Assembly: GCA_016935665.1 (NCBI GenBank)
Contig: JAFGQN010000077.1
Coordinates: forward strand, 36,456-100,455
Direction of reading: 5' to 3'
Length of the DNA stretch: 64,000 nt
From: Deltaproteobacteria bacterium
GTDB taxonomy: Bacteria > Myxococcota_A > Polyangia > JAAYKL01
Under the pieces are notes generated by a model that saw only the letters and a program-made list of their open reading frames with translations, was not told the origin of the DNA and made no database searches. Positions 1 through 64,000 of the stretch are shown piece by piece. The stretch's first letter is position 1; each line of letters opens with the position of its first letter. Position numbers and translations under genes: made by a program.

Positions 1-1173
1 GAGACAACCGACGCGGATGATAACGATGATGATGATGGCGACGATGGTGACGATGACGATGATGACGATGATGAGACGAGTGACAGCGATGACAGCGATG
101 ACAGCGATGACAGCGATGACAGCGATGATGAGGACGATATCGATGTCGATGATAAAAAGGATTCAGACACTTCCTTGCTCATTCATTCGGACATGGATGG
201 TGATGGGTTTACACCGGCAGAGGGGGATTGCGATGATTCTGCACCACTGATAAATCCACTGGCCCTCGAAATCATTGAGGAAGCAGATCCCGTGGACAAT
301 GACTGCGATGGCAGCTTCGCAACGCGCTCTGCCTGCGACCTGGAAGCGTCCGGAAATGATGCATTGTCACTGGCAGCCGCGATGAATCTGTGCGATGAGC
401 GATTTCTGATTGGGGCAAAACGGGTATTTTCGGCAGAGAAAGGCGATGTCGCATATGCCACTGCAGAGTATCTGGGCAGCAATACCTGTCTGGTTCCACG
501 GGAAGGCGCGCGCATGGCACTGATGGGGACGGGCCCGGTTGATTCATCAAATCCCAACAACAATATGCCAATAGATGGTTTGACGTTTATCGATGACAAC
601 GGCGTCAGCAGTGTTCTGAAACCCGATTTCGATGACCCTCAACCCCTCTATCAGGCAAACACCCCTTCCACTCCGGGCATGGAAGATGTGGATATTTGCG
701 ATGTTTCACAACTGCAACTGACGTTACGTGCGCCTTCCAACGCTGCGGGCTTCAGTTTCGATTTTGTTTTTGCATCATCCGAATACGATGAATGGATTGA
801 TCAGGGATTTAACGACACCTTCTATGCCATTCTCGAGTTTGACGGATTAAATGATGGCGCCACAACCAACATCTCTTTTGACAGCAATGATAACGAAATT
901 GAGGTGGACAGTAACTTCTTCGAAAACGCCGAGTTCACCTGCGATGAAAGTGGTTCCGGATGGTCTCCAACAGTAACTGACAAAGCGGGTTCCACGGGCT
1001 GGTTGCGCACCAGCTGGCGATTGAACGCGCCTGGTAAACCATTTACCCTCACCTTTTCCATCCATGATGAAGGCGACTGTCTCTGGGATTCCGCTGTATT
1101 TCTGGACAATTTTCAGTGGATAACCGATGACGTGGAAATAATTCCGGAAACCAAACCAATCATTCTTGAATAA
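1..1173 (+). CDS. Choice-of-anchor L domain surface protein with Asp/Ser repeat (5' partial)
   Basis: The reading frame is open from base 1, so the start and any signal peptide lie to the left; 390 residues are visible. The N-terminal part is a very acidic Asp/Ser repeat, followed by a MopE-type putative metal-binding motif (DMDGDGFTPAEGDCDD, then DNDCDG). The rest resembles the choice-of-anchor L domain: it ends in the FVFASSEYDEWIDQGFNDTF stretch and a later LDNFQW. Such proteins are usually exported and surface-attached in Myxococcota-like bacteria; binding of calcium by the Asp-rich part is inferred. The track entry beginning at 175 is only an internal Met. It is convergent with glnK. Function is otherwise unknown. 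Confidence 0.8.
   Translation, partial: ETTDADDNDDDDGDDGDDDDDDDDETSDSDDSDDSDDSDDSDDEDDIDVDDKKDSDTSLLIHSDMDGDGFTPAEGDCDDSAPLINPLALEIIEEADPVDNDCDGSFATRSACDLEASGNDALSLAAAMNLCDERFLIGAKRVFSAEKGDVAYATAEYLGSNTCLVPREGARMALMGTGPVDSSNPNNNMPIDGLTFIDDNGVSSVLKPDFDDPQPLYQANTPSTPGMEDVDICDVSQLQLTLRAPSNAAGFSFDFVFASSEYDEWIDQGFNDTFYAILEFDGLNDGATTNISFDSNDNEIEVDSNFFENAEFTCDESGSGWSPTVTDKAGSTGWLRTSWRLNAPGKPFTLTFSIHDEGDCLWDSAVFLDNFQWITDDVEIIPETKPIILE
19..126 (+). repeat. Asp/Ser-coding simple repeat (GAT/GAC runs and five GACAGCGAT units)
   Basis: Short GAT/GAC runs are followed by five exact tandem copies of the 9-mer GACAGCGAT (82-126), encoding Asp-Ser-Asp units. It lies in frame inside the first CDS, so it is a protein-level repeat, probably length-variable by slippage. 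Confidence 0.85.
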
Positions 1174-1357
1174 CCCGCTGAACACCGCGCATCATTTAAC
1201 CCACAAGAACGCTACTGCACAATGGAACCAATGTTTATGCACCTCCTTATGCGCATTTAACGAATAAAATTGGAATAGCACAAAATTGTCCTGACAAGTT
1301 GGAGGATTCTACGGCAAACAACTTTGGGGATAATTCATGGAAGGGAGGAACAGTAAA

Positions 1358-1699
1358 TCAGCCTATGGCTTCTTCGCCTTCTTCGCCTGTACGGATGCGG
1401 ATGCACTCAGGCAAATCGAGAATGAAAATTTTGCCATCGCCAATAGTGTCCGTTCGCGCCCCCTTTATGATAGCGTCGATAGTGGCCTTTTTAAATTCAT
1501 CATTCACGGCGATTTCCAAACGCACCTTTTTGAGCAGATTTACTTCTATTTCAACTCCGCGATAATGCTCCGCATAGCCACCCTGCGCACCGCAACCAAG
1601 CGCGTTGGTTACAGACATTTTTTTAATGTCGGCCGCGTACAAAGACTGCTTTACATCATTGAGGCGTTCCGGCTGAATATATGCGATAATTAGTTTCAT
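1358..1699 (-). CDS. glnK: PII-family nitrogen regulatory protein (GlnK/GlnB-like)
   Basis: The protein has 113 residues, the usual PII length. It carries the PII fold signatures HYRGVEIEV (T-loop base), GDGKIF and IRIRTGEE. Family knowledge: PII trimers bind ATP/ADP and 2-oxoglutarate and, next to amtB, dock on and block the ammonium channel. Gln39 and Lys58 for 2-oxoglutarate binding appear to be kept. The T-loop is unusual: by alignment with E. coli GlnB, residue 51, the uridylylated Tyr, is Ile here, and residues 35-41 read GCGAQGG instead of GFGRQKG. Uridylylation at the classical site is therefore impossible. It lies 50 nt downstream of amtB on the same strand, so it is probably co-transcribed. 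The symbol is assigned by context. Confidence 0.93.
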
Positions 1700-1749
1700 T
1701 GTTCTATCTCCTTTGAAAAATCAGTTGGTTTCATCTCGTTTGGGGTAAA

Positions 1750-3102
1750 TCACTGGTTGAGATAAATCTGAAAGCCGGCATAGGCTTCGGAACCATGCTC
1801 TGACAAATCCAGACCTTTTATCTCTTCTTCTTTGCTTACGCGCAGACCAACTGTCTTTTTGATTGCGAAGAACAGTATGAAACCAACAATGAATGCCCAT
1901 CCGAAAGCGGCGGCCACACCGATGGCCTGAACGCCGAGCTGATGCGCACCACCGCCATAAAACAGACCGGTGTTGGCTTCACCGATACCCAATGCTGCTT
2001 CCGCATTAAATAGCCCGGCTGCCAGCGTTCCCCATGCACCGCAAACACCGTGCACACTAATGGCGCCGACCGGATCGTCCACTTTAAAAATGGCATCAAA
2101 AAGGAGAATGCTGAAAACTACAATCACACCAGCCACAAGACCGATAAGGATGGCGCCCATGGGCGTAACGGTGGCGCAGGGTGCAGTAATACCTACGAGC
2201 CCGGCCAGCGCACCGTTCAATGTCATAGATGCATCGGGTTTTTTAAACAGAATCCAGCCTGTTATTAACGCGCCAATCACACCAGCGGCGGCGGCGAGGT
2301 TGGTTGTCACTGCGATACGACCGATAGAACCGTCGCCAGTGGTGGTGGAACCGGGGTTGAAACCGAACCAGCCAAACCACAGCAGGAACACGCCCAGTGC
2401 GGCGAATGTCATATTGTGCCCCAGAATCGCCCTTGGCTTTTTATCGGGGCCATACTTGCCCAAACGCGGTCCAATAACGATAGCGCCAGCCAATGCCACC
2501 CAACCGCCTACGGAGTGAACCACCGTTGAACCAGCGAAGTCAACAAAACCCATCCCTTCCAGCCAGCCGCTGCCTTTGAAAAGACTTCCCCATGCCCATG
2601 AACCAAAAACCGGATAGATGAGCATGGTGACAATAACGCTGTAAATAAGATAAGAACCGAACTTAGTTCTTTCCGCCATGGCACCCGAAACGATAGTGGC
2701 TGCCGTCGCAGCAAAAACGGTCTGGAACATCAGAAATGTATAATCCCAAGCGTCTCCAGTGGCTTCGGAGAGCATGAAATCCGTGGTACCGAAAAGCCCA
2801 TTGGTGGCACCAAACATCAATCCAAACCCTACAAAAAGAAAACCCAGTGAACCGATGGAGAAGTCCATCAGATTCTTCATAATGATATTGACTGCGTTTT
2901 TAGCGCGTGTGAAACCAGCTTCCACAAGGGCAAAACCTGCCTGCATGAGGAAAACGAGAAATGCAGCAACAACTGTCCAAACAACGTTCAAATTGGTCTG
3001 AACCTGTTCTGCAGCAGCCGCAGCATCAGCTTCAGCAGCAAAAGAGGTCGTGCTAAGTAGCATCAGTATACCTGCCAACACTAAGGCGAAATAACGTTTC
3101 AT
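1750..3102 (-). CDS. amtB: Ammonium transporter AmtB
   Basis: The 450-residue protein starts with a signal peptide (MKRYFALVLAGILMLLSTTSFAAEA), as in proteobacterial Amt proteins, followed by about 11 hydrophobic segments. The two pore histidines are visible in STVVHSVGGW (about His196) and SVHGVCGAWG (about His351). The protein conducts ammonium across the inner membrane. The gene is first in a pair with glnK and sits behind a sigma-54-type promoter about 120 nt upstream, consistent with NtrC-type induction under nitrogen limitation. No defect is seen. Confidence 0.97.
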   Translation of the reverse strand: MKRYFALVLAGILMLLSTTSFAAEADAAAAAEQVQTNLNVVWTVVAAFLVFLMQAGFALVEAGFTRAKNAVNIIMKNLMDFSIGSLGFLFVGFGLMFGATNGLFGTTDFMLSEATGDAWDYTFLMFQTVFAATAATIVSGAMAERTKFGSYLIYSVIVTMLIYPVFGSWAWGSLFKGSGWLEGMGFVDFAGSTVVHSVGGWVALAGAIVIGPRLGKYGPDKKPRAILGHNMTFAALGVFLLWFGWFGFNPGSTTTGDGSIGRIAVTTNLAAAAGVIGALITGWILFKKPDASMTLNGALAGLVGITAPCATVTPMGAILIGLVAGVIVVFSILLFDAIFKVDDPVGAISVHGVCGAWGTLAAGLFNAEAALGIGEANTGLFYGGGAHQLGVQAIGVAAAFGWAFIVGFILFFAIKKTVGLRVSKEEEIKGLDLSEHGSEAYAGFQIYLNQ

Positions 3103-3446
3103 GATTTCACACTCATCCTTTCCTTACATTTACGGTGTTGAGCATAAATGCAAAATGGTTTTCGATGTCGATAAGTCCTGAACGAACGTCCCGCAGGTAC
3201 CGCGTCAGGAACGCACTTCCATATCAGCAGTTGCCGTGCCATCTTCGTCGCACACAATATAATATTCTGATATCATTTGACTTTTTACTGTTTACAAAAA
3301 ATGTTCAACAGTGTAATCACGCTACATTTTTGTACTTATCAGTAATTAAACAACATAATTGTAGCGACGTTCCGATAAAAAACCTAAAACACAACAACAA
3401 AATCGACATATGATTTAAAACAGTTTTATAATGACCAATTTTGTGT
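3103..3446. other. Intergenic region upstream of amtB
   Basis: This AT-rich gap separates the amtB start from the 3' end of the next minus-strand gene. It holds the sigma-54 promoter listed separately. I see no ORF or stable RNA in the remainder. Confidence 0.6.
3226..3241 (-). promoter_or_regulatory. Sigma-54 (RpoN) -24/-12 promoter of amtB-glnK
   Basis: On the minus strand the sequence reads TGGCACGGCAACTGCT. It matches TGGCACRNNNNTTGCW at every fixed position except one (C for T), with correct GG/GC spacing. It lies 124 nt before the amtB ATG, giving a leader of about 110 nt. Nitrogen-regulated amtB-glnK operons commonly use this promoter class. NtrC-binding sites were not identified. Confidence 0.75.
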
Positions 3447-3986
3447 CTAAATCTGACCGAATGCCCACAACCATTTCAGCATGAGTCCCATTTCATGTGC
3501 GATACCATGAGCATCCAACGGAAAGGTGAAAATTGGACGATAATACACCTGGAGAAACAAAAGGCTGCCGCGACGCGGGGTATATACCGGAAAGGACAAG
3601 CCAACGAACCCATTCCAGAGATGTCTTCCCATTGTGTCCGGCAAACCAAATGCATAGCCGGTTCCAATGTTAAACACTGCCACATTCACCCCAAGCTCCA
3701 CAGTAGGCAATACAACCGTTTCGTCGCCATTGGTAGCGAATTTACCACCTCCTGTGACCCACCACGAAAATGGGGACCACATCTTTTGAAACCAGGTAAA
3801 CTCCAGCCCCTGCAAATAGGCGTTGGAAAGATTCCCTCCACGCAGATACGCAAAACTGCCACCCAACGTAATGCCTGGGCCCGGCTTCCATCCGCCCTGT
3901 GGTGGTCTTCCCGAGGGGTGCAACGCCAATGCCACCGATGACCAGAACAAAACAATTGCGAATATTGTAATCTTAAAAAATTTCAT
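3447..3986 (-). CDS. Hypothetical exported protein, probably a small outer-membrane barrel
   Basis: The protein has 179 residues with an N-terminal signal peptide (MKFFKITIFAIVLFWSSVALA). The mature part is rich in Gly and aromatic residues in alternating patterns (GITLGGSFAYLRGG, WWVTGGGKF, FVGLSFPVY), which suggests amphipathic beta strands of a small barrel. I recognise no family. It is transcribed toward amtB but is separated from it by more than 300 nt, so it is likely an independent unit. Confidence 0.6.
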   Translation of the reverse strand: MKFFKITIFAIVLFWSSVALALHPSGRPPQGGWKPGPGITLGGSFAYLRGGNLSNAYLQGLEFTWFQKMWSPFSWWVTGGGKFATNGDETVVLPTVELGVNVAVFNIGTGYAFGLPDTMGRHLWNGFVGLSFPVYTPRRGSLLFLQVYYRPIFTFPLDAHGIAHEMGLMLKWLWAFGQI

Positions 3987-4064
3987 ACTTTTATCATTGT
4001 AACGAATAATACGGTTTTTTCTAAATCTTTAGACATCTGTACTCAGGTTCGGTAGAAAGAAACA

Positions 4065-4793
4065 GTGAACAACTCTAATAAAAAAAACTCCAAAATCAAC
4101 AGGAGCCAGTCCATCGTCGCGGAACGCGACCCCATTTCTGACATCCGCGTTCCACTGATGATTCTGTTTCTTTGGGCCGCCGTTTCCAGTTTCTATATCG
4201 ACTTGCCTTCATGGGTAACCCTTCCCGTAGCGGCAGTGGTCGCAGCAACATGGGCAATCATCCGAGAACGTGGATTGATTATCGCCCTCTCGATAAACTG
4301 GAAAACTTATTGGGTTCTGCTTGCACCCATCGTTTCGTTTTTACTCTATGCATTGCTGGATGTGGCTATTCAATCCGTCAGCGTCTCGCTCATCAGCGGT
4401 GGCGGCCTCAACGGAAACAGAGAACTGCCTGCCCTTTTTACATGGCTCGTCTCTCTCAGAGCTTCGGCGGGAGACATTCCTCCAGTGCTTCTCGGTCTTG
4501 GCGGCGCCATCGTCCTTGGAATCGGGGAAGAATTCTTTTGGCGTGGTTTTGTCCAGACAAGACTAATGCTCGTAATTGGACACGGCACAGCTTCGCTTAT
4601 TACAGCCATATTATACGGCGTATTTTATCTGTTTGCGCTGGGCACTATGGCTGCTGTGCTTTCGTTGTTCCTTGGTATTGTCCTTTCCATGTTCACACTG
4701 CGTTCAAGGTCGCTTCTGCCAGCCATTTTGTGTCATGCCAGTTTTCTGATTTTCAGTCTGTGGCTGCGCCCCGACATTTCGGGGATCGTGTAG
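4065..4793 (+). CDS. CPBP-family (CAAX protease/bacteriocin-processing type) membrane protein
   Basis: The 242-residue integral membrane protein starts at GTG and has about six to seven hydrophobic segments after a polar N-terminus. It contains the glutamate motif GEEFFWRGFVQTR (EExxxR), typical of intramembrane CPBP/Abi proteases, and a late His in LPAILCHASFL. The expected second motif, FxxxH in the following helix, reads ILYGVFYLFAL and lacks the His. The protein may be a divergent or catalytically altered member. No substrate can be inferred from neighbours. Confidence 0.7.
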   Translation: MNNSNKKNSKINRSQSIVAERDPISDIRVPLMILFLWAAVSSFYIDLPSWVTLPVAAVVAATWAIIRERGLIIALSINWKTYWVLLAPIVSFLLYALLDVAIQSVSVSLISGGGLNGNRELPALFTWLVSLRASAGDIPPVLLGLGGAIVLGIGEEFFWRGFVQTRLMLVIGHGTASLITAILYGVFYLFALGTMAAVLSLFLGIVLSMFTLRSRSLLPAILCHASFLIFSLWLRPDISGIV

Positions 4794-4945
4794 TCGCGGA
4801 CATAAGAGAATACCAATTGGGGCATTGTCAATTAATCCAAAGCGGCATATGGAAAACAAACGGATTGATTCATATATCGTTTATTCAATACATCTGGAAC
4901 GGTATGCGACATCAGATGACAAATACTACCCACATGGAGTTCCCA

Positions 4946-5470
4946 ATGAATATTTTTAAACTGTTTCAAATTGTACCTGAGAAAAAACAGGAATTCGGAC
5001 AGTTGTTTGACCGCATCTCCCAGCTGGGCGAACAGTTGTCAGATACGGACTTAAAAAAGGTTACTGCCACAGCTGGCCTGTATGGACGTATCGCGTATGC
5101 CGATACGGAAATCACACCGGATGAAGTTGAAAAAATAAAATCTATACTGGCCACCGACACCGGACTTTCAAAAAAATCGAGCGCTATTGTGACAACGCTG
5201 ATGCTGGAAAACAAAGTGGAGTTGCTGACTCTGGAAGAACACTTTTACACCAGGCTGGCAAATGAATGCATGACTGTCGATGAAAAAAAGTCTCTTTTAA
5301 AAAAAATGTTTCAAATCGCTGCGGCAGATGGAACTATTTGTCTTGAGGAAGAAAATCAGCTCTACGGTGTTGCCAGCCACTTGAAATTGTCCAGACAGGA
5401 AATTGTCGAGCTGAAACGAGAATTCAAAGAATACCTATCCGTTTTCCAATCCGGAAGCCAACAACGTTGA
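4946..5470 (+). CDS. TerB-like (tellurite-resistance TerB family) protein
   Basis: I place the start at 4946, where GGAG sits 6 nt upstream of ATG and gives 174 residues; the track ORF from 4172 is an upstream read-through. The all-helical protein shows the TerB pattern of two similar helical repeats: GLYGRIAYADTEITPDEVEKI and later MFQIAAADGTICLEEENQLYGVASHLKLS, each with an acidic, metal-binding-like loop (ADTEIT, ADGTI). TerB-like domains occur in metal-stress and membrane-associated systems; the role here is unknown. It ends 14 nt from the convergent ftsZ. Confidence 0.8.
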   Translation: MNIFKLFQIVPEKKQEFGQLFDRISQLGEQLSDTDLKKVTATAGLYGRIAYADTEITPDEVEKIKSILATDTGLSKKSSAIVTTLMLENKVELLTLEEHFYTRLANECMTVDEKKSLLKKMFQIAAADGTICLEEENQLYGVASHLKLSRQEIVELKREFKEYLSVFQSGSQQR

Positions 5471-5484
5471 AGATAAAAAAGTGC

Positions 5485-6696
5485 TTAATCGTGGTGATGT
5501 TGTTTTCTGATAAACGCAGGAATGTCAAGATCGTTGCCATGTGGCATGGACGCGCGCGGAACCGCAGCTGCTGAACGCGTCATATTTTGACCGCCACCAC
5601 TCACGGACGAGGCGTCCTGGGGTTCGCGCGCACCACTTGCAGACGGAATCGAAGGGCGATTGCTCTGCGCGACACAGGAATCCTTATATGCCGATTGAGG
5701 TGAGTAGCTGTTGCGATATCCCCCATGGTGCATCATGGATTCCTCCTGTTGAAATCCAGTTGCGATAACTGTGCATTTTACCTCTTCACACGGTTCTTCC
5801 AAAGTCACGTATCCAAAAATGATGTGAGCATCTTCATCTGCAGCTTCTTCAATCATGGTGACCGCATCCGCCACTTCATTCATGGTCATGTCCGGTCCAC
5901 CCGTAATATTAATCAAAATACCAGTGGCGCCATTGATTTTCACATCATCCAACAGCGGGCTGTTAATTGCCATTTCGGCCGCTTCCACAGCACGATTCGG
6001 TCCTTTACCATATCCCGTTCCCATCAGTGCGCGACCACGATTGGTCATAATTGTGCGAACATCAGCAAAATCCACGTTGATCTGTCCGCGAATAGTGATG
6101 AGATCAGAGATACCCCGTACGGCATTGCAAAGTACCTGATCGGCGAAGCAGAACGCGTCATTAATGGTCAGATTCTGTTCCAGCGACAGGAGGCTTTCAT
6201 TGGGAATCACAATCTGTGTATCCACTTCTTCGCCCAGTGCCATGATTCCCTCTTCGGCAAAGCGAGACCGCCGGCGACCTTCAAAGCGGAAGGGTTTTGT
6301 GACAACCCCAACAGTTAATGCATCAACCTCTTTGGCCACCTGAGCGACGATTGAGGCAGCGCCAGTTCCAGTGCCACCCCCCATTCCGGCGGCGATAAAA
6401 ACCATATCTGAACCGCGAAGGATTTCTTCCAGAGTGGAAACGTCTTCCAGTGCTGCCTTGCGTCCAATTTCAGGGTGACCACCTGCGCCAAGTCCTTTTG
6501 TCAAATTGGTGCCAATTTGAATTTTGTTGGTCGCTGGATTGGCTTCCAGCGCCTGATGGTCGGTATTGACGACCACAAACTCGACTCCTTCAATTTGCTC
6601 TGCGATCATATTTGCCACGGCGTTTCCGCCACCACCGCCCACACCTACCACTTTAATTTTGGCATGCTGGTCCATTCCGTCTAATTCAAAACGCAT
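5485..6696 (-). CDS. ftsZ: Cell division protein FtsZ
   Basis: The tubulin-like GTPase of the division ring has 403 residues. The GTP-binding signature GMGGGTGTGAA is at residues 104-114, and the T7-loop synergy motif NVDFAD is at about 207-212. After about residue 320 a short Ser/Gln-rich linker leads to the conserved C-terminal tail DLDIPAFIRKQ, the FtsA-docking peptide. The GGGAGG ribosome-binding site supports the start. ftsA lies upstream on the same strand with an 89-nt gap. No truncation is seen. Confidence 0.98.
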   Translation of the reverse strand: MRFELDGMDQHAKIKVVGVGGGGGNAVANMIAEQIEGVEFVVVNTDHQALEANPATNKIQIGTNLTKGLGAGGHPEIGRKAALEDVSTLEEILRGSDMVFIAAGMGGGTGTGAASIVAQVAKEVDALTVGVVTKPFRFEGRRRSRFAEEGIMALGEEVDTQIVIPNESLLSLEQNLTINDAFCFADQVLCNAVRGISDLITIRGQINVDFADVRTIMTNRGRALMGTGYGKGPNRAVEAAEMAINSPLLDDVKINGATGILINITGGPDMTMNEVADAVTMIEEAADEDAHIIFGYVTLEEPCEEVKCTVIATGFQQEESMMHHGGYRNSYSPQSAYKDSCVAQSNRPSIPSASGAREPQDASSVSGGGQNMTRSAAAVPRASMPHGNDLDIPAFIRKQHHHD

Positions 6697-6785
6697 GAAA
6701 TCCTCCCGAATTCCTATTCAATTTTTTTGCCGTATTTGCTACAACCACTGCCGGTGAAACACCGCGCCTCGCAGCAGTTGCACAG

Positions 6786-8021
6786 TTAAAATATTTCTCT
6801 AAACCACCCGGACATACGCCCGAGTACTTTTGAATACACTTTGTCTTCTCTGACACGAATGACTGTTCCGGTCGTATCGGTGTCATGCATCGCGCCATAA
6901 TTCACCAGTCCCGCGCCCGTGGCGTAAATGGGATTGGCCACCATATCAGCCATTCCCCCAAAACCGAATGGGATGCCACGACGCACTGGCATCCCTGTCG
7001 TTTCTTCTGCCATCTCCGGTAACCCTTCGAGCAGAGTGGCGCCACCGGTCACAACCAGACCACTGGCCAATAAGTCCGCATATCCGCTCTCCAGAATCGC
7101 CCGATGAACGAGCATAAAAATTTCTTCAACTCTAGGCTCAATAATGTGGGCCAGAACTTCTCTGGGTTGTTCAATGGGGGGACGTCCACCCACTGAAGGC
7201 ACCAGGATTGTTTCGTCCGGATCCACCAGTTTCACCATGGCACAACCGTGATTCTGTTTAATGCGTTCCGCTTCGGCTTTGGGAGTTCTTAAGCCCATCG
7301 CCACGTCAGACGTCAGATGCTTGCCGCCAACAGATATAACCGACGTATGCGCCACAGCACCATCCACATAAATAATAAGGTCCGTTGTACCACCGCCGAT
7401 GTCCACCATTGCGACACCGAGTTCTTTTTCGTCATCATGTAAAACGGATTCGGCCGAAGCGATCTGCTCCAATACAATGTCCGCCACATCCAGACCACAA
7501 CGCTGCGCACATTTAACAATGTTCTGCGCGGATGTCACAGCGCCGGTAATAATGTGAACGCGGCCTTCAAGACGAACGCCATTCATTCCCACCGGGTTTT
7601 TAACCCCTTCCTGATCGTCCACCACATAGCCTTGCGGTATCGCATGAATCACTTCCCTGTCCAGGGGAATTGCCACCGCTTTCGCCTGCTCAATGACTCT
7701 TTCCACGTCGCCCTGTGAAATTTCCCTGTTTTTTACCGCCACAATACCATTGTTATTGAACGAAGAAATATGTCCGCCGGCAATTCCCGCATACACGGTT
7801 GAAATCTCAACCCCCGCCATTTGCTCCGCTTCTTCAATGGCCCGGGTGATCGAATTGCAGGTGGCGTCTATGTTTACAACCACGCCTTTGTGCAATCCCG
7901 CGGAAGGATGCGAGCCAATACCAATAATGTCTGTCCCCTCTTCATTCACTTCACCAACAACGGCTGCCACTTTCGTCGTTCCAATATCGAGTCCTACGAT
8001 AATATCACCGCATTTTGCCAT
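6786..8021 (-). CDS. ftsA: Cell division protein FtsA
   Basis: The actin-like ATPase that anchors FtsZ to the membrane has 411 residues. It shows phosphate-1 GLDIGTTKVAAVVGEV near the N-terminus, phosphate-2 VDIGGGTTDLIIY and adenosine motif VVTGGATLLEG. It ends in the short amphipathic helix MSGWFREIF, the membrane-targeting element. It is followed by ftsZ. The usual upstream ftsQ and mur genes are absent; instead there is a gap of about 715 nt. Confidence 0.97.
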   Translation of the reverse strand: MAKCGDIIVGLDIGTTKVAAVVGEVNEEGTDIIGIGSHPSAGLHKGVVVNIDATCNSITRAIEEAEQMAGVEISTVYAGIAGGHISSFNNNGIVAVKNREISQGDVERVIEQAKAVAIPLDREVIHAIPQGYVVDDQEGVKNPVGMNGVRLEGRVHIITGAVTSAQNIVKCAQRCGLDVADIVLEQIASAESVLHDDEKELGVAMVDIGGGTTDLIIYVDGAVAHTSVISVGGKHLTSDVAMGLRTPKAEAERIKQNHGCAMVKLVDPDETILVPSVGGRPPIEQPREVLAHIIEPRVEEIFMLVHRAILESGYADLLASGLVVTGGATLLEGLPEMAEETTGMPVRRGIPFGFGGMADMVANPIYATGAGLVNYGAMHDTDTTGTVIRVREDKVYSKVLGRMSGWFREIF

Positions 8022-8736
8022 TCAAATTACCTATCCTTCTTCAGCGAATCGCGCCACCGATCGGCTGTTTATCCAGTCTGATCATTTCGGCATAAAAACA
8101 ACTTTTAACTGGCGGACTGTTAACCTGTTGTCCCGGGGCTGAAATACAGGAACGCAAGATGCCTGTTTTAAATTATTTCTCCTGCCCCGTGCCCTTTCCG
8201 TTTTTCAACTGAGCGCATTTGACAGAATTCCGATTCAGCCTATCGAGCAAACCGAAATAATCGCTTAGGTGTCACAGTGGCATGTCAGGATAATCAGAAT
8301 CAAATTTTTGACCCAAAAAAAATGACAAAACCCCGTTTCCACACAACTCCCCAATTCAGAATAATCTCTTCACATTATCGACCGTTAGAGTGATTATCAA
8401 ACAACACATCAATATCATTGAAAAAAGGTGTAAGGGCGCATCAAAACAGGTCATCAGCTCTTTTATCTGTTCCCCAAAAAATTGAATTTTGTGTTGAAAC
8501 TGAATTCTGATGAAAAACACTACCTATTCATCTTGAAACCGATTGCTCCCCGCGAAATCAAACGCCCGAGAATTGGTTGCACGATTAACACAGATAAAGT
8601 CATCCGATGCGAGAAACGGTCAGGCGCTTTCCAAGCGTATTGATACTGATGAAAATTGAATCAGATGAACAACAGATATATTGCAAAATATTCATTACTA
8701 AAATGGGGAATATAAAACAAAGCGAGGATAGAAGAA
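8022..8736. other. Long AT-rich intergenic region upstream of ftsA
   Basis: About 715 nt lie between the ftsA start and the 3' end of the fusion gene on the same strand. No ORF of convincing quality, tRNA or repeat is visible. It probably contains the ftsAZ promoter and leader, but no clear -35/-10 pair stands out. Confidence 0.5.
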
Positions 8737-10599
8737 TCAGGCGTGTTGCTTCAATACTGGCTGTTCCATGGAAAAATCTCTAGCTTCCGAAATTACCATG
8801 CCAATAGCACTCAAAAACTCATCAATATGAATTTCCTCCAGCGCCCCCATGTTGGCAACCTGGAAATACGAACCAGCCAATTCCCCTTTGCTCTCATAGA
8901 CAATGTAGCCACGGCTCTTCAATCCAAGATATATGTCCGCATACGTCATACCATCGGGCACTTTGACAATCGTCACGCTATGGGAGGCACGCTCGCTATC
9001 CACAAGCAACTCCATTCCCAGCGACCGCAGGCCACTGCGCAATCGGGAACTTAAATTCTGATAATGTTCCATACGCGATTCGACTCCCACGTCCAGCAAT
9101 TCATCCAGCGCGGCATTCAAGCTCATCATTGTATTCACACCGGGTGTAAATGGCGTCTGGGACCTTTTTTTCATGAATTCACGATATTTGCGCAAATCAA
9201 GATAATAACTGCGAGGTTGCTCATCCTGAATGTTTTTCCAGACACGCGGATGCACACAAACACTGGCCACTCCGGAAAACGCATGCAGACATTTATTTGC
9301 GCTGCTGACGCAAACATCAATGTTATCGCTGACCACATCCAGTTGCTCAGCACCCAGACTTGAAACCGCATCAACAATCAGCATGCGCCCGTTTTGGCGA
9401 ACCACACCGCCAACTTCATTCACCGGATTGAGAACTGCCATCGACGTTTCGTGGTGAATCATACCAACAGCAGCAATGTCCGGATCCGCCTTAAGCGCCG
9501 CATCAAGTTTTTCCACAGGCAATGCCTGTCCCCAAGGGACAAAAAATGGCACAACAACAATGTTATGAACTTCTGCAATTTCTCGAAGTCTCTCGCCAAA
9601 AGCCCCATTACTCAACACCAGAAACTTCTTGCCGAGAGGCACAAATGTACTGATCGCGGATTCCATGCCGCCAGTGCCCGAAGCTGTGATAACAAAAACG
9701 TCATGCTGCTCGGTCGCTTTGAAAACACGACGCAATTTGCGCTGGAGAGAATCGAGCAGGCTCGAGAATATTGGCTCGCGATGGCACATATCTCGCGCCC
9801 CAACCGCCGCTTTAACCCGAGGGGTGGTAGTCACTGGGCCAGGATTCAGCAGCATCGCGTGCTCGCCGTCATAGCTGGTTTCCAGAGTATCGCCATGGAG
9901 TTGAATCAATAATTCAGCATAACGACGCGCCTGAGGACTGGAAATTGAAATCCATCGCACATTTTTAACGTCGAGCATTCGAACTCGGCCACGTCTGGCC
10001 ATGGCGCGGAGACTGTCAACCAGTGATATTTCTACGTCTTCAAGAAGTCGTTTAAGTTTATCTACCAGAACGGGCGAAATACGAACGATTCCCGGACACA
10101 CGCCATCCGGCCGTTCGATATTCATGCCAATATCCGAAATACTATTACCTTCAAGGTGAACCTTTAGACACTCTTCCTGATCGAACACATCATCACAACG
10201 CCGATCCACTGCCAGCACAACCGAATCCACCGGCGCCGGCGAATTTAAAATACGTCGAATCAGCGATGGCGGATACAAATGGTCGGAAGGAACAAGTACC
10301 ACCTGCTGATCAATCCAGCCGGATGCAGCAATGATGGAATGGGCACTTCCGTGCTTCCAGTGCTCATTGTGAACGACTGTGACCGGAATATCGAGATGAT
10401 AGCTGTCCAGAGCCCATCTGATTTTCTCAGATTGATACCCGGTGACCACTATTGCTTCCTCAATGCCCGCGGCATGCAAAGTCCGTAAATTACGGATAAT
10501 TAAAGGCAGCCCCGCCACTTTGGCCAGAGCCTTTACATGCCCGGAACCATTTACAACCCGCTCGCTTCGCTCATCTGCAAGAACAATTGCTCTTTTCAT
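8737..10599 (-). CDS. Bifunctional nucleotidyltransferase / 2-aminoethylphosphonate-pyruvate aminotransferase (PntC-AEPT-like)
   Basis: I start it at internal Met51 of the track ORF (10599), where GGAGCAGG precedes ATG; the upstream 50 codons are AT-rich read-through. This gives 620 residues. Residues 1 to about 240 form a degenerate sugar-nucleotidyltransferase-like domain (AIVLADER..., VVTGYQSEKIRWAL, HGSAHSIIAASG, LVPSDH). Residues about 250-610 are a class V PLP aminotransferase of the AEPT type (LLNPGPVTTT, ASGTGGMESAI, PLP lysine in SSANKCLHAFSG). Known PntC-AEPT fusions make 2-aminoethylphosphonate and activate it with CTP for phosphonolipids or phosphonate-decorated glycans. No pepM or ppd is nearby, so the substrate is inferred. 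Confidence 0.8.
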   Translation of the reverse strand: MKRAIVLADERSERVVNGSGHVKALAKVAGLPLIIRNLRTLHAAGIEEAIVVTGYQSEKIRWALDSYHLDIPVTVVHNEHWKHGSAHSIIAASGWIDQQVVLVPSDHLYPPSLIRRILNSPAPVDSVVLAVDRRCDDVFDQEECLKVHLEGNSISDIGMNIERPDGVCPGIVRISPVLVDKLKRLLEDVEISLVDSLRAMARRGRVRMLDVKNVRWISISSPQARRYAELLIQLHGDTLETSYDGEHAMLLNPGPVTTTPRVKAAVGARDMCHREPIFSSLLDSLQRKLRRVFKATEQHDVFVITASGTGGMESAISTFVPLGKKFLVLSNGAFGERLREIAEVHNIVVVPFFVPWGQALPVEKLDAALKADPDIAAVGMIHHETSMAVLNPVNEVGGVVRQNGRMLIVDAVSSLGAEQLDVVSDNIDVCVSSANKCLHAFSGVASVCVHPRVWKNIQDEQPRSYYLDLRKYREFMKKRSQTPFTPGVNTMMSLNAALDELLDVGVESRMEHYQNLSSRLRSGLRSLGMELLVDSERASHSVTIVKVPDGMTYADIYLGLKSRGYIVYESKGELAGSYFQVANMGALEEIHIDEFLSAIGMVISEARDFSMEQPVLKQHA

Positions 10600-10689
10600 A
10601 ATTCTATAACCTGCTCCCTCAAAAACCGGAAAACCTAAATTTTCAACAAAATAAGAAAAGCAAAAAAGTGCAACAAAAACACACTGTAT

Positions 10690-10714
10690 AAAAAAGGCAA
10701 CAAATAGATGTTGC
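10690..10714 (-). terminator. Probable intrinsic terminator after the pseudouridine synthase gene
   Basis: On the minus strand, GCAACA-tctatt-TGTTGC forms a 6-bp hairpin followed by a run of six T. It lies about 150 nt past the rluD-like stop codon, just upstream of the fusion gene leader. The stem is short, hence modest confidence. Confidence 0.4.
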
Positions 10715-10861
10715 AAAAAATACACATAAACGACGTACAAAATAGACATTCACGCTTAATTATTCGACCACTCAGCCGTTTAACGTTTAATACGTCTTCA
10801 CCAGCACGTCTGCTCGGCCGTCTAATAAGCAATTCGCATGCCACCATCAAATGTTAATTTA

Positions 10862-11827
10862 TTATAGATTTCGAAGTTTTTGCAGTGCAGACTCAAAAGT
10901 CGCCGGGGGCACACTCTCGAAACGCATCCGTTCTCCCGATACAGGATGGTTGAAACCAAGTAATTCCGCATGCAACGCCTGCCCCGGAAGCGTGTGATGG
11001 ACGTCCGCCAATTCTGGAGCCAGTTTTTTAGGGCTATACATTGGATCGCCCAGCAACGGAAAACCATTGTCGTAACAATGGACGCGCACCTGATGCGTTC
11101 TCCCCGTGTGCAACGTAACACGAACCATCGCCGCACCAGGAAATCGCTCGAGTGTTTCTATTATGCTGATGGCCTCTTTGCCCCTGGACACTTTCGATGA
11201 AAACATTTTTCGCTCGCTGGGCCTGCGCCCATGCAACGTTTGCAGTGTAATCCGTTCCGGCGGATTACCGGTCACCAAAGCCAGATATCGTCGATCCACA
11301 CTGTGAACCTGAAACTGCTCCGTCAGCCGCCTCAAGGCATCCTCCGTTCTCGCCACCACCATCAGGCCCGACGTATCTTTATCCAGCCGATGCACCAATC
11401 CGGGACGTAATGAATCCCCGGCGCTGATGGCAAAATGATGAACGAGACCATTTACCAGAGTGCCACCGGCGTGCCCCGGGGCCGGATGCACCACCATTCC
11501 CTGTGGTTTGTTCAACACCACCACCGCGTCATCTTCATACCGAATATCCAGAGCCATTTCTTCAGGATTTGCATTCAGAGGTGTTGGAGGTGGAATTTCG
11601 AGAACAATGCTCTGGCCCGTTTTTAATTTGCGGGACGGTCGGGTTTCCACCTGACCGTCGATTTTGACAAAACCGTCTTCGATAAGCCTTTTCAATTGAG
11701 ATCTTGAGGGCTCAATATCGTTGTCGCTCAACCATCTATCCAGTCGCTGACCATTGGCGTCTGTTCCAACCTCCCATTTCTCAATGGAATTTGAGGAATC
11801 AACATCATTTTTTATGAGATTGCACAT
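10862..11827 (-). CDS. rluD: RluD-type 23S rRNA pseudouridine synthase
   Basis: The protein has 321 residues. An N-terminal S4 RNA-binding domain (RLDRWLSDNDIEPSRSQLKRLIEDGFVKI) is followed by the RluA-family catalytic domain with LVHRLDKDTSGLMV, whose Asp in HRLD (about 149) is the nucleophile. Family members isomerise uridines in helix 69 of 23S rRNA; the exact target cannot be read from sequence. On the minus strand TATAAT lies only 4 nt before the ATG, so the transcript may be nearly leaderless, though no good -35 is visible. Confidence 0.9.
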   Translation of the reverse strand: MCNLIKNDVDSSNSIEKWEVGTDANGQRLDRWLSDNDIEPSRSQLKRLIEDGFVKIDGQVETRPSRKLKTGQSIVLEIPPPTPLNANPEEMALDIRYEDDAVVVLNKPQGMVVHPAPGHAGGTLVNGLVHHFAISAGDSLRPGLVHRLDKDTSGLMVVARTEDALRRLTEQFQVHSVDRRYLALVTGNPPERITLQTLHGRRPSERKMFSSKVSRGKEAISIIETLERFPGAAMVRVTLHTGRTHQVRVHCYDNGFPLLGDPMYSPKKLAPELADVHHTLPGQALHAELLGFNHPVSGERMRFESVPPATFESALQKLRNL

Positions 11828-11878
11828 GGATTATAGCGGAGATTGCTTTTAAGAATCTAAACGGGTAGTGTTTGCACG

Positions 11879-12142
11879 CTACCACAATTTGCACTTGATG
11901 TGCCCCTTGGATTTGATGAGCAGGTCGATGATGGCTCGATCATAAAAATTCTTTTCCTTCAGCTCTGGAATCACGCGGCTTTCAAACAGCTCGCGCCCTT
12001 CTTTTATTTCCTCAGACAGAATATCGTAGAGATTATCCGCCTGCAGTCCTTCCAGAATCTTTTCCTCATTATAAAGAGATAAATCAGATGCAATCGCACG
12101 CGCCAATCGCCTGGCTGCCTGTTCTGTTTCGATAATTCTCAT
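11879..12142 (-). CDS. DUF507 family protein
   Basis: This 87-residue, charged, mostly helical protein (MRIIETEQAARRLARAIASDL...) matches the DUF507 pattern, including the C-terminal block ELKEKNFYDRAIIDLLIKSKG. GGGAGG lies upstream of the ATG. DUF507 proteins are widespread in deltaproteobacterial genomes and have no assigned function. It is followed by the rluD-like gene 51 nt downstream and is divergent from the DUF1848 gene. Confidence 0.8.
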   Translation of the reverse strand: MRIIETEQAARRLARAIASDLSLYNEEKILEGLQADNLYDILSEEIKEGRELFESRVIPELKEKNFYDRAIIDLLIKSKGHIKCKLW

Positions 12143-12262
12143 TCCAACCTCCCAAAAAGCGAATTAAAAGGTATCATGCTCATCACGGGTGGTCAATTTT
12201 GCTACCGTTTTATTTCACCACCAATGGACTATTTTTTTCGAATGCACTTTAGAGGATACTTT

Positions 12263-13165
12263 ATGACTTTTGCGCAATTGCCACTGCCAGGTGCTCACCA
12301 GCAATCAACGGCACATCCGCGAAAAACCCCTTTGCTTATTTCCGCCTCTCGCAGGACTGACTTGCCCGGATTTTATCCAGGGTTGTGTGCGCAACTCATT
12401 CGTGACAAGGTTCAAAGACTTCGCACCCGTTTTTTGTACGGAGTGATGTTCTGGACCAAACAACCCGTCTCCTTTCTCACAGAACCGTCTTTGCGGAGTC
12501 TGGTTGAGGAGTTGGAAAATCCCACGGTACAACTCACAATTACCGGTCTGGGCAGCTCGCGTCTGGAACCGGGAATTTCATCTGCGGCAGAAACCGTGAA
12601 AATTTTGCCACAGCTCATCTCACTTTTCAAAGGAGACCCCAGACGAATTCGGTGGCGCTTTGACCCTATTTTGAAAGACTTCAATGGGCTATCTCATTTT
12701 GAGCAACTGGCTGCGCCTCTCTCTCACTTTGGTATCACGGAGTGCACCATCTCATTTCCGACCTATTTTAGCCTGAAGGGCAATCTGGACACTCAATTTG
12801 AACAGGCGAGGATTCCCAAATGGACCCCCAGTGAACAAAAATTTTTTTTAGCGGATCTTACATCCATGGCCGAAAAATATGGCATTCAGCTCTTCGCCTG
12901 CGCCCAACCGTCCATCACCGGGATGCAGCCGAATATCCGCGCTGCGTGTTGCATTGACGGGGCGCTGTTTGAGGCGCTCCACCCCGCACATATACCGCTG
13001 TCATTGCCCAAGGACAGGAGCCAGCGTAAACAGTGCCATTGCGTCCAGAGTGACGACATTGGCGATTATGACACCCATCCGTGCGGCGGCGGATGCGTCT
13101 ACTGCTATTCCAGAGCGGGGGGCCCAAAAAAAGAGCATTGCATTGAACGTTTACCCAAACAGTAA
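12263..13165 (+). CDS. DUF1848 family Fe-S protein
   Basis: I place the start at ATG 12263 (300 residues), preceded by AGAGGA at 6 nt, rather than the track start at 12176. The N-terminus LLISASRRTDLPGFYPG and the VMFWTKQP segment are typical of DUF1848. The C-terminus has a Cys cluster CHCVQSDDIGDYDTHPCGGGCVYCYS, suited to an Fe-S cluster. The family resembles a TIM-barrel, radical-SAM-like or spore photoproduct lyase-like fold, but no reaction is established. It converges on hydF, ending 9 nt away. Confidence 0.8.
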   Translation: MTFAQLPLPGAHQQSTAHPRKTPLLISASRRTDLPGFYPGLCAQLIRDKVQRLRTRFLYGVMFWTKQPVSFLTEPSLRSLVEELENPTVQLTITGLGSSRLEPGISSAAETVKILPQLISLFKGDPRRIRWRFDPILKDFNGLSHFEQLAAPLSHFGITECTISFPTYFSLKGNLDTQFEQARIPKWTPSEQKFFLADLTSMAEKYGIQLFACAQPSITGMQPNIRAACCIDGALFEALHPAHIPLSLPKDRSQRKQCHCVQSDDIGDYDTHPCGGGCVYCYSRAGGPKKEHCIERLPKQ

Positions 13166-13174
13166 TCGCCAGGT

Positions 13175-14398
13175 TTACAGTTGTTTCAACGCGTCTCTGG
13201 CGGCTGGAAATGGGCTTAAAGCGCGGTGAAAGATGCCGAGGCTGTACGCAATCACGAGACCGTAGTTGGTTATGGGGACGCCGGCTTCGCGACATTTATG
13301 CAATCGGCTCAACATGGCGCGCCGGTTAAACATGCAGCCGCCGCAGTGAATCACCAGTTTGTATTCACCGAGATTTTCGGGAAAGTCGTGCCCCTGCACG
13401 GTATGGAAATCCAGCTGGCCACCCACATATTGTGTGAGCCAGCGGGGGATTTTAACACGACCAATATCCTCGCCGATGGGATGATGACTGCAGGCTTCAG
13501 CCACCAGAATCTTGTCGCCGGGGCGCAGAGAGTCCACCGACAATGCGCCTTTGACCTGTGTGGTGAGATCTCCTTTAAAACGGGAAAACAGCACCGAGAA
13601 ACTGGTCATTGGAACATCGGGCGGGGTATCGGCAGCCACTTTTAAAAAGGCCTGAGAATCGGTAACCACCAGCGCGGGCGGCGTTTTAAAGTTTTCCAGA
13701 ACGTGGCGCAGTTCGCGCTCTTTAACCACCAGCGCCGCCGCATCGTTGTCGAGCAAATCGCGGATGGTTTGAACCTGGGGCAGAATGAGTCTGCCTTTGG
13801 GCGCCTCTTTATCAATGGGCACCACCAGCACTGCGGTTTCTCCGGGACGTACCAAATCGGCCACAATGGGAATATTGCCAATATAGTCTTCAGGGGCGAC
13901 CTTCAGCAACGCTTCGCGTACATCGGAAATGCCAATATTATGTACTGCCTGGGTATAGACAACAGGAATCTTTTGTTCTGTAAGCCGAGCAATCACGTGG
14001 GTATCCGGAGTGGCAATATCGGCCTTGTTGAAAACAACCGCCACGGGGACTTCCGCCTCAACAAAGCGGCCCAGCAGCGTCTCCTCAAATGTTGTCCACA
14101 CGCCGTCGGATATAATGACCCCCAAATCAGTGCGGTCCAGCGCACGGTGCGTCTTTTGCACTCTCGCTTCCCCCAGCGCCCCCACGTCGTCCACGCCAGC
14201 GGTGTCCAGAAAAAGTACCGGGCCAAGAGGGAGCAGTTCCATAGGCTTTTCCACAGGATCCGTGGTTGTCCCCGCAACGTCTGAAACAATGGACACACTC
14301 TGCCGGGTGAGCGCGTTCAGCAAACTCGATTTGCCCACATTGCGTCTGCCAAACAGGCCAATGTGCAACCGAAAGCCTTTAAACGTTCTCTTTTTCAT
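13175..14398 (-). CDS. hydF: [FeFe]-hydrogenase H-cluster maturation GTPase HydF
   Basis: The 407-residue protein is the scaffold that carries the 2Fe precursor of the H-cluster and delivers it to HydA. Residues about 11-170 are the GTPase domain (P-loop GRRNVGKSSLLN, switch GTTTDPV, DTAGVDD, NKAD). The C-terminal Fe-S domain keeps the HydF ligand pattern CxH ... HCxxC (ACSHHP ... IHCGGCM) about 45 residues apart. It abuts the aspA stop codon and is the last gene of the hydrogenase operon. Confidence 0.97.
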   Translation of the reverse strand: MKKRTFKGFRLHIGLFGRRNVGKSSLLNALTRQSVSIVSDVAGTTTDPVEKPMELLPLGPVLFLDTAGVDDVGALGEARVQKTHRALDRTDLGVIISDGVWTTFEETLLGRFVEAEVPVAVVFNKADIATPDTHVIARLTEQKIPVVYTQAVHNIGISDVREALLKVAPEDYIGNIPIVADLVRPGETAVLVVPIDKEAPKGRLILPQVQTIRDLLDNDAAALVVKERELRHVLENFKTPPALVVTDSQAFLKVAADTPPDVPMTSFSVLFSRFKGDLTTQVKGALSVDSLRPGDKILVAEACSHHPIGEDIGRVKIPRWLTQYVGGQLDFHTVQGHDFPENLGEYKLVIHCGGCMFNRRAMLSRLHKCREAGVPITNYGLVIAYSLGIFHRALSPFPAARDALKQL

Positions 14399-15793
14399 CT
14401 ATTCTCCAAGTTTACATACAGCAAAGTGCGATAACAATGCGTCCAGTTCATGCTTCTCGATGAGTTCGTCCGCCAGTACAATATCCTGCAGAGAACGCTC
14501 TGTAACGCGGGCGCGTTTCACCAGGTCTGCCACCACTTCATATCCCAGTCTGGAGACCAGGGCCGTCGCCAATGCCGACGATCGCGCCACATTCTCAGCG
14601 GTCTGTTCCTCATCCACCAGAACGGTTTCGATGCAGTGGCGGCGAAAGATGGATACCGCATTGGCGAGCATCTCCAGGTTGCAAAGCAGATTTTCCGCCA
14701 CGATGGGCAAAAACGGATTCAACTCCAGACTGCCGTTTGCACATGCTGTTTTGATCACACTGTCGTTGCCCATCACCTGCATGGCCACCTGAGTCACCGC
14801 CTCGGGGATGACCGGATTTATTTTGGCGGGCATGATGGATGAGCCCACCTGACGCTGAGTCAGTATCAGCTCTCCGATGCCCGCTTCCGGTCCGCTGGAC
14901 AAAAAGCGAATATCAGAGGCCATCTTCTGCAATGTGGCGGCACAGGCACATATAATGCCGGATACTTCAACATATACATCTGCATTTTGCGTACAGTCCA
15001 CCAGGTTTTCCGCGCGCGCCAGGGGTACCCCCGTTTGCTCCCGAAGCACATCCACCACCTGAAAAATGTATTGTCTGGGAGCACCCAGTCCGGTGCCAAT
15101 CGCAGTTCCCCCCAGATTCACCACACGCAATCGCTCCTGACATTTATAAATGCGCCAGCGATCCCGTCCGGTGGCATCGGCAAACGCACCGAATTGTCTG
15201 CCGACAGTGGTCAGCACCGCATCCTGATACTGAGTGCGCCCCACCTTGACCACTTCAGCGAACTGTTTTTCCTTTTCCTGTAATGACTCCTGAAGCAGCA
15301 GTATCTGCTGTTCCAACTCCTGAAGCAGTCTAATGGCCGCCAGTTTCAGCGCGGTGGGATAGGTATCATTGGTGGACTGATGCAGATTCACATGGTTCAA
15401 AGGAGAGATAACACCGTAGCTCCCAGGTGATTTGCCAAGGCGCAAAAGGGCGGCATTGGCCAGCACTTCATTGACATTCATATTGGTGCTGGTGCCCGCT
15501 CCGCCCTGAAATGCATCCACAACAATGTGTTCAGTAAATTCCCCGTCATCCATCTGCATACATACCGCCAGTAATGCATCGATGGCGGGTGGGCTCAAAT
15601 TCAGTTTGGCAAGGTCTCTGTTGACTGTGGCGGCCGCTCTTTTTACGGCGCCAAATGCGCGAATCAGGGAGGGGTGTGGCGTCCGTCTTGATAATGGAAA
15701 GTTTTCCAGCGCCCGCGCGGTGTGAATGCCAAACAAGGCGTCTTGGGGCACCTGCATTTGGCCGAGGCTATCTTTTTCGGTGCGAAAGGACAT
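14399..15793 (-). CDS. aspA: Aspartate ammonia-lyase (fumarase/aspartase family)
   Basis: The chosen start (15793, MSFRTEKDSLG) has AAAGG upstream, avoids overlap with hydG and gives 464 residues, the normal family length. The signature loop GSSIMPAKINPVIPE (GSxxMPxKxN) carries the catalytic Ser; NMNVNEVLAN and HVNLHQSTNDTYP are also family-typical. The reaction converts L-aspartate to fumarate plus ammonia. It sits 13 nt after hydG and directly against hydF. aspA-like genes are known neighbours of hyd maturases, where a supply of fumarate or ammonia has been suggested; that link is inferred. Confidence 0.92.
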   Translation of the reverse strand: MSFRTEKDSLGQMQVPQDALFGIHTARALENFPLSRRTPHPSLIRAFGAVKRAAATVNRDLAKLNLSPPAIDALLAVCMQMDDGEFTEHIVVDAFQGGAGTSTNMNVNEVLANAALLRLGKSPGSYGVISPLNHVNLHQSTNDTYPTALKLAAIRLLQELEQQILLLQESLQEKEKQFAEVVKVGRTQYQDAVLTTVGRQFGAFADATGRDRWRIYKCQERLRVVNLGGTAIGTGLGAPRQYIFQVVDVLREQTGVPLARAENLVDCTQNADVYVEVSGIICACAATLQKMASDIRFLSSGPEAGIGELILTQRQVGSSIMPAKINPVIPEAVTQVAMQVMGNDSVIKTACANGSLELNPFLPIVAENLLCNLEMLANAVSIFRRHCIETVLVDEEQTAENVARSSALATALVSRLGYEVVADLVKRARVTERSLQDIVLADELIEKHELDALLSHFAVCKLGE

Positions 15794-15806
15794 CGTGCGC
15801 CTTTTC

Positions 15807-17204
15807 TCAGCAGTATACATCCCGTTTGCCGTCATGGATTCTGGTCAGTAATTTTTCGGAAATGCGTCGAGGTTCGTCGTCCAATTGGCTCATTGTGTTC
15901 TGAATGCACTGCTCCCCCACCCTGCGTGTTTCCTCTGAGGCGAAATCCTTGAGGTACTCCATGAACGTTGAAATGCCATTGGGATCGCAGTGACGGCGAA
16001 TATCCCCGGGGCGCGCCATATCCATGAAATCAGCGCCAACGCGACCGAGCCGATAGCAGCCGGTGCAAAAGGACGGCATATAACCCATCGAGGCAACGTC
16101 GCGCACCACCTCATCGAGTGAACGGTGATCTCCCAGCGAAAACTGAGAACCGTTGTCGCCCTGGATTTCGCTGTACCCCCCCGGATTGGTTCGACTGCCG
16201 GCCGAAATCTGTGACACGCCCAGCGCAAAACTTTCGCGACGGATATTGGGTGTTTCACGGGTCGACATAATGATGCCGGTATACGGCACAGACAGCCGCA
16301 ATATGGCAACCAGTTTCTGAAAAGATTTATCATCAATTGGCGCAGGTGGTCTCGACGCCATGGGAGAACCGCTGGCGGGTTCCAGCCGTGGTACGCTCAC
16401 CGTGTGAGGACCAATGCCAAATCGTCGTTCGAGGTACTCGATATGGCTTTTCAGTGCCAGCATCTCGTAACGCCAGTCACACAATCCGAACAGCACCCCA
16501 ATTCCCACATCATTAAGGCCCGCCTCCAGGGCTCTGTCAATGGCACTCAGACGCCAGTTGTAATCGGCTTTTTTTCCGGCCAGATGGACCTGACTGTATA
16601 CCTTGCGATTATAGGTCTCCTGAAACAGCTGATACGTGCCGATTTTCCGTTCCTTCAACTGCAAAAACTCGTCCGCCGTTAATGGTGCCACGTTCACGTT
16701 GACTCTGCGGATTTCTCCTGAGCCTTCACGAACACTGTAGATTGTATCTATGGCATCCAGTACGTAGTTGAAACCCTGTTTGGGATACGACTCTCCGGCC
16801 ACCAATAGCACGCGTTTGTGCCCGCTCGAAATAAGAGCAAGAGTTTCCCGTGCAATTTCGTCCTGTGTCAGGGAGCGCCGTTCAATGTCTTTGTTTTTTG
16901 CGCGAAATGCACAATACGTGCATTCATTTTTACACAGGTTTGACACGTACATCGGTGCAAAAATAACGAGTCGCCGACCGTAAATCTCATTTTTCACATA
17001 ACGCGCGGCGGAAAACAATTCATTGAGCAGCGGCTCGCTTTCAATCGCCATGAGGCCAATCATGTCGCTCTGATTTAACCCTTTGAGTTCTCTGGCTTTA
17101 TCCAGAATCTCCCGAACCCAAATGTCATCTTCACTCCGTTCGCGACGGAGTACTTGAGTGATATACTTATCATTTACAATTGGTTCACGCCGGGGCATCA
17201 GCAT
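15807..17204 (-). CDS. hydG: [FeFe]-hydrogenase maturase HydG (radical SAM tyrosine lyase)
   Basis: ATG 17204 is preferred (465 residues): GGGAGAGG lies 7 nt upstream, whereas the track GTG at 17210 would be too close. The protein cleaves tyrosine to make the CO and CN ligands of the H-cluster. The radical SAM triad is CKNECTYC (Cx3Cx2C). The C-terminal auxiliary cluster pattern Cx2Cx22C is present (CTGC...RRHC). It lies 14 nt downstream of the receiver-kinase hybrid. hydE, the third maturase, is not in this window. Confidence 0.97.
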   Translation of the reverse strand: MLMPRREPIVNDKYITQVLRRERSEDDIWVREILDKARELKGLNQSDMIGLMAIESEPLLNELFSAARYVKNEIYGRRLVIFAPMYVSNLCKNECTYCAFRAKNKDIERRSLTQDEIARETLALISSGHKRVLLVAGESYPKQGFNYVLDAIDTIYSVREGSGEIRRVNVNVAPLTADEFLQLKERKIGTYQLFQETYNRKVYSQVHLAGKKADYNWRLSAIDRALEAGLNDVGIGVLFGLCDWRYEMLALKSHIEYLERRFGIGPHTVSVPRLEPASGSPMASRPPAPIDDKSFQKLVAILRLSVPYTGIIMSTRETPNIRRESFALGVSQISAGSRTNPGGYSEIQGDNGSQFSLGDHRSLDEVVRDVASMGYMPSFCTGCYRLGRVGADFMDMARPGDIRRHCDPNGISTFMEYLKDFASEETRRVGEQCIQNTMSQLDDEPRRISEKLLTRIHDGKRDVYC

Positions 17205-17224
17205 TGGCACACCTCTCCCTTTTA

Positions 17225-18352
17225 TTAAACAGATTGAACGGGAAGCTCCACTTTAAAAGTTGTTCCCTTTTCCCACTCACTGATGGCGCGAATATCGCCA
17301 CCATACAACTGAACGATTTTTTTCACCGTAGACAATCCCAAACCAGAGCCTTCGATATGTCTCGTTTTTTCGTTTTTCATTCGAACAAATTCACCAAAAA
17401 GCTTACCAAGTTCCTTCTCGGTCATCCCGATACCGGTATCTTCGATTTCAACCTGATACCCCCTGGCGTCTTTCAACACTCGCACCATCACCTTGCCGTT
17501 GTCTCGATTGTATTTCACCGCATTGGAAACCAGATTGTTCATCACAATTTCAATCTCGCTGCGATCTCCTTCAAAGATCATATACGGAGCAACTTCCAGC
17601 TCCAGCGAAATTCCTCTGGCATTGGCACTGAATTCCACAAGTTCGAGGGCGCCACGAAGCAGTTCCCCAAGGTCAATCGGCTCAAGTTTGCGCTGTTTTG
17701 TTCCCGCTTCAATCCGAGTTAAATCGAGTAAGTCAAAAATAAGTTTTCGCATGCCCGCCAGCCGGGCGAGGCTGCGCTCCACGATGCGAGTCTGGGTCTC
17801 TTCATCTTTAACGGCACCGCTTCGAAACAGCTCCAGATACCCTTCCACAGCACCGATTGGCGCTTTCAACTCATGGGAAAGCACCGATATAAATTCAAAC
17901 CGAACACGACGCTTTTCATCCGCCAGTTTTTGGGCCTGCCGCTGTAGAATCAAATTTTTGGTAGCCTGGCGCACAGTGGCCCGAAGCTCCTGCGGCGTAA
18001 ACGGTTTGGCCAGAAAATCAAATGCCCCCTGCTTTGTCGCCGATACGGCAATATCGAGGGATGCATACGCGGTCATCATGATCACCAGAGCATCGGGACA
18101 CAGTTTTTTTGCTTCAGATAACACCTCGATACCACTGATTCCTGGCAATTTGTAGTCCAGCAAAAGAAGGTCGTATGAATTCTCCTTCAGTCGCTCCACC
18201 GCTTCCTCGCCGGAAGCGGCCAAATCCAGTTCAAACGAAACGTTGCAATCCAAATCATGAAAGCTGGCCACATATTTGCGCAGTGCCCGCTGCACTCCCA
18301 GGCGCATTCCGTCCTCGTCATCAGTGACAAGTATGCGGGTGACATCGGTCAT
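17225..18352 (-). CDS. Response regulator-histidine kinase hybrid
   Basis: The 375-residue soluble protein has an N-terminal receiver domain (about residues 5-130; LVTDDEDGMR, phosphoacceptor in LLLLDYKLPG, FLAKPF) directly followed by a HisKA domain (FISVLSHELKAPIGAVEGY, phospho-His) and HATPase_c (NNLVSNAVKYN, DTGIGM, GSGLGLSTV). There is no membrane segment or PAS domain, so it likely takes phosphate or docks a partner through its receiver. It overlaps the upstream stand-alone receiver gene by 4 nt and precedes hydG, implying a phosphorelay inside the hydrogenase operon. Confidence 0.93.
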   Translation of the reverse strand: MTDVTRILVTDDEDGMRLGVQRALRKYVASFHDLDCNVSFELDLAASGEEAVERLKENSYDLLLLDYKLPGISGIEVLSEAKKLCPDALVIMMTAYASLDIAVSATKQGAFDFLAKPFTPQELRATVRQATKNLILQRQAQKLADEKRRVRFEFISVLSHELKAPIGAVEGYLELFRSGAVKDEETQTRIVERSLARLAGMRKLIFDLLDLTRIEAGTKQRKLEPIDLGELLRGALELVEFSANARGISLELEVAPYMIFEGDRSEIEIVMNNLVSNAVKYNRDNGKVMVRVLKDARGYQVEIEDTGIGMTEKELGKLFGEFVRMKNEKTRHIEGSGLGLSTVKKIVQLYGGDIRAISEWEKGTTFKVELPVQSV

Positions 18353-18753
18353 ATTTTATCCGTTTTACACAGGCGATGAATTTCGCGTTTGAGTTGTTCA
18401 AAGCGGATGGGTTTAGGCAATATGGCATCGGCCTTAATCCACGATCCCTCTTCGCCCACCGTCCCAAATTCCAAACCGGTTTCACTGGTTACCGCGGTGA
18501 CAAGAATCACTGGAACGCCGGCATCTTTCTTTTTGATATTGTATGCAAGTACGAATCCATCATCGGTTTCATCCATCATCAGGTCCAGAATCGCCAAATC
18601 CGGCGTCACGGTTTCCAACAGTTTCTCGGCTTCCCTGCGCGAATGGGCGGCAACCACTTCATAGTTTTCAGTCTCCAGAAACAACCGGTGCTGCTCCAAA
18701 AAATCTACATCATCATCTACAAGTAAAACGATCTTCTTCAAATTGCTGTTCAT
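18349..18753 (-). CDS. Stand-alone response regulator receiver protein
   Basis: Starting at ATG 18753 (GAGGA upstream) gives 134 residues that are almost entirely one receiver domain: VLLVDDDVDF, phosphoacceptor in LAILDLMMDET, VILVTAVTS and ILPKPIRFEQ. There is no output domain, so it probably relays phosphate to or from the adjacent kinases. A 70-nt gap, the largest in the operon, separates it from the hydrogenase-like sensor kinase gene, and it overlaps the hybrid kinase gene as ATGA. Confidence 0.9.
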   Translation of the reverse strand: MNSNLKKIVLLVDDDVDFLEQHRLFLETENYEVVAAHSRREAEKLLETVTPDLAILDLMMDETDDGFVLAYNIKKKDAGVPVILVTAVTSETGLEFGTVGEEGSWIKADAILPKPIRFEQLKREIHRLCKTDKI

Positions 18754-18823
18754 GGTTGTCCTCTTTATTTCGTTTGCAGTAATTCCACTGGATGCTTCCA
18801 TTCCAGGACGGAAGCATCAACGA

Positions 18824-20845
18824 CTAACTGGCGCCTGAGCGCCTTGGAATACTGACTGTAAATTTTGTTCCGGTAGGCCCCCCTGACGCATCCGCGTTGG
18901 AGCTTACTGAAATTTGTCCCCGGTGCATTTTCACGATGCCATATGACACGCTCAATCCGAGTCCCGTTCCCTTTCCAATTTTCTTGGTAGTAAAAAACGG
19001 TTGAAACACCTTGTCGATATTGTCTTTAGCGATGCCCACGCCAGTGTCCTTGAAAGTAAATTTAACTCTGGACGAGTCATCTTTGGTGCAAATGGTTAAT
19101 TGGCCTCCATCCGGCATTGCCGCATAGGCGTTGGCAATAATATTGGTAAATACCTGCGTCATCTGATCCGGGTCCATTTCGCAAATGGAATCGGCGTGTC
19201 CAAACTTCATGTCCACCCCAATGTTCTCGGGTCTGGGAATGCTTTCCACGCATTGACGCAGATGCTGCTCCAGATTCACTTCTTCAAACAGCACCTTGTT
19301 TTCCCGGGCAAAATCAAGCAGATTGGAAACGATTCGCTTACTGCGCTGCGCCTGATCTGCAATGAGTTTGAGGTCTTCGTACATCTCTGACTGAGTGTTG
19401 ATTTCATCCAGCAGAAGATGAGAGTACATCAGCACCACCCCAAGTGGATTATTCAACTCATGGGCCACACCAGCGGCCAGCTGTCCCATGCTTGCCAGTT
19501 TTTCCGATTGAATCAACTGATCCTGTGCATTCGCCAGCCGCTTGTCGGAAACAGACAAATCATTAATGGTCTGCTTCAGCCGTTCAATCACGTAAGGCAG
19601 GCACATTTCCTCCTCGGCCAGCCCTTTGTGAATGGCAATGGCATGGGCGCGACAGGTGGGATATCCGCAGGCGCCGCAATTGAGTTCGTCAGAATAATCC
19701 TTTTTCCCCAGACGTTCCAGAATATCGTGCAGTTCATCGTATGATGGCGTGGGAATACGCTGATCATCCGGTGAAAATTCGCGAGACAAATCCAGCGATG
19801 CAAATCGATTCATATCCTCATGGTGCTGTTGTTTTTTTGACTGATAGTTGCGAAACCGCACGTATTGACTCACCCGGGAACGGCGCCGAAACTGTGGCTC
19901 GGTGGACACCATTCCCGGGCCCATAATACAACCGTTACATGAGAGAACTTCCAGCAGCTTCGCATCCATTTTACTGTCGGCAAATTCCTCGATAGCCTGA
20001 ACAAACTCAATGATTCCATCCGCGGTCACGATTTCATCGCCAACCAGATCCTCATACATATCGGCGGCCTGCAGCATGCCCCGTGTGATGGGGAACAACG
20101 CTCCAAGTCCACCATGAGGCGGATCAAAATCGGAAGTAATTGCGGTTTTCGATGAAATTCTGGCCACAGAAAACATCTCTTTAAGCTCTTTAAACGTGAG
20201 AACTTCATCAATTTCGCCAGCCACGTCATCGCTGCAGGCTTCCGCCTTTTTAGCGATGCAGGGGCCAATGAACACTACCTTTAACTCCGGGCCATGTATC
20301 TCATGTAACGCTCTGGCCAGTGCAATCATAGGTGAAACAATAGGCGCCAGCTGCGGCACGATATTGGAATGGTATTTCTCCACATAGCTGACCACAGCCG
20401 GACAGGTCGTGGCAATATAGCCGCGCACATTGCGCTCCAGCATCAGTCGACGGTAGCGTTCCGCCACCAAATCCGCACCAAATGAAACTTCAGTGACCAA
20501 ATCGAAACCCAGCTCGCGCAACATTCCCACCAGCACCCGAAAATCCATACCTGGAAACTCCGCGGGAAAACTGGGTGCAATGCACGCGACCACCTGTTTT
20601 TCGCTTTTCAAAAGCGTTTCCACAGATTTGGTGGCGCGAACAAAACGTTTCGCCCCCTGACTGCATACCTTGACGCAGTTACCACAGGCAATGCATCGAG
20701 GCGGCATCACTTCGGCCTGCCCATCCTCAATGCGAATGGCTTTGGCGGGACACTCACGGACGCAGGTGTAGCATACTCTGCATTTATCCTTGATGGTGCG
20801 CACAAAACCGGTTTGTGCCGTTGTCAAAGGTTCTTTATTGCTCAT
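18824..20845 (-). CDS. [FeFe]-hydrogenase-like sensor histidine kinase (HydS-type)
   Basis: Domains of the 673-residue protein, in order: two [4Fe-4S] ferredoxin motifs (Cys22-32 and 51-61); an H-cluster-type hydrogenase domain (about 80-320); an RnfB-like Fe-S domain NCGACGYPTC...C (Cys390-415); then HisKA (GVAHELNNPLG, His462) and HATPase_c (NIIANAYAAM, DTGVGI, GTGLGLSVSYG). In the hydrogenase domain L1 is ATTCPAVV (Cys148), L2 is GPCIAKKAE (Cys196) and L3 is SCNGCIMGPG (Cys303/306, CxxC rather than CxxxC). The proton-relay Cys of TSCCP is Thr. It is likely a soluble sensor of H2 or redox state signalling to the adjacent receivers. Confidence 0.9.
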   Translation of the reverse strand: MSNKEPLTTAQTGFVRTIKDKCRVCYTCVRECPAKAIRIEDGQAEVMPPRCIACGNCVKVCSQGAKRFVRATKSVETLLKSEKQVVACIAPSFPAEFPGMDFRVLVGMLRELGFDLVTEVSFGADLVAERYRRLMLERNVRGYIATTCPAVVSYVEKYHSNIVPQLAPIVSPMIALARALHEIHGPELKVVFIGPCIAKKAEACSDDVAGEIDEVLTFKELKEMFSVARISSKTAITSDFDPPHGGLGALFPITRGMLQAADMYEDLVGDEIVTADGIIEFVQAIEEFADSKMDAKLLEVLSCNGCIMGPGMVSTEPQFRRRSRVSQYVRFRNYQSKKQQHHEDMNRFASLDLSREFSPDDQRIPTPSYDELHDILERLGKKDYSDELNCGACGYPTCRAHAIAIHKGLAEEEMCLPYVIERLKQTINDLSVSDKRLANAQDQLIQSEKLASMGQLAAGVAHELNNPLGVVLMYSHLLLDEINTQSEMYEDLKLIADQAQRSKRIVSNLLDFARENKVLFEEVNLEQHLRQCVESIPRPENIGVDMKFGHADSICEMDPDQMTQVFTNIIANAYAAMPDGGQLTICTKDDSSRVKFTFKDTGVGIAKDNIDKVFQPFFTTKKIGKGTGLGLSVSYGIVKMHRGQISVSSNADASGGPTGTKFTVSIPRRSGAS

Positions 20846-20858
20846 GATGCGCCATCTG

Positions 20859-22583
20859 TTATTTCAAAACATCTGTCCGCGCCACATAACTCGTATGCAG
20901 CAACCGGTGTGACTTCTCTCCATTGGGCGTTCCCAAAAACTCCTTGTACAGACGGTGAACAGCTGGATTCTGATGACTGGTTCGCAATGTCTCCTCCTGA
21001 TCCAGTCGATACAGCGCCTTCTGACGCTGGCGCACGGTATCGGGAGATAGATTGATTGGCTGGCCGCCACCGGATACACATCCGCCAGGGCAAGTCATCA
21101 CCTCAATGAAGTGAATATCATTTCGCCCCTCTTTTATTTCGTCCAGCAGTTTTCTGGCATTGGCCAAACCACTGACCACCGCTACGCCCAGTTCCAGATC
21201 GCCCACCTGTATTCTGGCTTCCTTGCGTCCTTTGCTGCCACGTACTGCGGGTATTTTGAGGTCCGTCAATTCTTCGGAGGTCACCATGTGATACGCGGTT
21301 CTCAATGCCGCTTCCATAACACCACCGCTACCGCCAAACAACTTACCGGCAGAACTGCGCTCCCCAAACGGGTTGTCCGCGGTTTCGCCCGGGATATTTT
21401 CAATATCAATACCGTGCATCTTTATCAGCTGCGCCAATTCCCGGGTGGTCAACACAAAATCCACGTCCGGAATGTCGTCCACAATCATCTCATTTCGACT
21501 GGCTTCAAACTTCTTGGCCGTGCAGGGCATGATGGACACACTGACGACATCCTTGGGGTCCAACCCTTCCCGTCTGGCAAAAAAACTTTTAATGATGGCG
21601 CCCATCATCTGCTGCGGACTTTTACAGGTGGAGAGATTGGGAATCATTTCCGGATAGTACTGCTCCACAAACTTAATCCAGCCTGGGGAACATGATGTCA
21701 TCATGGGCAACGTTCCGCCATGGGTGAGCCTTGAAACCAGTTCTGATGCTTCTTCCATAATGGTGAGGTCCGCACTGAACGATGTATCAAAGACGCGATC
21801 AAATCCAAGTCGTCTCAACGCGGCAACCATCTCCTTGTCAATATCTGTCCCCGGTTTCACACCGAACTCTTCGGCCAGCGTTACCGAAACACTGGGGGCA
21901 TGCTGAACCACAACGTACTTTCTGGGATCGGCCAGCGCTGCCATCACGTCTTCCACGTTGCGTTTTTCCACCAAAGCGCCAGTGGGGCACACCAGGGAGC
22001 ACTGACCGCAGTTAATGCAGCTGGACACATTCAGCCCCTCATCGAATGACGTGCCCACAGTGGAGTCTGCCCCGCGACCGATAAAATCAATGGCGCCCAC
22101 ATTCTGAATTTCCTCACAAACGCGCACACAACGCCCGCACAGGATGCATTTTTCGGGATCCCGCACCAACGACGGGTTGGCCACATCCACTTTCATTTTT
22201 TTTCGTTCGCCTTTGTAACGACGTTGGCGCACACCCAGTTCCGCCGCCAGCGTCTGTAATTCGCAATTGCCGTTGCGCGCGCAGTAGTTGCAATCATCGG
22301 GATGGCTGGACAGCAGCAATTCCACAATGGTCTTTCGCGCCTGGACGGCTTTGGCGGAGTGGGTGGAAATTTTCATGCCATCTGATACGGGAAAGGCACA
22401 ACTGGGAACCAGATTTCCACGTCCTTCCACTTCCACCACGCACATGCGACAGGCACCGGTGGGATTCAAGCCTTCAACATTGCACAGAGTCGGGACCTTG
22501 ACACCTTCACGGCGCAGCACTTCCAGCAGGGTTTCTCCAATTTTAGCTTCGGCAACTCTTCCATTTATCTCAATCTGACACAT
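20859..22583 (-). CDS. hydA: NAD(P)-linked [FeFe]-hydrogenase catalytic subunit (HydA/HndD type)
   Basis: The 574-residue protein contains an N-terminal [2Fe-2S] domain (Cys34, 45, 48, 62), a His-Cys [4Fe-4S] site (HPDDCNYCARNGNC, about 94-107), two [4Fe-4S] motifs (CILCGRCVRVC, CINCGQCSLVCP) and the H-cluster domain with L1 TSCSPGW (296-302), L2 MPCTAKKFE and L3 EVMTCPGGCVSGGG (Cys498/502). A small-subunit-like tail (RQRQKALYRLDQE...) is fused at the C-terminus. With the NuoE- and NuoF-like partners upstream it forms a trimeric cytoplasmic hydrogenase, likely NADH/ferredoxin coupled. L1 has Ser where many monomeric enzymes have the second Cys. Confidence 0.97.
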   Translation of the reverse strand: MCQIEINGRVAEAKIGETLLEVLRREGVKVPTLCNVEGLNPTGACRMCVVEVEGRGNLVPSCAFPVSDGMKISTHSAKAVQARKTIVELLLSSHPDDCNYCARNGNCELQTLAAELGVRQRRYKGERKKMKVDVANPSLVRDPEKCILCGRCVRVCEEIQNVGAIDFIGRGADSTVGTSFDEGLNVSSCINCGQCSLVCPTGALVEKRNVEDVMAALADPRKYVVVQHAPSVSVTLAEEFGVKPGTDIDKEMVAALRRLGFDRVFDTSFSADLTIMEEASELVSRLTHGGTLPMMTSCSPGWIKFVEQYYPEMIPNLSTCKSPQQMMGAIIKSFFARREGLDPKDVVSVSIMPCTAKKFEASRNEMIVDDIPDVDFVLTTRELAQLIKMHGIDIENIPGETADNPFGERSSAGKLFGGSGGVMEAALRTAYHMVTSEELTDLKIPAVRGSKGRKEARIQVGDLELGVAVVSGLANARKLLDEIKEGRNDIHFIEVMTCPGGCVSGGGQPINLSPDTVRQRQKALYRLDQEETLRTSHQNPAVHRLYKEFLGTPNGEKSHRLLHTSYVARTDVLK

Positions 22584-22598
22584 CGCAATACCTCATTA

Positions 22599-24596
22599 TC
22601 AGGAAACAATTACAGCGTTCTGTTTGCAGACGTCGTAACAGGCGCCGCATCCAATGCATTTGTCGGGTACAATGTAGTGAGGCGCTTTCTTCGCGCCCAT
22701 AATGGCTTTTGTGGGGCACTTGCGTCCGCACAGCATGCATCCAGTGCATTTTTCAGCATCAATGGTATACGACAATAACTCGCGGCACACTCCGGCAGGG
22801 CATCTCCGCTGGTAAACGTGCGCCTCGTACTCGTCACGGAACCAGCGCAATGTACTGAGCACTGGATTGGGCGCCGATTGTCCAAGACCGCACAGACTGG
22901 TATCCTGAATAACGCGCGCCAGTTTTTCCATTTCGGTGATGCCCTTGAAACGATCGAGCGCTTCCACTTTTTCGTGGCCGCCGCGACCGCTGGTAATACG
23001 CTCAAGGATTTCCAGCATACGCCGGGTTCCCTCACGACAGGGAATACATTTTCCGCAGCTTTCACGCTGGATGAAGTCCATGAAAAATTTGGCCACGTCC
23101 ACCATGCAGGTTTTTTCGTCCATAACCACCAGACCACCGGATCCCATCATGGCGCCGACGGTTTTCAGATTTTCGTAATCAATTTTGATGTCAAGATGCT
23201 CTTTGGGGACGCACCCACCGGAGGGGCCGCCAATCTGAACGCCCTTAAACTCGTTGCCATCCGGAACACCGCCACCGATTTTAAATATGATGTCGCGAAT
23301 AGTTGTACCCATTTCCACCTCGATGAGCCCGGTTCGCTTCACCTTTCCAGATACCGCAAACACCTTGGTGCCTTTGCTGGTAGCGGTGCCGGTTTTTGCG
23401 AATTCGGAGGCCCCCATTTTGAAAAGTCTGGGCAAATTGGCCAGCGTTTCCACGTTGTTTATGCTGGTGGGCTTGCCAAACAATCCACTCACCGCCGGAT
23501 ATGGCGGTCGGGGCCGGGGCATACCTCGCTTACCTTCGATACTGTTGATCAATGCAGTTTCCTCGCCACACACAAACGCACCGGCACCCATCTTCACGAT
23601 GATCTCCAGACTGAAACCACTATCGAGAATATTGCTTCCAAGAAGGCCGTTCTCCTTTGCCTGGGCGATAGCGATATTCAGGTGGCGAATAGCCAGGGGA
23701 TATTCAGCGCGGATGTAAATGTACGCTTTTGAGGCGCCATTGGCGTATGCAGCGATAGCCAGACCTTCGACAAGACAATGGGGATCGCCTTCGATAACGG
23801 CCCGGTCCATGAACGCGCCGGGGTCGCCTTCATCGGCATTGCAAATCATATATTTCTGATCCGCTTCGTTGGCGCGGGCCAGTTTCCATTTGCGCCCCGT
23901 GAGAAAACCACCGCCACCGCGACCGCGCAGACCGGAGAGTTCCACCGCATCACAAAGCTCATCCGGCGTCATCTCGCGAATGACTTTGGCAAAGGATGCG
24001 TATCCCCCCCTTGCAATGTATTCCGCGATGCGAACCGGGCTGATGACACCACAGTTGGCCAGCACCCAGCGTTTTTGCCCCGCGAAAAACGATTCTTCAT
24101 CCATGAACGGCACGCCGCGCCAGGACTCAAAGTCTCTGGAGCGCCACTGAAATATTGTCTTAACATTTTCGGGCAGCTCATGGCCAAACACTGCCGAGAG
24201 CAAATTTTCAATTTTGTCTGCCGTCACTTCTCCAAAGGATACACGGGTGCGACCGGGCATCTGAATATCCACCACTGGCTCCACTGCGCATGCCCCCACA
24301 CACCCCACTTGAATCACATCAGCATCCACGTTGTGATCTTCGAGATATTTGTTGATGGCCTTCAATGTCTGGCCGGCACCGGCGCCCAGACCACATGTGC
24401 CTGTTCCAATATACACCACTGGTTTGGTGATCATGCCTCGCAGCATTTCGCCTTTCCATGCCGATACTTTCATGGCCACATCGTGGTCTTCAAAACATTT
24501 GGGACCACTCTGAAGACAATCCACAAACTGGGGACACGGAGTATCAATCGAGTGGGTGCATCTTTCGTCATCAATAATATTCAGCAGTGCGGTCAT
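22599..24596 (-). CDS. hydB: NuoF-like flavoprotein subunit of [FeFe]-hydrogenase (HydB/HndC type)
   Basis: The 665-residue protein is the diaphorase subunit. An N-terminal thioredoxin-like [2Fe-2S] domain (GTGTCGLGAG...VGCVGACAVEP) is fused to the NuoF core with the FMN/NADH site (GLRGRGGGGFLTGRKW, NADEGDPGAFMDR), an SLBB segment and a [4Fe-4S] site (SCGKCIPCREG). Two C-terminal ferredoxin motifs follow (CTGCMLCGRKCP, CIGCGACYDVC). Its extreme N-terminus carries four extra Cys (CTHSIDTPC...C...C). ATGA overlaps the NuoE-like gene stop, and the hydrogenase gene follows after 15 nt. Confidence 0.96.
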   Translation of the reverse strand: MTALLNIIDDERCTHSIDTPCPQFVDCLQSGPKCFEDHDVAMKVSAWKGEMLRGMITKPVVYIGTGTCGLGAGAGQTLKAINKYLEDHNVDADVIQVGCVGACAVEPVVDIQMPGRTRVSFGEVTADKIENLLSAVFGHELPENVKTIFQWRSRDFESWRGVPFMDEESFFAGQKRWVLANCGVISPVRIAEYIARGGYASFAKVIREMTPDELCDAVELSGLRGRGGGGFLTGRKWKLARANEADQKYMICNADEGDPGAFMDRAVIEGDPHCLVEGLAIAAYANGASKAYIYIRAEYPLAIRHLNIAIAQAKENGLLGSNILDSGFSLEIIVKMGAGAFVCGEETALINSIEGKRGMPRPRPPYPAVSGLFGKPTSINNVETLANLPRLFKMGASEFAKTGTATSKGTKVFAVSGKVKRTGLIEVEMGTTIRDIIFKIGGGVPDGNEFKGVQIGGPSGGCVPKEHLDIKIDYENLKTVGAMMGSGGLVVMDEKTCMVDVAKFFMDFIQRESCGKCIPCREGTRRMLEILERITSGRGGHEKVEALDRFKGITEMEKLARVIQDTSLCGLGQSAPNPVLSTLRWFRDEYEAHVYQRRCPAGVCRELLSYTIDAEKCTGCMLCGRKCPTKAIMGAKKAPHYIVPDKCIGCGACYDVCKQNAVIVS

Positions 24597-25078
24597 TTGT
24601 TGTCTCCCTCTTTGGCAGCCTTTTTGTATTCCTTTACAATTCGAGACGCGTCATCGTCGACCAGTTTGGCGTGGAACTCACCGTTCACGGCGATAACCGG
24701 TGCGAGACCACAGGCGCCAATGCAGGACACCACTTCAAGGCTGAACATGCCGTCCCTGGTGGTTTCACCATCGTTGATTTTCAAATCGCGACAGAACCGG
24801 TCGAATACGCCGGAAGACCCTTTCACGTGACATGCGGTTCCGCGACATACCTGTATGTGGTGTTGTCCCACCGGCTGAAACCGGAACTGGTTGTAAAATG
24901 TGGCGACTCCGTAAATTTTACTGGTGGGGAGATTCAAATACGCCCCAATCTGAATTACGGCCTCCTTGGAAAGATACCCGCAACTGTCCTGAACATCCTG
25001 CAAAATGGGGATCAGCGCATCGCGTTTGGCATCTTTGTACCTGGTCAAAATCTCGTCAACTTTCGCTTGTGTTTCCAT
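24593..25078 (-). CDS. hydC: NuoE-like [2Fe-2S] subunit of [FeFe]-hydrogenase (HydC/HndA type)
   Basis: The start at ATG 25078 (METQAKV, 161 residues) has GGAAAGG upstream and lies 4 nt after the rex stop; the longer track ORF overlaps rex. The thioredoxin-like fold carries the four [2Fe-2S] ligands in QVCRGTACHVKG and VSCIGACGLAP. The preceding helical bundle is typical (LIPILQDVQDSCGYLS). It passes electrons between the flavin subunit and the hydrogenase. It overlaps the next gene by 4 nt, suggesting translational coupling. Confidence 0.95.
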   Translation of the reverse strand: METQAKVDEILTRYKDAKRDALIPILQDVQDSCGYLSKEAVIQIGAYLNLPTSKIYGVATFYNQFRFQPVGQHHIQVCRGTACHVKGSSGVFDRFCRDLKINDGETTRDGMFSLEVVSCIGACGLAPVIAVNGEFHAKLVDDDASRIVKEYKKAAKEGDNK

Positions 25079-25082
25079 CGGT

Positions 25083-25727
25083 TTACCTTTCCTTCTCCGC
25101 GCTCTGGCCGGCAAAATAGGCAACTTTCTCAAGAACGGTACTAATGTTCAGATTTTCAACAAATACGTGACTGGGGACTCGCAATTGCACCGGTGCAAAG
25201 TTCAGTAAACCTGTGACGCCACTTTCCACCAGCGTCGATGCCACATCCTGAGCGGCAGATTCCGGAACGGTAATAATTCCCATTTGCGCCTGCATTTCTG
25301 CAACCACCTCACCCATCACTGAGACAGGGTAGCAGCGCACGCCGTGAATCACGCGATTCACCCGCATTTCATTCACGTCAAAAGCGGCACACAATACAAG
25401 TTTGGGATTGCGGTCAACGAAGAAATCCAACAGCGCGCGCCCCAGATGGCCAATTCCCACCAGCACCATGCGGCGCTCCTCACCGAAACCAAGAAAATTG
25501 GTGACGTTTTGCAGCAGCTCCGGCACGTCGTAACCGCGGGCACTGCTGCCACTGAAACCGATATTCATCAAATCGCGGCGCACCTGAGCCGCGGTAACGC
25601 CACAAAGTTTAGCCAGGTCATGGGAATATATGTTTCGATTGCCGTGTATATCGATTTCTTCGAGCGTGGTGCGATATTCACTGAGTCGCTCGATAATACG
25701 TTTGGATATCTTTGTTTTGTCAGGCAT
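25083..25727 (-). CDS. rex: Redox-sensing transcriptional repressor Rex
   Basis: The 214-residue protein has an N-terminal winged helix (YSHDLAKLCGVTAAQVRRDLMNIG), a Rossmann NADH/NAD+-binding domain (VLVGIGHLGRALL) and a C-terminal domain-swap helix. Rex represses fermentative and hydrogenase genes when NADH is low and releases DNA when NADH is high. It is first in the hydrogenase operon, 4 nt before the NuoE-like gene, and a consensus Rex operator lies 25 nt upstream of its start, so autoregulation of the operon is likely. Confidence 0.97.
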   Translation of the reverse strand: MPDKTKISKRIIERLSEYRTTLEEIDIHGNRNIYSHDLAKLCGVTAAQVRRDLMNIGFSGSSARGYDVPELLQNVTNFLGFGEERRMVLVGIGHLGRALLDFFVDRNPKLVLCAAFDVNEMRVNRVIHGVRCYPVSVMGEVVAEMQAQMGIITVPESAAQDVASTLVESGVTGLLNFAPVQLRVPSHVFVENLNISTVLEKVAYFAGQSAEKER

Positions 25728-25752
25728 AGCAAATCATGTGATTTCTGTAACG

Positions 25753-25770
25753 CTGTGAATTTTTTCACAG
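25753..25770. promoter_or_regulatory. Rex operator upstream of rex-hydrogenase operon
   Basis: CTGTGAATTTTTTCACAG is a palindrome with the Rex half-sites TGTGAA-N4-TTCACA, a complete match to the core consensus. It lies 26-43 nt before the rex start and 13 nt downstream of the proposed -10, where bound Rex would block transcription. Confidence 0.88.
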
Positions 25771-25783
25771 TAAGACTACAGGT

Positions 25784-25811
25784 AGTATGGCTGTTTTTTT
25801 TTACAAGTCAA
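25784..25811 (-). promoter_or_regulatory. Candidate sigma-70 promoter for the rex-hydrogenase operon
   Basis: On the minus strand TTGACT (-35) is followed after 16 nt by CATACT (-10), ending 56 nt before the rex ATG. The Rex operator begins 13 nt downstream of the -10. The -35 is strong and the -10 only moderate. Confidence 0.5.
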
Positions 25812-26034
25812 GTCCTTTTTGGATGGAGACGTTGACAACAATGTAACATCTTGCTTAAGCCATTAAAACAATTGTATTTTCTCAAGCAGAGCCGTTCCCA
25901 AAAAACGACAATCGGCGATATTGCGCTGACGACGTCAACAAACTGACAAATAGGGCTTTGGGGTTTAAATGACGCGGTCTTCAGGGAATAGCCGGGCGCA
26001 TTCATGGACCGTTCGTTTTGTCTACTCACGCCAC

Positions 26035-26050
26035 TGTGACAATATTCACA
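26035..26050. promoter_or_regulatory. Second Rex-like operator, upstream of the FAD/Fe-S oxidoreductase gene
   Basis: TGTGACAATATTCACA matches TGTGAA-N4-TTCACA at 11 of 12 fixed positions. It lies about 210 nt upstream of the plus-strand gene at 26260 and about 310 nt from the rex start. A weak promoter-like pair (TTGTCT, 17 nt, AATATT) overlaps it on the plus strand. Confidence 0.6.
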
Positions 26051-26259
26051 TAACATAGGCACCGGCGAGATACTGTTCATCCTATGGGACAACGGCTCAT
26101 CCAACAGAAGACCATGTAACGAAAAACACCAACAGGCAATGACGAACCAACTTGCATTTCCAATTCCAAAGGCGTTATACCCTCCCCAAATGGAAGGATG
26201 GGCAAAGGGGAAGGCCAGCAAAGTTGAACATTGATTAAAATTAAAAGGGGGCACGCATC

Positions 26260-29200
26260 ATGGCCCACAAAATATATCGCGAAATTCCTTACAATTATAC
26301 ATCCGCGGAGGACAAACGTATTGTTGAACTGCTGTTCTCCGAAGATATCTGGCAGCGACTGGACAACCTGCGCTCGGTCCGGAAATCCGGCCGTTCCGCA
26401 CGGTTATTACTTCGGATTATCGGCGAATTGTTTATTTATTTTCGTAACCCATACCTCTTTACCCATTTGTGCCGCTCTAAAAGTCGACGACATCATTTTT
26501 TTGCACAAACGGACCACGACCTGGGCATTATCCGTCGATTCGCGCAGGGTAACGGTGATGTCATAGCAGTCATTGCCGCGGTGGAAGAGAATCTCCAGCA
26601 GCTGAAAACGGACATCCGAAAAAGTCGACACCAGAATGAAAAGCTGGTTCGCGCGCTGGGTGGGGTGATTGGGAAGGAAAATGTGTCCATGAATCCCATG
26701 GCCATTATCTCCCATATTACAGACGCCACCGACTGGCGCCTGTACGCTCCGGTGGGCATCGCCCGCCCCTCCCTTTGTGACCAGATGCCCGCTCTGGTGC
26801 GGACAATTGTACAGCAGGGATATCAGATCATTGCCAGAGGCGCCGGGACAGGTTTGACTGGCGGAGCTGTACCGGCGGATTCGAAATGCATCGTCATAAA
26901 CACGGAGCGACTGAATCGAATATATCCCATTGAAAACAGGACACTGGATACCCCCGAGGGTTCTGTGGCATGCAAGGTGGTGCGTGTGGAAGCCGGGGCC
27001 ATCACTGAAAACGTCATGAAACACGCCGCCGCCGAAAAACTGGTGTTCGCATCGGACCCCACCAGTGCGTGGGCCTCCACCATCGGCGGAAACATTTCCG
27101 AAAATGCGGGAGGCAAAAGCGCTGTCAAATGGGGAACCACAATTGACAATGTACTATCGTTTAACATTGTCACCCCCAATGGTGAAACCCTGCTGGTGGA
27201 AAGAATCGCACACCCCCTTCGAAAAATAGTCCCAGGGGATACGGTGACGTTTCAGATTACCAACCGGGACAGACAGGTGGTCAAGCAGATTTCACTCCAA
27301 TCCGACGAAGTACGCAAGCCGGGTCTCTGGAAGGATATAACCAACAAAGCGCTGGGCGGCGTCCCTGGAATACAGAAAGAAGGCACCGATGGCATTATCA
27401 CCGAAGCCGTTTTCGTTCTGTACGACGCCTACCCCATTCGAAAAACGTTCTGTCTGGAATTTTTTGGCGACAATTTTAATGAGGCCAGCCGTGTCATTGA
27501 ACAGATTACCACAGCATTTTCACTGGAAGATGACGCCGCTCTGGTGGCACTGGAACACTTTGATGGCGAGTACATCAAGGCCATCCAGTACAAGGTGAAA
27601 TCAAACGTCTCCCACTCCCCCAAAGCGGTACTGCTTATTGACATGGCGGCGCATCATGAGACGGATTTGGAACTGGGTGAGAAAAAAATAACCACCATTA
27701 TTTCGAGAAGCGCATCCACCGAGGTTCACGTGGCGCAATCCCCAAAAGAAGCAGCCGCCTTCTGGCACGATCGCCATCAGTTGGGCGCCATTGCCAAACG
27801 AACCAACGCGTTCAAGCTCAATGAAGACATTGTGTTGCCCCTGAAGTCGCTCGCGCCGTTTACCGATTGGGTGGAGCGCATCAATCTGCGCGAGGAACGT
27901 TTCGTGCAAAACAAGGCCATCAACCAGCTTTTGGCACAGCTGCAAAGGGTACAGCAGCGCGCAGGCACTGTTGACATTTCGGAGAAGATTCCCGCATTGC
28001 TGAATCGATGCACATCGGCGGCGGCCGCACTCGCAGATGTTGCAGACACGCAGTTGCCGCTACGCACTGCCATGAGCATGCTGCGAAAGAATATCCAGGA
28101 CATCCTGAGTGGCTACGACAAATGGCAAAACACATTCTTTGCCATTCTCGACGATACTCTCAACACAGTTCTGGTGATGGCCACCCACATGCACGCGGGA
28201 GATGGCAATGTCCACGTCAATATTCCGGTATTCTCCAACGACGCGGAGATGATGGAACGGGCGGAACTGCTGGTGGACGAACTGATGGCCCAAACCATCG
28301 AACTGGGTGGTGTTGTCAGCGGCGAGCACGGCATTGGCATTACCAAAATCAAGTACCTGGACGACGATATAATCACATCGCTGAATCACCACCGGGCACA
28401 GTATGACCCGCAGCGCGTCATGAATCCGGGGAAGCTTGACAGTAAAACCATTTTGCAGCGTGTATTCACTCCGTCTTTCAATCTGCTCGAACTGGAAGCG
28501 CGAATCCTGAAGCGCGGTAAACTGGAAGAACTTGCCAATCACATCGCCCACTGTGTTCGCTGTGGCAAGTGCAAAGGAGACTGCTGTGTTTTTCATCCGC
28601 AGCAAAACCTGTACTTTCATCCCCGCAACAAGAATCTGGCCATCGGTGCACTCATTGAAGCCATCCTGTTTGATGCGCAACGGAACCGGGATACCGAATT
28701 TGAACTCCTCAGGGAACTGGAGGAAATCGCCGACCACTGCACCATCTGTCACAAGTGCGCCAAACCATGCCCCGTTGATATTGATACCGGCGAAATCTCC
28801 ATTCTGGAGCGCAATCTGCTGGAAGAGAGAGGCATTAAACACTCGGCCTCGGCAACGAAATTGACGCTTAGATATTTATCTTCCACATCGGGGGCGTTCA
28901 ATTCACTTGTGCATGGCAGCGTGCTGTTCATGGGCAGCCGTATGCAGGCCCTGGCGACCGCGCTGACGAAGCCACTTCGAAAAATTAAACCATTGGCACA
29001 AACCTATCCGCTGCAGTTGCTGGATGCGCCCATGTTGCCGGCGCCAATGAAGACCCTGCGCGATGTTCTGCCCGCGTGCGGACCGAACCAGGTGCTGGTG
29101 TTCGAAGGAGACGAATCATCGGAAACCACAGTCTTCTACTTTCCTGGCTGTGGCTCCGAACGGATGACCGCAGACATTTCGCTGGCAGCGCTGTTCCTTC

Positions 29201-29862
29201 TGTTAAATGCGGGCCATCGGGTCATTTTGCCACCGCCGTTCCTGTGCTGTGGATTTCCCATCAGTGTCAATGCCAAGCGGGAATTCCACAATCGGCTGGT
29301 TTTGAGAGATACGATTATCCTCAGTCAGATCCGCGAAATGTTCAGCTATCTGGATTTCGCCGCAGTGGCCATCACCTGCGGAACGTGCAAAGAAGCACTG
29401 GAACAAATGGGAATTGGCGCCATTTTCAAAGCGCCCATCCAGGATGTAATGGCCATCATGGATATTCAGGTCGCAAACGCAGCGGGGAGCGTGTTGTACC
29501 ACCGCCCCTGCCATGACTCGCTGGAAGACGCCGGCCCTGAGATTATTGAACGCATGGGATGTTCAGTGTCCACCATCCCCCACTGTTGTGCAGAAGCAGG
29601 CACACTCGCGCTCAGCAGACCCGACATCTCGGCTGCCATGCGTGCAAAAAAGCGCGCGGCCATCGAGTCGGTGCTGTCCCAGACAGGTGCCCGTTCCATT
29701 TTGACCAATTGCCCTTCGTGCGTCCAGGGACTGGGAAAGCAGCGTTCGTTGGGAATCCAGGCCACCCACATGACCGTCTACGCAGCCATGCAGGTGGGCG
29801 GCAAGGACTGGAAGAAGCAACTTCTGGCACGTTTGAAACAATATGAACGCGTGACGGTATGA
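26260..29862 (+). CDS. Giant FAD/FMN-binding and Fe-S oxidoreductase (GlcD/Dld-type fused to CCG domains; DUF3683 N-terminus)
   Basis: The 1200-residue protein starts at ATG after GGGGG. Order: a helical N-terminal region (about 1-150) like DUF3683; FAD_binding_4 (GAGTGLTGGAVP); the FAD-oxidase C-terminal domain (HMHAGDGNVHVNI, GVVSGEHGIGITK); two ferredoxin motifs (CVRCGKCKGDC, CTICHKCAKPCP); and two HdrB-like CCG domains (FPGCGSER...CCGFP and RPCHDS...CCAEAG...CPSC). This layout suits 2-hydroxyacid (for example D-lactate) oxidation linked to Fe-S and possibly quinone or thiol acceptors. The substrate is not readable. A Rex-like site upstream suggests NADH-responsive expression. Confidence 0.88.
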   Translation: MAHKIYREIPYNYTSAEDKRIVELLFSEDIWQRLDNLRSVRKSGRSARLLLRIIGELFIYFRNPYLFTHLCRSKSRRHHFFAQTDHDLGIIRRFAQGNGDVIAVIAAVEENLQQLKTDIRKSRHQNEKLVRALGGVIGKENVSMNPMAIISHITDATDWRLYAPVGIARPSLCDQMPALVRTIVQQGYQIIARGAGTGLTGGAVPADSKCIVINTERLNRIYPIENRTLDTPEGSVACKVVRVEAGAITENVMKHAAAEKLVFASDPTSAWASTIGGNISENAGGKSAVKWGTTIDNVLSFNIVTPNGETLLVERIAHPLRKIVPGDTVTFQITNRDRQVVKQISLQSDEVRKPGLWKDITNKALGGVPGIQKEGTDGIITEAVFVLYDAYPIRKTFCLEFFGDNFNEASRVIEQITTAFSLEDDAALVALEHFDGEYIKAIQYKVKSNVSHSPKAVLLIDMAAHHETDLELGEKKITTIISRSASTEVHVAQSPKEAAAFWHDRHQLGAIAKRTNAFKLNEDIVLPLKSLAPFTDWVERINLREERFVQNKAINQLLAQLQRVQQRAGTVDISEKIPALLNRCTSAAAALADVADTQLPLRTAMSMLRKNIQDILSGYDKWQNTFFAILDDTLNTVLVMATHMHAGDGNVHVNIPVFSNDAEMMERAELLVDELMAQTIELGGVVSGEHGIGITKIKYLDDDIITSLNHHRAQYDPQRVMNPGKLDSKTILQRVFTPSFNLLELEARILKRGKLEELANHIAHCVRCGKCKGDCCVFHPQQNLYFHPRNKNLAIGALIEAILFDAQRNRDTEFELLRELEEIADHCTICHKCAKPCPVDIDTGEISILERNLLEERGIKHSASATKLTLRYLSSTSGAFNSLVHGSVLFMGSRMQALATALTKPLRKIKPLAQTYPLQLLDAPMLPAPMKTLRDVLPACGPNQVLVFEGDESSETTVFYFPGCGSERMTADISLAALFLLLNAGHRVILPPPFLCCGFPISVNAKREFHNRLVLRDTIILSQIREMFSYLDFAAVAITCGTCKEALEQMGIGAIFKAPIQDVMAIMDIQVANAAGSVLYHRPCHDSLEDAGPEIIERMGCSVSTIPHCCAEAGTLALSRPDISAAMRAKKRAAIESVLSQTGARSILTNCPSCVQGLGKQRSLGIQATHMTVYAAMQVGGKDWKKQLLARLKQYERVTV

Positions 29863-29884
29863 CCATATACCCGGGTGCACCATC

Positions 29885-31423
29885 GTGACTGACCAGATAT
29901 CCAGAGTTGTGTTGACCGCCATCAATGCCAAATACATACACAGTTCGCTGTCGTCGAGATACCTGCTTGCAAATCTGGGTGAGTTTGAACCGGCAACGGA
30001 ATTTCTGGAGTTTACCATTCTGGAACGCGCCCAGGACATTGCGGAACAGATTCTTGTCAAGCAGCCGGATTGCATTATTTTTTCCTGTTACATCTGGAAC
30101 ATCACACTCACCGAAGAAGTGGTCTGCATCATCAGAGCAGTGAGGCCGCAAACCCTTATTGTTCTGGGAGGACCTGAAGTCTCGTACCCGGAGTATGCAC
30201 CAGCTGTCAATGCTAAGGCCAATCACGTTATCTGTGGCGAAGGAGAAGAGGCCCTGCCGAACCTGTTGCGCTCGCTCAACGCTGGGCTGCCGGTTGCCCA
30301 CACCATTTTTGCCAGTCCGGTGGCCCTCTGTGACATCGCATTGCCCTATCATCTCTATTCTGATGCAGATATTGCGCATCGTATAATTTATGTGGAATCG
30401 TCGCGCGGGTGCGCGTACGGTTGTGAATTCTGTCTATCCAGTCTGGATGAAAAAGTACGACATTTCGACTCTGCACGAGTGATTGAAGCGCTGGATAGGC
30501 TCTGGCAGCGCGGCGTCCGGCAGTTCAAATTCATTGACAGAACAATTCATTTTTCAAAGGCCAAACCAATCCTTCGTTTTTTTCTGGATCGCCTTTGCCC
30601 CGAACTTTTTCTCCACTTCGAAATTGTCCCTGATCGCATCACCGATTCTCTGATTGAGCTGCTTCAATCCTTCCCCGATGGCGCAGTACAACTGGAAGCG
30701 GGCGTCCAAACAATGAACCCGGATGTTTCCTGCAGTATTGGACGCCGGCAGAATATGGAAAAAACGGTGCGCAATATTCGCCGTATTGTCGAGGAAACAG
30801 GGGTTCACATCCATTCGGACCTGGTGGTGGGGCTTCCAGGAGAAACCATGGAGAGTCTGGCAGAGGGATTCAATTGTTTGCTGGACACCGGTGTACACGA
30901 AATACAGGTAGGCATTCTCAAACGCCTGCGAGGTGCACCTATTGACCGCCATACACTGGAATCGGGAATGATTTACCGGGAAACACCGCCGTATGACATT
31001 CTGCAGAATGCGCACATTTCATTTATGGATATGCAGCGACTCAAGCGCTTCAGTCGATACTTTGATATTGTAGTCAATAACGGAAACTTCAAGTTCACCG
31101 CGCCTCTTATATGGAAGGATCGCTCCCCATTTTATGGTTTTCTGGCGTTTTCCGACTGGCTTTTCGAACAATCTGAACGGACTGCCGGAATTGCGCTGGA
31201 CCGACTGGCAGAATATCTTTTTGATTATCTGGTCACCGTGCAGCTCATGGACAGTAGCCATTGCGCGAATACGCTGCGCGACGACTATGCGGCCAACGGG
31301 CGGCCACGTCTGCCCAAATGTGTTAGAGAATTTGCCAGTACGCCACAAAACGCATATTCTGAGTCGATGAAAAAACAAAAGGCATCTGGAATTCCGGAGC
31401 GACAGAGACGACACAGGCAATGA
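29885..31423 (+). CDS. B12-binding radical SAM protein (DUF4080 type)
   Basis: The 512-residue protein starts at GTG. An N-terminal cobalamin-binding-like Rossmann domain (about 1-140; LTAINAKYIHSSLSSRYL, IIFSCYIWNI, IVLGGPEVSY) precedes a radical SAM domain with SSRGCAYGCEFC (Cx3Cx2C) and GLPGETMESL. The C-terminal part fits DUF4080. The family is common in anaerobes and has no settled substrate. It follows the FAD/Fe-S gene by 22 nt and overlaps the next small gene by ATGA, so the three are probably one operon. Confidence 0.85.
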   Translation: MTDQISRVVLTAINAKYIHSSLSSRYLLANLGEFEPATEFLEFTILERAQDIAEQILVKQPDCIIFSCYIWNITLTEEVVCIIRAVRPQTLIVLGGPEVSYPEYAPAVNAKANHVICGEGEEALPNLLRSLNAGLPVAHTIFASPVALCDIALPYHLYSDADIAHRIIYVESSRGCAYGCEFCLSSLDEKVRHFDSARVIEALDRLWQRGVRQFKFIDRTIHFSKAKPILRFFLDRLCPELFLHFEIVPDRITDSLIELLQSFPDGAVQLEAGVQTMNPDVSCSIGRRQNMEKTVRNIRRIVEETGVHIHSDLVVGLPGETMESLAEGFNCLLDTGVHEIQVGILKRLRGAPIDRHTLESGMIYRETPPYDILQNAHISFMDMQRLKRFSRYFDIVVNNGNFKFTAPLIWKDRSPFYGFLAFSDWLFEQSERTAGIALDRLAEYLFDYLVTVQLMDSSHCANTLRDDYAANGRPRLPKCVREFASTPQNAYSESMKKQKASGIPERQRRHRQ

Positions 31424-31725
31424 AGTACTTTGTAGCAGACACCTCGTCAGAAATGGGCATTCGGCAACTGGGGGAAGAAAAAGTAACGCTGCTCGCAAAC
31501 GGTGCGCTCCAATACCGTCACCCGCAAACAGGAGAACTGCGAACTGTGGATTCTGAATTGTGGGCAACGGACTGGGATAAAACCGCCATGGGCGCCTACA
31601 ATCAGTTAAACGATGCCATTGCAAAAGTGGAATCTCAACTTGAGCGCCTGAAATGCACGAGGGAGGAACTGGTTCAAAGCTCTCCCCGATTGCAGCGCAT
31701 CGCCAAACAGTTAAAGCTGTTCTAA
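31420..31725 (+). CDS. Small hypothetical protein coupled to the radical SAM gene
   Basis: The 101-residue protein starts at an ATGA overlap with the radical SAM gene, which argues that it is real and translationally coupled. The N-terminal half is beta-rich (GEEKVTLLANGALQYRHPQTGELRTVD) and the C-terminal half is a coiled-coil-like helix (NDAIAKVESQLERLKCTREEL). I recognise no family. It could be an accessory or substrate-binding partner of the radical SAM protein, by context only. Confidence 0.65.
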   Translation: MKYFVADTSSEMGIRQLGEEKVTLLANGALQYRHPQTGELRTVDSELWATDWDKTAMGAYNQLNDAIAKVESQLERLKCTREELVQSSPRLQRIAKQLKLF

Positions 31726-31767
31726 CATCTATCAATAGTTCAGGCGATTGTCACAAGGCGTGCATTG

Positions 31768-32874
31768 TCAGAACTGAATCTGGTAGATAAAACCGCCGTA
31801 GTCCGGCGAAAGCTGAGGAAGGAATGCACTCTCCAACGCTCGAGCGCGAGCCGTTTTCTTTTTAGACACAACCATCAGCAGCGGCGCAGCGGTCATTGCA
31901 GCAATCCCCAGAACCAACAGACCAACAGACCCTTTTTTCATGTCTTCCTGATCGCTTTCCTTCTGCTCCAGATCTTCTGCACAACCTGAGTTGACATTGC
32001 CAGTACAAACGATTTTGTCATTCTCATCTTTTTGCCTTTTCGCGGCCCAAAGCCCCAGCCCGCCCAGGGTTGCAATGCCGGCACCGACGCCCAGCGTAAT
32101 CCATCCGGCAATTTTGAATTTTTTGGATTGCCGATGGTACGCTCTGATTTTCGCTTCTTTGCGAATTTTCTCAACATCATCTTTGGGGGCGACGACAGCC
32201 GGTTTCGCCACATTGACCTCTTCTGTCTTTCCGAGACGAACGACCAGAGTTTCCTGACCACCCACCACGATTTTCTGCGATTCCAAAAGCGTATCGCCAT
32301 CCCGAAGTTCGATGACGTGTTCCTGGCTGGCGGCCACACGCAGACGCCCCACCAGAGGCGTAGTCCCTCGAACTATTCCATCCACCACCACCTGGTAGCC
32401 GTTTGGCGCCTCCAATTCAATGGCGCCAACAATCAGCCGCAATCGCTCCACTTCACGCAACACTTCATCTCTGCGTGCCACAGGGATTTCATCACCACCT
32501 TCGGTCAGATATTTTTCAAATGCCGCAATAGCAAGCCCCTGCCTTTTTGCGGACGCTTCCGCCTGGCCAATGTTGTACAACAACTTCCATGATGGTTTGA
32601 GCAAATAGGCTTCATTGAATTTTCGGGCAGACGCGTCAAACTTCCGATCCTTGTACAAAATGGTCGCTTCGGTGAACGCCGCTCGAGCAACTGCTTCCGC
32701 TGAATCCTCGGAAACAGCATCCACACTATCCGCAGACGCTGTGTCCCCTGTCGTATTCTGCTCACCTGTCTCTGATAGTGTCACATCTTCTCCCCCCTCA
32801 TCGGCGCGAACAGTGTTGACCCCCCAAAGGCTCAAACACATCAAACAGACAATAAGAATGTTTTTGTTTTGCAT
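31768..32874 (-). CDS. TPR/PEGA-domain envelope protein
   Basis: Start chosen at 32874 (MQNKNILIV..., AAGGA upstream), 368 residues. It has a signal peptide, then an acidic Ser/Thr-rich stretch, TPR-like helices (AAFTEATILYKDRKFDASARKFNEAY...), a PEGA domain (APNGYQVVVDGIVRGTTPLVGRL) and two C-terminal hydrophobic segments (IAGWITLGVGAGIATLGGLGLW and VGLLVLGIAAMTAAPLLMVV). This architecture is common in Myxococcota-type genomes, likely at the cell envelope; the function is unknown. It is convergent with the small gene to the left. Confidence 0.75.
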   Translation of the reverse strand: MQNKNILIVCLMCLSLWGVNTVRADEGGEDVTLSETGEQNTTGDTASADSVDAVSEDSAEAVARAAFTEATILYKDRKFDASARKFNEAYLLKPSWKLLYNIGQAEASAKRQGLAIAAFEKYLTEGGDEIPVARRDEVLREVERLRLIVGAIELEAPNGYQVVVDGIVRGTTPLVGRLRVAASQEHVIELRDGDTLLESQKIVVGGQETLVVRLGKTEEVNVAKPAVVAPKDDVEKIRKEAKIRAYHRQSKKFKIAGWITLGVGAGIATLGGLGLWAAKRQKDENDKIVCTGNVNSGCAEDLEQKESDQEDMKKGSVGLLVLGIAAMTAAPLLMVVSKKKTARARALESAFLPQLSPDYGGFIYQIQF

Positions 32875-33136
32875 ATGTTCCTTTTCCATCCAATCAAATT
32901 TAAACTTTTAGTTGATGCAATTTTATGCCTATTTTCGTTTTGGGCCAAGTCATTCAACGACAATTCTCACAGAAAAATATCAGGATGCATCCTGAATTAT
33001 AAACACAGCCTGTACATGCCATTCAATTGATCCGCTATAGATATCTTGTTGTTAAGGAAGGTTCGATTCCACGAAACAACGCGTTTTCTAATAATTCAGA
33101 GAGGGATTGATTTATGGGGAAAAACGAAGTCGAAAG

Positions 33137-35320
<2,184 letters not shown>

Positions 35321-35545
35321 GTTAATTTAGCCTTTCCTTTCCACAAACAACAGTCTGCGTGCATTAAGGTACACAATTATTTGCCGGTATTATTCAGGAT
35401 GTAGGACCGAACACGTAAGGGCCGTTACGCGTTCAGCAAAATTCAAACGAAACTTGTATAAGTGTTCTGAATAGTCCCGTCAAGAGTTTTGAATGAAGAA
35501 ATCGGGCTTTCGGCGAAAAGAATTTACGCAGACGAAGAAAGAAAG

Positions 35546-36967
35546 TCAGCCTTTTGTCAGATACCGATCGATGGCATCCGCAACGAGACGCCCCTGCTTA
35601 ATGGCTCTTAGTACCAGAGATGCCCCCATTACCGTATCTCCAGCGGCAAACACCGATTCATTGGAAGTTTGGAACTCATCGGAAACCACAACGTTGCCAC
35701 GGCCATCAAGCGCGAGATTCAAATCATCAATCAGCCCCGCATGCACCGGATGCACAAAACCCATTGCCAGCAGAACCAAATCCGCTTTCAGCTCGAATTC
35801 GCTGTTGGGCACCTCGTTCATCACCCATCTGCCATCCTCTTTAACCCAGTCCACTTTCACGCATTTCAAAGCTCTAACAGCGCCTTTTTCCGCAATGAAT
35901 TCTTTGGTCAATACGCTCCATTTGCGATCACATCCTTCCAGATGCGAAGAGGAATTGCGCATAATTTTTGGCCATTCCGGCCAGTGATTCTCCGGGTCGG
36001 TCCCCTCTGGTGGTTTGGGTAGAATTTCAATCTGTGTCACTGATGACGCCTTTTGTCGCAACGATGTCCCCACACAGTCGCTACCGGTGTCACCGCCACC
36101 AATAACAACCACATGTTTATCGCTAGCCAGAATGTCCGGCTCGCTAAACACTTCGTTCGAAACGCGCTTGTTCTGTTGGCTCAAGAATTCCATTGCCATG
36201 AAGATACCGTTGGCCTCGCGTCCGGGAACGGGTAAGTCGCGGGGTTGTCCTGCCCCAATTGCAATACAGGTCACATCAAACATTTTTTGCAGGTATCTCG
36301 CTGAAATGTCCTCCCCAACTTCCACACCCGAACGGAACACAACGCCCTCGGCTTCCATTTGCTTCAGTCGTCTGTCGATGACATATTTATCCAATTTAAA
36401 ATCGGGAATACCGTACCGAAGCAAACCGCCAATTTTTTCATCTTTTTCGAAAACGGTCACATCGTGACCGAAACGCGCCAATTGCTGCGCAGCCGCGAGC
36501 CCCGCTGGACCTGACCCCACCACTGCAATCCGCTTTCCGGTTTTTTCTTTCGCAGTCAGAGGAACCACCCAACCTTCCTCAAATGCACGCTCCGCAATCT
36601 GGCACTCGATGTGGCGAATCAATACTGGCTCCTGGTGCACATTTAAAGTACAGGCCATTTCACACGGCGCGGGGCAGATGCGACCCGTGAATTCAGGAAA
36701 ATTATTTGTGGAATGAAGTGTTTCCGAGGCCATTTTCCACTGCCCTCTGTAAACGAGATCGTTCCAATCGGGAATACGGTTGTCCAGCGAGCAACCCGCG
36801 CCCTGACAAAATGGAATACCGCAATCCATACATCTGGAAGCCTGCGTTGTTAAATCATCGGGAGTTAAAAAAACTTCAACTTCCTGATAATCCTGAACCC
36901 GCTCCGCTACCGGTCGGTAGGAGACACTCTTTCTCTTATGTGTTATAAAACCCTTGGGATCACCCAC
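35546..36967 (-). CDS. gltD: Glutamate synthase small subunit GltD
   Basis: I place the start at GTG 36967 (reading MGDPKGFITHKRK, 473 residues): AGAGGAGG lies 6 nt upstream and family members start this way. The track ATG at 37003 would add 12 residues. Cys-rich N-terminal Fe-S region (CMDCGIPFCQGAGC, ICPAPCEMACT), then FAD and NADPH Rossmann motifs (VVGSGPAGLAAAQQL, VVIGGGDTGSDCVG). It passes electrons from NAD(P)H to GltB. It overlaps the gltB stop by 8 nt. Confidence 0.96.
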   Translation of the reverse strand: MGDPKGFITHKRKSVSYRPVAERVQDYQEVEVFLTPDDLTTQASRCMDCGIPFCQGAGCSLDNRIPDWNDLVYRGQWKMASETLHSTNNFPEFTGRICPAPCEMACTLNVHQEPVLIRHIECQIAERAFEEGWVVPLTAKEKTGKRIAVVGSGPAGLAAAQQLARFGHDVTVFEKDEKIGGLLRYGIPDFKLDKYVIDRRLKQMEAEGVVFRSGVEVGEDISARYLQKMFDVTCIAIGAGQPRDLPVPGREANGIFMAMEFLSQQNKRVSNEVFSEPDILASDKHVVVIGGGDTGSDCVGTSLRQKASSVTQIEILPKPPEGTDPENHWPEWPKIMRNSSSHLEGCDRKWSVLTKEFIAEKGAVRALKCVKVDWVKEDGRWVMNEVPNSEFELKADLVLLAMGFVHPVHAGLIDDLNLALDGRGNVVVSDEFQTSNESVFAAGDTVMGASLVLRAIKQGRLVADAIDRYLTKG

Positions 36968-39900
36968 GGAACACCTCCTCTGTAAGAGAAGTGCTGTCTG
37001 CATTTCTCTCTTCTGCTTCTCTCATTCGCTGCAAGACTTTTGCATATTCAACAGGCATCACTTTCACGAAGCGGCCGATCATATCGTCCCATTTTTCAAG
37101 AATCCATTCCGCACGCCGACTGCCGGTCCACTTATGATGTTTTTCAATCAGTGAACGCAACAGAGTCACATCTTCCACGCGCCATACATTCTCGAGATCA
37201 ACCATCTCCAGGTTGCAGTTGGTGTCGAACAGTTCCATTTCGTCGAAAACATAGGCCACTCCGCCACTCATACCTGCCGCAAAGTTACAGCCCGTCGTGC
37301 CAAGCACCACAGCAGTCCCCCCGGTCATGTATTCACAGCCATGGTCGCCAACCCCTTCCACCACAGCAGTCACGCCGCTGTTACGTACGCAGAATCGCTC
37401 GCCAGCCACGCCATTGAGGAACGCTTCTCCTCTTGTAGCGCCGTAGAAAAGCGCGTTGCCCACTGCAATATTCTGATGCGCAATGTACCTTGCAGCAGCA
37501 GGTGTTTTAACGATGATACGGCCGCCACACAGGCCCTTGCCCAGATAGTCATTCGTATCGCCTTCCAGGTTGAGCGTGATACCAGGCGCCAGGAACGCAC
37601 CGAAACTTTGACCGGCAGTGCCCGTGGCGTTGACCATAATAGTATCATCCGGGAGCCCCTTGGGGCCGTGCGCCAGAACCACTTTGTTACTCAAAATGGT
37701 ACCCACGGTTCGATTCACATTTCGAAGTTTCACATTAATGTTAACCTTGTCGCCCTTCTCAATGGCTGGCAGCGCCTGTTCAATGAGATTCCAGTCAATA
37801 TGGTCACCCAGTTTGTACGGCTGTTCCGTGAGCAGACGGGTACCGGTTCCCTCCGGTACTTTGGGTTGATGCAGAATCGCTGACAAATCCAATCCCTGTG
37901 TTTTATAATGATCCAGTGCTGTATTCATTTCCAGCAATTCAGAATGTCCAATCAAATCTTCGAATTTTCGAATTCCCAGCTGCGCCATCAGTCGGCGCAC
38001 TTCTTCGGCCAGGAACATAAAATAACGCGTGATATATTCCGGTTTTCCATGGAAACGGGCGCGAAGTTCCGGAATCTGAGTGGCAATACCATACGAACAA
38101 GTGCCGATGTGACACTTGCGCAACAGTGTACATCCCATGCAAACGAGTACAGCTGTTCCGAAACCAAACTGCTCAGCTCCCAGTAACGCACCAATCACTA
38201 CATCTCGTCCGGTCTTCATTCCTCCGTCCGCCTGCAGGCGCGTCCGATCCCGCAGCTTGTTCATCACCATCACCTGCTGCGCTTCGGCAATGCCGAGCTC
38301 CCATGGACAACCCGCATGTTTGATTGAAGACAGTGGGCTGGCGCCAGTGCCACCGTCGTGGCTGCTGATGAGGACTTCATCCGCGTTACCTTTGGCCACG
38401 CCTGCGGCAATCGTTCCAACACCCACTTCAGACACCAGTTTTACAGAAACCTTGGCCCCGGGATTGGCGCATTTCAAATCAAAAATAAGCTGTGCCAAAT
38501 CCTCAATCGAGTAAATATCATGATGCGGTGGCGGAGAAATTAAAGTAACTCCTGGCGTGGAATAACGCAATCTGGCAATTTCATCGGAGACTTTGTATCC
38601 TGGGAGCTGGCCCCCCTCACCGGGTTTCGCCCCCTGAGCCATCTTAATCTGAATTTCTTTGGCGTGGGCCAGATAGTTGATTGTCACACCAAATCGACCG
38701 CTGGCCACCTGTTTAATGGCGCTGTTTTTGGAATCCCCATTGGCTTCGGGAACGTATCGCTTCTCGTCCTCTCCGCCCTCACCTGTATTGCTCATACCAC
38801 CAATTCGGTTCATAGCCACAGCCATACATTCGTGGGCTTCGGCACTGATGGAACCATGGCTGATGGCGCCTGTGCAGAATCGTTTAACAATCGATTCTGC
38901 CGATTCGACTTCATCAAGCGGTATAGCATCCGTCTTCTTGAATTCGAACAAACCGCGAATGGTGTTCAACGCTTTGGATTCATCGTTACAAGCCAGGGCA
39001 TATTCATCGTATGCTTTTTGGTCGTCGTTGAATACTGCATGCTGCAATTTGGAAATGGTCGTGGGATTCCACTTGTGGCCTTCGCCATCGTTACGATAGT
39101 GATACCGCCCACCGTGCTCCAAATCCATCTCCCCGGGACGCGGATCCGTGTACCCTCTCTTGTGCCGGCGGATCACATCTGTAGCGATGTGATCCATGCC
39201 AACGCCACCAATACGAGACGTAATGCCGGGGAAGAACCCATCAATAAAACTGCGATTGAGGCCGATGGCTTCAAACAATTGCGCTGTATGATAGCTGCGC
39301 AGGGTGCTGATGCCCATCTTACTCATGGTTTTCAAAATGCCCTTCTTGATGGCACTGATGTAGTTGTCGACTATTTTTGAGGCGGTCATGTTCTCAGGAA
39401 TATCGCCCTGCTCCTGCAACTGCATGTACGCTTCAAAAACCATGTATGGATTTACCGCGTTGGCGCCGCACCCTGTCAACAGACAGAAATGCATTACTTC
39501 GCGAGGCTCTCCACTTTCCACAATAATCCCAGCCTGACTGCGCAGATGCTTTTCAATCAGCTGATTGTGAAGGTAGCTGGTTGCCAGCAGGGAGGGAATC
39601 GGCGCTTTGCTGTTAGAAACGCCACGGTCACTGACGATAATCAGGGACGCATCGTTGGAAATGGCTTCCACTGCGCTGTCGATCATCTTCTCCAGACCAT
39701 CCTTCAAAGCTTTTTCTGGATCTTCAGATGTTGCGTCAAATAACGCGTCGACTGTAAACACCTTAAAATCATCCCGATTCACCTGGCGAAGATGTTTAAT
39801 GTCTTCGTTGGTCAAAATAGGATGAGGCAGCTTCAACTGCTTGCAATGCTCAGGTGTCTCCTCCAGCAGGTTGCGTCTGCGCCCTGTAAAGCTCATCAGG

Positions 39901-41516
39901 CTCATCACCAGAGCTTCCCGGAGTGGATCAATCGGCGGATTGGTCACCTGAGCGAACAACTGTTTAAAATAATCAAACAGGAGTCTGGCCTTTTCAGAAA
40001 ACGCCGCGAGAGGTTCATCATTTCCCATTGAACCAATGGGTTCCTGACCGTTCAACGCCATCGGCAGCAATACAGTACCGAGATCCTCCTCGGTGTAACC
40101 AAATACGCGCATGCGGCTGGTGTAGGTTTCATGATCCATGGGCAGTTTTTTCGAGGCATCAAACAGCCCACGCAATTCGATGCGATTATCTTCGAGCCAG
40201 CGGTGGTACGGTTTCTGCCGTGAAATTTTTCCTTTGATTTCATGGTCAGTGATTATTCGTTTTTCCTCGGTATCCACCAAAAACATTTTGCCCGGTTTTA
40301 AGCGTCCCTTCTGTGCCACCATCTCCGGCGGAAATTCCACTACGCCGGTTTCACTCCCCATCACAACAAGACCATCGGTGGTCACAAGATACCGTGCGGG
40401 ACGCAAGCCATTGCGATCCAAAGTTCCTCCCAACATGCGCCCATCGGAGAAAATCATTGCTGCCGGACCATCCCATGGCTCCATGATTGAGGCGTGATAC
40501 TCGTAAAAAGATCGTTTGTAACTGCTGATGTGATACTTGGGGCCAAATGCTTCCGGAATCATCATCATCATTGAATGGGGCAGGCTTCGCCCATTTAATT
40601 CCATGAATTCGAGCATATTATCAAAGCAGGCAGAGTCACTGCCAGTGGCATTTATCACCGGCAGACACTCATTCAAATCATCGTGAAACACACGACTCCT
40701 GATGGTTGTCTCTCGAATTTTCATATGATTGATATTTCCGCTGAGCGTATTTATTTCGCCATTATGTGCGACATAACGGAACGGTTGGGCTAAACGCCAA
40801 TTGGGCATGGTATTGGTACTGTATCGCTGATGCACCAATGCAAGTGCCGACTTCACCCGTTCGTCATTCAGATCCGGATAATATTCGAACAGCTGGCGAG
40901 CCATGAACATCCCTTTATAGCAAATTGTGCGGGATGACATGCTTGTCAGATAAAAATCTTCGCCTTCTTCTCCAAAATGTTCTTTCACCAGACGCTCGGC
41001 GCGACGTCTCGCCAGATACAACTTTCGCTCCAGAGCAAGGCCCTCCAGACCATTTCCGCCAATGAAAATCTGCTTGCAATCCGGCTCCGCTTCCAGAGCT
41101 ATCTCCCCAAGGCAGCTCGGATTCACCGGCACCTGGCGCCACCCCAGGACTTCCAGACCATGATACTTAATCGCGTCTTCAAGGATTTGGTTACAGGCTG
41201 TCTGAATCCTCTCAATTTTTGATCCAAAAACGAAGCCAACACCATATTTGTTCGCGTCCGGCAAAGTGACGCTCATTTTTGCAGTTTCCTCTCGGAGAAA
41301 TTCATCGGGGACCTGAAATAAAATACCGGCGCCATCCCCTGTAATATTATCGGCACTGGCAGCGCCACGATGATCGAGGTTCAGCAGAATTTGCCTTCCG
41401 AGTTGAACTATTTTATGCTGCTTCTCCCCGGATATATTCGCAACCGCGCCAATACCACAGGCATCATGCTCTCTTCTGGACTCGTATAATCCTTGATCCT
41501 TAAAATACTCAGACAT
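36960..41516 (-). CDS. gltB: Glutamate synthase large subunit GltB
   Basis: The 1518-residue protein starts at ATG 41516; the track's TTG two codons earlier leaves no room for the ribosome-binding site. A short propeptide precedes the glutaminase nucleophile in [10 protein letters not shown] (Cys20). Then come the central and FMN-binding domains ([51 protein letters not shown]), 3Fe-4S Cys ([16 protein letters not shown]) and the GXGXG beta-helix ([27 protein letters not shown]). It makes two glutamates from glutamine and 2-oxoglutarate. Confidence 0.98.
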   Translation of the reverse strand: [1518 protein letters not shown]

Positions 41517-41723
41517 CTTCAATCACCTGTCTAGTCTCATAGCTCACACTATAGATTATTTGTTATTTTTTTCGGCGGAACGCTATGCTCATGGGCCGAA
41601 TGAGTGGCGTCCTCGACAGCTCAGAACTCGCTCTTTAATATATTAGAACGTTACTTGTAAAGGAAAATAGTCACTGATTCGCGCGAAGTCCAGTTGCTAC
41701 CGGTGGTTCGTTTTGGGAATGAC

Positions 41724-41757
41724 AAAAAAATTCCCGGCAATTTTACTAGCCGGGAAT
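41724..41757 (-). terminator. Intrinsic terminator downstream of ompH
   Basis: On the minus strand, TTCCCGGC-loop-GCCGGGAA forms a perfect 8-bp stem with a 10-nt loop, followed by seven T. It lies about 40 nt past the ompH stop, ending the bamA-ompH unit before gltB. Confidence 0.9.
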
Positions 41758-41795
41758 CCCATTAAATCGTTTCAGGAAACATAAGTTCCCCAACG

Positions 41796-42335
41796 TTACT
41801 TGTATTGCGCGTTGTACATCTGGATAAGTTGGTCCGTTAAGTCCAAATGCGCCGGAGCCCACACCACCGCTCCAACAGAACGATCATAAATCATCGTATA
41901 TCCGTCTTTTTTCCCAATTTCCGCAACAATTTTCTCCATTTTGATGAGGATTTCCTGAGTGGCTTTCATTTCCTTTTGTGCCAATTCCTGCTGAAACTGT
42001 CCATAACTCTGCTGAAGTTCCTGCACAGATTGATAATACTCCTGTGCCTTTTTCTGGAGCGCTTCCTGGCTCAAAATGCTCTGCTGCTCCTTCAGCTTTT
42101 CCTGCATCGCCATGATGCTTTTTTCTTTTGTATCTATTTTTTTCTGCAGTTTATCTTTTTCTTTCTGCAGTTTTTTCATGGCCCGCTTTCCTTCATTTGT
42201 CTCATTGAGCGCTCGTCGAAGGTCAACGAAAGCAATCTTTACTTCTTTTGCCGAAGATTTCTGCGTAATGGAAAATACCATTGCAGCACATAGAACAACC
42301 CAAAACAACTTCTGTGTATTTTTTACTACTCTCAT
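41796..42335 (-). CDS. skp: OmpH/Skp family periplasmic chaperone
   Basis: The start at ATG 42335 (MRVVKNTQKLFWVVLCAAMVF...) gives 179 residues with a signal peptide; the track's TTG start is less likely. The mature protein opens with KIAFVDLRRALNET and continues as a long charged coiled coil (KKLQKEKDKLQKKIDTKEKSI...), then returns to the body domain (YTMIYDRSVGAVVWAPAHLDLTDQLIQMYN). Skp escorts outer-membrane proteins to BamA, whose gene is directly upstream. Confidence 0.92.
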   Translation of the reverse strand: MRVVKNTQKLFWVVLCAAMVFSITQKSSAKEVKIAFVDLRRALNETNEGKRAMKKLQKEKDKLQKKIDTKEKSIMAMQEKLKEQQSILSQEALQKKAQEYYQSVQELQQSYGQFQQELAQKEMKATQEILIKMEKIVAEIGKKDGYTMIYDRSVGAVVWAPAHLDLTDQLIQMYNAQYK

Positions 42336-42474
42336 AATCTCCTCATTGTTCAAATGACCAGGCTCATCCCCGCTTGGACACCTTGATTACCAAATTATTT
42401 AGAAAAAAATAACTTCTAAATTTTTCCAAATGCTGTCCCTTTTACGAGTTGGCACTCCATTGAAACGTTCTGGC

Positions 42475-45003
42475 TTAGAAGAAATTTCCGAAAGTGAATT
42501 CAAACAATGCATTATCTTCATCTTCATATCGCTTCAATGGGAATCCCCACTCAAATCGAAGTGGTCCCATTGGAGAGAACCACCTCAATCCAAAACCAAC
42601 AGAGGTTCTCAGATAGATGGGATTCCTGTTACAGGGGTCCGTATATTTTGTGATACCGCGACCAGTCCCGCCCTGGCACCACGAATCCTCAAGATTAAAC
42701 GAGTTACCGGCATCAAAGAAAACGACCCCATTTATATTGGCCATTTCGATAATGGGAAACTCAATCTCTGTATTGAACGTCACTCGCATATTTCCACCAA
42801 TTCCTATACCGCCCGGAATGGGTTCCGCATTGGGATTGAATTTTTGTGGAATTGACAATTTGGGTCCCAGGGACATGGGGGAGTAGCCGCGAACGTCCAT
42901 AATCCCCCCCGAACGATAGCGCAGTGATATGGGGAGTCCCTGGCTGTTATTGGAATAAATCAGCCCCAGATTGGCATTGAACCGAAACACAAACTTCCAA
43001 AGCAGGGGGAAATACCATTTAGAGTTAAATGTGTATCGTGTATAATCGAAATCCGACCCCAGATATTTGCTTGCCCACTCCATCCCAACTGAATTGTAGG
43101 ATCCCTTGGTTGGGAAAAGCCGGTTGTTGCGCAGGTCATAAACCAGTCGCCCGTTCACCGAAGAGCTCCATCCCTCCTGGAACAGGTACGCTAGAGGCAA
43201 CTCGTTGAAACCACTCGATGTTCGTTGCCCGCTAATCAATAGGCCATCGTTGGAACCCAGGTTTATTTTATCGTATTGCAAATCATAGCTGAGATACAGC
43301 CGTAAGTCCCGAAGAATCAGAGAATGCCCGAGTGTCAGCTCCCCACCCGTCGATGTTTTCGCGTAGTCGGTCAGCCCCACGGTGGTGTTGAACAATTTGA
43401 ACGCGAACGTCCAGTCAGTGTCCAGAAAGTGCGGTTCCCAGAAGTCGAAATTAAACATCTGTCGCATCCTTGAAAGCTGCGCCTGGAGGGACACCGTCTG
43501 TCCATTTCCCATAAAGTTCTGCTCAGTAATTCGAGCCTGGGCAATAAAATTCTCAACAGTGCTGAATCCCATTCCCACCTGAAACTGGCCCGTATGCTTC
43601 TCCACCACTTCAACGGTTGCGATAACTTTGTCCTGGTTGCTGCCCGGACGAGTCGTCAGTTCAACCGACTCGAAGAATCCGAGTTGCGTAACTCGGGCCT
43701 TGGAAATATCAATACCGGTCTGACTATATTTATCGCCTTCGTATATATCCAATTGATTTCGAATTACCCTGTCTCGGGTTTTCGTGTTGCCATGCAGTTC
43801 AATTCGCTCAAAATAAACCAGAGGCCCCCGAGTAACTTCGAGTACCAAATCCACTATTCTGGTTTCTTCATTGGTGATCGTTTTCAATTCCACGTTGGCA
43901 TACGCAAAGCCGGCGTCCTGGTAATGCCGCGTAATCCGATCCACATCTTCCATGATGGACGTTCTGGAAAAATATTCGTCGCGTTGCGTATGAACCATAG
44001 CGCGAACTTTTCGTCGGCCTCCCAGAAGCTCTATCTTCTCCCCCGCCACATTGCGCTCCACAACATTGATTCGCCCGACTTTATATCGCGGACCTTCAAC
44101 AATAGGAACTGAAAGGAAGATATACCTACGATCCACAGACAGTTCCACCCTTGGAGTTCCCACCTGAATATTAATGTATCCCTGATCCCAATAGAGTGCC
44201 TGAATCATGGTCATATCCCGGTCAAACAGTTCGCGATTAAATTTACCGGAATCTGTCAAAGCGGAAAGTGGACCGCCGGTTCTGGTGGCCATATATCGGG
44301 AGATTTCAGCATCGGAGATGGCGTGATTTCCAACAAAAGTGATTTTACGTACTTCCACCTGAGCGTGCTCCGAAATCACGAAAATCACATCAAAAATATT
44401 CTCCCCCCGAGCTTCTTCCAACCGAAAGGTCACCTCCGAAAGGAAGTATCCCTGTTCGGTATACAGATCTCGGATTTTCTGAACATTCCGATGCACTGAT
44501 GGAATATCGAGAGGTGTGTTCTCTTCAAGATCAATGACCTCGAGGATATCGTCTTCATCTATTTCGTCGTTCCCCTCAATGCGTACCTCATGAATCGCCC
44601 GCTTTTCCAGCAATTGAAATCGAAGAAGGACGCCCTGCTCCACCTCGGAGACAAACACCTGCACATCTTCGAAAAAACCGAGATTGTATATCGCCTTCAC
44701 ATCACGACTGATTCGAGCAGCGTTGTATTTCATTCCTTTTCGAGTTCCGATGTTGGCACGAATATCATCCGCCCCCACACGACGATTTCCCACGACTTCA
44801 ATGCCGACAACCGTCTGATCGTGATACTTTTCCCCAATTTTAATGACGTTCTCGAAGGGGCGCGCCTCTTCGGACGGGGGCTCTTCAACAGAAATGGAAG
44901 GCTGATTCAATCGCATCCCGCCGCCGAGTTCCTGAGCAGCAACGGGCCAACTTCCTGCAATTATCAGGAGTAATAGAGCTGTTTTGACATTCTTTATAAT
45001 CAT
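42475..45003 (-). CDS. bamA: Outer membrane protein assembly factor BamA
   Basis: The start at ATG 45003 gives 842 residues and a signal peptide (MIIKNVKTALLLLIIAGSWPVAA). Five POTRA-like repeats (first VVGIEVVGNRRVGADDIRANIGTRKG) precede a 16-strand surface-antigen barrel with the conserved RGY motif (DVRGYSPMSLGP) and a C-terminal aromatic residue (ALFEFTFGNFF). It is the core insertase for outer-membrane barrels. ompH/skp follows at 139 nt, the usual arrangement. Confidence 0.97.
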   Translation of the reverse strand: MIIKNVKTALLLLIIAGSWPVAAQELGGGMRLNQPSISVEEPPSEEARPFENVIKIGEKYHDQTVVGIEVVGNRRVGADDIRANIGTRKGMKYNAARISRDVKAIYNLGFFEDVQVFVSEVEQGVLLRFQLLEKRAIHEVRIEGNDEIDEDDILEVIDLEENTPLDIPSVHRNVQKIRDLYTEQGYFLSEVTFRLEEARGENIFDVIFVISEHAQVEVRKITFVGNHAISDAEISRYMATRTGGPLSALTDSGKFNRELFDRDMTMIQALYWDQGYINIQVGTPRVELSVDRRYIFLSVPIVEGPRYKVGRINVVERNVAGEKIELLGGRRKVRAMVHTQRDEYFSRTSIMEDVDRITRHYQDAGFAYANVELKTITNEETRIVDLVLEVTRGPLVYFERIELHGNTKTRDRVIRNQLDIYEGDKYSQTGIDISKARVTQLGFFESVELTTRPGSNQDKVIATVEVVEKHTGQFQVGMGFSTVENFIAQARITEQNFMGNGQTVSLQAQLSRMRQMFNFDFWEPHFLDTDWTFAFKLFNTTVGLTDYAKTSTGGELTLGHSLILRDLRLYLSYDLQYDKINLGSNDGLLISGQRTSSGFNELPLAYLFQEGWSSSVNGRLVYDLRNNRLFPTKGSYNSVGMEWASKYLGSDFDYTRYTFNSKWYFPLLWKFVFRFNANLGLIYSNNSQGLPISLRYRSGGIMDVRGYSPMSLGPKLSIPQKFNPNAEPIPGGIGIGGNMRVTFNTEIEFPIIEMANINGVVFFDAGNSFNLEDSWCQGGTGRGITKYTDPCNRNPIYLRTSVGFGLRWFSPMGPLRFEWGFPLKRYEDEDNALFEFTFGNFF

Positions 45004-45085
45004 AATTGTCGAGTACAACTTTCGTCAGTAGTTCGATCCATTTTTCAAAATCCACTATTATCGAAAACAGAAAATGGAATGCGGT

Positions 45086-45115
45086 TTTGTACGTTGTGAT
45101 GGGCAGTGAAGTCAA
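45086..45115 (-). promoter_or_regulatory. Candidate sigma-70 promoter for bamA
   Basis: On the minus strand TTGACT is followed after 18 nt by TACAAA, about 83 nt before the bamA ATG. This is a visual match only. Confidence 0.35.
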
Positions 45116-45199
45116 CTGCGGATCGGATTAATTTTCATTTAAAATTATCAATAAAATAGCCAAAGGGGTTTTCCGCTCCAATCCGGGACCAGAACGAAC

Positions 45200-45958
45200 T
45201 CAAACGATATCAATTACTGATTCCGATAAATAACGCACAAGAATGGAGATGATTTGCCATAAAAACAAAACCAGAACGAGTTGAATCAGGTATACTCGCA
45301 ATATTGGAATCAATGCGTTTGAACCGCTTCCCACCAGTCGCCAAAGTACACCCATCACTGTTTCAACCAAAATCGCTGTGACGAAAAGCGGAGCCGACAC
45401 CAAAATCCCAAACATGAACGCCGCCGAGAGCAGACGCAGCATCCGGTACAGCAACGTCTCATCAATAAAAGCACCGTCCGCGCCTCCCATGGGCGGAAGC
45501 ATCATTAAATGATGGTGCAACGCCTGAATTAACAGATGATGACCATCAGTGACGAAGAACACGCATGTCGCCAGATAAAAGGTCAAACTGCCATAAAGAG
45601 ATAGCGGTGCGGTTGGCATATCCAAAAAAATCACATTATTCTGCAATCCACCGGCAATACACAGCGCTGTCCAGCACATCCTTAAAGACAAACCAATCAG
45701 CAGACCATAACCGAACTCCGTCGCCAGCAGAAACAGGCCTGTCGGCCACGCAACAGGGACGACGACGCCAGCGGCTTCGATCGTTCCAGGGAGAAAGAAT
45801 GCTGCCAATGCAAGGGAAAAACCGCCCACCACTGCGATGGGCAATGCTCTGACACCCAACGCCGGAAAAAAAACAAGTGCGACAAAAAATCGGATGAAAA
45901 TCGAAGCAAATGTAAAAAGAACCTGCCATTCGGCATCAGGAAATATGTCCGCATACAT
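45200..45958 (-). CDS. FliR/SctT-type export apparatus membrane protein
   Basis: The 252-residue protein has about six hydrophobic segments with FliR-like features: FASIFIRFFVALVFFPALG near the N-terminus, LLATEFGYGLLIGLSLRM in the middle and a C-terminal LIPILRVYLIQLVLVLF segment. FliR/SctT completes the flagellar or type III secretion export gate. It begins 1 nt after the FliQ-like stop. No other flagellar or injectisome gene is in the window, so which machine it serves is unknown; the gene is placed between bamA and an AgmX-domain gene. Confidence 0.82.
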   Translation of the reverse strand: MYADIFPDAEWQVLFTFASIFIRFFVALVFFPALGVRALPIAVVGGFSLALAAFFLPGTIEAAGVVVPVAWPTGLFLLATEFGYGLLIGLSLRMCWTALCIAGGLQNNVIFLDMPTAPLSLYGSLTFYLATCVFFVTDGHHLLIQALHHHLMMLPPMGGADGAFIDETLLYRMLRLLSAAFMFGILVSAPLFVTAILVETVMGVLWRLVGSGSNALIPILRVYLIQLVLVLFLWQIISILVRYLSESVIDIV

Positions 45959-45959
45959 G

Positions 45960-46229
45960 TCACTGCACCACAGCTTGCAGCAACTGCCAGGTTTTCTCTG
46001 TAAAGCCGAGGACGCGCTGCGCTATCCACGGCGCGAATACCAGCAGTCCCGCCAGCACGGCAAGAATTCGCGCCATGCTGCCAATCGCCGGTTCTGAAAG
46101 CTTTGTGTAATGGGATAACCAGCCGACCAGCACACTTGTAAGCAGTGCTGCGGTAAGCACTGGCGCACATAACAGTAACAGCAGAAAGAGCGCCTCTTCA
46201 AACAGCTCAACCAGAAAGGCAGCATCCAT
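45960..46229 (-). CDS. FliQ/SctS-type export apparatus membrane protein
   Basis: The 89-residue protein is the standard FliQ size, with two hydrophobic hairpin segments (ALFLLLLLCAPVLTAALLTSVLVGWL and MARILAVLAGLLVFAPWI). The polar turn LSHYTKLSEPAIG replaces the common QATTQINEQTL loop. FliQ/SctS subunits stack with FliP and FliR in the export gate. The FliR-like gene follows after 1 nt. The initiation region has only a weak ribosome-binding site, so coupling to the upstream AgmX-domain gene, 6 nt away, is likely. Confidence 0.8.
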   Translation of the reverse strand: MDAAFLVELFEEALFLLLLLCAPVLTAALLTSVLVGWLSHYTKLSEPAIGSMARILAVLAGLLVFAPWIAQRVLGFTEKTWQLLQAVVQ

Positions 46230-46235
46230 CTCGAA

Positions 46236-47129
46236 TTATCTTGAAGGAGTGAAAACGATGGGGAACTGAACAGATGATGAGTCCGTGGCGGGCGGAAAAA
46301 CCCACCGTTTTATGGCGCCACCCATGCAATTGTTTAACGTGGGAATCCGTGCGCCCGGACCAGTGACACGTACGCCGGTCACTGTTCCGGATTTGCCGAC
46401 AGTCACATGAAATGTGGCTTTCAAATCCGACGAGGTAGGGGCGGTGCCGCTTTTCAATGCCCGCTCATAGCATTGCTGAAGACTGCTACGATGCCTGGTG
46501 ACCACGCGATTCAATTCTGTTGCAGTTAATCCCTGTCTCTTCGCTCCGCCGCTTCCGGCACTTTTACGGCGAGCGTCCACGTTTAAATTGGCCAGAAGCT
46601 CCTGTTTCCGTTCGGCACGCGTGGCAGAACGCGCCTTTTTTCCCTGACGGCTGCCACGAGCCACCTTATCGCGTCCGCTACCCGACAGAGCGTCCGTTTC
46701 TTCCATGTCGCCGGACTCGGACAATGGTCTATCCCGGTAAACTATTTCAGTTTTCGTGACCAGCTTCTCCTTCACCACGGTTTTGGGAGGCATGGCAGAC
46801 ATCACCAGGAAGACCACCAGGGCTCCAATACCAATTCCCGCAATAAATGATATCAGCCACCCGACCCACCGTTTCCCAGAGACAAATTGCTCCGGCAAAA
46901 AAGTGCTCAAACGGCTCAAACGAGACGGAACATCCCAGTGGCTATGCTCCTTGTCGGAAAACCCTGTCAGCGAACGACCCACAACGGCATCAACACTGGT
47001 ATGGACAGCATTAATATCAGAATTAATATCAGCCTCGACCGCAGATACCTGTATATCGAAGAACGACGGTTCACTTTCAGCGGGTCTGGTAAACGAATCC
47101 GCATACTGCTGCTCAAACACCGATTTCAA
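46236..47129 (-). CDS. Membrane protein with AgmX/PglI-type C-terminal domain
   Basis: The 297-residue protein probably starts at TTG 47129, 8 nt after GGGGGGAG. A cytoplasmic N-terminal part (about 1-85) precedes one membrane segment (WVGWLISFIAGIGIGALVVFLVMSAM). A basic linker follows (GKKARSATRAERKQ), then the C-terminal domain: LNRVVTRHRSSLQQCYERALK...FHVTVGKSGTVTGVRV...NNCMGGAIKRWVFPP. This TonB-like fold is typical of Myxococcota AgmX/PglI proteins connected with gliding or envelope machinery. Together with the two export-gate genes just downstream it may form one unit. Confidence 0.8.
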   Translation of the reverse strand: MKSVFEQQYADSFTRPAESEPSFFDIQVSAVEADINSDINAVHTSVDAVVGRSLTGFSDKEHSHWDVPSRLSRLSTFLPEQFVSGKRWVGWLISFIAGIGIGALVVFLVMSAMPPKTVVKEKLVTKTEIVYRDRPLSESGDMEETDALSGSGRDKVARGSRQGKKARSATRAERKQELLANLNVDARRKSAGSGGAKRQGLTATELNRVVTRHRSSLQQCYERALKSGTAPTSSDLKATFHVTVGKSGTVTGVRVTGPGARIPTLNNCMGGAIKRWVFPPATDSSSVQFPIVFTPSR

Positions 47130-47146
47130 AAAAATATCTCCCCCCC

Positions 47147-48529
47147 CTACAGTATATCTATTAAATGCTGCTTTATGCTGTTTCGGGTCTCATCGTCCGG
47201 ACAATAATGCAATGAACGCTCCCAGGTTTCAATAGCTTTAAACTTGAACCCGGCTTTTTGATAGAGGAGCGCCAGATTCTTCATCGCCGGAAAGTAGTTG
47301 GGCTCCAACTCCAGCGTACTTTCCAATTCCCGAATAGCCTGGTAGTTCAACGCCTTTTTTCCAAGCAATAATGCCAGATTGTAGTGGAGTTTGTAGGCGA
47401 GCGGATCGATCTCGAGCCCGCGTTTGAGTAAATCAATCGCCCGGTCCACGTCGCCACCTTTGTACGCTTTAATAGCCTGGGCCAGGATATCCTCGGTCTT
47501 TCTGGTGAGATCTTCCTGGGCTTCAACGAAATCGCTGTTGTCTTCAGCGAGCAACTTTTCCACCTTCTCAATGAACTCTGCCAGCTTGAACGGTTTTTCG
47601 ATAAAATCGTCCACACCATAGGAATCTTTTAAATCCTGTGCATATCGCCATCCCCGATAAATTGCGGATATCATAATTACAGGGATATGGCCGTATTTCT
47701 TGCTTCCTTTAATTTTTCTGCAAATATCGAAGCCGTGCACTTCGGGAAGCATTGCGTCCAGGATAATCATATCCGGTTCTTCGTTCTGAACCATTTGAAC
47801 CGCCTCAAGACCCCGTCCAGCCGTCACCACATCGTAACCCTTTTCAGTCAGCACCCTGGAAATCAATAGCCGAATATCATCTTCATCATCCACAACCAGA
47901 ATTTTCTTTGGCGGCTCCAACTCGGGCTGAGGCTCATCTTCTATTCCGCCAAGCATTCCCAATGGCGGCACCTGCTCGGAAGACGCAAAATCCATCTCCA
48001 ATTCGAGCCCGCCCATGCCGTCCGCATCGTCATTCGGAGTCTCAGAGGTGCGCTTTGCAGCATTGCTGCCAGGCGAAATCGCCGCATCTACCAGTGTATT
48101 AAATGGACCGATGTATTTTCGTCTTCCAGATTCCTTTTCCGAATAACAGATCTCGATCATCTTTATTAACTGAGGTCGCAGTGAGACGCTCGGCATCACA
48201 GTTTTCCCGGAAACAAACTCAATTTCATCGATAATTTTATGGTCTTCAGGCGCTGCCATCGCCAGGTGCAGCATATCACCTGATACGGCAATGGGTAAAA
48301 TCACGTGCTGTTCTGCAATCTCGCGTGGGACAATATCAAGAATGGACAAATCAATTTTCAACGCCTCAAGGTTTACGCCTTGAACCTGTGTCTGGCTTGC
48401 CAGTTTTTCCAATCTATCATTTATGTCAGCAAGCTTTTCCTGGACGTCAGCATCTGACGTGCCAAAGGAACTCGAGGTCGTCCGCGAAAGGTGTATCATT
48501 CCAAGGTCGTTTTTTTTGTCCTGGCTCAT
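47147..48529 (-). CDS. MshEN-receiver-TPR response regulator
   Basis: The start at ATG 48529 (MSQDKKNDLGM) gives 460 residues. An N-terminal GspE-type MshEN domain (IDLSILDIVPREIAEQHVILPIAVSGDMLHLAMAAPED), a known c-di-GMP-binding fold, precedes a linker, a receiver domain (ILVVDDEDDIR, phosphoacceptor in MIILDAMLPEVHG, FIEKPFKLAEF) and three TPR motifs (ALNYQAIRELESTLELEPNYFPAMKNLALL). It may couple second-messenger and phosphorylation input to protein contacts; binding is inferred. It ends 17 nt before the AgmX-domain gene. Confidence 0.85.
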   Translation of the reverse strand: MSQDKKNDLGMIHLSRTTSSSFGTSDADVQEKLADINDRLEKLASQTQVQGVNLEALKIDLSILDIVPREIAEQHVILPIAVSGDMLHLAMAAPEDHKIIDEIEFVSGKTVMPSVSLRPQLIKMIEICYSEKESGRRKYIGPFNTLVDAAISPGSNAAKRTSETPNDDADGMGGLELEMDFASSEQVPPLGMLGGIEDEPQPELEPPKKILVVDDEDDIRLLISRVLTEKGYDVVTAGRGLEAVQMVQNEEPDMIILDAMLPEVHGFDICRKIKGSKKYGHIPVIMISAIYRGWRYAQDLKDSYGVDDFIEKPFKLAEFIEKVEKLLAEDNSDFVEAQEDLTRKTEDILAQAIKAYKGGDVDRAIDLLKRGLEIDPLAYKLHYNLALLLGKKALNYQAIRELESTLELEPNYFPAMKNLALLYQKAGFKFKAIETWERSLHYCPDDETRNSIKQHLIDIL

Positions 48530-48786
48530 ACTGCTCTCTTTGACCTGTTTGCCCCCGTAATTAACTGTTAAATATAATTCCAAAAGATTTTTGAAAACAC
48601 ATTACACATACGAATTATGGACCACAAGCTTAAAAAAAAAAAGCCATTAAAATTATAACTCATAATTCAGTACACTTAAACAAAATCAGTACACGAATGC
48701 CAAACCAGAAATATCTGCCAAACGCCCCGGGATATTTGGAAAAGAAACCCGCAAGAACTCGAGAAAATGAATACCTGGCCAATGAA

Positions 48787-49269
48787 CTACATACCGCTTA
48801 AAATCAGAAATCCGTCCTCAGTTCGCTCGAGATCCAGGCGATTGTCTCCGGTGTGATTTTTCCATTTCGTTTCGCCATCAATTGTATACTGAAAACTCAT
48901 GGTATAGGTGTATTCAACATGTAGCACGCTGTTCTCCTCAAAAATAGCGCGATAAATGATTTCCATACGAATGGACTGAATGGGGGAAAAACGGGAGTTT
49001 AGAACTTCTTCCAAACCGGCTTTGTCCACATCGTCGTCCCCGCTGGGTGTTCCACTGTTGTCAAAATATCTGGGCGAGGCAAGGGCCAGCAACATCCCGG
49101 TGTTCATATCTTCCACACCGTGGCGATACCGTTCGCAGAAACTCAAAACATCCCGATTAAAATCATTGTCAATAATCTCTGTATTCGGAATATACTGTTT
49201 CTGACACCCCGCCACCATAACGGAAAAGAACAGAAACACGCCCATGAACAACTGATTGGTAATTTTCAT
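48787..49269 (-). CDS. Small putative lipoprotein
   Basis: The start at ATG 49269 (GAGGA upstream) gives 160 residues. The signal peptide MKITNQLFMGVFLFFSVMVAGC ends in a lipobox with Cys. The mature part resembles SnoaL/NTF2-like or nuclear-transport-factor-type secreted domains (VLSFCERYRHGVEDMNTGMLLALASPRYFDNSG... VEYTYTMSFQY), but I cannot name the family firmly. It is probably outer-membrane anchored. Confidence 0.75.
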   Translation of the reverse strand: MKITNQLFMGVFLFFSVMVAGCQKQYIPNTEIIDNDFNRDVLSFCERYRHGVEDMNTGMLLALASPRYFDNSGTPSGDDDVDKAGLEEVLNSRFSPIQSIRMEIIYRAIFEENSVLHVEYTYTMSFQYTIDGETKWKNHTGDNRLDLERTEDGFLILSGM

Positions 49270-49331
49270 AAAATCCTCATTATTAAAAGGAAACAATTAA
49301 ACAATACTGACAACAGATAGTTGCACTGTGT

Positions 49332-50432
49332 CTATTCCATTAAAATGGAAAATGATTCAACCCATATCTGCAATAAAAATTTCAACAGGTGCATCCCCGG
49401 ACGTTTTCCTGGCGCCAGAGCACACATTCCATCTCCCCTGCTCAACGGCATCCGCAGAGGATATGTCAATTCTGCGGAAACGGGGATACCATACTCGTCG
49501 AAAGCGGTTACCTGCGCAATGGCATCCGTTCCCACCATCCACCGATACGTCACCTTCTCACCAACCCGACTGTCCCCATCCACAAATCGCCATATCCACT
49601 GAACCGGTTTAAAGGACGCACTGGCACGGAGCGACGTCCATTCCAGCGGGCGCATGCCGCTCCCCATTCCCTCAATGCGCACGCGCCGTCCCGCCACTTT
49701 TTTTGCCGACTTCAGCGCCAACACAAATACATCGCCCTCCTCACTCTCACTCGGTACACGGATCCGCAGCATACGCCGATTATCCGCTTTCCCCTTCACG
49801 CGATGAGATGCCCAGAAAATCCGAAAGTCAGCAGTTCGCTTTCCGTTTATCATCACTCGCACACCGCCGGTTTCTGGCCCCATCACCACATCGAGCGCTG
49901 TCATGGATTTATCGCCAACGGTAATTCGCCATTCGTCTGGCTCAGTCTGCACAACCGCACCGGTAAATTCCTGTTTAACGCTCTTATCCCCCTTATCCTG
50001 CACCAAAATGGACTTCGGCGACGCATACGAAAATCCTGGCCCGGAAATAACCAGGTCGTACTCCCCGTCAGGCTGCCAATACAGCGCTTCAACAAAAATC
50101 TGGTAGTTCCGGTTTTGGGAATTGGGTCTGATTCGCAACAATCGAAGTTCAAACCTTTGCACCTTTGATGTTTTACCAAACGCAATATCTGCCCGACGCT
50201 CCACAAACACATGCCAGTTCTTCCATACAACAGCTTTTTGAACCCCTGGTGGTGGCGTCAGCGCAATGGGAAGTGCCACTTCCACTGAAAAAAGCGCACC
50301 AGGCGTCACCGTCACTGGTATCCTGTCAGATGGAGACATCACACCGAGTGTCCGGGCATTTCCAACGCTGCAAACAGATAGCCCCAACAAACCCAAAAAA
50401 AATGGAAGGACAATGGATTTGCGCGTTCTCAC
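49332..50432 (-). CDS. Secreted hypothetical protein linked to the S41 peptidase
   Basis: The 366-residue protein starts at GTG 50432, one base after the S41 peptidase stop, so translation is probably coupled. It has a signal peptide (MRTRKSIVLPFFLGLLGLSVCSVGNA). The mature chain looks all-beta and repetitive, with Ig-like strand patterns (GEYDLVISGPGFSYASPKSILV, ITVGDKSMTALDVVMGPETGGVRVMINGK). I recognise no family. A periplasmic or surface partner of the peptidase is a context-based guess. Confidence 0.7.
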   Translation of the reverse strand: MRTRKSIVLPFFLGLLGLSVCSVGNARTLGVMSPSDRIPVTVTPGALFSVEVALPIALTPPPGVQKAVVWKNWHVFVERRADIAFGKTSKVQRFELRLLRIRPNSQNRNYQIFVEALYWQPDGEYDLVISGPGFSYASPKSILVQDKGDKSVKQEFTGAVVQTEPDEWRITVGDKSMTALDVVMGPETGGVRVMINGKRTADFRIFWASHRVKGKADNRRMLRIRVPSESEEGDVFVLALKSAKKVAGRRVRIEGMGSGMRPLEWTSLRASASFKPVQWIWRFVDGDSRVGEKVTYRWMVGTDAIAQVTAFDEYGIPVSAELTYPLRMPLSRGDGMCALAPGKRPGMHLLKFLLQIWVESFSILME

Positions 50433-50433
50433 G

Positions 50434-53415
50434 TTATTCGGTTCTTCTCACAAAAATGTTCTCAGATGCCACAGTGTGCCTGTCATGACGAGCAATCACC
50501 GACACGACATTCGCTCCAATTTCCAATGGAACATTAAACGCAAACGCCTTTTCCGACGCCGAATCCATCACCTGTTCATATTCAACCTTCTCGCCCCCCA
50601 CAAATACGAGCACATCGCGCAGGCCACTTGGATGCGCCACTTTCCCCTTCAACGAAAAAACATCTCCCTTGACCAGAACCGCATCCTTGCTGTTCAATTC
50701 CACCAGCGGCAACTGAGTCGTCAGGGGCAGAAACCCGCTATCCCCCTTGCCGCCGGGCGCCATCAGTTTGCGTTCCACCCAGCCTTTTGTATTTTTATCC
50801 AGAGACAGGCGGAAAAATTCCCCGACTGTGGCATCCACCTGGAAAGACGCATCCTTTTCAGCATAGCCCAGCACTATGCCCTCGTCCTTTGACGGTACAG
50901 TAAAAATGGGAATCCGGGCATTCTGCACCGTCACGGTGCCACTCGCCGCTTCTGCGCCTGCTTTCTCCGGATATACAGACAGCGCAAAGCTCTGCTGCTG
51001 CAAACTGAGTAGTGACGGCATTTTCATGGGTACCCACTCATCAAAAGTCAAAGATACTTCCACTTTGCGCATTTCTTCCAGCTTCTCAGCCGGCGCGGAA
51101 ATTACAAATACCCCCTTTGCCGATTCCCCTGGCTTCAACGATTTCATCACAAACCGCCCACTCTCGATATCCAACCCAGCTCTGGATGACAAATTCGCTT
51201 CAGACTTGAATGTCGCCCCCTCTCCCTCATTGGTGACCCGCAAATACACAGTGAATTTTTCACCGGGCTCGATATAACCGTTCCCATTCCCTTCATCGTT
51301 CATAGTCCAGTTGTACACCAAACGTGGTTTCCGTCGCCCAGTCACAGGAACATTCACTTCCATTTTTTTGGGCACTGCACCCTCAGTGCTGTAAAATACA
51401 ATTTCCATCGGATCCACCCGTGAACTCACCACAGGCGGCAGGCTCACCGTCGCCGTCCATTTCCGCGTCTTGCCCGGAGCCAGTTTACCGAACACCAAAT
51501 CAATCCCTGCAAGGTAGGGATTGTCACTCACCGTTCTGGCGCGCAAACGATGAATCGCCTTTTGCCCCCGGTTTTTCACCGTCACCGTAAATTTGAAATC
51601 TTTCCCCGCCTCAGCCGCATTGTCGAGCTTCACAGTCGCGTCCAACCCCTGCGAAGCAATCATTTCCGCTGCAGCCACCTCGACGGCATTCTCGGGGTCG
51701 CTCCAGTCCACACCCAGTCGACGCAGCGCCTGCTGCATCGCCTCCAACTCCTTTTTGCCCATATTCTCAATCATTTTACGTGCAGTCACCAGCATCTCGG
51801 CGGTGGTCACACCGGCCGTTTCCGCAATCAAACGGCGCGCAAATTCCACTTCATATTGATTTCGGTACGACTTCCTGTCCATATCCTCGGAGTAACACTG
51901 TTTAAACAACGCCATATCCTCCTGACGCTGCTTCGCCGAAACAAAATACGGCATACGCAACGCCCCCGGCCTGTCGCCCCGTTCAATCTTTGAAGCACGA
52001 ACCAGATGCGCATCCAGACTGGCCTCGGAAAACGTTCTTTCTCTGCGGGAAACCAGCATCTCCTTTTTGTCCACCACCGACGGCACAAATGAAATATCCG
52101 GCGCCACGCCCACAGCCTGAATGGAAATATCGCCAGGAATCAGATACTGCTGAATCGTCAGCCGCATCGCACCGTCGTCCGGCAACGAAATGATATTCTG
52201 CACCGACCCTTTGCCAAACGTCGTTTCGCCAATCAGCAGCGCCCGGCCGTGATTGCGCAACGCGCCGGATAAGATTTCAGCCGCCGACGCCGTGTACCCG
52301 TCAATCAAAATCACAATCGGATACTTGGGCTCGGTGCCCTGTGCATCCGCATTGGTCACATCTCGGTCGTTGCGATTGCGCCCGGCTGTGGTCACCAGCG
52401 TTCCGCTTGAAATAAACAGATTGGCAATATCGATGGCCGCATCCAGAAGTCCTCCCGGATTTCCGCGCAAATCCAGCACCAGCCCCTTCATGTTTTTCTC
52501 GTGCAGTTGCTCCAGCGCGCTCTCCATTTCACCCGCACTTCCCTGCTGAAACGCCGTCAGTTCCATATAGCCCACATTCCCGTCCATCATTTTCCACTTC
52601 ACACTGTCGATGGGAATGCGTTGCCGCACAATATGCAACGTCTTGTGGCTGCCGTCACGCCGCAAAATGCCTACCTTCACCTCAGTGCCCGGCTCTCCGC
52701 GCAGCTGATCCGCCGCCTCTGAAGTCGTGATATTCACAGTGGAATCATCCTCAATCCGAATTATTTTATCCCCCACCTTCAATCCCGCCTTCTGCGCTGG
52801 GGTGCCATCAAACACCTCCACCACGGTCAAATCACCATCGCACGGCGTACGATAATCCGTCGTAATGCGAATACCAATCCCTTCAAACGCGCCACGGGTG
52901 CTCATGCGCAACTCTTCCCACACATCAGGCGTCATGGCACTGGTATGGGGGTCCAACGTGGCTAAAAGGCCGTTCACCGCCGCATACTCAATGGTGCGAT
53001 AATCCAGATTCTCATCCACTGGCAGCTTGTTTTTCAAAAAGGAAAAAATGCGATGAAACGTCTTCGACAATCCCCAGGGACTGTTTACCGCCTCCAGCGA
53101 AACCTCGAGTTTGTTGCCCAGAACCTCAATCGTGGCCGCTTTTGCCGCGTCATACGTCACCTTCACTTCAGCTACCGCCTTGACCAGCTCCCCCATGGCG
53201 CCCTTGAACATCTCCAGCGGCGCAATCCTGGACGAATCATAATAATCCTCCATAACCGCCAGAATCGTCCGGTCCATCACTTCCGCTTTCGCCAGATTAT
53301 GATCCTTCCCATCCGGAACTTTGGATGCCGCCAAAGCCGGCAGTGACCACAAAACCATGCCCAGATTTAAAAGCAGAACACCCCTGAGAACCCCGAAGAA
53401 ACGTTTATTTACCAT
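50434..53415 (-). CDS. Large S41-family (C-terminal processing) serine peptidase, MXAN_5808-like
   Basis: The 993-residue protein has a signal peptide. Order: an N-terminal helical domain; PDZ (about 175-255, GIGIRITTDY...AGLKVGDKIIRI); S41 catalytic domain (GLVLDLRGNPGGLLDAAIDIAN, nucleophile Ser in DGYTASAAEILSGAL, general base Lys in TFGKGSVQ). More than 450 residues of beta-rich C-terminal modules follow, including a CARDB-like stretch (FKFTVTVKNRGQKAIH) and an SH3-like stretch near 850-890. It is much longer than ordinary CtpA. Periplasmic substrate unknown. It is followed immediately by the secreted 366-residue gene. Confidence 0.9.
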   Translation of the reverse strand: MVNKRFFGVLRGVLLLNLGMVLWSLPALAASKVPDGKDHNLAKAEVMDRTILAVMEDYYDSSRIAPLEMFKGAMGELVKAVAEVKVTYDAAKAATIEVLGNKLEVSLEAVNSPWGLSKTFHRIFSFLKNKLPVDENLDYRTIEYAAVNGLLATLDPHTSAMTPDVWEELRMSTRGAFEGIGIRITTDYRTPCDGDLTVVEVFDGTPAQKAGLKVGDKIIRIEDDSTVNITTSEAADQLRGEPGTEVKVGILRRDGSHKTLHIVRQRIPIDSVKWKMMDGNVGYMELTAFQQGSAGEMESALEQLHEKNMKGLVLDLRGNPGGLLDAAIDIANLFISSGTLVTTAGRNRNDRDVTNADAQGTEPKYPIVILIDGYTASAAEILSGALRNHGRALLIGETTFGKGSVQNIISLPDDGAMRLTIQQYLIPGDISIQAVGVAPDISFVPSVVDKKEMLVSRRERTFSEASLDAHLVRASKIERGDRPGALRMPYFVSAKQRQEDMALFKQCYSEDMDRKSYRNQYEVEFARRLIAETAGVTTAEMLVTARKMIENMGKKELEAMQQALRRLGVDWSDPENAVEVAAAEMIASQGLDATVKLDNAAEAGKDFKFTVTVKNRGQKAIHRLRARTVSDNPYLAGIDLVFGKLAPGKTRKWTATVSLPPVVSSRVDPMEIVFYSTEGAVPKKMEVNVPVTGRRKPRLVYNWTMNDEGNGNGYIEPGEKFTVYLRVTNEGEGATFKSEANLSSRAGLDIESGRFVMKSLKPGESAKGVFVISAPAEKLEEMRKVEVSLTFDEWVPMKMPSLLSLQQQSFALSVYPEKAGAEAASGTVTVQNARIPIFTVPSKDEGIVLGYAEKDASFQVDATVGEFFRLSLDKNTKGWVERKLMAPGGKGDSGFLPLTTQLPLVELNSKDAVLVKGDVFSLKGKVAHPSGLRDVLVFVGGEKVEYEQVMDSASEKAFAFNVPLEIGANVVSVIARHDRHTVASENIFVRRTE

Positions 53416-53585
53416 GCCATATATTCCTTAATGCAAATTTCACACTCACCGTGAAAGCGTATCCACCTGTCGCTCAATAACCGAAAAATCTCTATAGCAG
53501 CTATTGACCTAAAGCAAAAGACGTCATAAAGAAACAACGTCAAATTTAGCAAAGCGGTTATTATATACCGCAAATTTGCCCAGCT

Positions 53586-53668
53586 GCGAGGATGGCGGAA
53601 CTAGGCAGACGCGCTGGATTTAGGTTCCAGTACCCAACGGTGTGGGGGTTCGATTCCCCCTCCTCGCA
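53586..53668 (+). tRNA. tRNA-Leu (anticodon UAG)
   Basis: The 83-nt cloverleaf has acceptor GCGAGGA/TCCTCGC, D-arm region GGCGGAACTAGGCAGACGCG, anticodon stem CTGGA/TCCAG with loop TTTAGGT (anticodon TAG), a class II variable arm (TACCCAACGGTGT) and T-arm GGGGGTTCGATTCCCCC. Discriminator A73 is present; CCA is not encoded. It reads Leu CUN codons. Confidence 0.97.
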
Positions 53669-53670
53669 TA

Positions 53671-53706
53671 AAAAAGCCCCTGAAGAAACCTTTCAGGGGC
53701 TTTTTT
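53671..53706 (+). terminator. Intrinsic terminator of tRNA-Leu
   Basis: AGCCCCTGAA-loop-TTTCAGGGGCT forms a strong stem (GCCCCTGAA pairs with TTCAGGGGC) followed by six T, starting 2 nt after the tRNA. Confidence 0.92.
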
Positions 53707-54423
53707 ATGCCCGCGACAAATTATTTTGCGAAGCAAAGTCATTGAAAGCGGACGCATACATTCCACGGCCTGTGAATCAATTCAGCAAATTCCTTCCAGT
53801 CGTGACATGACAGATATTCCAGAACTGTTACAAAGTGAACCCACACATATGGTCATGTGGCATTTTTGAATGCTCTCTCGGGAAATCTCGAATACTGCTG
53901 TGGCACTTTCAGTATGCGGGGCAGCCAAATGTGAACGCTTCCCCATTCAAATCTGAATTCTACCCCCTCCATTTGAGTATGGTGACCGCGTTCAGACTAT
54001 GGAATCCCCCCGTTCAGACAGGGGGACAACCCAGGGCGCACATGGAGTTGCGCGCTGTATTTGTACAGGCCGATCCCGGTGTCTGCCCCACCCTTTTCAT
54101 TTTGAACAATTTATTGTTCACAGAAATGCTGTAAGCAACTAATTCTGCATTCCCAAAAGATAACCATTGCAAGCAGCCGACATAAACGCCAATATGCGCT
54201 ACTGTGAATCAGACAAAACGACATCCATGACAGGATTTTTTTAATCAACCCTGCTGGTATATGGCGTTCTGGATGTGACGCTGAAAAAAGCAGGCATTAT
54301 TCGAAAACAGGTCATCCTTTGGTGAAAGAGGAATACCGGCCCTGTTACGGACAATTTGTATAGAAAAAGAAAATGAAACGAGATGCCGCAACTCTGACCA
54401 CATCTTTTTTTGGAAATCGAAAT
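53707..54423. other. Intergenic stretch between tRNA-Leu and the SNF2/SWIM module
   Basis: Apart from the paired repeats listed separately I see no gene. The plus ORF 53835-54134 crosses the repeats, has no ribosome-binding site and no recognisable domain. The region may be insertion-element debris. Confidence 0.5.
53926..53966. repeat. Paired 19-nt direct repeats, possible IS21-family terminal remnant
   Basis: CAAATGTGAACGCTTCCCC (53926-53944) and CAAATCTGAATTCTACCCC (53948-53966) agree at 15 of 19 positions and are 22 nt apart. Multiple short terminal repeats of this style, with CCCC/GGGG blocks, are typical of IS21-family ends. No istA or istB coding sequence is nearby, so this would be a relic. 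Confidence 0.4.
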
Positions 54424-54897
54424 ATGAGTAATGCCGCACGAAAAAAAACGAAGCGGATGTTATCTGCCGCAGGTGAAAAGAATGCGGACAGCCCATTTTT
54501 AACCTCCCTGGTGCTGGTGGACAGAACCTGTCTGGGCATTAAGAGCGCGTGTAAGCCGGAAATTTACTCTGCAGAGCAACTTCGCAACCGCCTGGCCATT
54601 TTAGACGACGTGCACCGAATGAAACAGGTCCAGCCAGACGAGGCGCTCTTTGTGATTCATCATGCGGTGGCATACGCGAAAAATCTGGGATTTGATCCTC
54701 ACCGGAATTTTCGTTCCGAAATATTTGAACCACGTCCCGCGCCGCTATTGGATACGCCTCACGCCAATGATGCCAAACCTTTTTACCTCAGCGTCCCCAA
54801 TGATGTGGATTATATTCTGCACCAACTGGACGAACAGGTGAGACGCGATAACTACGACTATACGCTGGGTCTGGAAGGCCAACTGTCACTGTTATGA
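54424..54897 (+). CDS. Hypothetical protein upstream of the SNF2 gene
   Basis: ATG 54424 (156 residues, GGAAA upstream) is preferred; ATG 54373 (174 residues) is the alternative and has no ribosome-binding site. After a basic N-terminus (MSNAARKKTKRML) comes a conserved-looking block, SLVLVDRTCLGIKSACKPEIYSAEQL, then PDEALFVIHHAVAYAKNLGFDPHRNFRSEIF. The C-terminus is FYLSVPNDVDYILHQLDEQV. I recall similar uncharacterised proteins but cannot assign a function. It overlaps the next tiny ORF by ATGA. Confidence 0.65.
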   Translation: MSNAARKKTKRMLSAAGEKNADSPFLTSLVLVDRTCLGIKSACKPEIYSAEQLRNRLAILDDVHRMKQVQPDEALFVIHHAVAYAKNLGFDPHRNFRSEIFEPRPAPLLDTPHANDAKPFYLSVPNDVDYILHQLDEQVRRDNYDYTLGLEGQLSLL

Positions 54898-54974
54898 ACG
54901 AGGCCAAACTGATTGAAAAGCGTTGTTTACTTGAAGCGCAAACACCGGTGATCCATGGCAACTTCCCTGAATAA
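54894..54974 (+). pseudogene. 26-codon ORF between the hypothetical gene and the SNF2 gene, possible gene remnant
   Basis: It starts at ATGA overlapping the preceding stop and encodes MNEAKLIEKRCLLEAQTPV..., ending at 54974 after overlapping the SNF2 start at 54955. The start resembles small proteins beginning MNExxLIEKLxxIEA, which usually continue much further, so this could be a truncated gene. It is too short for the track and remains uncertain. Confidence 0.3.
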
Positions 54975-56706
54975 ATCCCCAACTCACCAATCCGGCGATA
55001 CCCTGCTGTTGTCCTGCCGCTTTACACCGACCGGGCATATTGATATCACCCATGATGACGTCAACGCGGTTCAGACCGTATCAGCGAACATCTCGCAGCA
55101 GGTAACGGACGCCTTTGCCCGGGGACAGGGGTATGGTGTGCTGCATCTTGGGGTGGCCCATCTTTCAACTTCGCTGCCACTGTCACTGTCGTTCTGGCGC
55201 GACATAGGAAAAATGTTTGTCAGTGCGGTTTGCGGTGCACTTGACCCGACCTCCCCGTTGGCGGTGGTTATTCCGGAACCGGACGGACAGGAACTGGAAC
55301 AGCTGAAGCAGTCGGTTCCGCCCGTGCCAGGCGCCGAGTATATCGATATTGACGCGCTTCGTAATATCTGGAGACAGATGGGAGAATCGCTGACAGAGGA
55401 AGCCAAACGATTTAAACAGGGTGTTCAGGCATATTTGCAGCAGTACAGCTCCATATGGAACGTGGTGGGGCGCGTCTGCCTGCATCTGGCCGAAAACAGG
55501 CGCAACCCGGAATATCCTTTTGCATTTATCGCCACATATGTTCACAAGGTTTCATCGCAGGCCAAACCGCAGCATCTGCCGCTGGGACGCGCACTAAAAG
55601 AATATTCAGGCGCCCAAAATAAAAAAAAGCTGCTGGAGCTGCTGTCTCCGCTGTCACGGGCATCAGAAAAAAGCGCGTTTATCCGTGAAATGCTCGCATC
55701 AAAGGAAATTTATCATCCCCTGTCGTGGACGCCCAAAGAGGCCCATCATTTTCTGAGCGAAATCCCGCTGTATGAGCAGGCTGGTCTGGTGGTGAGGGTT
55801 CCGGACTGGTGGAATATTCACAAAAAACCGCGGCCGAAAGTGACCGTTTCATTGGGTGCCAAACCACCCGCTTCACTGGGAATGAATGCGTTGCTCGATT
55901 TTGACATAAAGATAACTCTGGATGGAAAAGCGCTTACCAAACGGGAAATCAACGAGCTTCTTAGTGCTGGTCACGGATTGACATTACTCAAGGGAAAATG
56001 GGTCGAGGTCAGCGAGGACCAGATTTCGCAGGTTCTAAACCAATGGCAGGCGCTGCAAAAACGAACATCCGAAGGCGGCATCAGCTTTGGCGAAGCAATG
56101 CGCCTGCTTGCGGGCACGAGCCCAGGCACGCCGCAGATTGTCAGCACTGATGAGTCACCGGAATGGTCGCAGGTCATCGCCGGGAAGTGGCTGTCTAAAA
56201 CAATCACCGAACTGCGGACGCCAGGGCAAATCCAACAGCAGAAAATCAACGCCGGACTCAAAGCGGTGCTCCGCCCATATCAGCGTTCGGGCGTCAGATG
56301 GCTCCAGACACTTTCCGCGCTGTCTCTTGGCGGATGCCTTGCGGATGACATGGGACTCGGTAAAACCATTCAGGTACTGGGGCTGCTCAATACAGCGCGT
56401 GAACGAAAGAAATCATCCGATCTGCTGATTGTACCGGCATCACTGGTTGAAAACTGGCAATCCGAGTGTGAGCGTTTCGCTCCGGACTTAAAACTGCTTC
56501 TGGCGCACCCGTCACACATTCCTTCTTCGCAATTGCTACAGTTGAAAGCCAGTGATGCTGATGCCTGCGATGTGGTGATTACCACCTACGGCACGGCGAT
56601 GAGAACCCCATGGATGTCCCAATACAACTGGCGTTATGTCATCCTCGATGAGGCACAGGCCACAAAAATCCGGGTGCCAAACAGACCGCAGCGATCAAGG
56701 CCATGA
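54955..56706 (+). pseudogene. SNF2-family helicase, N-terminal fragment (frameshifted)
   Basis: 583 residues before the break. The first 400 or so residues fit the bacterial SNF2-associated DUF3670 region (...LTLLKGKWVEVSEDQISQVLNQWQ). The helicase core begins with YQRSGVRWLQTL, Walker A ADDMGLGKTIQVLGLL and VVITTYGTAMR, and reaches motif II VILDEAQA. The family sequence then continues AIKNPGAKQT; here the frame shifts to TKIRVPNRPQ and stops. In the -1 frame the next codons read KNPGAKQTAAIKAMKSDW, so one base has been lost near 56661-56664, just before an AAAAA run. Confidence 0.88.
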
Positions 56707-57689
56707 AATCAGACTGGAGACTGGCGCTTACCGGCACGCCAGTGGAAAACCGCCTTAAAGATCTGTGGTCCATCTTCGACTTTCTGAATCCCGGGCTGCT
56801 GGGATCGGCAGGCGCTTTTGACACTGCATGCAAAGCCATGGAAAAAAGTGGCAGCGGATACGCACCTCTGCGGCGTCTGGTGCAGCCGTATATCCTGCGC
56901 CGGTTAAAAACCGACAAGTCCGTCATTAACGATTTACCTGAAAAAACAGAGCTGAACGCCTATTGCATGTTGAGTAAAAAACAGGCAGCGCTGTATCAGC
57001 AATCTGTTGAGGAGATGCGAACCGCGCTCGAAGAAAAAAGCGGCATTGAGCGGCGCGGTCTGGTGTTGGCATTTTTAATGCGCTTCAAACAAATCTGCAA
57101 CCACCCGTCCCACTGGCTGGGAGACGGCGGCTTTGCCCCAAAAGAGAGTGGGAAATTTGATCGCCTGAACGAGCTGTGTGAAGAAATTGCCGAACGGCAG
57201 GACAAAGTACTGGTGTTTACCCAGTTTAAGGAAATGACCTCGCCGCTCGCCAATCATCTCACCGGCATATTCGGCCAGACTGGCGCGATCATTCATGGCG
57301 GCACGCCGGTTAAACAGCGGCAAAAACTGGTAACAGCATTTCAGGAAGATGACCATATCCCCTTCATGGTGCTGTCACTCAAAGCGGGCGGGACCGGGCT
57401 TAATCTGACCGCCGCGTCCCACGTGATTCATTTTGACCGCTGGTGGAACCCTGCCGTGGAAAATCAGGCAACGGATAGAGCTTTTCGCATTGGGCAGAAA
57501 AAAAATGTGCTGGTACACAAATTTGTTTGCAAAGGCACCGTGGAAGAACGCATTGATGAACTCATTGCAGGTAAGCGGGCGCTCACGAAGGAAATACTGT
57601 CTAAAGACGCTCAATCCCAATTAACCGAGATGAGCAATGATGAATTAATGGCCATGGTCTCGCTTGATATTCACAGTGCGATGGCGTAA
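56703..57689 (+). pseudogene. SNF2-family helicase, C-terminal fragment (frameshifted)
   Basis: 328 residues that continue the previous fragment in another frame. It has motif III region LALTGTPVENRLKDLWSIFDFLNPGLLG, then the helicase C domain with VFTQFKEMTSPLANHL, LSLKAGGTGLNLTAASHVIHFDRWWNPAVENQATDRAFRIGQ (motifs V and VI) and KGTVEERIDELI. Joined to the upstream part, the ATPase would be about 910 residues long. The Met at 56703 is not a natural start. Split expression is unlikely to give an active translocase. Confidence 0.88.
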
Positions 57690-57734
57690 TCATTGTGGCC
57701 CGAGAAGGATCACAACAAATAACAGGAACAATAT

Positions 57735-58728
57735 ATGGGTAGATATTACGATAATTTCTGGCCACCGTATGTATCCGTTGCACAGCGCAAACAGGAGGCG
57801 AAGCGGCTGGTTTCCAAATTAAATAAAAAGGGGAAGAAGATTTCCCCCATTGAAATTACCGGGCGTAAAATTACCACCACGTTCTGGGGAGACGCCTGGT
57901 GTGATAATCTGGAAGCATACAGCGACTTTTCCAATCGGCTTCCAAGAGGGCGAATACGTTCGAAACGGTTCGGTCATTGATCTGCAAATCAAAAGTGGCG
58001 TCATAGAAGCATTGGTAAACGGTACAGACCTTTATACTGTGAAAATAAAAATAAAACCGTTGCCCCCCAAAAAATGGATCGACATCAAACAGTGCTGCGC
58101 CGGACAAATCGGGTCTCTCGTGGAACTGCTGCAGGGAAAAATTTCCAGCAGTGTTATGGAAATTGTCACCGAAAAAGGCAATGGACTGTTTCCGTCTCCC
58201 AAAGAAATCAATATGGACTGTTCGTGTCCGGACTGGGCCACCATGTGCAAACATGTGGCCGCCACACTCTACGGCGTTGGCGCCAGACTGGACGCATCGC
58301 CGGAATTGCTGTTTACCCTGCGCGGCATCGATCCGGCAGAACTTTTGACCGCCGCCATCGACCAGCCGAATGCAACCGGTCCCGCACACAACGCGCGCGT
58401 TCTCGATACGGATGACCTGTCCATTTTCGGCATCGACATTGATATGGGTCATCTCACTGCCGAGGAACCCGCAAGCGCTTCTGAAACCCCGACGAAACGC
58501 ACACGAAATGCCTCGAAAAAGAAAAAAGCAACGAAGAAAGTGCCGGCGAAAAGGGTGCCGGCGAAAAAAGCGTCTGCAAAAAAGAAGACTGTGAAGAAAG
58601 CACCGACAAAGAAAGTGCCTTCCAAAAAGAAACCTCCCAAAAAGAAACCTCCCAAAAAGACGGCAGCGAAAAAAACAGCCCGAAAAAAATCTGCTGCAGG
58701 CAAGAAAAAAAATTCCGTTAAACCCTGA
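57735..58728 (+). pseudogene. SWIM zinc-finger protein with Lys-rich tail (frameshifted)
   Basis: Frame 1 from 57735 encodes MGRYYDNFWPPYVSVAQR...WGDAWCDNLEAYSDFSNRLPRGR, the usual start of SWIM-finger partners of SNF2 helicases. It then shifts near 57951-57956, where the family reads GRTYVRNGSV; the second frame resumes YVRNGSVIDLQIKSGVIEALV and runs to 58728. Net change is +1 (or loss of 2 nt). The second part has the SWIM motif CSCPDWATMCKH (CxCx(n)CxH) and a histone-H1-like tail of KKVPAKK-type repeats. Zinc and DNA binding are expected for an intact copy. Confidence 0.85.
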
Positions 58729-59078
58729 CTTTCAGTGACATCTCTTCAATCTTCGCTCAAATGAGTCCTGCAGACATCAATGCCCCGCTGATAGACTGAT
58801 TTCTGCTGGTAGGGCCAGTCGGCAGTACGGCGGCGGTTGAACTTCGGCATCGTTCTGTTTCGGACTTTCATTTTTCGGGGCTGCCATTCGCGTTTGGTAT
58901 TTCTGTTGCTGCCAGGGCCCGTTTTCTTATGCGCGAACGCCCAAAGCACCGCTTTATGAAGCCCGTGGCAGTTTATTTCAGGGGTCTGGACGCCACGAGC
59001 GACGACCTGTCGGATACGTTTTTGCATTTGTTATTAAACGCCGTCATCAGCAGTTTTTACCGCAATGACGTCGCGAGG
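58729..59078. other. Intergenic stretch after the SWIM gene
   Basis: It separates the plus-strand SWIM gene from the minus-strand lipoprotein genes. The 93-residue minus ORF at 58746-59027 is basic, matches nothing I know and lacks a clear ribosome-binding site. No repeat or terminator is evident. Confidence 0.45.
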
Positions 59079-60524
59079 TCACAGATCTCGAAGTACGGCA
59101 AAGATGCGCTGACCGGGCCAGATGTGGCCATTGACAATGTAGCGGGGATTATCACCGGTGGTGAGGGTGTAGGTATTCGTTCCTGGGGTGAGCCGAGGGG
59201 TCCAGCGACCATCCTTTTCCTGCTCGTACCAGAGCTCGGCGAGCATCTGTGCGGGTTCGTCGGGGTTCTTCTGTAAATAGATCTGAATGCGGTAGAGTTG
59301 CTCGCGATTAATAATCACACCAAGCTCTATCATGCGGTCTTTGAGGGCAAGCCAGTTAAAGCCGTCCCCCTGCCCGAAATCGTACCCGTCAATGGCGCAT
59401 CCATTGCGATATGGCATACGGGATTGTCCCGAGCAGGCGCCGTTGACGCAGTCATCGCCCGCCCACCACGATACCTCGTCGGTCTCACGCCCCTTGAGTC
59501 CCCAATAACGGTCGGCATCTTCACCGATGACCGCATAGCCGGGCAGGAACGACTCCGCAGGGTAGTACGCTTCACTTCCGCCTGGCCAAATGGTCCTGGA
59601 CACGGCGACGATATCGCTCGATTTATTGATCACCACACACCGGAGTTCGTCATCCCAGTTTTTATAAGCCAGCTTTAAGTCGGCGGGCGGGGGCGCCTTG
59701 TCTTCCTCCGCCGGAAACGTGATGGGTTGTCGTTTGGGGATATACACATGACCTGTGGCATCGATGTGCAGGCCAAATGGCACATCGTTGTATGCCCCCT
59801 CGGGCCAGTCGGCCGCATCGGGAGAAAACTTGCTGAAAGTGACGCCGCCGGCACTGTTGCTTTCGAAGAGCCAGGTGGGGCGGATACCCACCTGATCCCT
59901 AAACCAGTAACCATAGCGATACCCCGGCCATGTGGTGTATACCCACATCTTGCTGGTGCCCTGGTATTTTTCAACTTCGGCCGAGATATCCTCCTGGATG
60001 GGCCATCCCAGGTTGGGCCCGCGCTCAACCACGCTCGGCTCCGAGTAGCCGGTAACCACCGGCGCATACACCAGATCGTCGGTCAGGCATGGAATATGGG
60101 GAAGCGCAAAATGACTGTCTGCCACATAGTATTCCCCCATATCCTGGACAGGAAATTCCTGGTCCTTATACACTTCCTGAAGCGTGTACCTTTTCGGAAG
60201 AGCCGTTATGACGGGATAGGTCTCGTTCACAAGCACCCTGTTTCCGTTCCCGTCGAGTTCGTAGCGAAGAAAGGCCACCTCGCCCACCTTTCGAATCTGG
60301 TAGGTGCTGAAATTCGGATCATCAACTATCGAGTAGCCATCCTCTGCGGCGTTGGGGCAGTCCGTAGGCACATAACTCGTTCCGTCAGTCGCCGGTCCCG
60401 CACCGTCCGATTCAGCAGGCGTCGTATCGCCACTCCCCTCGTTATCTGATTTTGAGCCACCTCCCGAGCAGGCAGCGAGGATGCAAGGCACGAGCAAAAT
60501 TAAGCAGTGTTGTTTCATCATCAT
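59079..60524 (-). CDS. Large putative lipoprotein, function unknown
   Basis: The 481-residue protein starts at ATG 60524 with GGGAG upstream. The signal peptide MMMKQHCLILLVPCILAAC ends in a lipobox (LAAC), followed by a low-complexity SGGGSKSDNEGSGDTTPAE linker. The mature part has paired Cys (DDCVNGACSG...RNGC) and many aromatic residues and looks like a secreted beta-rich domain. No family is recognised. It lies 2 nt downstream of the TOS1-like gene, so the two are probably one operon. Base composition looks more GC-rich than in the flanking genes. Confidence 0.75.
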   Translation of the reverse strand: MMMKQHCLILLVPCILAACSGGGSKSDNEGSGDTTPAESDGAGPATDGTSYVPTDCPNAAEDGYSIVDDPNFSTYQIRKVGEVAFLRYELDGNGNRVLVNETYPVITALPKRYTLQEVYKDQEFPVQDMGEYYVADSHFALPHIPCLTDDLVYAPVVTGYSEPSVVERGPNLGWPIQEDISAEVEKYQGTSKMWVYTTWPGYRYGYWFRDQVGIRPTWLFESNSAGGVTFSKFSPDAADWPEGAYNDVPFGLHIDATGHVYIPKRQPITFPAEEDKAPPPADLKLAYKNWDDELRCVVINKSSDIVAVSRTIWPGGSEAYYPAESFLPGYAVIGEDADRYWGLKGRETDEVSWWAGDDCVNGACSGQSRMPYRNGCAIDGYDFGQGDGFNWLALKDRMIELGVIINREQLYRIQIYLQKNPDEPAQMLAELWYEQEKDGRWTPRLTPGTNTYTLTTGDNPRYIVNGHIWPGQRIFAVLRDL

Positions 60525-60526
60525 GT

Positions 60527-61924
60527 TCAGACTCCCTTTGGCAAACGCAATTGCACCAGCCCGTCGACAAACGGACGGGATAACTCATTCGGCAGCGCCG
60601 GCAGCAGTGAAGTAAGCTCGTCCGGCACATTGTCCGGGTGAATAACCGCCACCTGCACCGTGCGCGTCGCCTCGTCGAGCAGTATCAGGTAGTAACGGTC
60701 GTCCAGCGCGCGCCGCCACATGGGGCCCTCTGCCATCGCGCGATTGTCCGCATCGATGACAGCGCCCGTCGTCATCGCAGTAACATGGTTCGCATCTACA
60801 AGATCCGCGTCGTCAGCGAACAAATCCACACTGCACCCCTGTATGCCGCAGGTGCTGCCCCCAAGCGAACCGACCTGGTACGAGCGAATGCCGGTACTGA
60901 TAACGTCCCTATTTCCCCACTCTGCACCAGACGTTTCGGCAATGACCTCAAAAACATTAATTTGACCGCACCCGTCACCCAGCGCGCCGTTCGTATTCGC
61001 GAAGCAGTGGCAGGGATGGTAGCCGGCCCAGCCGTCACGAATCAGCTCAGAGGCGCCCAGTCCAATCCATGGCGCATCCTGTTCCCGTTCGTCCTCCCCA
61101 TCGGCGATACAGCTTTTGGGAAGGAGTTCCGGGTCCTGCGTATAGGGCATCGCCGCAAGCAACAAGAAGAGCTTCGAACCCGCCCAGCCTTCGTAGTCCA
61201 GGCCGGACCCCGGGCAATATGGCACACTGTCCGGGCCACAGGAAAACGGTTTTTCCTGCATGGCATGAAACGCACAGTTGTTTCCCAGAATCCCATCAAA
61301 ATCGGTGGTGTCGCCTGGGCCAACGAAATGTATATTGAACGGGTCAGTCGAATCCCGATCCCAGTATGACCGAAGCCCCCACGAACCACCTTCTTCGAGG
61401 GGCTGATACACCGCGAACTGCTTCACCTTCAGGGGGCCTTCAATCACCATGGCCAGCTGCTCGTTAAAGGGTGTCAGACGGTCAGACGTCACATTATGAG
61501 TTGTGCGACAGCAGAACTCACTGCCCCCCCATGAATAGTTGAGTGTCTCAGACTGGACATCACACCGGTCGTCGCCAGGTTCCGCCTCAATGCGCCTTCC
61601 CCAATATCCAGGGGCGCCGATGTTGGTAAACGTGATGGTGCCTCCCAAAGTCACCGTTCCGCTGTTCTCCGCCGCGGGCGAGGTATGAGTGGGCGCGGCT
61701 CTGCCATCAAGGTCAGACCAGTTGCCCCCCTGCGTCCCGGTCGGCACATCCGGAACCGTCGAGCCAGTATCGTCGTCCGCCGTCGACGAGCCGGTGTCTG
61801 ACAAACTGTCTTTGGCATGATCGTTCTCGGAACAGGCCGGCAATACGGCCACCAACCAGCCGATGCCAAAGAATACCACCCACCAGAGTCGATCAATGGG
61901 CAGGAATAAAATATGGGTTTTCAT
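60527..61924 (-). CDS. Putative lipoprotein resembling fungal TOS1 (DUF2403/DUF2401) cell-wall proteins
   Basis: The start at ATG 61924 (MKTHILFLP..., GGAAAG upstream) gives 465 residues with a lipobox VLPAC and an acidic TDTGSS linker. The body has a DUF2403-like block: TFTNIGAPGYWGRRIE...TPFNEQLAMVIEGPLKVKQFAVYQP. It continues with DUF2401-like features, SYWDRDSTDPFNIHFVG, SKLFLLLAAMPYT and PCHCFANTNGALGDGCGQINVFEVI. In fungi these regions form the TOS1-like putative glycoside hydrolase of the wall. A glucan-directed, surface-attached role is inferred. Confidence 0.7.
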   Translation of the reverse strand: MKTHILFLPIDRLWWVVFFGIGWLVAVLPACSENDHAKDSLSDTGSSTADDDTGSTVPDVPTGTQGGNWSDLDGRAAPTHTSPAAENSGTVTLGGTITFTNIGAPGYWGRRIEAEPGDDRCDVQSETLNYSWGGSEFCCRTTHNVTSDRLTPFNEQLAMVIEGPLKVKQFAVYQPLEEGGSWGLRSYWDRDSTDPFNIHFVGPGDTTDFDGILGNNCAFHAMQEKPFSCGPDSVPYCPGSGLDYEGWAGSKLFLLLAAMPYTQDPELLPKSCIADGEDEREQDAPWIGLGASELIRDGWAGYHPCHCFANTNGALGDGCGQINVFEVIAETSGAEWGNRDVISTGIRSYQVGSLGGSTCGIQGCSVDLFADDADLVDANHVTAMTTGAVIDADNRAMAEGPMWRRALDDRYYLILLDEATRTVQVAVIHPDNVPDELTSLLPALPNELSRPFVDGLVQLRLPKGV

Positions 61925-62231
61925 ATGCAGTTGCTTTCCATCTACTGTTTTTACCACACTATTCACAATGTCACCAACGGTGCTTGTCAACAATGACCCC
62001 CAGATATGACTAAAACGGAAGGCTCATTGATGGCCCTGACTCGGCAACATTTGACGAAATTCAACGGAACGAAACGGCATGCACCGGAAGGACAAAAAGC
62101 TATTGATTTTGATATATTAGAACAACACTTGAAACGGGCGCCGTGTCAATGAAGAAGGGGTCTCGCGGCAATGGATTACTCAGAGAACCGGTGAGGAACA
62201 TGGGAACTGAACGATTGCGGTGAACCAGTTA
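61925..62231. other. Intergenic stretch between two lipoprotein genes
   Basis: About 307 nt upstream of the TOS1-like gene. I see no ORF, RNA gene or strong hairpin; it presumably contains the promoter of the two-gene lipoprotein operon. Confidence 0.45.
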
Positions 62232-63338
62232 CTAATCGCCGTCTACAATCATCTCTGAATCGGTATCCTGGCAACTTTCCCAGTAATTCCCATTTTCGTC
62301 AACGCCCCACGTGCAGGCCGGATCGATAATATCCTCCCAGCACTTCTCACTGCCATCCGCATAGACAGTGCAGCATTGCTTTATGCAGTTACCGTTTTCA
62401 GTATCCTGACAGTATTCATCACACCATGTGTAATCCTCTCCTCCACTGGCATCCTCCATACAGTAGTAGAAGGACTCATAGCAGTGGTCATGACAGAATT
62501 TGTCATCCCAGGCACATTCATCAACACAATAATCGTAGGTCTGTTCACATCTATCCACCGGCACTGGGCCCGGATTCACACATTGATCGTATTGCATGAA
62601 GCACCGATCATCGCATCCATAATTATAGAAACCATCAGAATCGCTACTGATGCAATCCAACGATTCTGAATCAATGTCCCCACCATTATAGACAATTCCA
62701 CAATCCGGGTAAAAATTGCAGGACCACAGACATTCATCCAGTTGCTCTTCGCATTTCTCAACAGGTGGATTCCAACAGTTCTCCAGTTCATATTCGCACT
62801 TTTCAAAGCAGCCTTCTGTGTCCACATCCAGAATCATGCAATCCTCAGAGTCTCCGTCATCCGTCACTGAACACTCCCAGCCTGTGTCCACATCCTTGCA
62901 CTCGCTGACGCACACATCAAACTGCTCTTCGCACTCATTCACGGGTTGTGGCGTCACGCACTGTGGCCAGCTCATTTCACATTCCGTCCAGCAATCCGGC
63001 ATCCAGCCAGTATCGGTATCCACAACTATATCGCTGTCACCGTCCACATCAGTATCCGCATCCACAAAAAATGGGGTCATATCACACCTGTCCAGACAGA
63101 CATAATACCCCTCACAATCAAACTCGGAGTCCGTTCCCTCATAAGGATAAGCTGTCTCGCTGTCCTGTATTGATACAGTATCTGAATCCATTGCCTCCGA
63201 TGCGGTATCCTCCCCTCCTTCCGTATCAAAGAAACCAAATTCGCCAAGATCCTGACAGCCAGCTCCCAAAGCCAGCCAACTCGCGATCATCAGTTGCCCC
63301 AGCAACTTCAATCCATTTTTTTCTTTCTTTTGTTTCAT
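62232..63338 (-). CDS. Cys-rich, acidic repeat lipoprotein
   Basis: The start at ATG 63338 (GGGAG upstream) gives 368 residues with lipobox LGAGC. An acidic DTxSxD-rich stalk precedes about three copies of a Cys-rich module: CWTECEMSWPQCVTPQPVNECEEQFDVCVSEC, CFEKCEYELENCWNPPVEKCEEQLDECLWSC and CDDRCFMQYDQCVNPGPVPVDRCEQTYDYCVDEC. Partial copies lie at both ends. The modules (Cx3Cx6C, Pro-Val, CEx5Cx3C) imply a disulfide-rich rod. Such lipoproteins are typical of deltaproteobacterial surface proteins; ligand unknown. Confidence 0.8.
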   Translation of the reverse strand: MKQKKEKNGLKLLGQLMIASWLALGAGCQDLGEFGFFDTEGGEDTASEAMDSDTVSIQDSETAYPYEGTDSEFDCEGYYVCLDRCDMTPFFVDADTDVDGDSDIVVDTDTGWMPDCWTECEMSWPQCVTPQPVNECEEQFDVCVSECKDVDTGWECSVTDDGDSEDCMILDVDTEGCFEKCEYELENCWNPPVEKCEEQLDECLWSCNFYPDCGIVYNGGDIDSESLDCISSDSDGFYNYGCDDRCFMQYDQCVNPGPVPVDRCEQTYDYCVDECAWDDKFCHDHCYESFYYCMEDASGGEDYTWCDEYCQDTENGNCIKQCCTVYADGSEKCWEDIIDPACTWGVDENGNYWESCQDTDSEMIVDGD

Positions 63339-63693
63339 GTCATCTCCCTCTTCAGTCATTGGTTAAAGGCATAAGCTGAGACATGCCCGGTTTTTGTCGC
63401 ATCAATCGTGCAGAACGCCTGACTTCCTTCACAAAGCAAATGACGTACCAAAAAGTACTTTTTAATTTCCATTCACTATTCGCCCTAAAAAAAGGGGATC
63501 TGTTTTATCGTAGCCAGATAAAGCTGTGCCGCATTGTGTCAACCAGTGCAAATTTCCGTATGGAGTAACCTCAGGACTCCTGATCTCACCTAACACTTTG
63601 GGAATCAATTAAGTGCGCGCAAAGCGTTATGGGGCGCAGTTTTCAAAGAAACTGGCAGTTGAAATTCAGATAGAGTCATTGGGAAATAAAAAT
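63339..63693. other. Intergenic stretch left of the transposase-like gene
   Basis: I see no gene here. The element end of the adjacent transposase-like gene should lie in this stretch, but without its right end an inverted repeat cannot be defined. Confidence 0.45.
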
Positions 63694-63744
63694 GGTACCT
63701 TCTTCCCTGCTAAAATCGAAAAAAATCGATAGGAGGAAGGTACC
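63694..63744 (+). promoter_or_regulatory. Hairpin sequestering the ribosome-binding site of the transposase-like gene
   Basis: GGTACCTTCTTCC (63694-63706) pairs with GGAGGAAGGTACC (63732-63744): 13 pairs, one being G-U. A second palindrome, ATCGA/TCGAT, lies in the loop. The right arm contains the AGGAGG ribosome-binding site and ends at the base before the ATG, so RNA entering from outside would fold shut. Confidence 0.7.
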
Positions 63745-64000
63745 ATGCCACAAGCGTGGCTCCCGTTTATACCAGGTGGTTCGACACCGGTCAATGATGT
63801 TTACAGCGTCGTTCAAAAAGAAAAGCAGTGGTTCTACTTTTGCGGCATTAATCCGATTTTTAGTCATGACGCTGGCGACCGGCGTTCTTTTCAGATGTTC
63901 ACGGCTCAGCTGATATGCCATGGGATGTGCAGGCAGGCGGAAATTGTTCGGGCGTTCAGTGTTTCAAAAAACAGCGCAGGGCGGAGCGTTAAGAAATTCC
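63745..64000 (+). CDS. Transposase-like protein, N-terminal part (3' partial)
   Basis: This gene is absent from the ORF track because it has no stop inside the window. ATG 63745 follows AGGAGGAAGGTACC. The 85 visible codons read MPQAWLPFIPGG... then WFYFCGINPIFSHDAGDRRSFQMFTAQLICHGMCRQAEIVRAFSVSKNSAGRSVKKF. The latter half is a helix-turn-helix pattern seen at the start of transposase-like proteins. The minus ORF on the same bases is a shadow. The exact IS family is not identified. Confidence 0.65.
   Translation, partial: MPQAWLPFIPGGSTPVNDVYSVVQKEKQWFYFCGINPIFSHDAGDRRSFQMFTAQLICHGMCRQAEIVRAFSVSKNSAGRSVKKF

Follow-up and report, generated by a model that had tools for sequence, protein, structure and literature searches.

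Lysis of prey in M. xanthus requires the needleless myxobacterial type III secretion system T3SS* jointly with the Kil/Tad pilus. There this system, which is needed for prey lysis, is encoded in a cluster and has no secretin, needle or translocon (PMC10433427, PMC12075869). The description of this 'Myxo' non-flagellar T3SS (NF-T3SS) by Abby and Rocha is limited to Cystobacterineae (PMC3459982). In a later survey, T3SS came mainly from nine Myxococcales genomes and were judged degenerate (PMC10196010), and T3SS* has been stated for Bradymonabacteria on annotation grounds (PMC11509652). FliO is known from Myxococcota NF-T3SS (PMC12403147). As judged by gene content, T3SS* is the closest known system to the one described here, the trees below having been sampled without M. 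xanthus sequences.

The FliQ-FliR locus

Encoded on the minus strand of the window, the whole 64,000-nt stretch of DNA analysed here, are a FliQ and a FliR directly behind a protein with an AgmX-type C-terminal domain (Table 1). The close packing given in a preliminary description agrees exactly with the open reading frames, with 6 nt (46230-46235) between the AgmX-tail and FliQ genes and 1 nt (45959) between FliQ and FliR. The window FliR matches PF01311 with 69.5 bits (cut-off 27.8) and FliQ matches PF01313 with 49.9 bits (cut-off 25). Both match the flagellar and injectisome equivalog models well below cut-offs only, FliQ reaching 48.4 bits with TIGR01402 and 41.2 bits with TIGR01403 (SctS). 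Neighbouring the pair are not flagellar genes but those of the AgmX-tail protein, a BamA-type protein and an MshEN, response-regulator receiver and TPR protein (MshEN-RR-TPR), the last ending 17 nt upstream of the AgmX-tail gene.

Table 1. Export-gate genes of the window and the genes around them
Feature	Coordinates	Strand	Basis
FliR/SctT-type export-gate subunit, 252 aa, non-flagellar (NF) clade	45200..45958	-	PF01311, FliR tree
FliQ/SctS-type export-gate subunit, 89 aa	45960..46229	-	PF01313
AgmX-tail protein, 297 aa, TTG start, predicted single TM and TonB/TolA-like periplasmic C-terminal domain	46236..47129	-	NF033768, AF2 model
MshEN - response-regulator receiver - TPR protein, conserved upstream neighbour	47147..48583	-	Pfam, synteny
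BamA-type outer-membrane assembly protein, retained downstream of the pair in most genomes of the family	42475..45018	-	Sequence resemblance (named without family-model search), synteny
Skp/OmpH-like periplasmic chaperone adjoining BamA, context only	41796..42353	-	Named by resemblance, without model search

The upstream side of the AgmX-tail start (47129-47160, GGGGGGGGAGATATTTTTTTG) has runs of eight G and seven T within the 17-nt gap and start region, at which slipped-strand variation could occur. Elsewhere in the window, a hydrogenase block on the minus strand (13175-24596) encodes HydF, a fumarase/aspartase-type lyase, a radical-SAM protein with a BATS domain, a receiver-histidine kinase, a receiver, an [FeFe]-hydrogenase-domain protein fused to HisKA/HATPase, a NuoG-like [FeFe] hydrogenase and a NuoF-like subunit. 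Hydrogen sensing is a possible role for the hydrogenase-domain/histidine-kinase fusion.

The AgmX-tail protein

The assignment of the third protein to the AgmX/PglI type is upheld by its match to NF033768 (myxo_SS_tail, the AgmX/PglI C-terminal domain; 53.7 bits, cut-off 40). The resemblance is by this C-terminal domain only: the GltJ and GltG equivalogs are matched with 32.4 bits (cut-off 450) and 28.5 bits (cut-off 650), and the full GltJ architecture of Zn-ribbon, GYF and TonB-like domains is absent. The motility function considered in the preliminary description, such as gliding, would accordingly be conjectural. None of the AgmX-tail homologues scored reaches the GltJ cut-off. A GYF_2 domain, lacking in the window copy, occurs in homologues from the same family, and the homologue in G240, a genome of another family, has a Zn-ribbon and GYF as in GltJ.

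In the single-sequence AF2 model (mean pLDDT 62; about 75-87 for the C-terminal domain), one long helix (residues 81-111) is taken as the transmembrane (TM) segment, and the C-terminal domain adopts a TonB-CTD fold, with domains of TonB and TolA as its top Foldseek matches (lowest E 0.005). Sequence searches of the PDB with this protein and with FliR returned no match. The model supports a predicted TonB/TolA-like periplasmic domain carried on a single TM segment.

A second export-gate set in the genome

The window belongs to an 8.16-Mb assembly (G000; 249 contigs, 95% complete, 3.4% contamination), in which profile searches found two FliP, two FliR, two FlhA, one full and one divergent FlhB, one FliF, one short YscJ/FliF-like protein and two ATPases above the FliI/YscN cut-off. 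An ordinary, complete flagellar set occupies contigs C10, C205 and C118 and includes a row of FliM, MotAB-like, FliL-like, FliO, FliP, FliQ, FliR and FlhB genes (several named by sequence resemblance). The preliminary description had named, as what would refute it, a complete flagellar set with the window pair as its only FliQ and FliR. This is not the case, since the flagellum is provided with separate copies of both on C10.

Distributed over six contigs is a second, divergent set: FliO-FliP on C144, FliQ-FliR on C133 (the window), FlhA on C36, FlhB on C46, the YscJ/FliF-like protein on C152 and an SctN/FliI-type ATPase on C82. It comprises the full SctR, S, T, U and V gate of an NF-T3SS, with the C46 FlhB represented by its TM part only. 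The pair had been said to occur without FliP, FlhA and FlhB; this is true of its neighbourhood but not of the genome, where the genome-wide search recovers a second copy of each, separate from the flagellar set. That each of these, like the SctJ-like protein and the SctN-type ATPase, lies on another contig bears out the suggestion of a scattered, non-canonical export apparatus.

The FliO beside FliP on C144 matches PF04347 with 39.7 bits, and FliO is next to SctR also in relatives. The SctJ-like protein is a weak match to PF01514 (38 bits; Pfam cut-off 24.4), and the C82 ATPase scores 409 bits with TIGR02546, below the cut-off of 605, and takes no supported place in the ATPase tree. All pieces have a common tetranucleotide signature (r 0.92-0.99), and homologues of the second set are found in family genomes; MAG contamination is therefore discarded as its origin.

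Adjoining the NF FliO-FliP genes divergently is a flagellin gene (L012, C144, 7337-9405), though the flagellar clusters are on other contigs. Immediately before the SctJ-like gene, and overlapping it by 4 nt, is a gene for a Ser/Thr protein kinase (L029, C152, 5271-7855).

Phylogenetic position

In the unrooted tree of FlhA TM domains (83 rows), the flagellar sequences without exception, the C205 copy among them, group together (100/99). Outside this group are the second FlhA of the family, itself one clade (100/99), the FlhA that stands alone in other Myxococcota, and SctV of injectisomes on rhizobial, Desulfovibrio and Paraburkholderia plasmids. Support for the place of the injectisomes among the Myxococcota rows is weak (92/58). 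The FliP tree separates flagellar sequences from NF and SctR sequences (100/100), with the second FliP of the window genome on the NF side; one FliP row (L300), a 29-residue fragment, had its placement ignored. The phylogeny proposed for FliR gives the same answer, the window copy lying with NF sequences and SctT, apart from the flagellar clade (98/93), on a tree with long branches. A scan of named genomes with the FlhA2 alignment, with mostly flagellar FlhA among the matches listed, served for references only.

In all three trees the second set falls outside the flagellar clade, together with SctV, SctR and SctT, and it is therefore identified as an NF-T3SS export apparatus. Trees and gene content together support assigning the FliQ/FliR pair to a putative second, non-flagellar export gate spread across the genome.

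The presence of injectisome SctV, SctR and SctT on the same side of the trees would also suit an injectisome acquired horizontally and broken up in the window genome. We consider this extremely improbable, given that the family is one clade in the FlhA tree and its genes do not nest inside one injectisome family in the present trees, that the same dispersed set is found in other members of the class and phylum, that FliO is present, and that the genes match the host genome in composition.

Families f39 and f51 contain solitary FlhA-type genes that diverge further still, their branches being very long and their composition odd (L301, L302, L305, L306, L307, L310 and L311).

Conservation and dispersal among relatives

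Matches to the window FliR occur in 13 of 59 relatives. The AgmX linkage holds in relatives: AgmX-tail, FliQ and FliR genes are adjacent and in this order in all nine family genomes with this FliR type (G002-G007, G009, G012 and G013), and the arrangement in the window is therefore not due to chance. MshEN-RR-TPR is upstream in the four family genomes with long enough flanks (G002, G003, G006 and G007), and BamA is downstream in most. G240 has the order MshEN-RR-TPR, AgmX-tail, a small TM protein, FliQ and FliR; the linkage is absent in G225 and G235. A Lon protease gene comes after the NF FliO-FliP genes in four of five family loci examined (L012, L102, L103 and L106).

Across the sampled phylum, FlhA is found either in flagellar clusters or alone, and the NF FlhA loci fetched contain no other gate gene within the flank (mostly 5-10 kb). 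Within the family, no conserved neighbours of solitary FlhA were found. In families f14 and f22 (L221, L222, L223 and L225), solitary FlhA is near dnaX-, YbaB-, recR- and alaS-like genes (named by resemblance only), a housekeeping context.

Scatter is seen also in genomes assembled as single contigs. In G225 (10,327,335 bp) the only FlhA, FliQ-FliR and FliP are at 5.80, 5.75 and 7.98 Mb, with no second copy of any, and in G193 (8.05 Mb) and G065 (5.05 Mb) FliO-P-Q-R-FlhB are together with FlhA far off. Contig breaks are therefore rejected as the source of the scatter. Where T3SS* occupies one clustered locus, the genes here are at separate positions in G225 and on six separate contigs in the window genome. 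Surveys that look for secretion systems by their operons would overlook gate genes placed singly, as these are, among ordinary ones.

A complete flagellar set in the window genome, a FliO accompanying the divergent FliP and the flagellin gene on C144 could be taken to mean that the second set serves the flagellum, its subunits, whether duplicates or leftovers from another flagellum, being exchanged into the flagellum's own export apparatus. FliO was dropped as a sign of flagellar function, since it has already been reported in Myxococcota NF-T3SS (PMC12403147). The three trees part the set from all flagellar homologues, and the set is kept in G225 and in relatives without flagellar FlhA or FliP: the divergent copies are the only ones present in G003, G005, G012 and G013 (G011 is left out, because a possibly flagellar FlhA fragment lies at a contig end there and its assembly is only 71% complete). 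G193, by its size a candidate for Persicimonas caeni, has two sets, whereas G065, probably Bradymonas sediminis, has one and lacks the second, flagellar set, in agreement with reports that P. caeni is flagellated and B. sediminis is not (PMC7188933). Service to the flagellum is, on this evidence, very unlikely.

Domain losses and selection

The SctV of the window genome is composed of the TM domain and a stretch aligning to residues 505-687 of full-length FlhA, that is, subdomains SD3 and SD4. SD1 and SD2 are lost in the window's genus, and full-length SctV is found in G004, G006 and G011 of the same family. SD3 and SD4 are needed for the nonameric ring, and SD1 and SD2 form with SD4 the known docking cleft, chaperone-substrate complexes binding in the SD2-SD4 cleft (PMC9163089). 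SctU of the window genome ends before the NPTH motif of the autocleavage domain, and no NPTH continuation was found in other frames downstream. The motif is kept in Bradymonadia-type SctU and reads NPDH in G021; G029 has neither. With SD1/SD2 missing from SctV and NPTH from SctU, the usual route to classical substrate docking and switching is closed, which counts against the working model proposed below.

FliR and SctV are under purifying selection, with dN/dS among three congeneric genomes of 0.17-0.24 for FliR and 0.15-0.18 for FlhA2. The domain losses, the scatter and the very fast divergence of FliR (25-33% identity within the family) might mark a decaying relic, its genes scattered since the system fell out of use. 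Against this stand the purifying selection, the conserved micro-synteny, the 71-74% identity of the FlhA TM domain within the genus, the presence of the set across the sampled phylum, and the retention of the divergent copies, free of internal stops, by most of the 14 family genomes (13 for FlhA, 12 for FliP). Decay is accordingly judged an unlikely account.

Loss of the domains for docking and switching alongside retention of the TM domain would also fit a gate turned into an envelope device that is driven by protons, does not secrete and is linked to proteins of the AgmX/GltJ/TonB type, for example in gliding or outer-membrane energisation. The conserved operon with a TonB/TolA-fold protein, its position beside BamA and the GltJ-like GYF of homologues (with the Zn-ribbon in G240) point the same way, but an SctN-type ATPase and an SctJ-like protein are still present, which suggests export, and the two genomes without AgmX linkage do not fit. 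Repurposing of this kind is unlikely, if the least so of the alternatives.

A probable dispersed, needleless export apparatus

Given the genes present, their dispersal and phylogeny, the conserved linkage, the loss of domains and the purifying selection, all of them observed, we think it probable that FliQ and FliR are SctS and SctT of a second, NF type III export apparatus related to T3SS*, with genes dispersed singly or in pairs among housekeeping genes. From these we infer a single machine. SctR, with FliO as partner, SctS and SctT would form the inner-membrane pore, which SctU would clamp. SctV, through its TM domain and SD3/SD4 ring, would couple proton flow to export, and the separate SctN-type ATPase would feed substrates. 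The co-transcribed, single-TM TonB/TolA-like protein may span the periplasm and link the gate to the outer envelope, in place of needle and secretin. By analogy with T3SS*, such a machine might transport proteins from the cytoplasm when the cell touches other bacteria, and might have a role in predation.

A wider reading, which we put forward tentatively and hold less likely than not to be right, is that of a phylum-wide lineage of NF gates encoded as dispersed, housekeeping-like genes and overlooked by cluster-based detection. In the window's lineage, the gate would have lost the SctV docking subdomains and the SctU switch domain and be coupled to a TonB/TolA-like trans-periplasmic protein, as a needleless export (or non-secretory proton-driven) machine unlike any described T3SS. 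A literature search, with most subscription papers outside its reach, found no description of dispersed gates of this kind. Any such NF-T3SS, distinct from the clustered types of myxobacteria and injectisomes, would escape surveys that require genes to be co-localised. A dispersed, widespread gate that keeps FliO and lies outside the flagellar clade with injectisomes bears on the origin of injectisomes from flagella, and the natural loss of SD1/SD2 from SctV and of the SctU autocleavage domain under purifying selection offers a direct test of which gate parts are indispensable, and for what.

Comparison with known systems

T3SS* (MXAN_2434-2464), from the same phylum, shares with the present set an SctRSTUV-type apparatus and a FliO homologue (PMC12403147), and its SctN and SctJ have candidate counterparts here in the C82 ATPase and the C152 protein. 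It has been described as an early NF-T3SS branch (PMC3459982), and the present copies appear to be so likewise. The two differ in that T3SS* forms one conserved cluster, whereas six or more separate loci are found here, SctV lacks SD1/SD2 and SctU lacks NPTH (in the window's lineage), and FliQ-FliR are in an operon with a TonB/TolA-fold protein. The chlamydial NF-T3SS is also spread over several loci (at least four; PMC3459982), but these are multi-gene core blocks of a secretin-based injectisome, in contrast with the single genes and pairs in housekeeping contexts described here.

With the flagellar T3SS (FliPQR-FlhBA) the set has in common homologous gate subunits and a retained FliO; it differs in lying outside the flagellar clade in three trees, in coexisting with a separate, complete flagellar set in the same genome, and in being kept in genomes without flagellar FlhA/FliP. 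The gliding proteins AgmX/GltJ and PglI/GltG resemble the AgmX-tail protein in the TonB-like C-terminal myxo_SS_tail domain and the single TM segment, and AgmX/GltJ further in the GYF domain of family relatives and the Zn-ribbon and GYF of G240. The window protein differs from both in scoring far below the equivalog cut-offs and in its linkage to export-gate genes.
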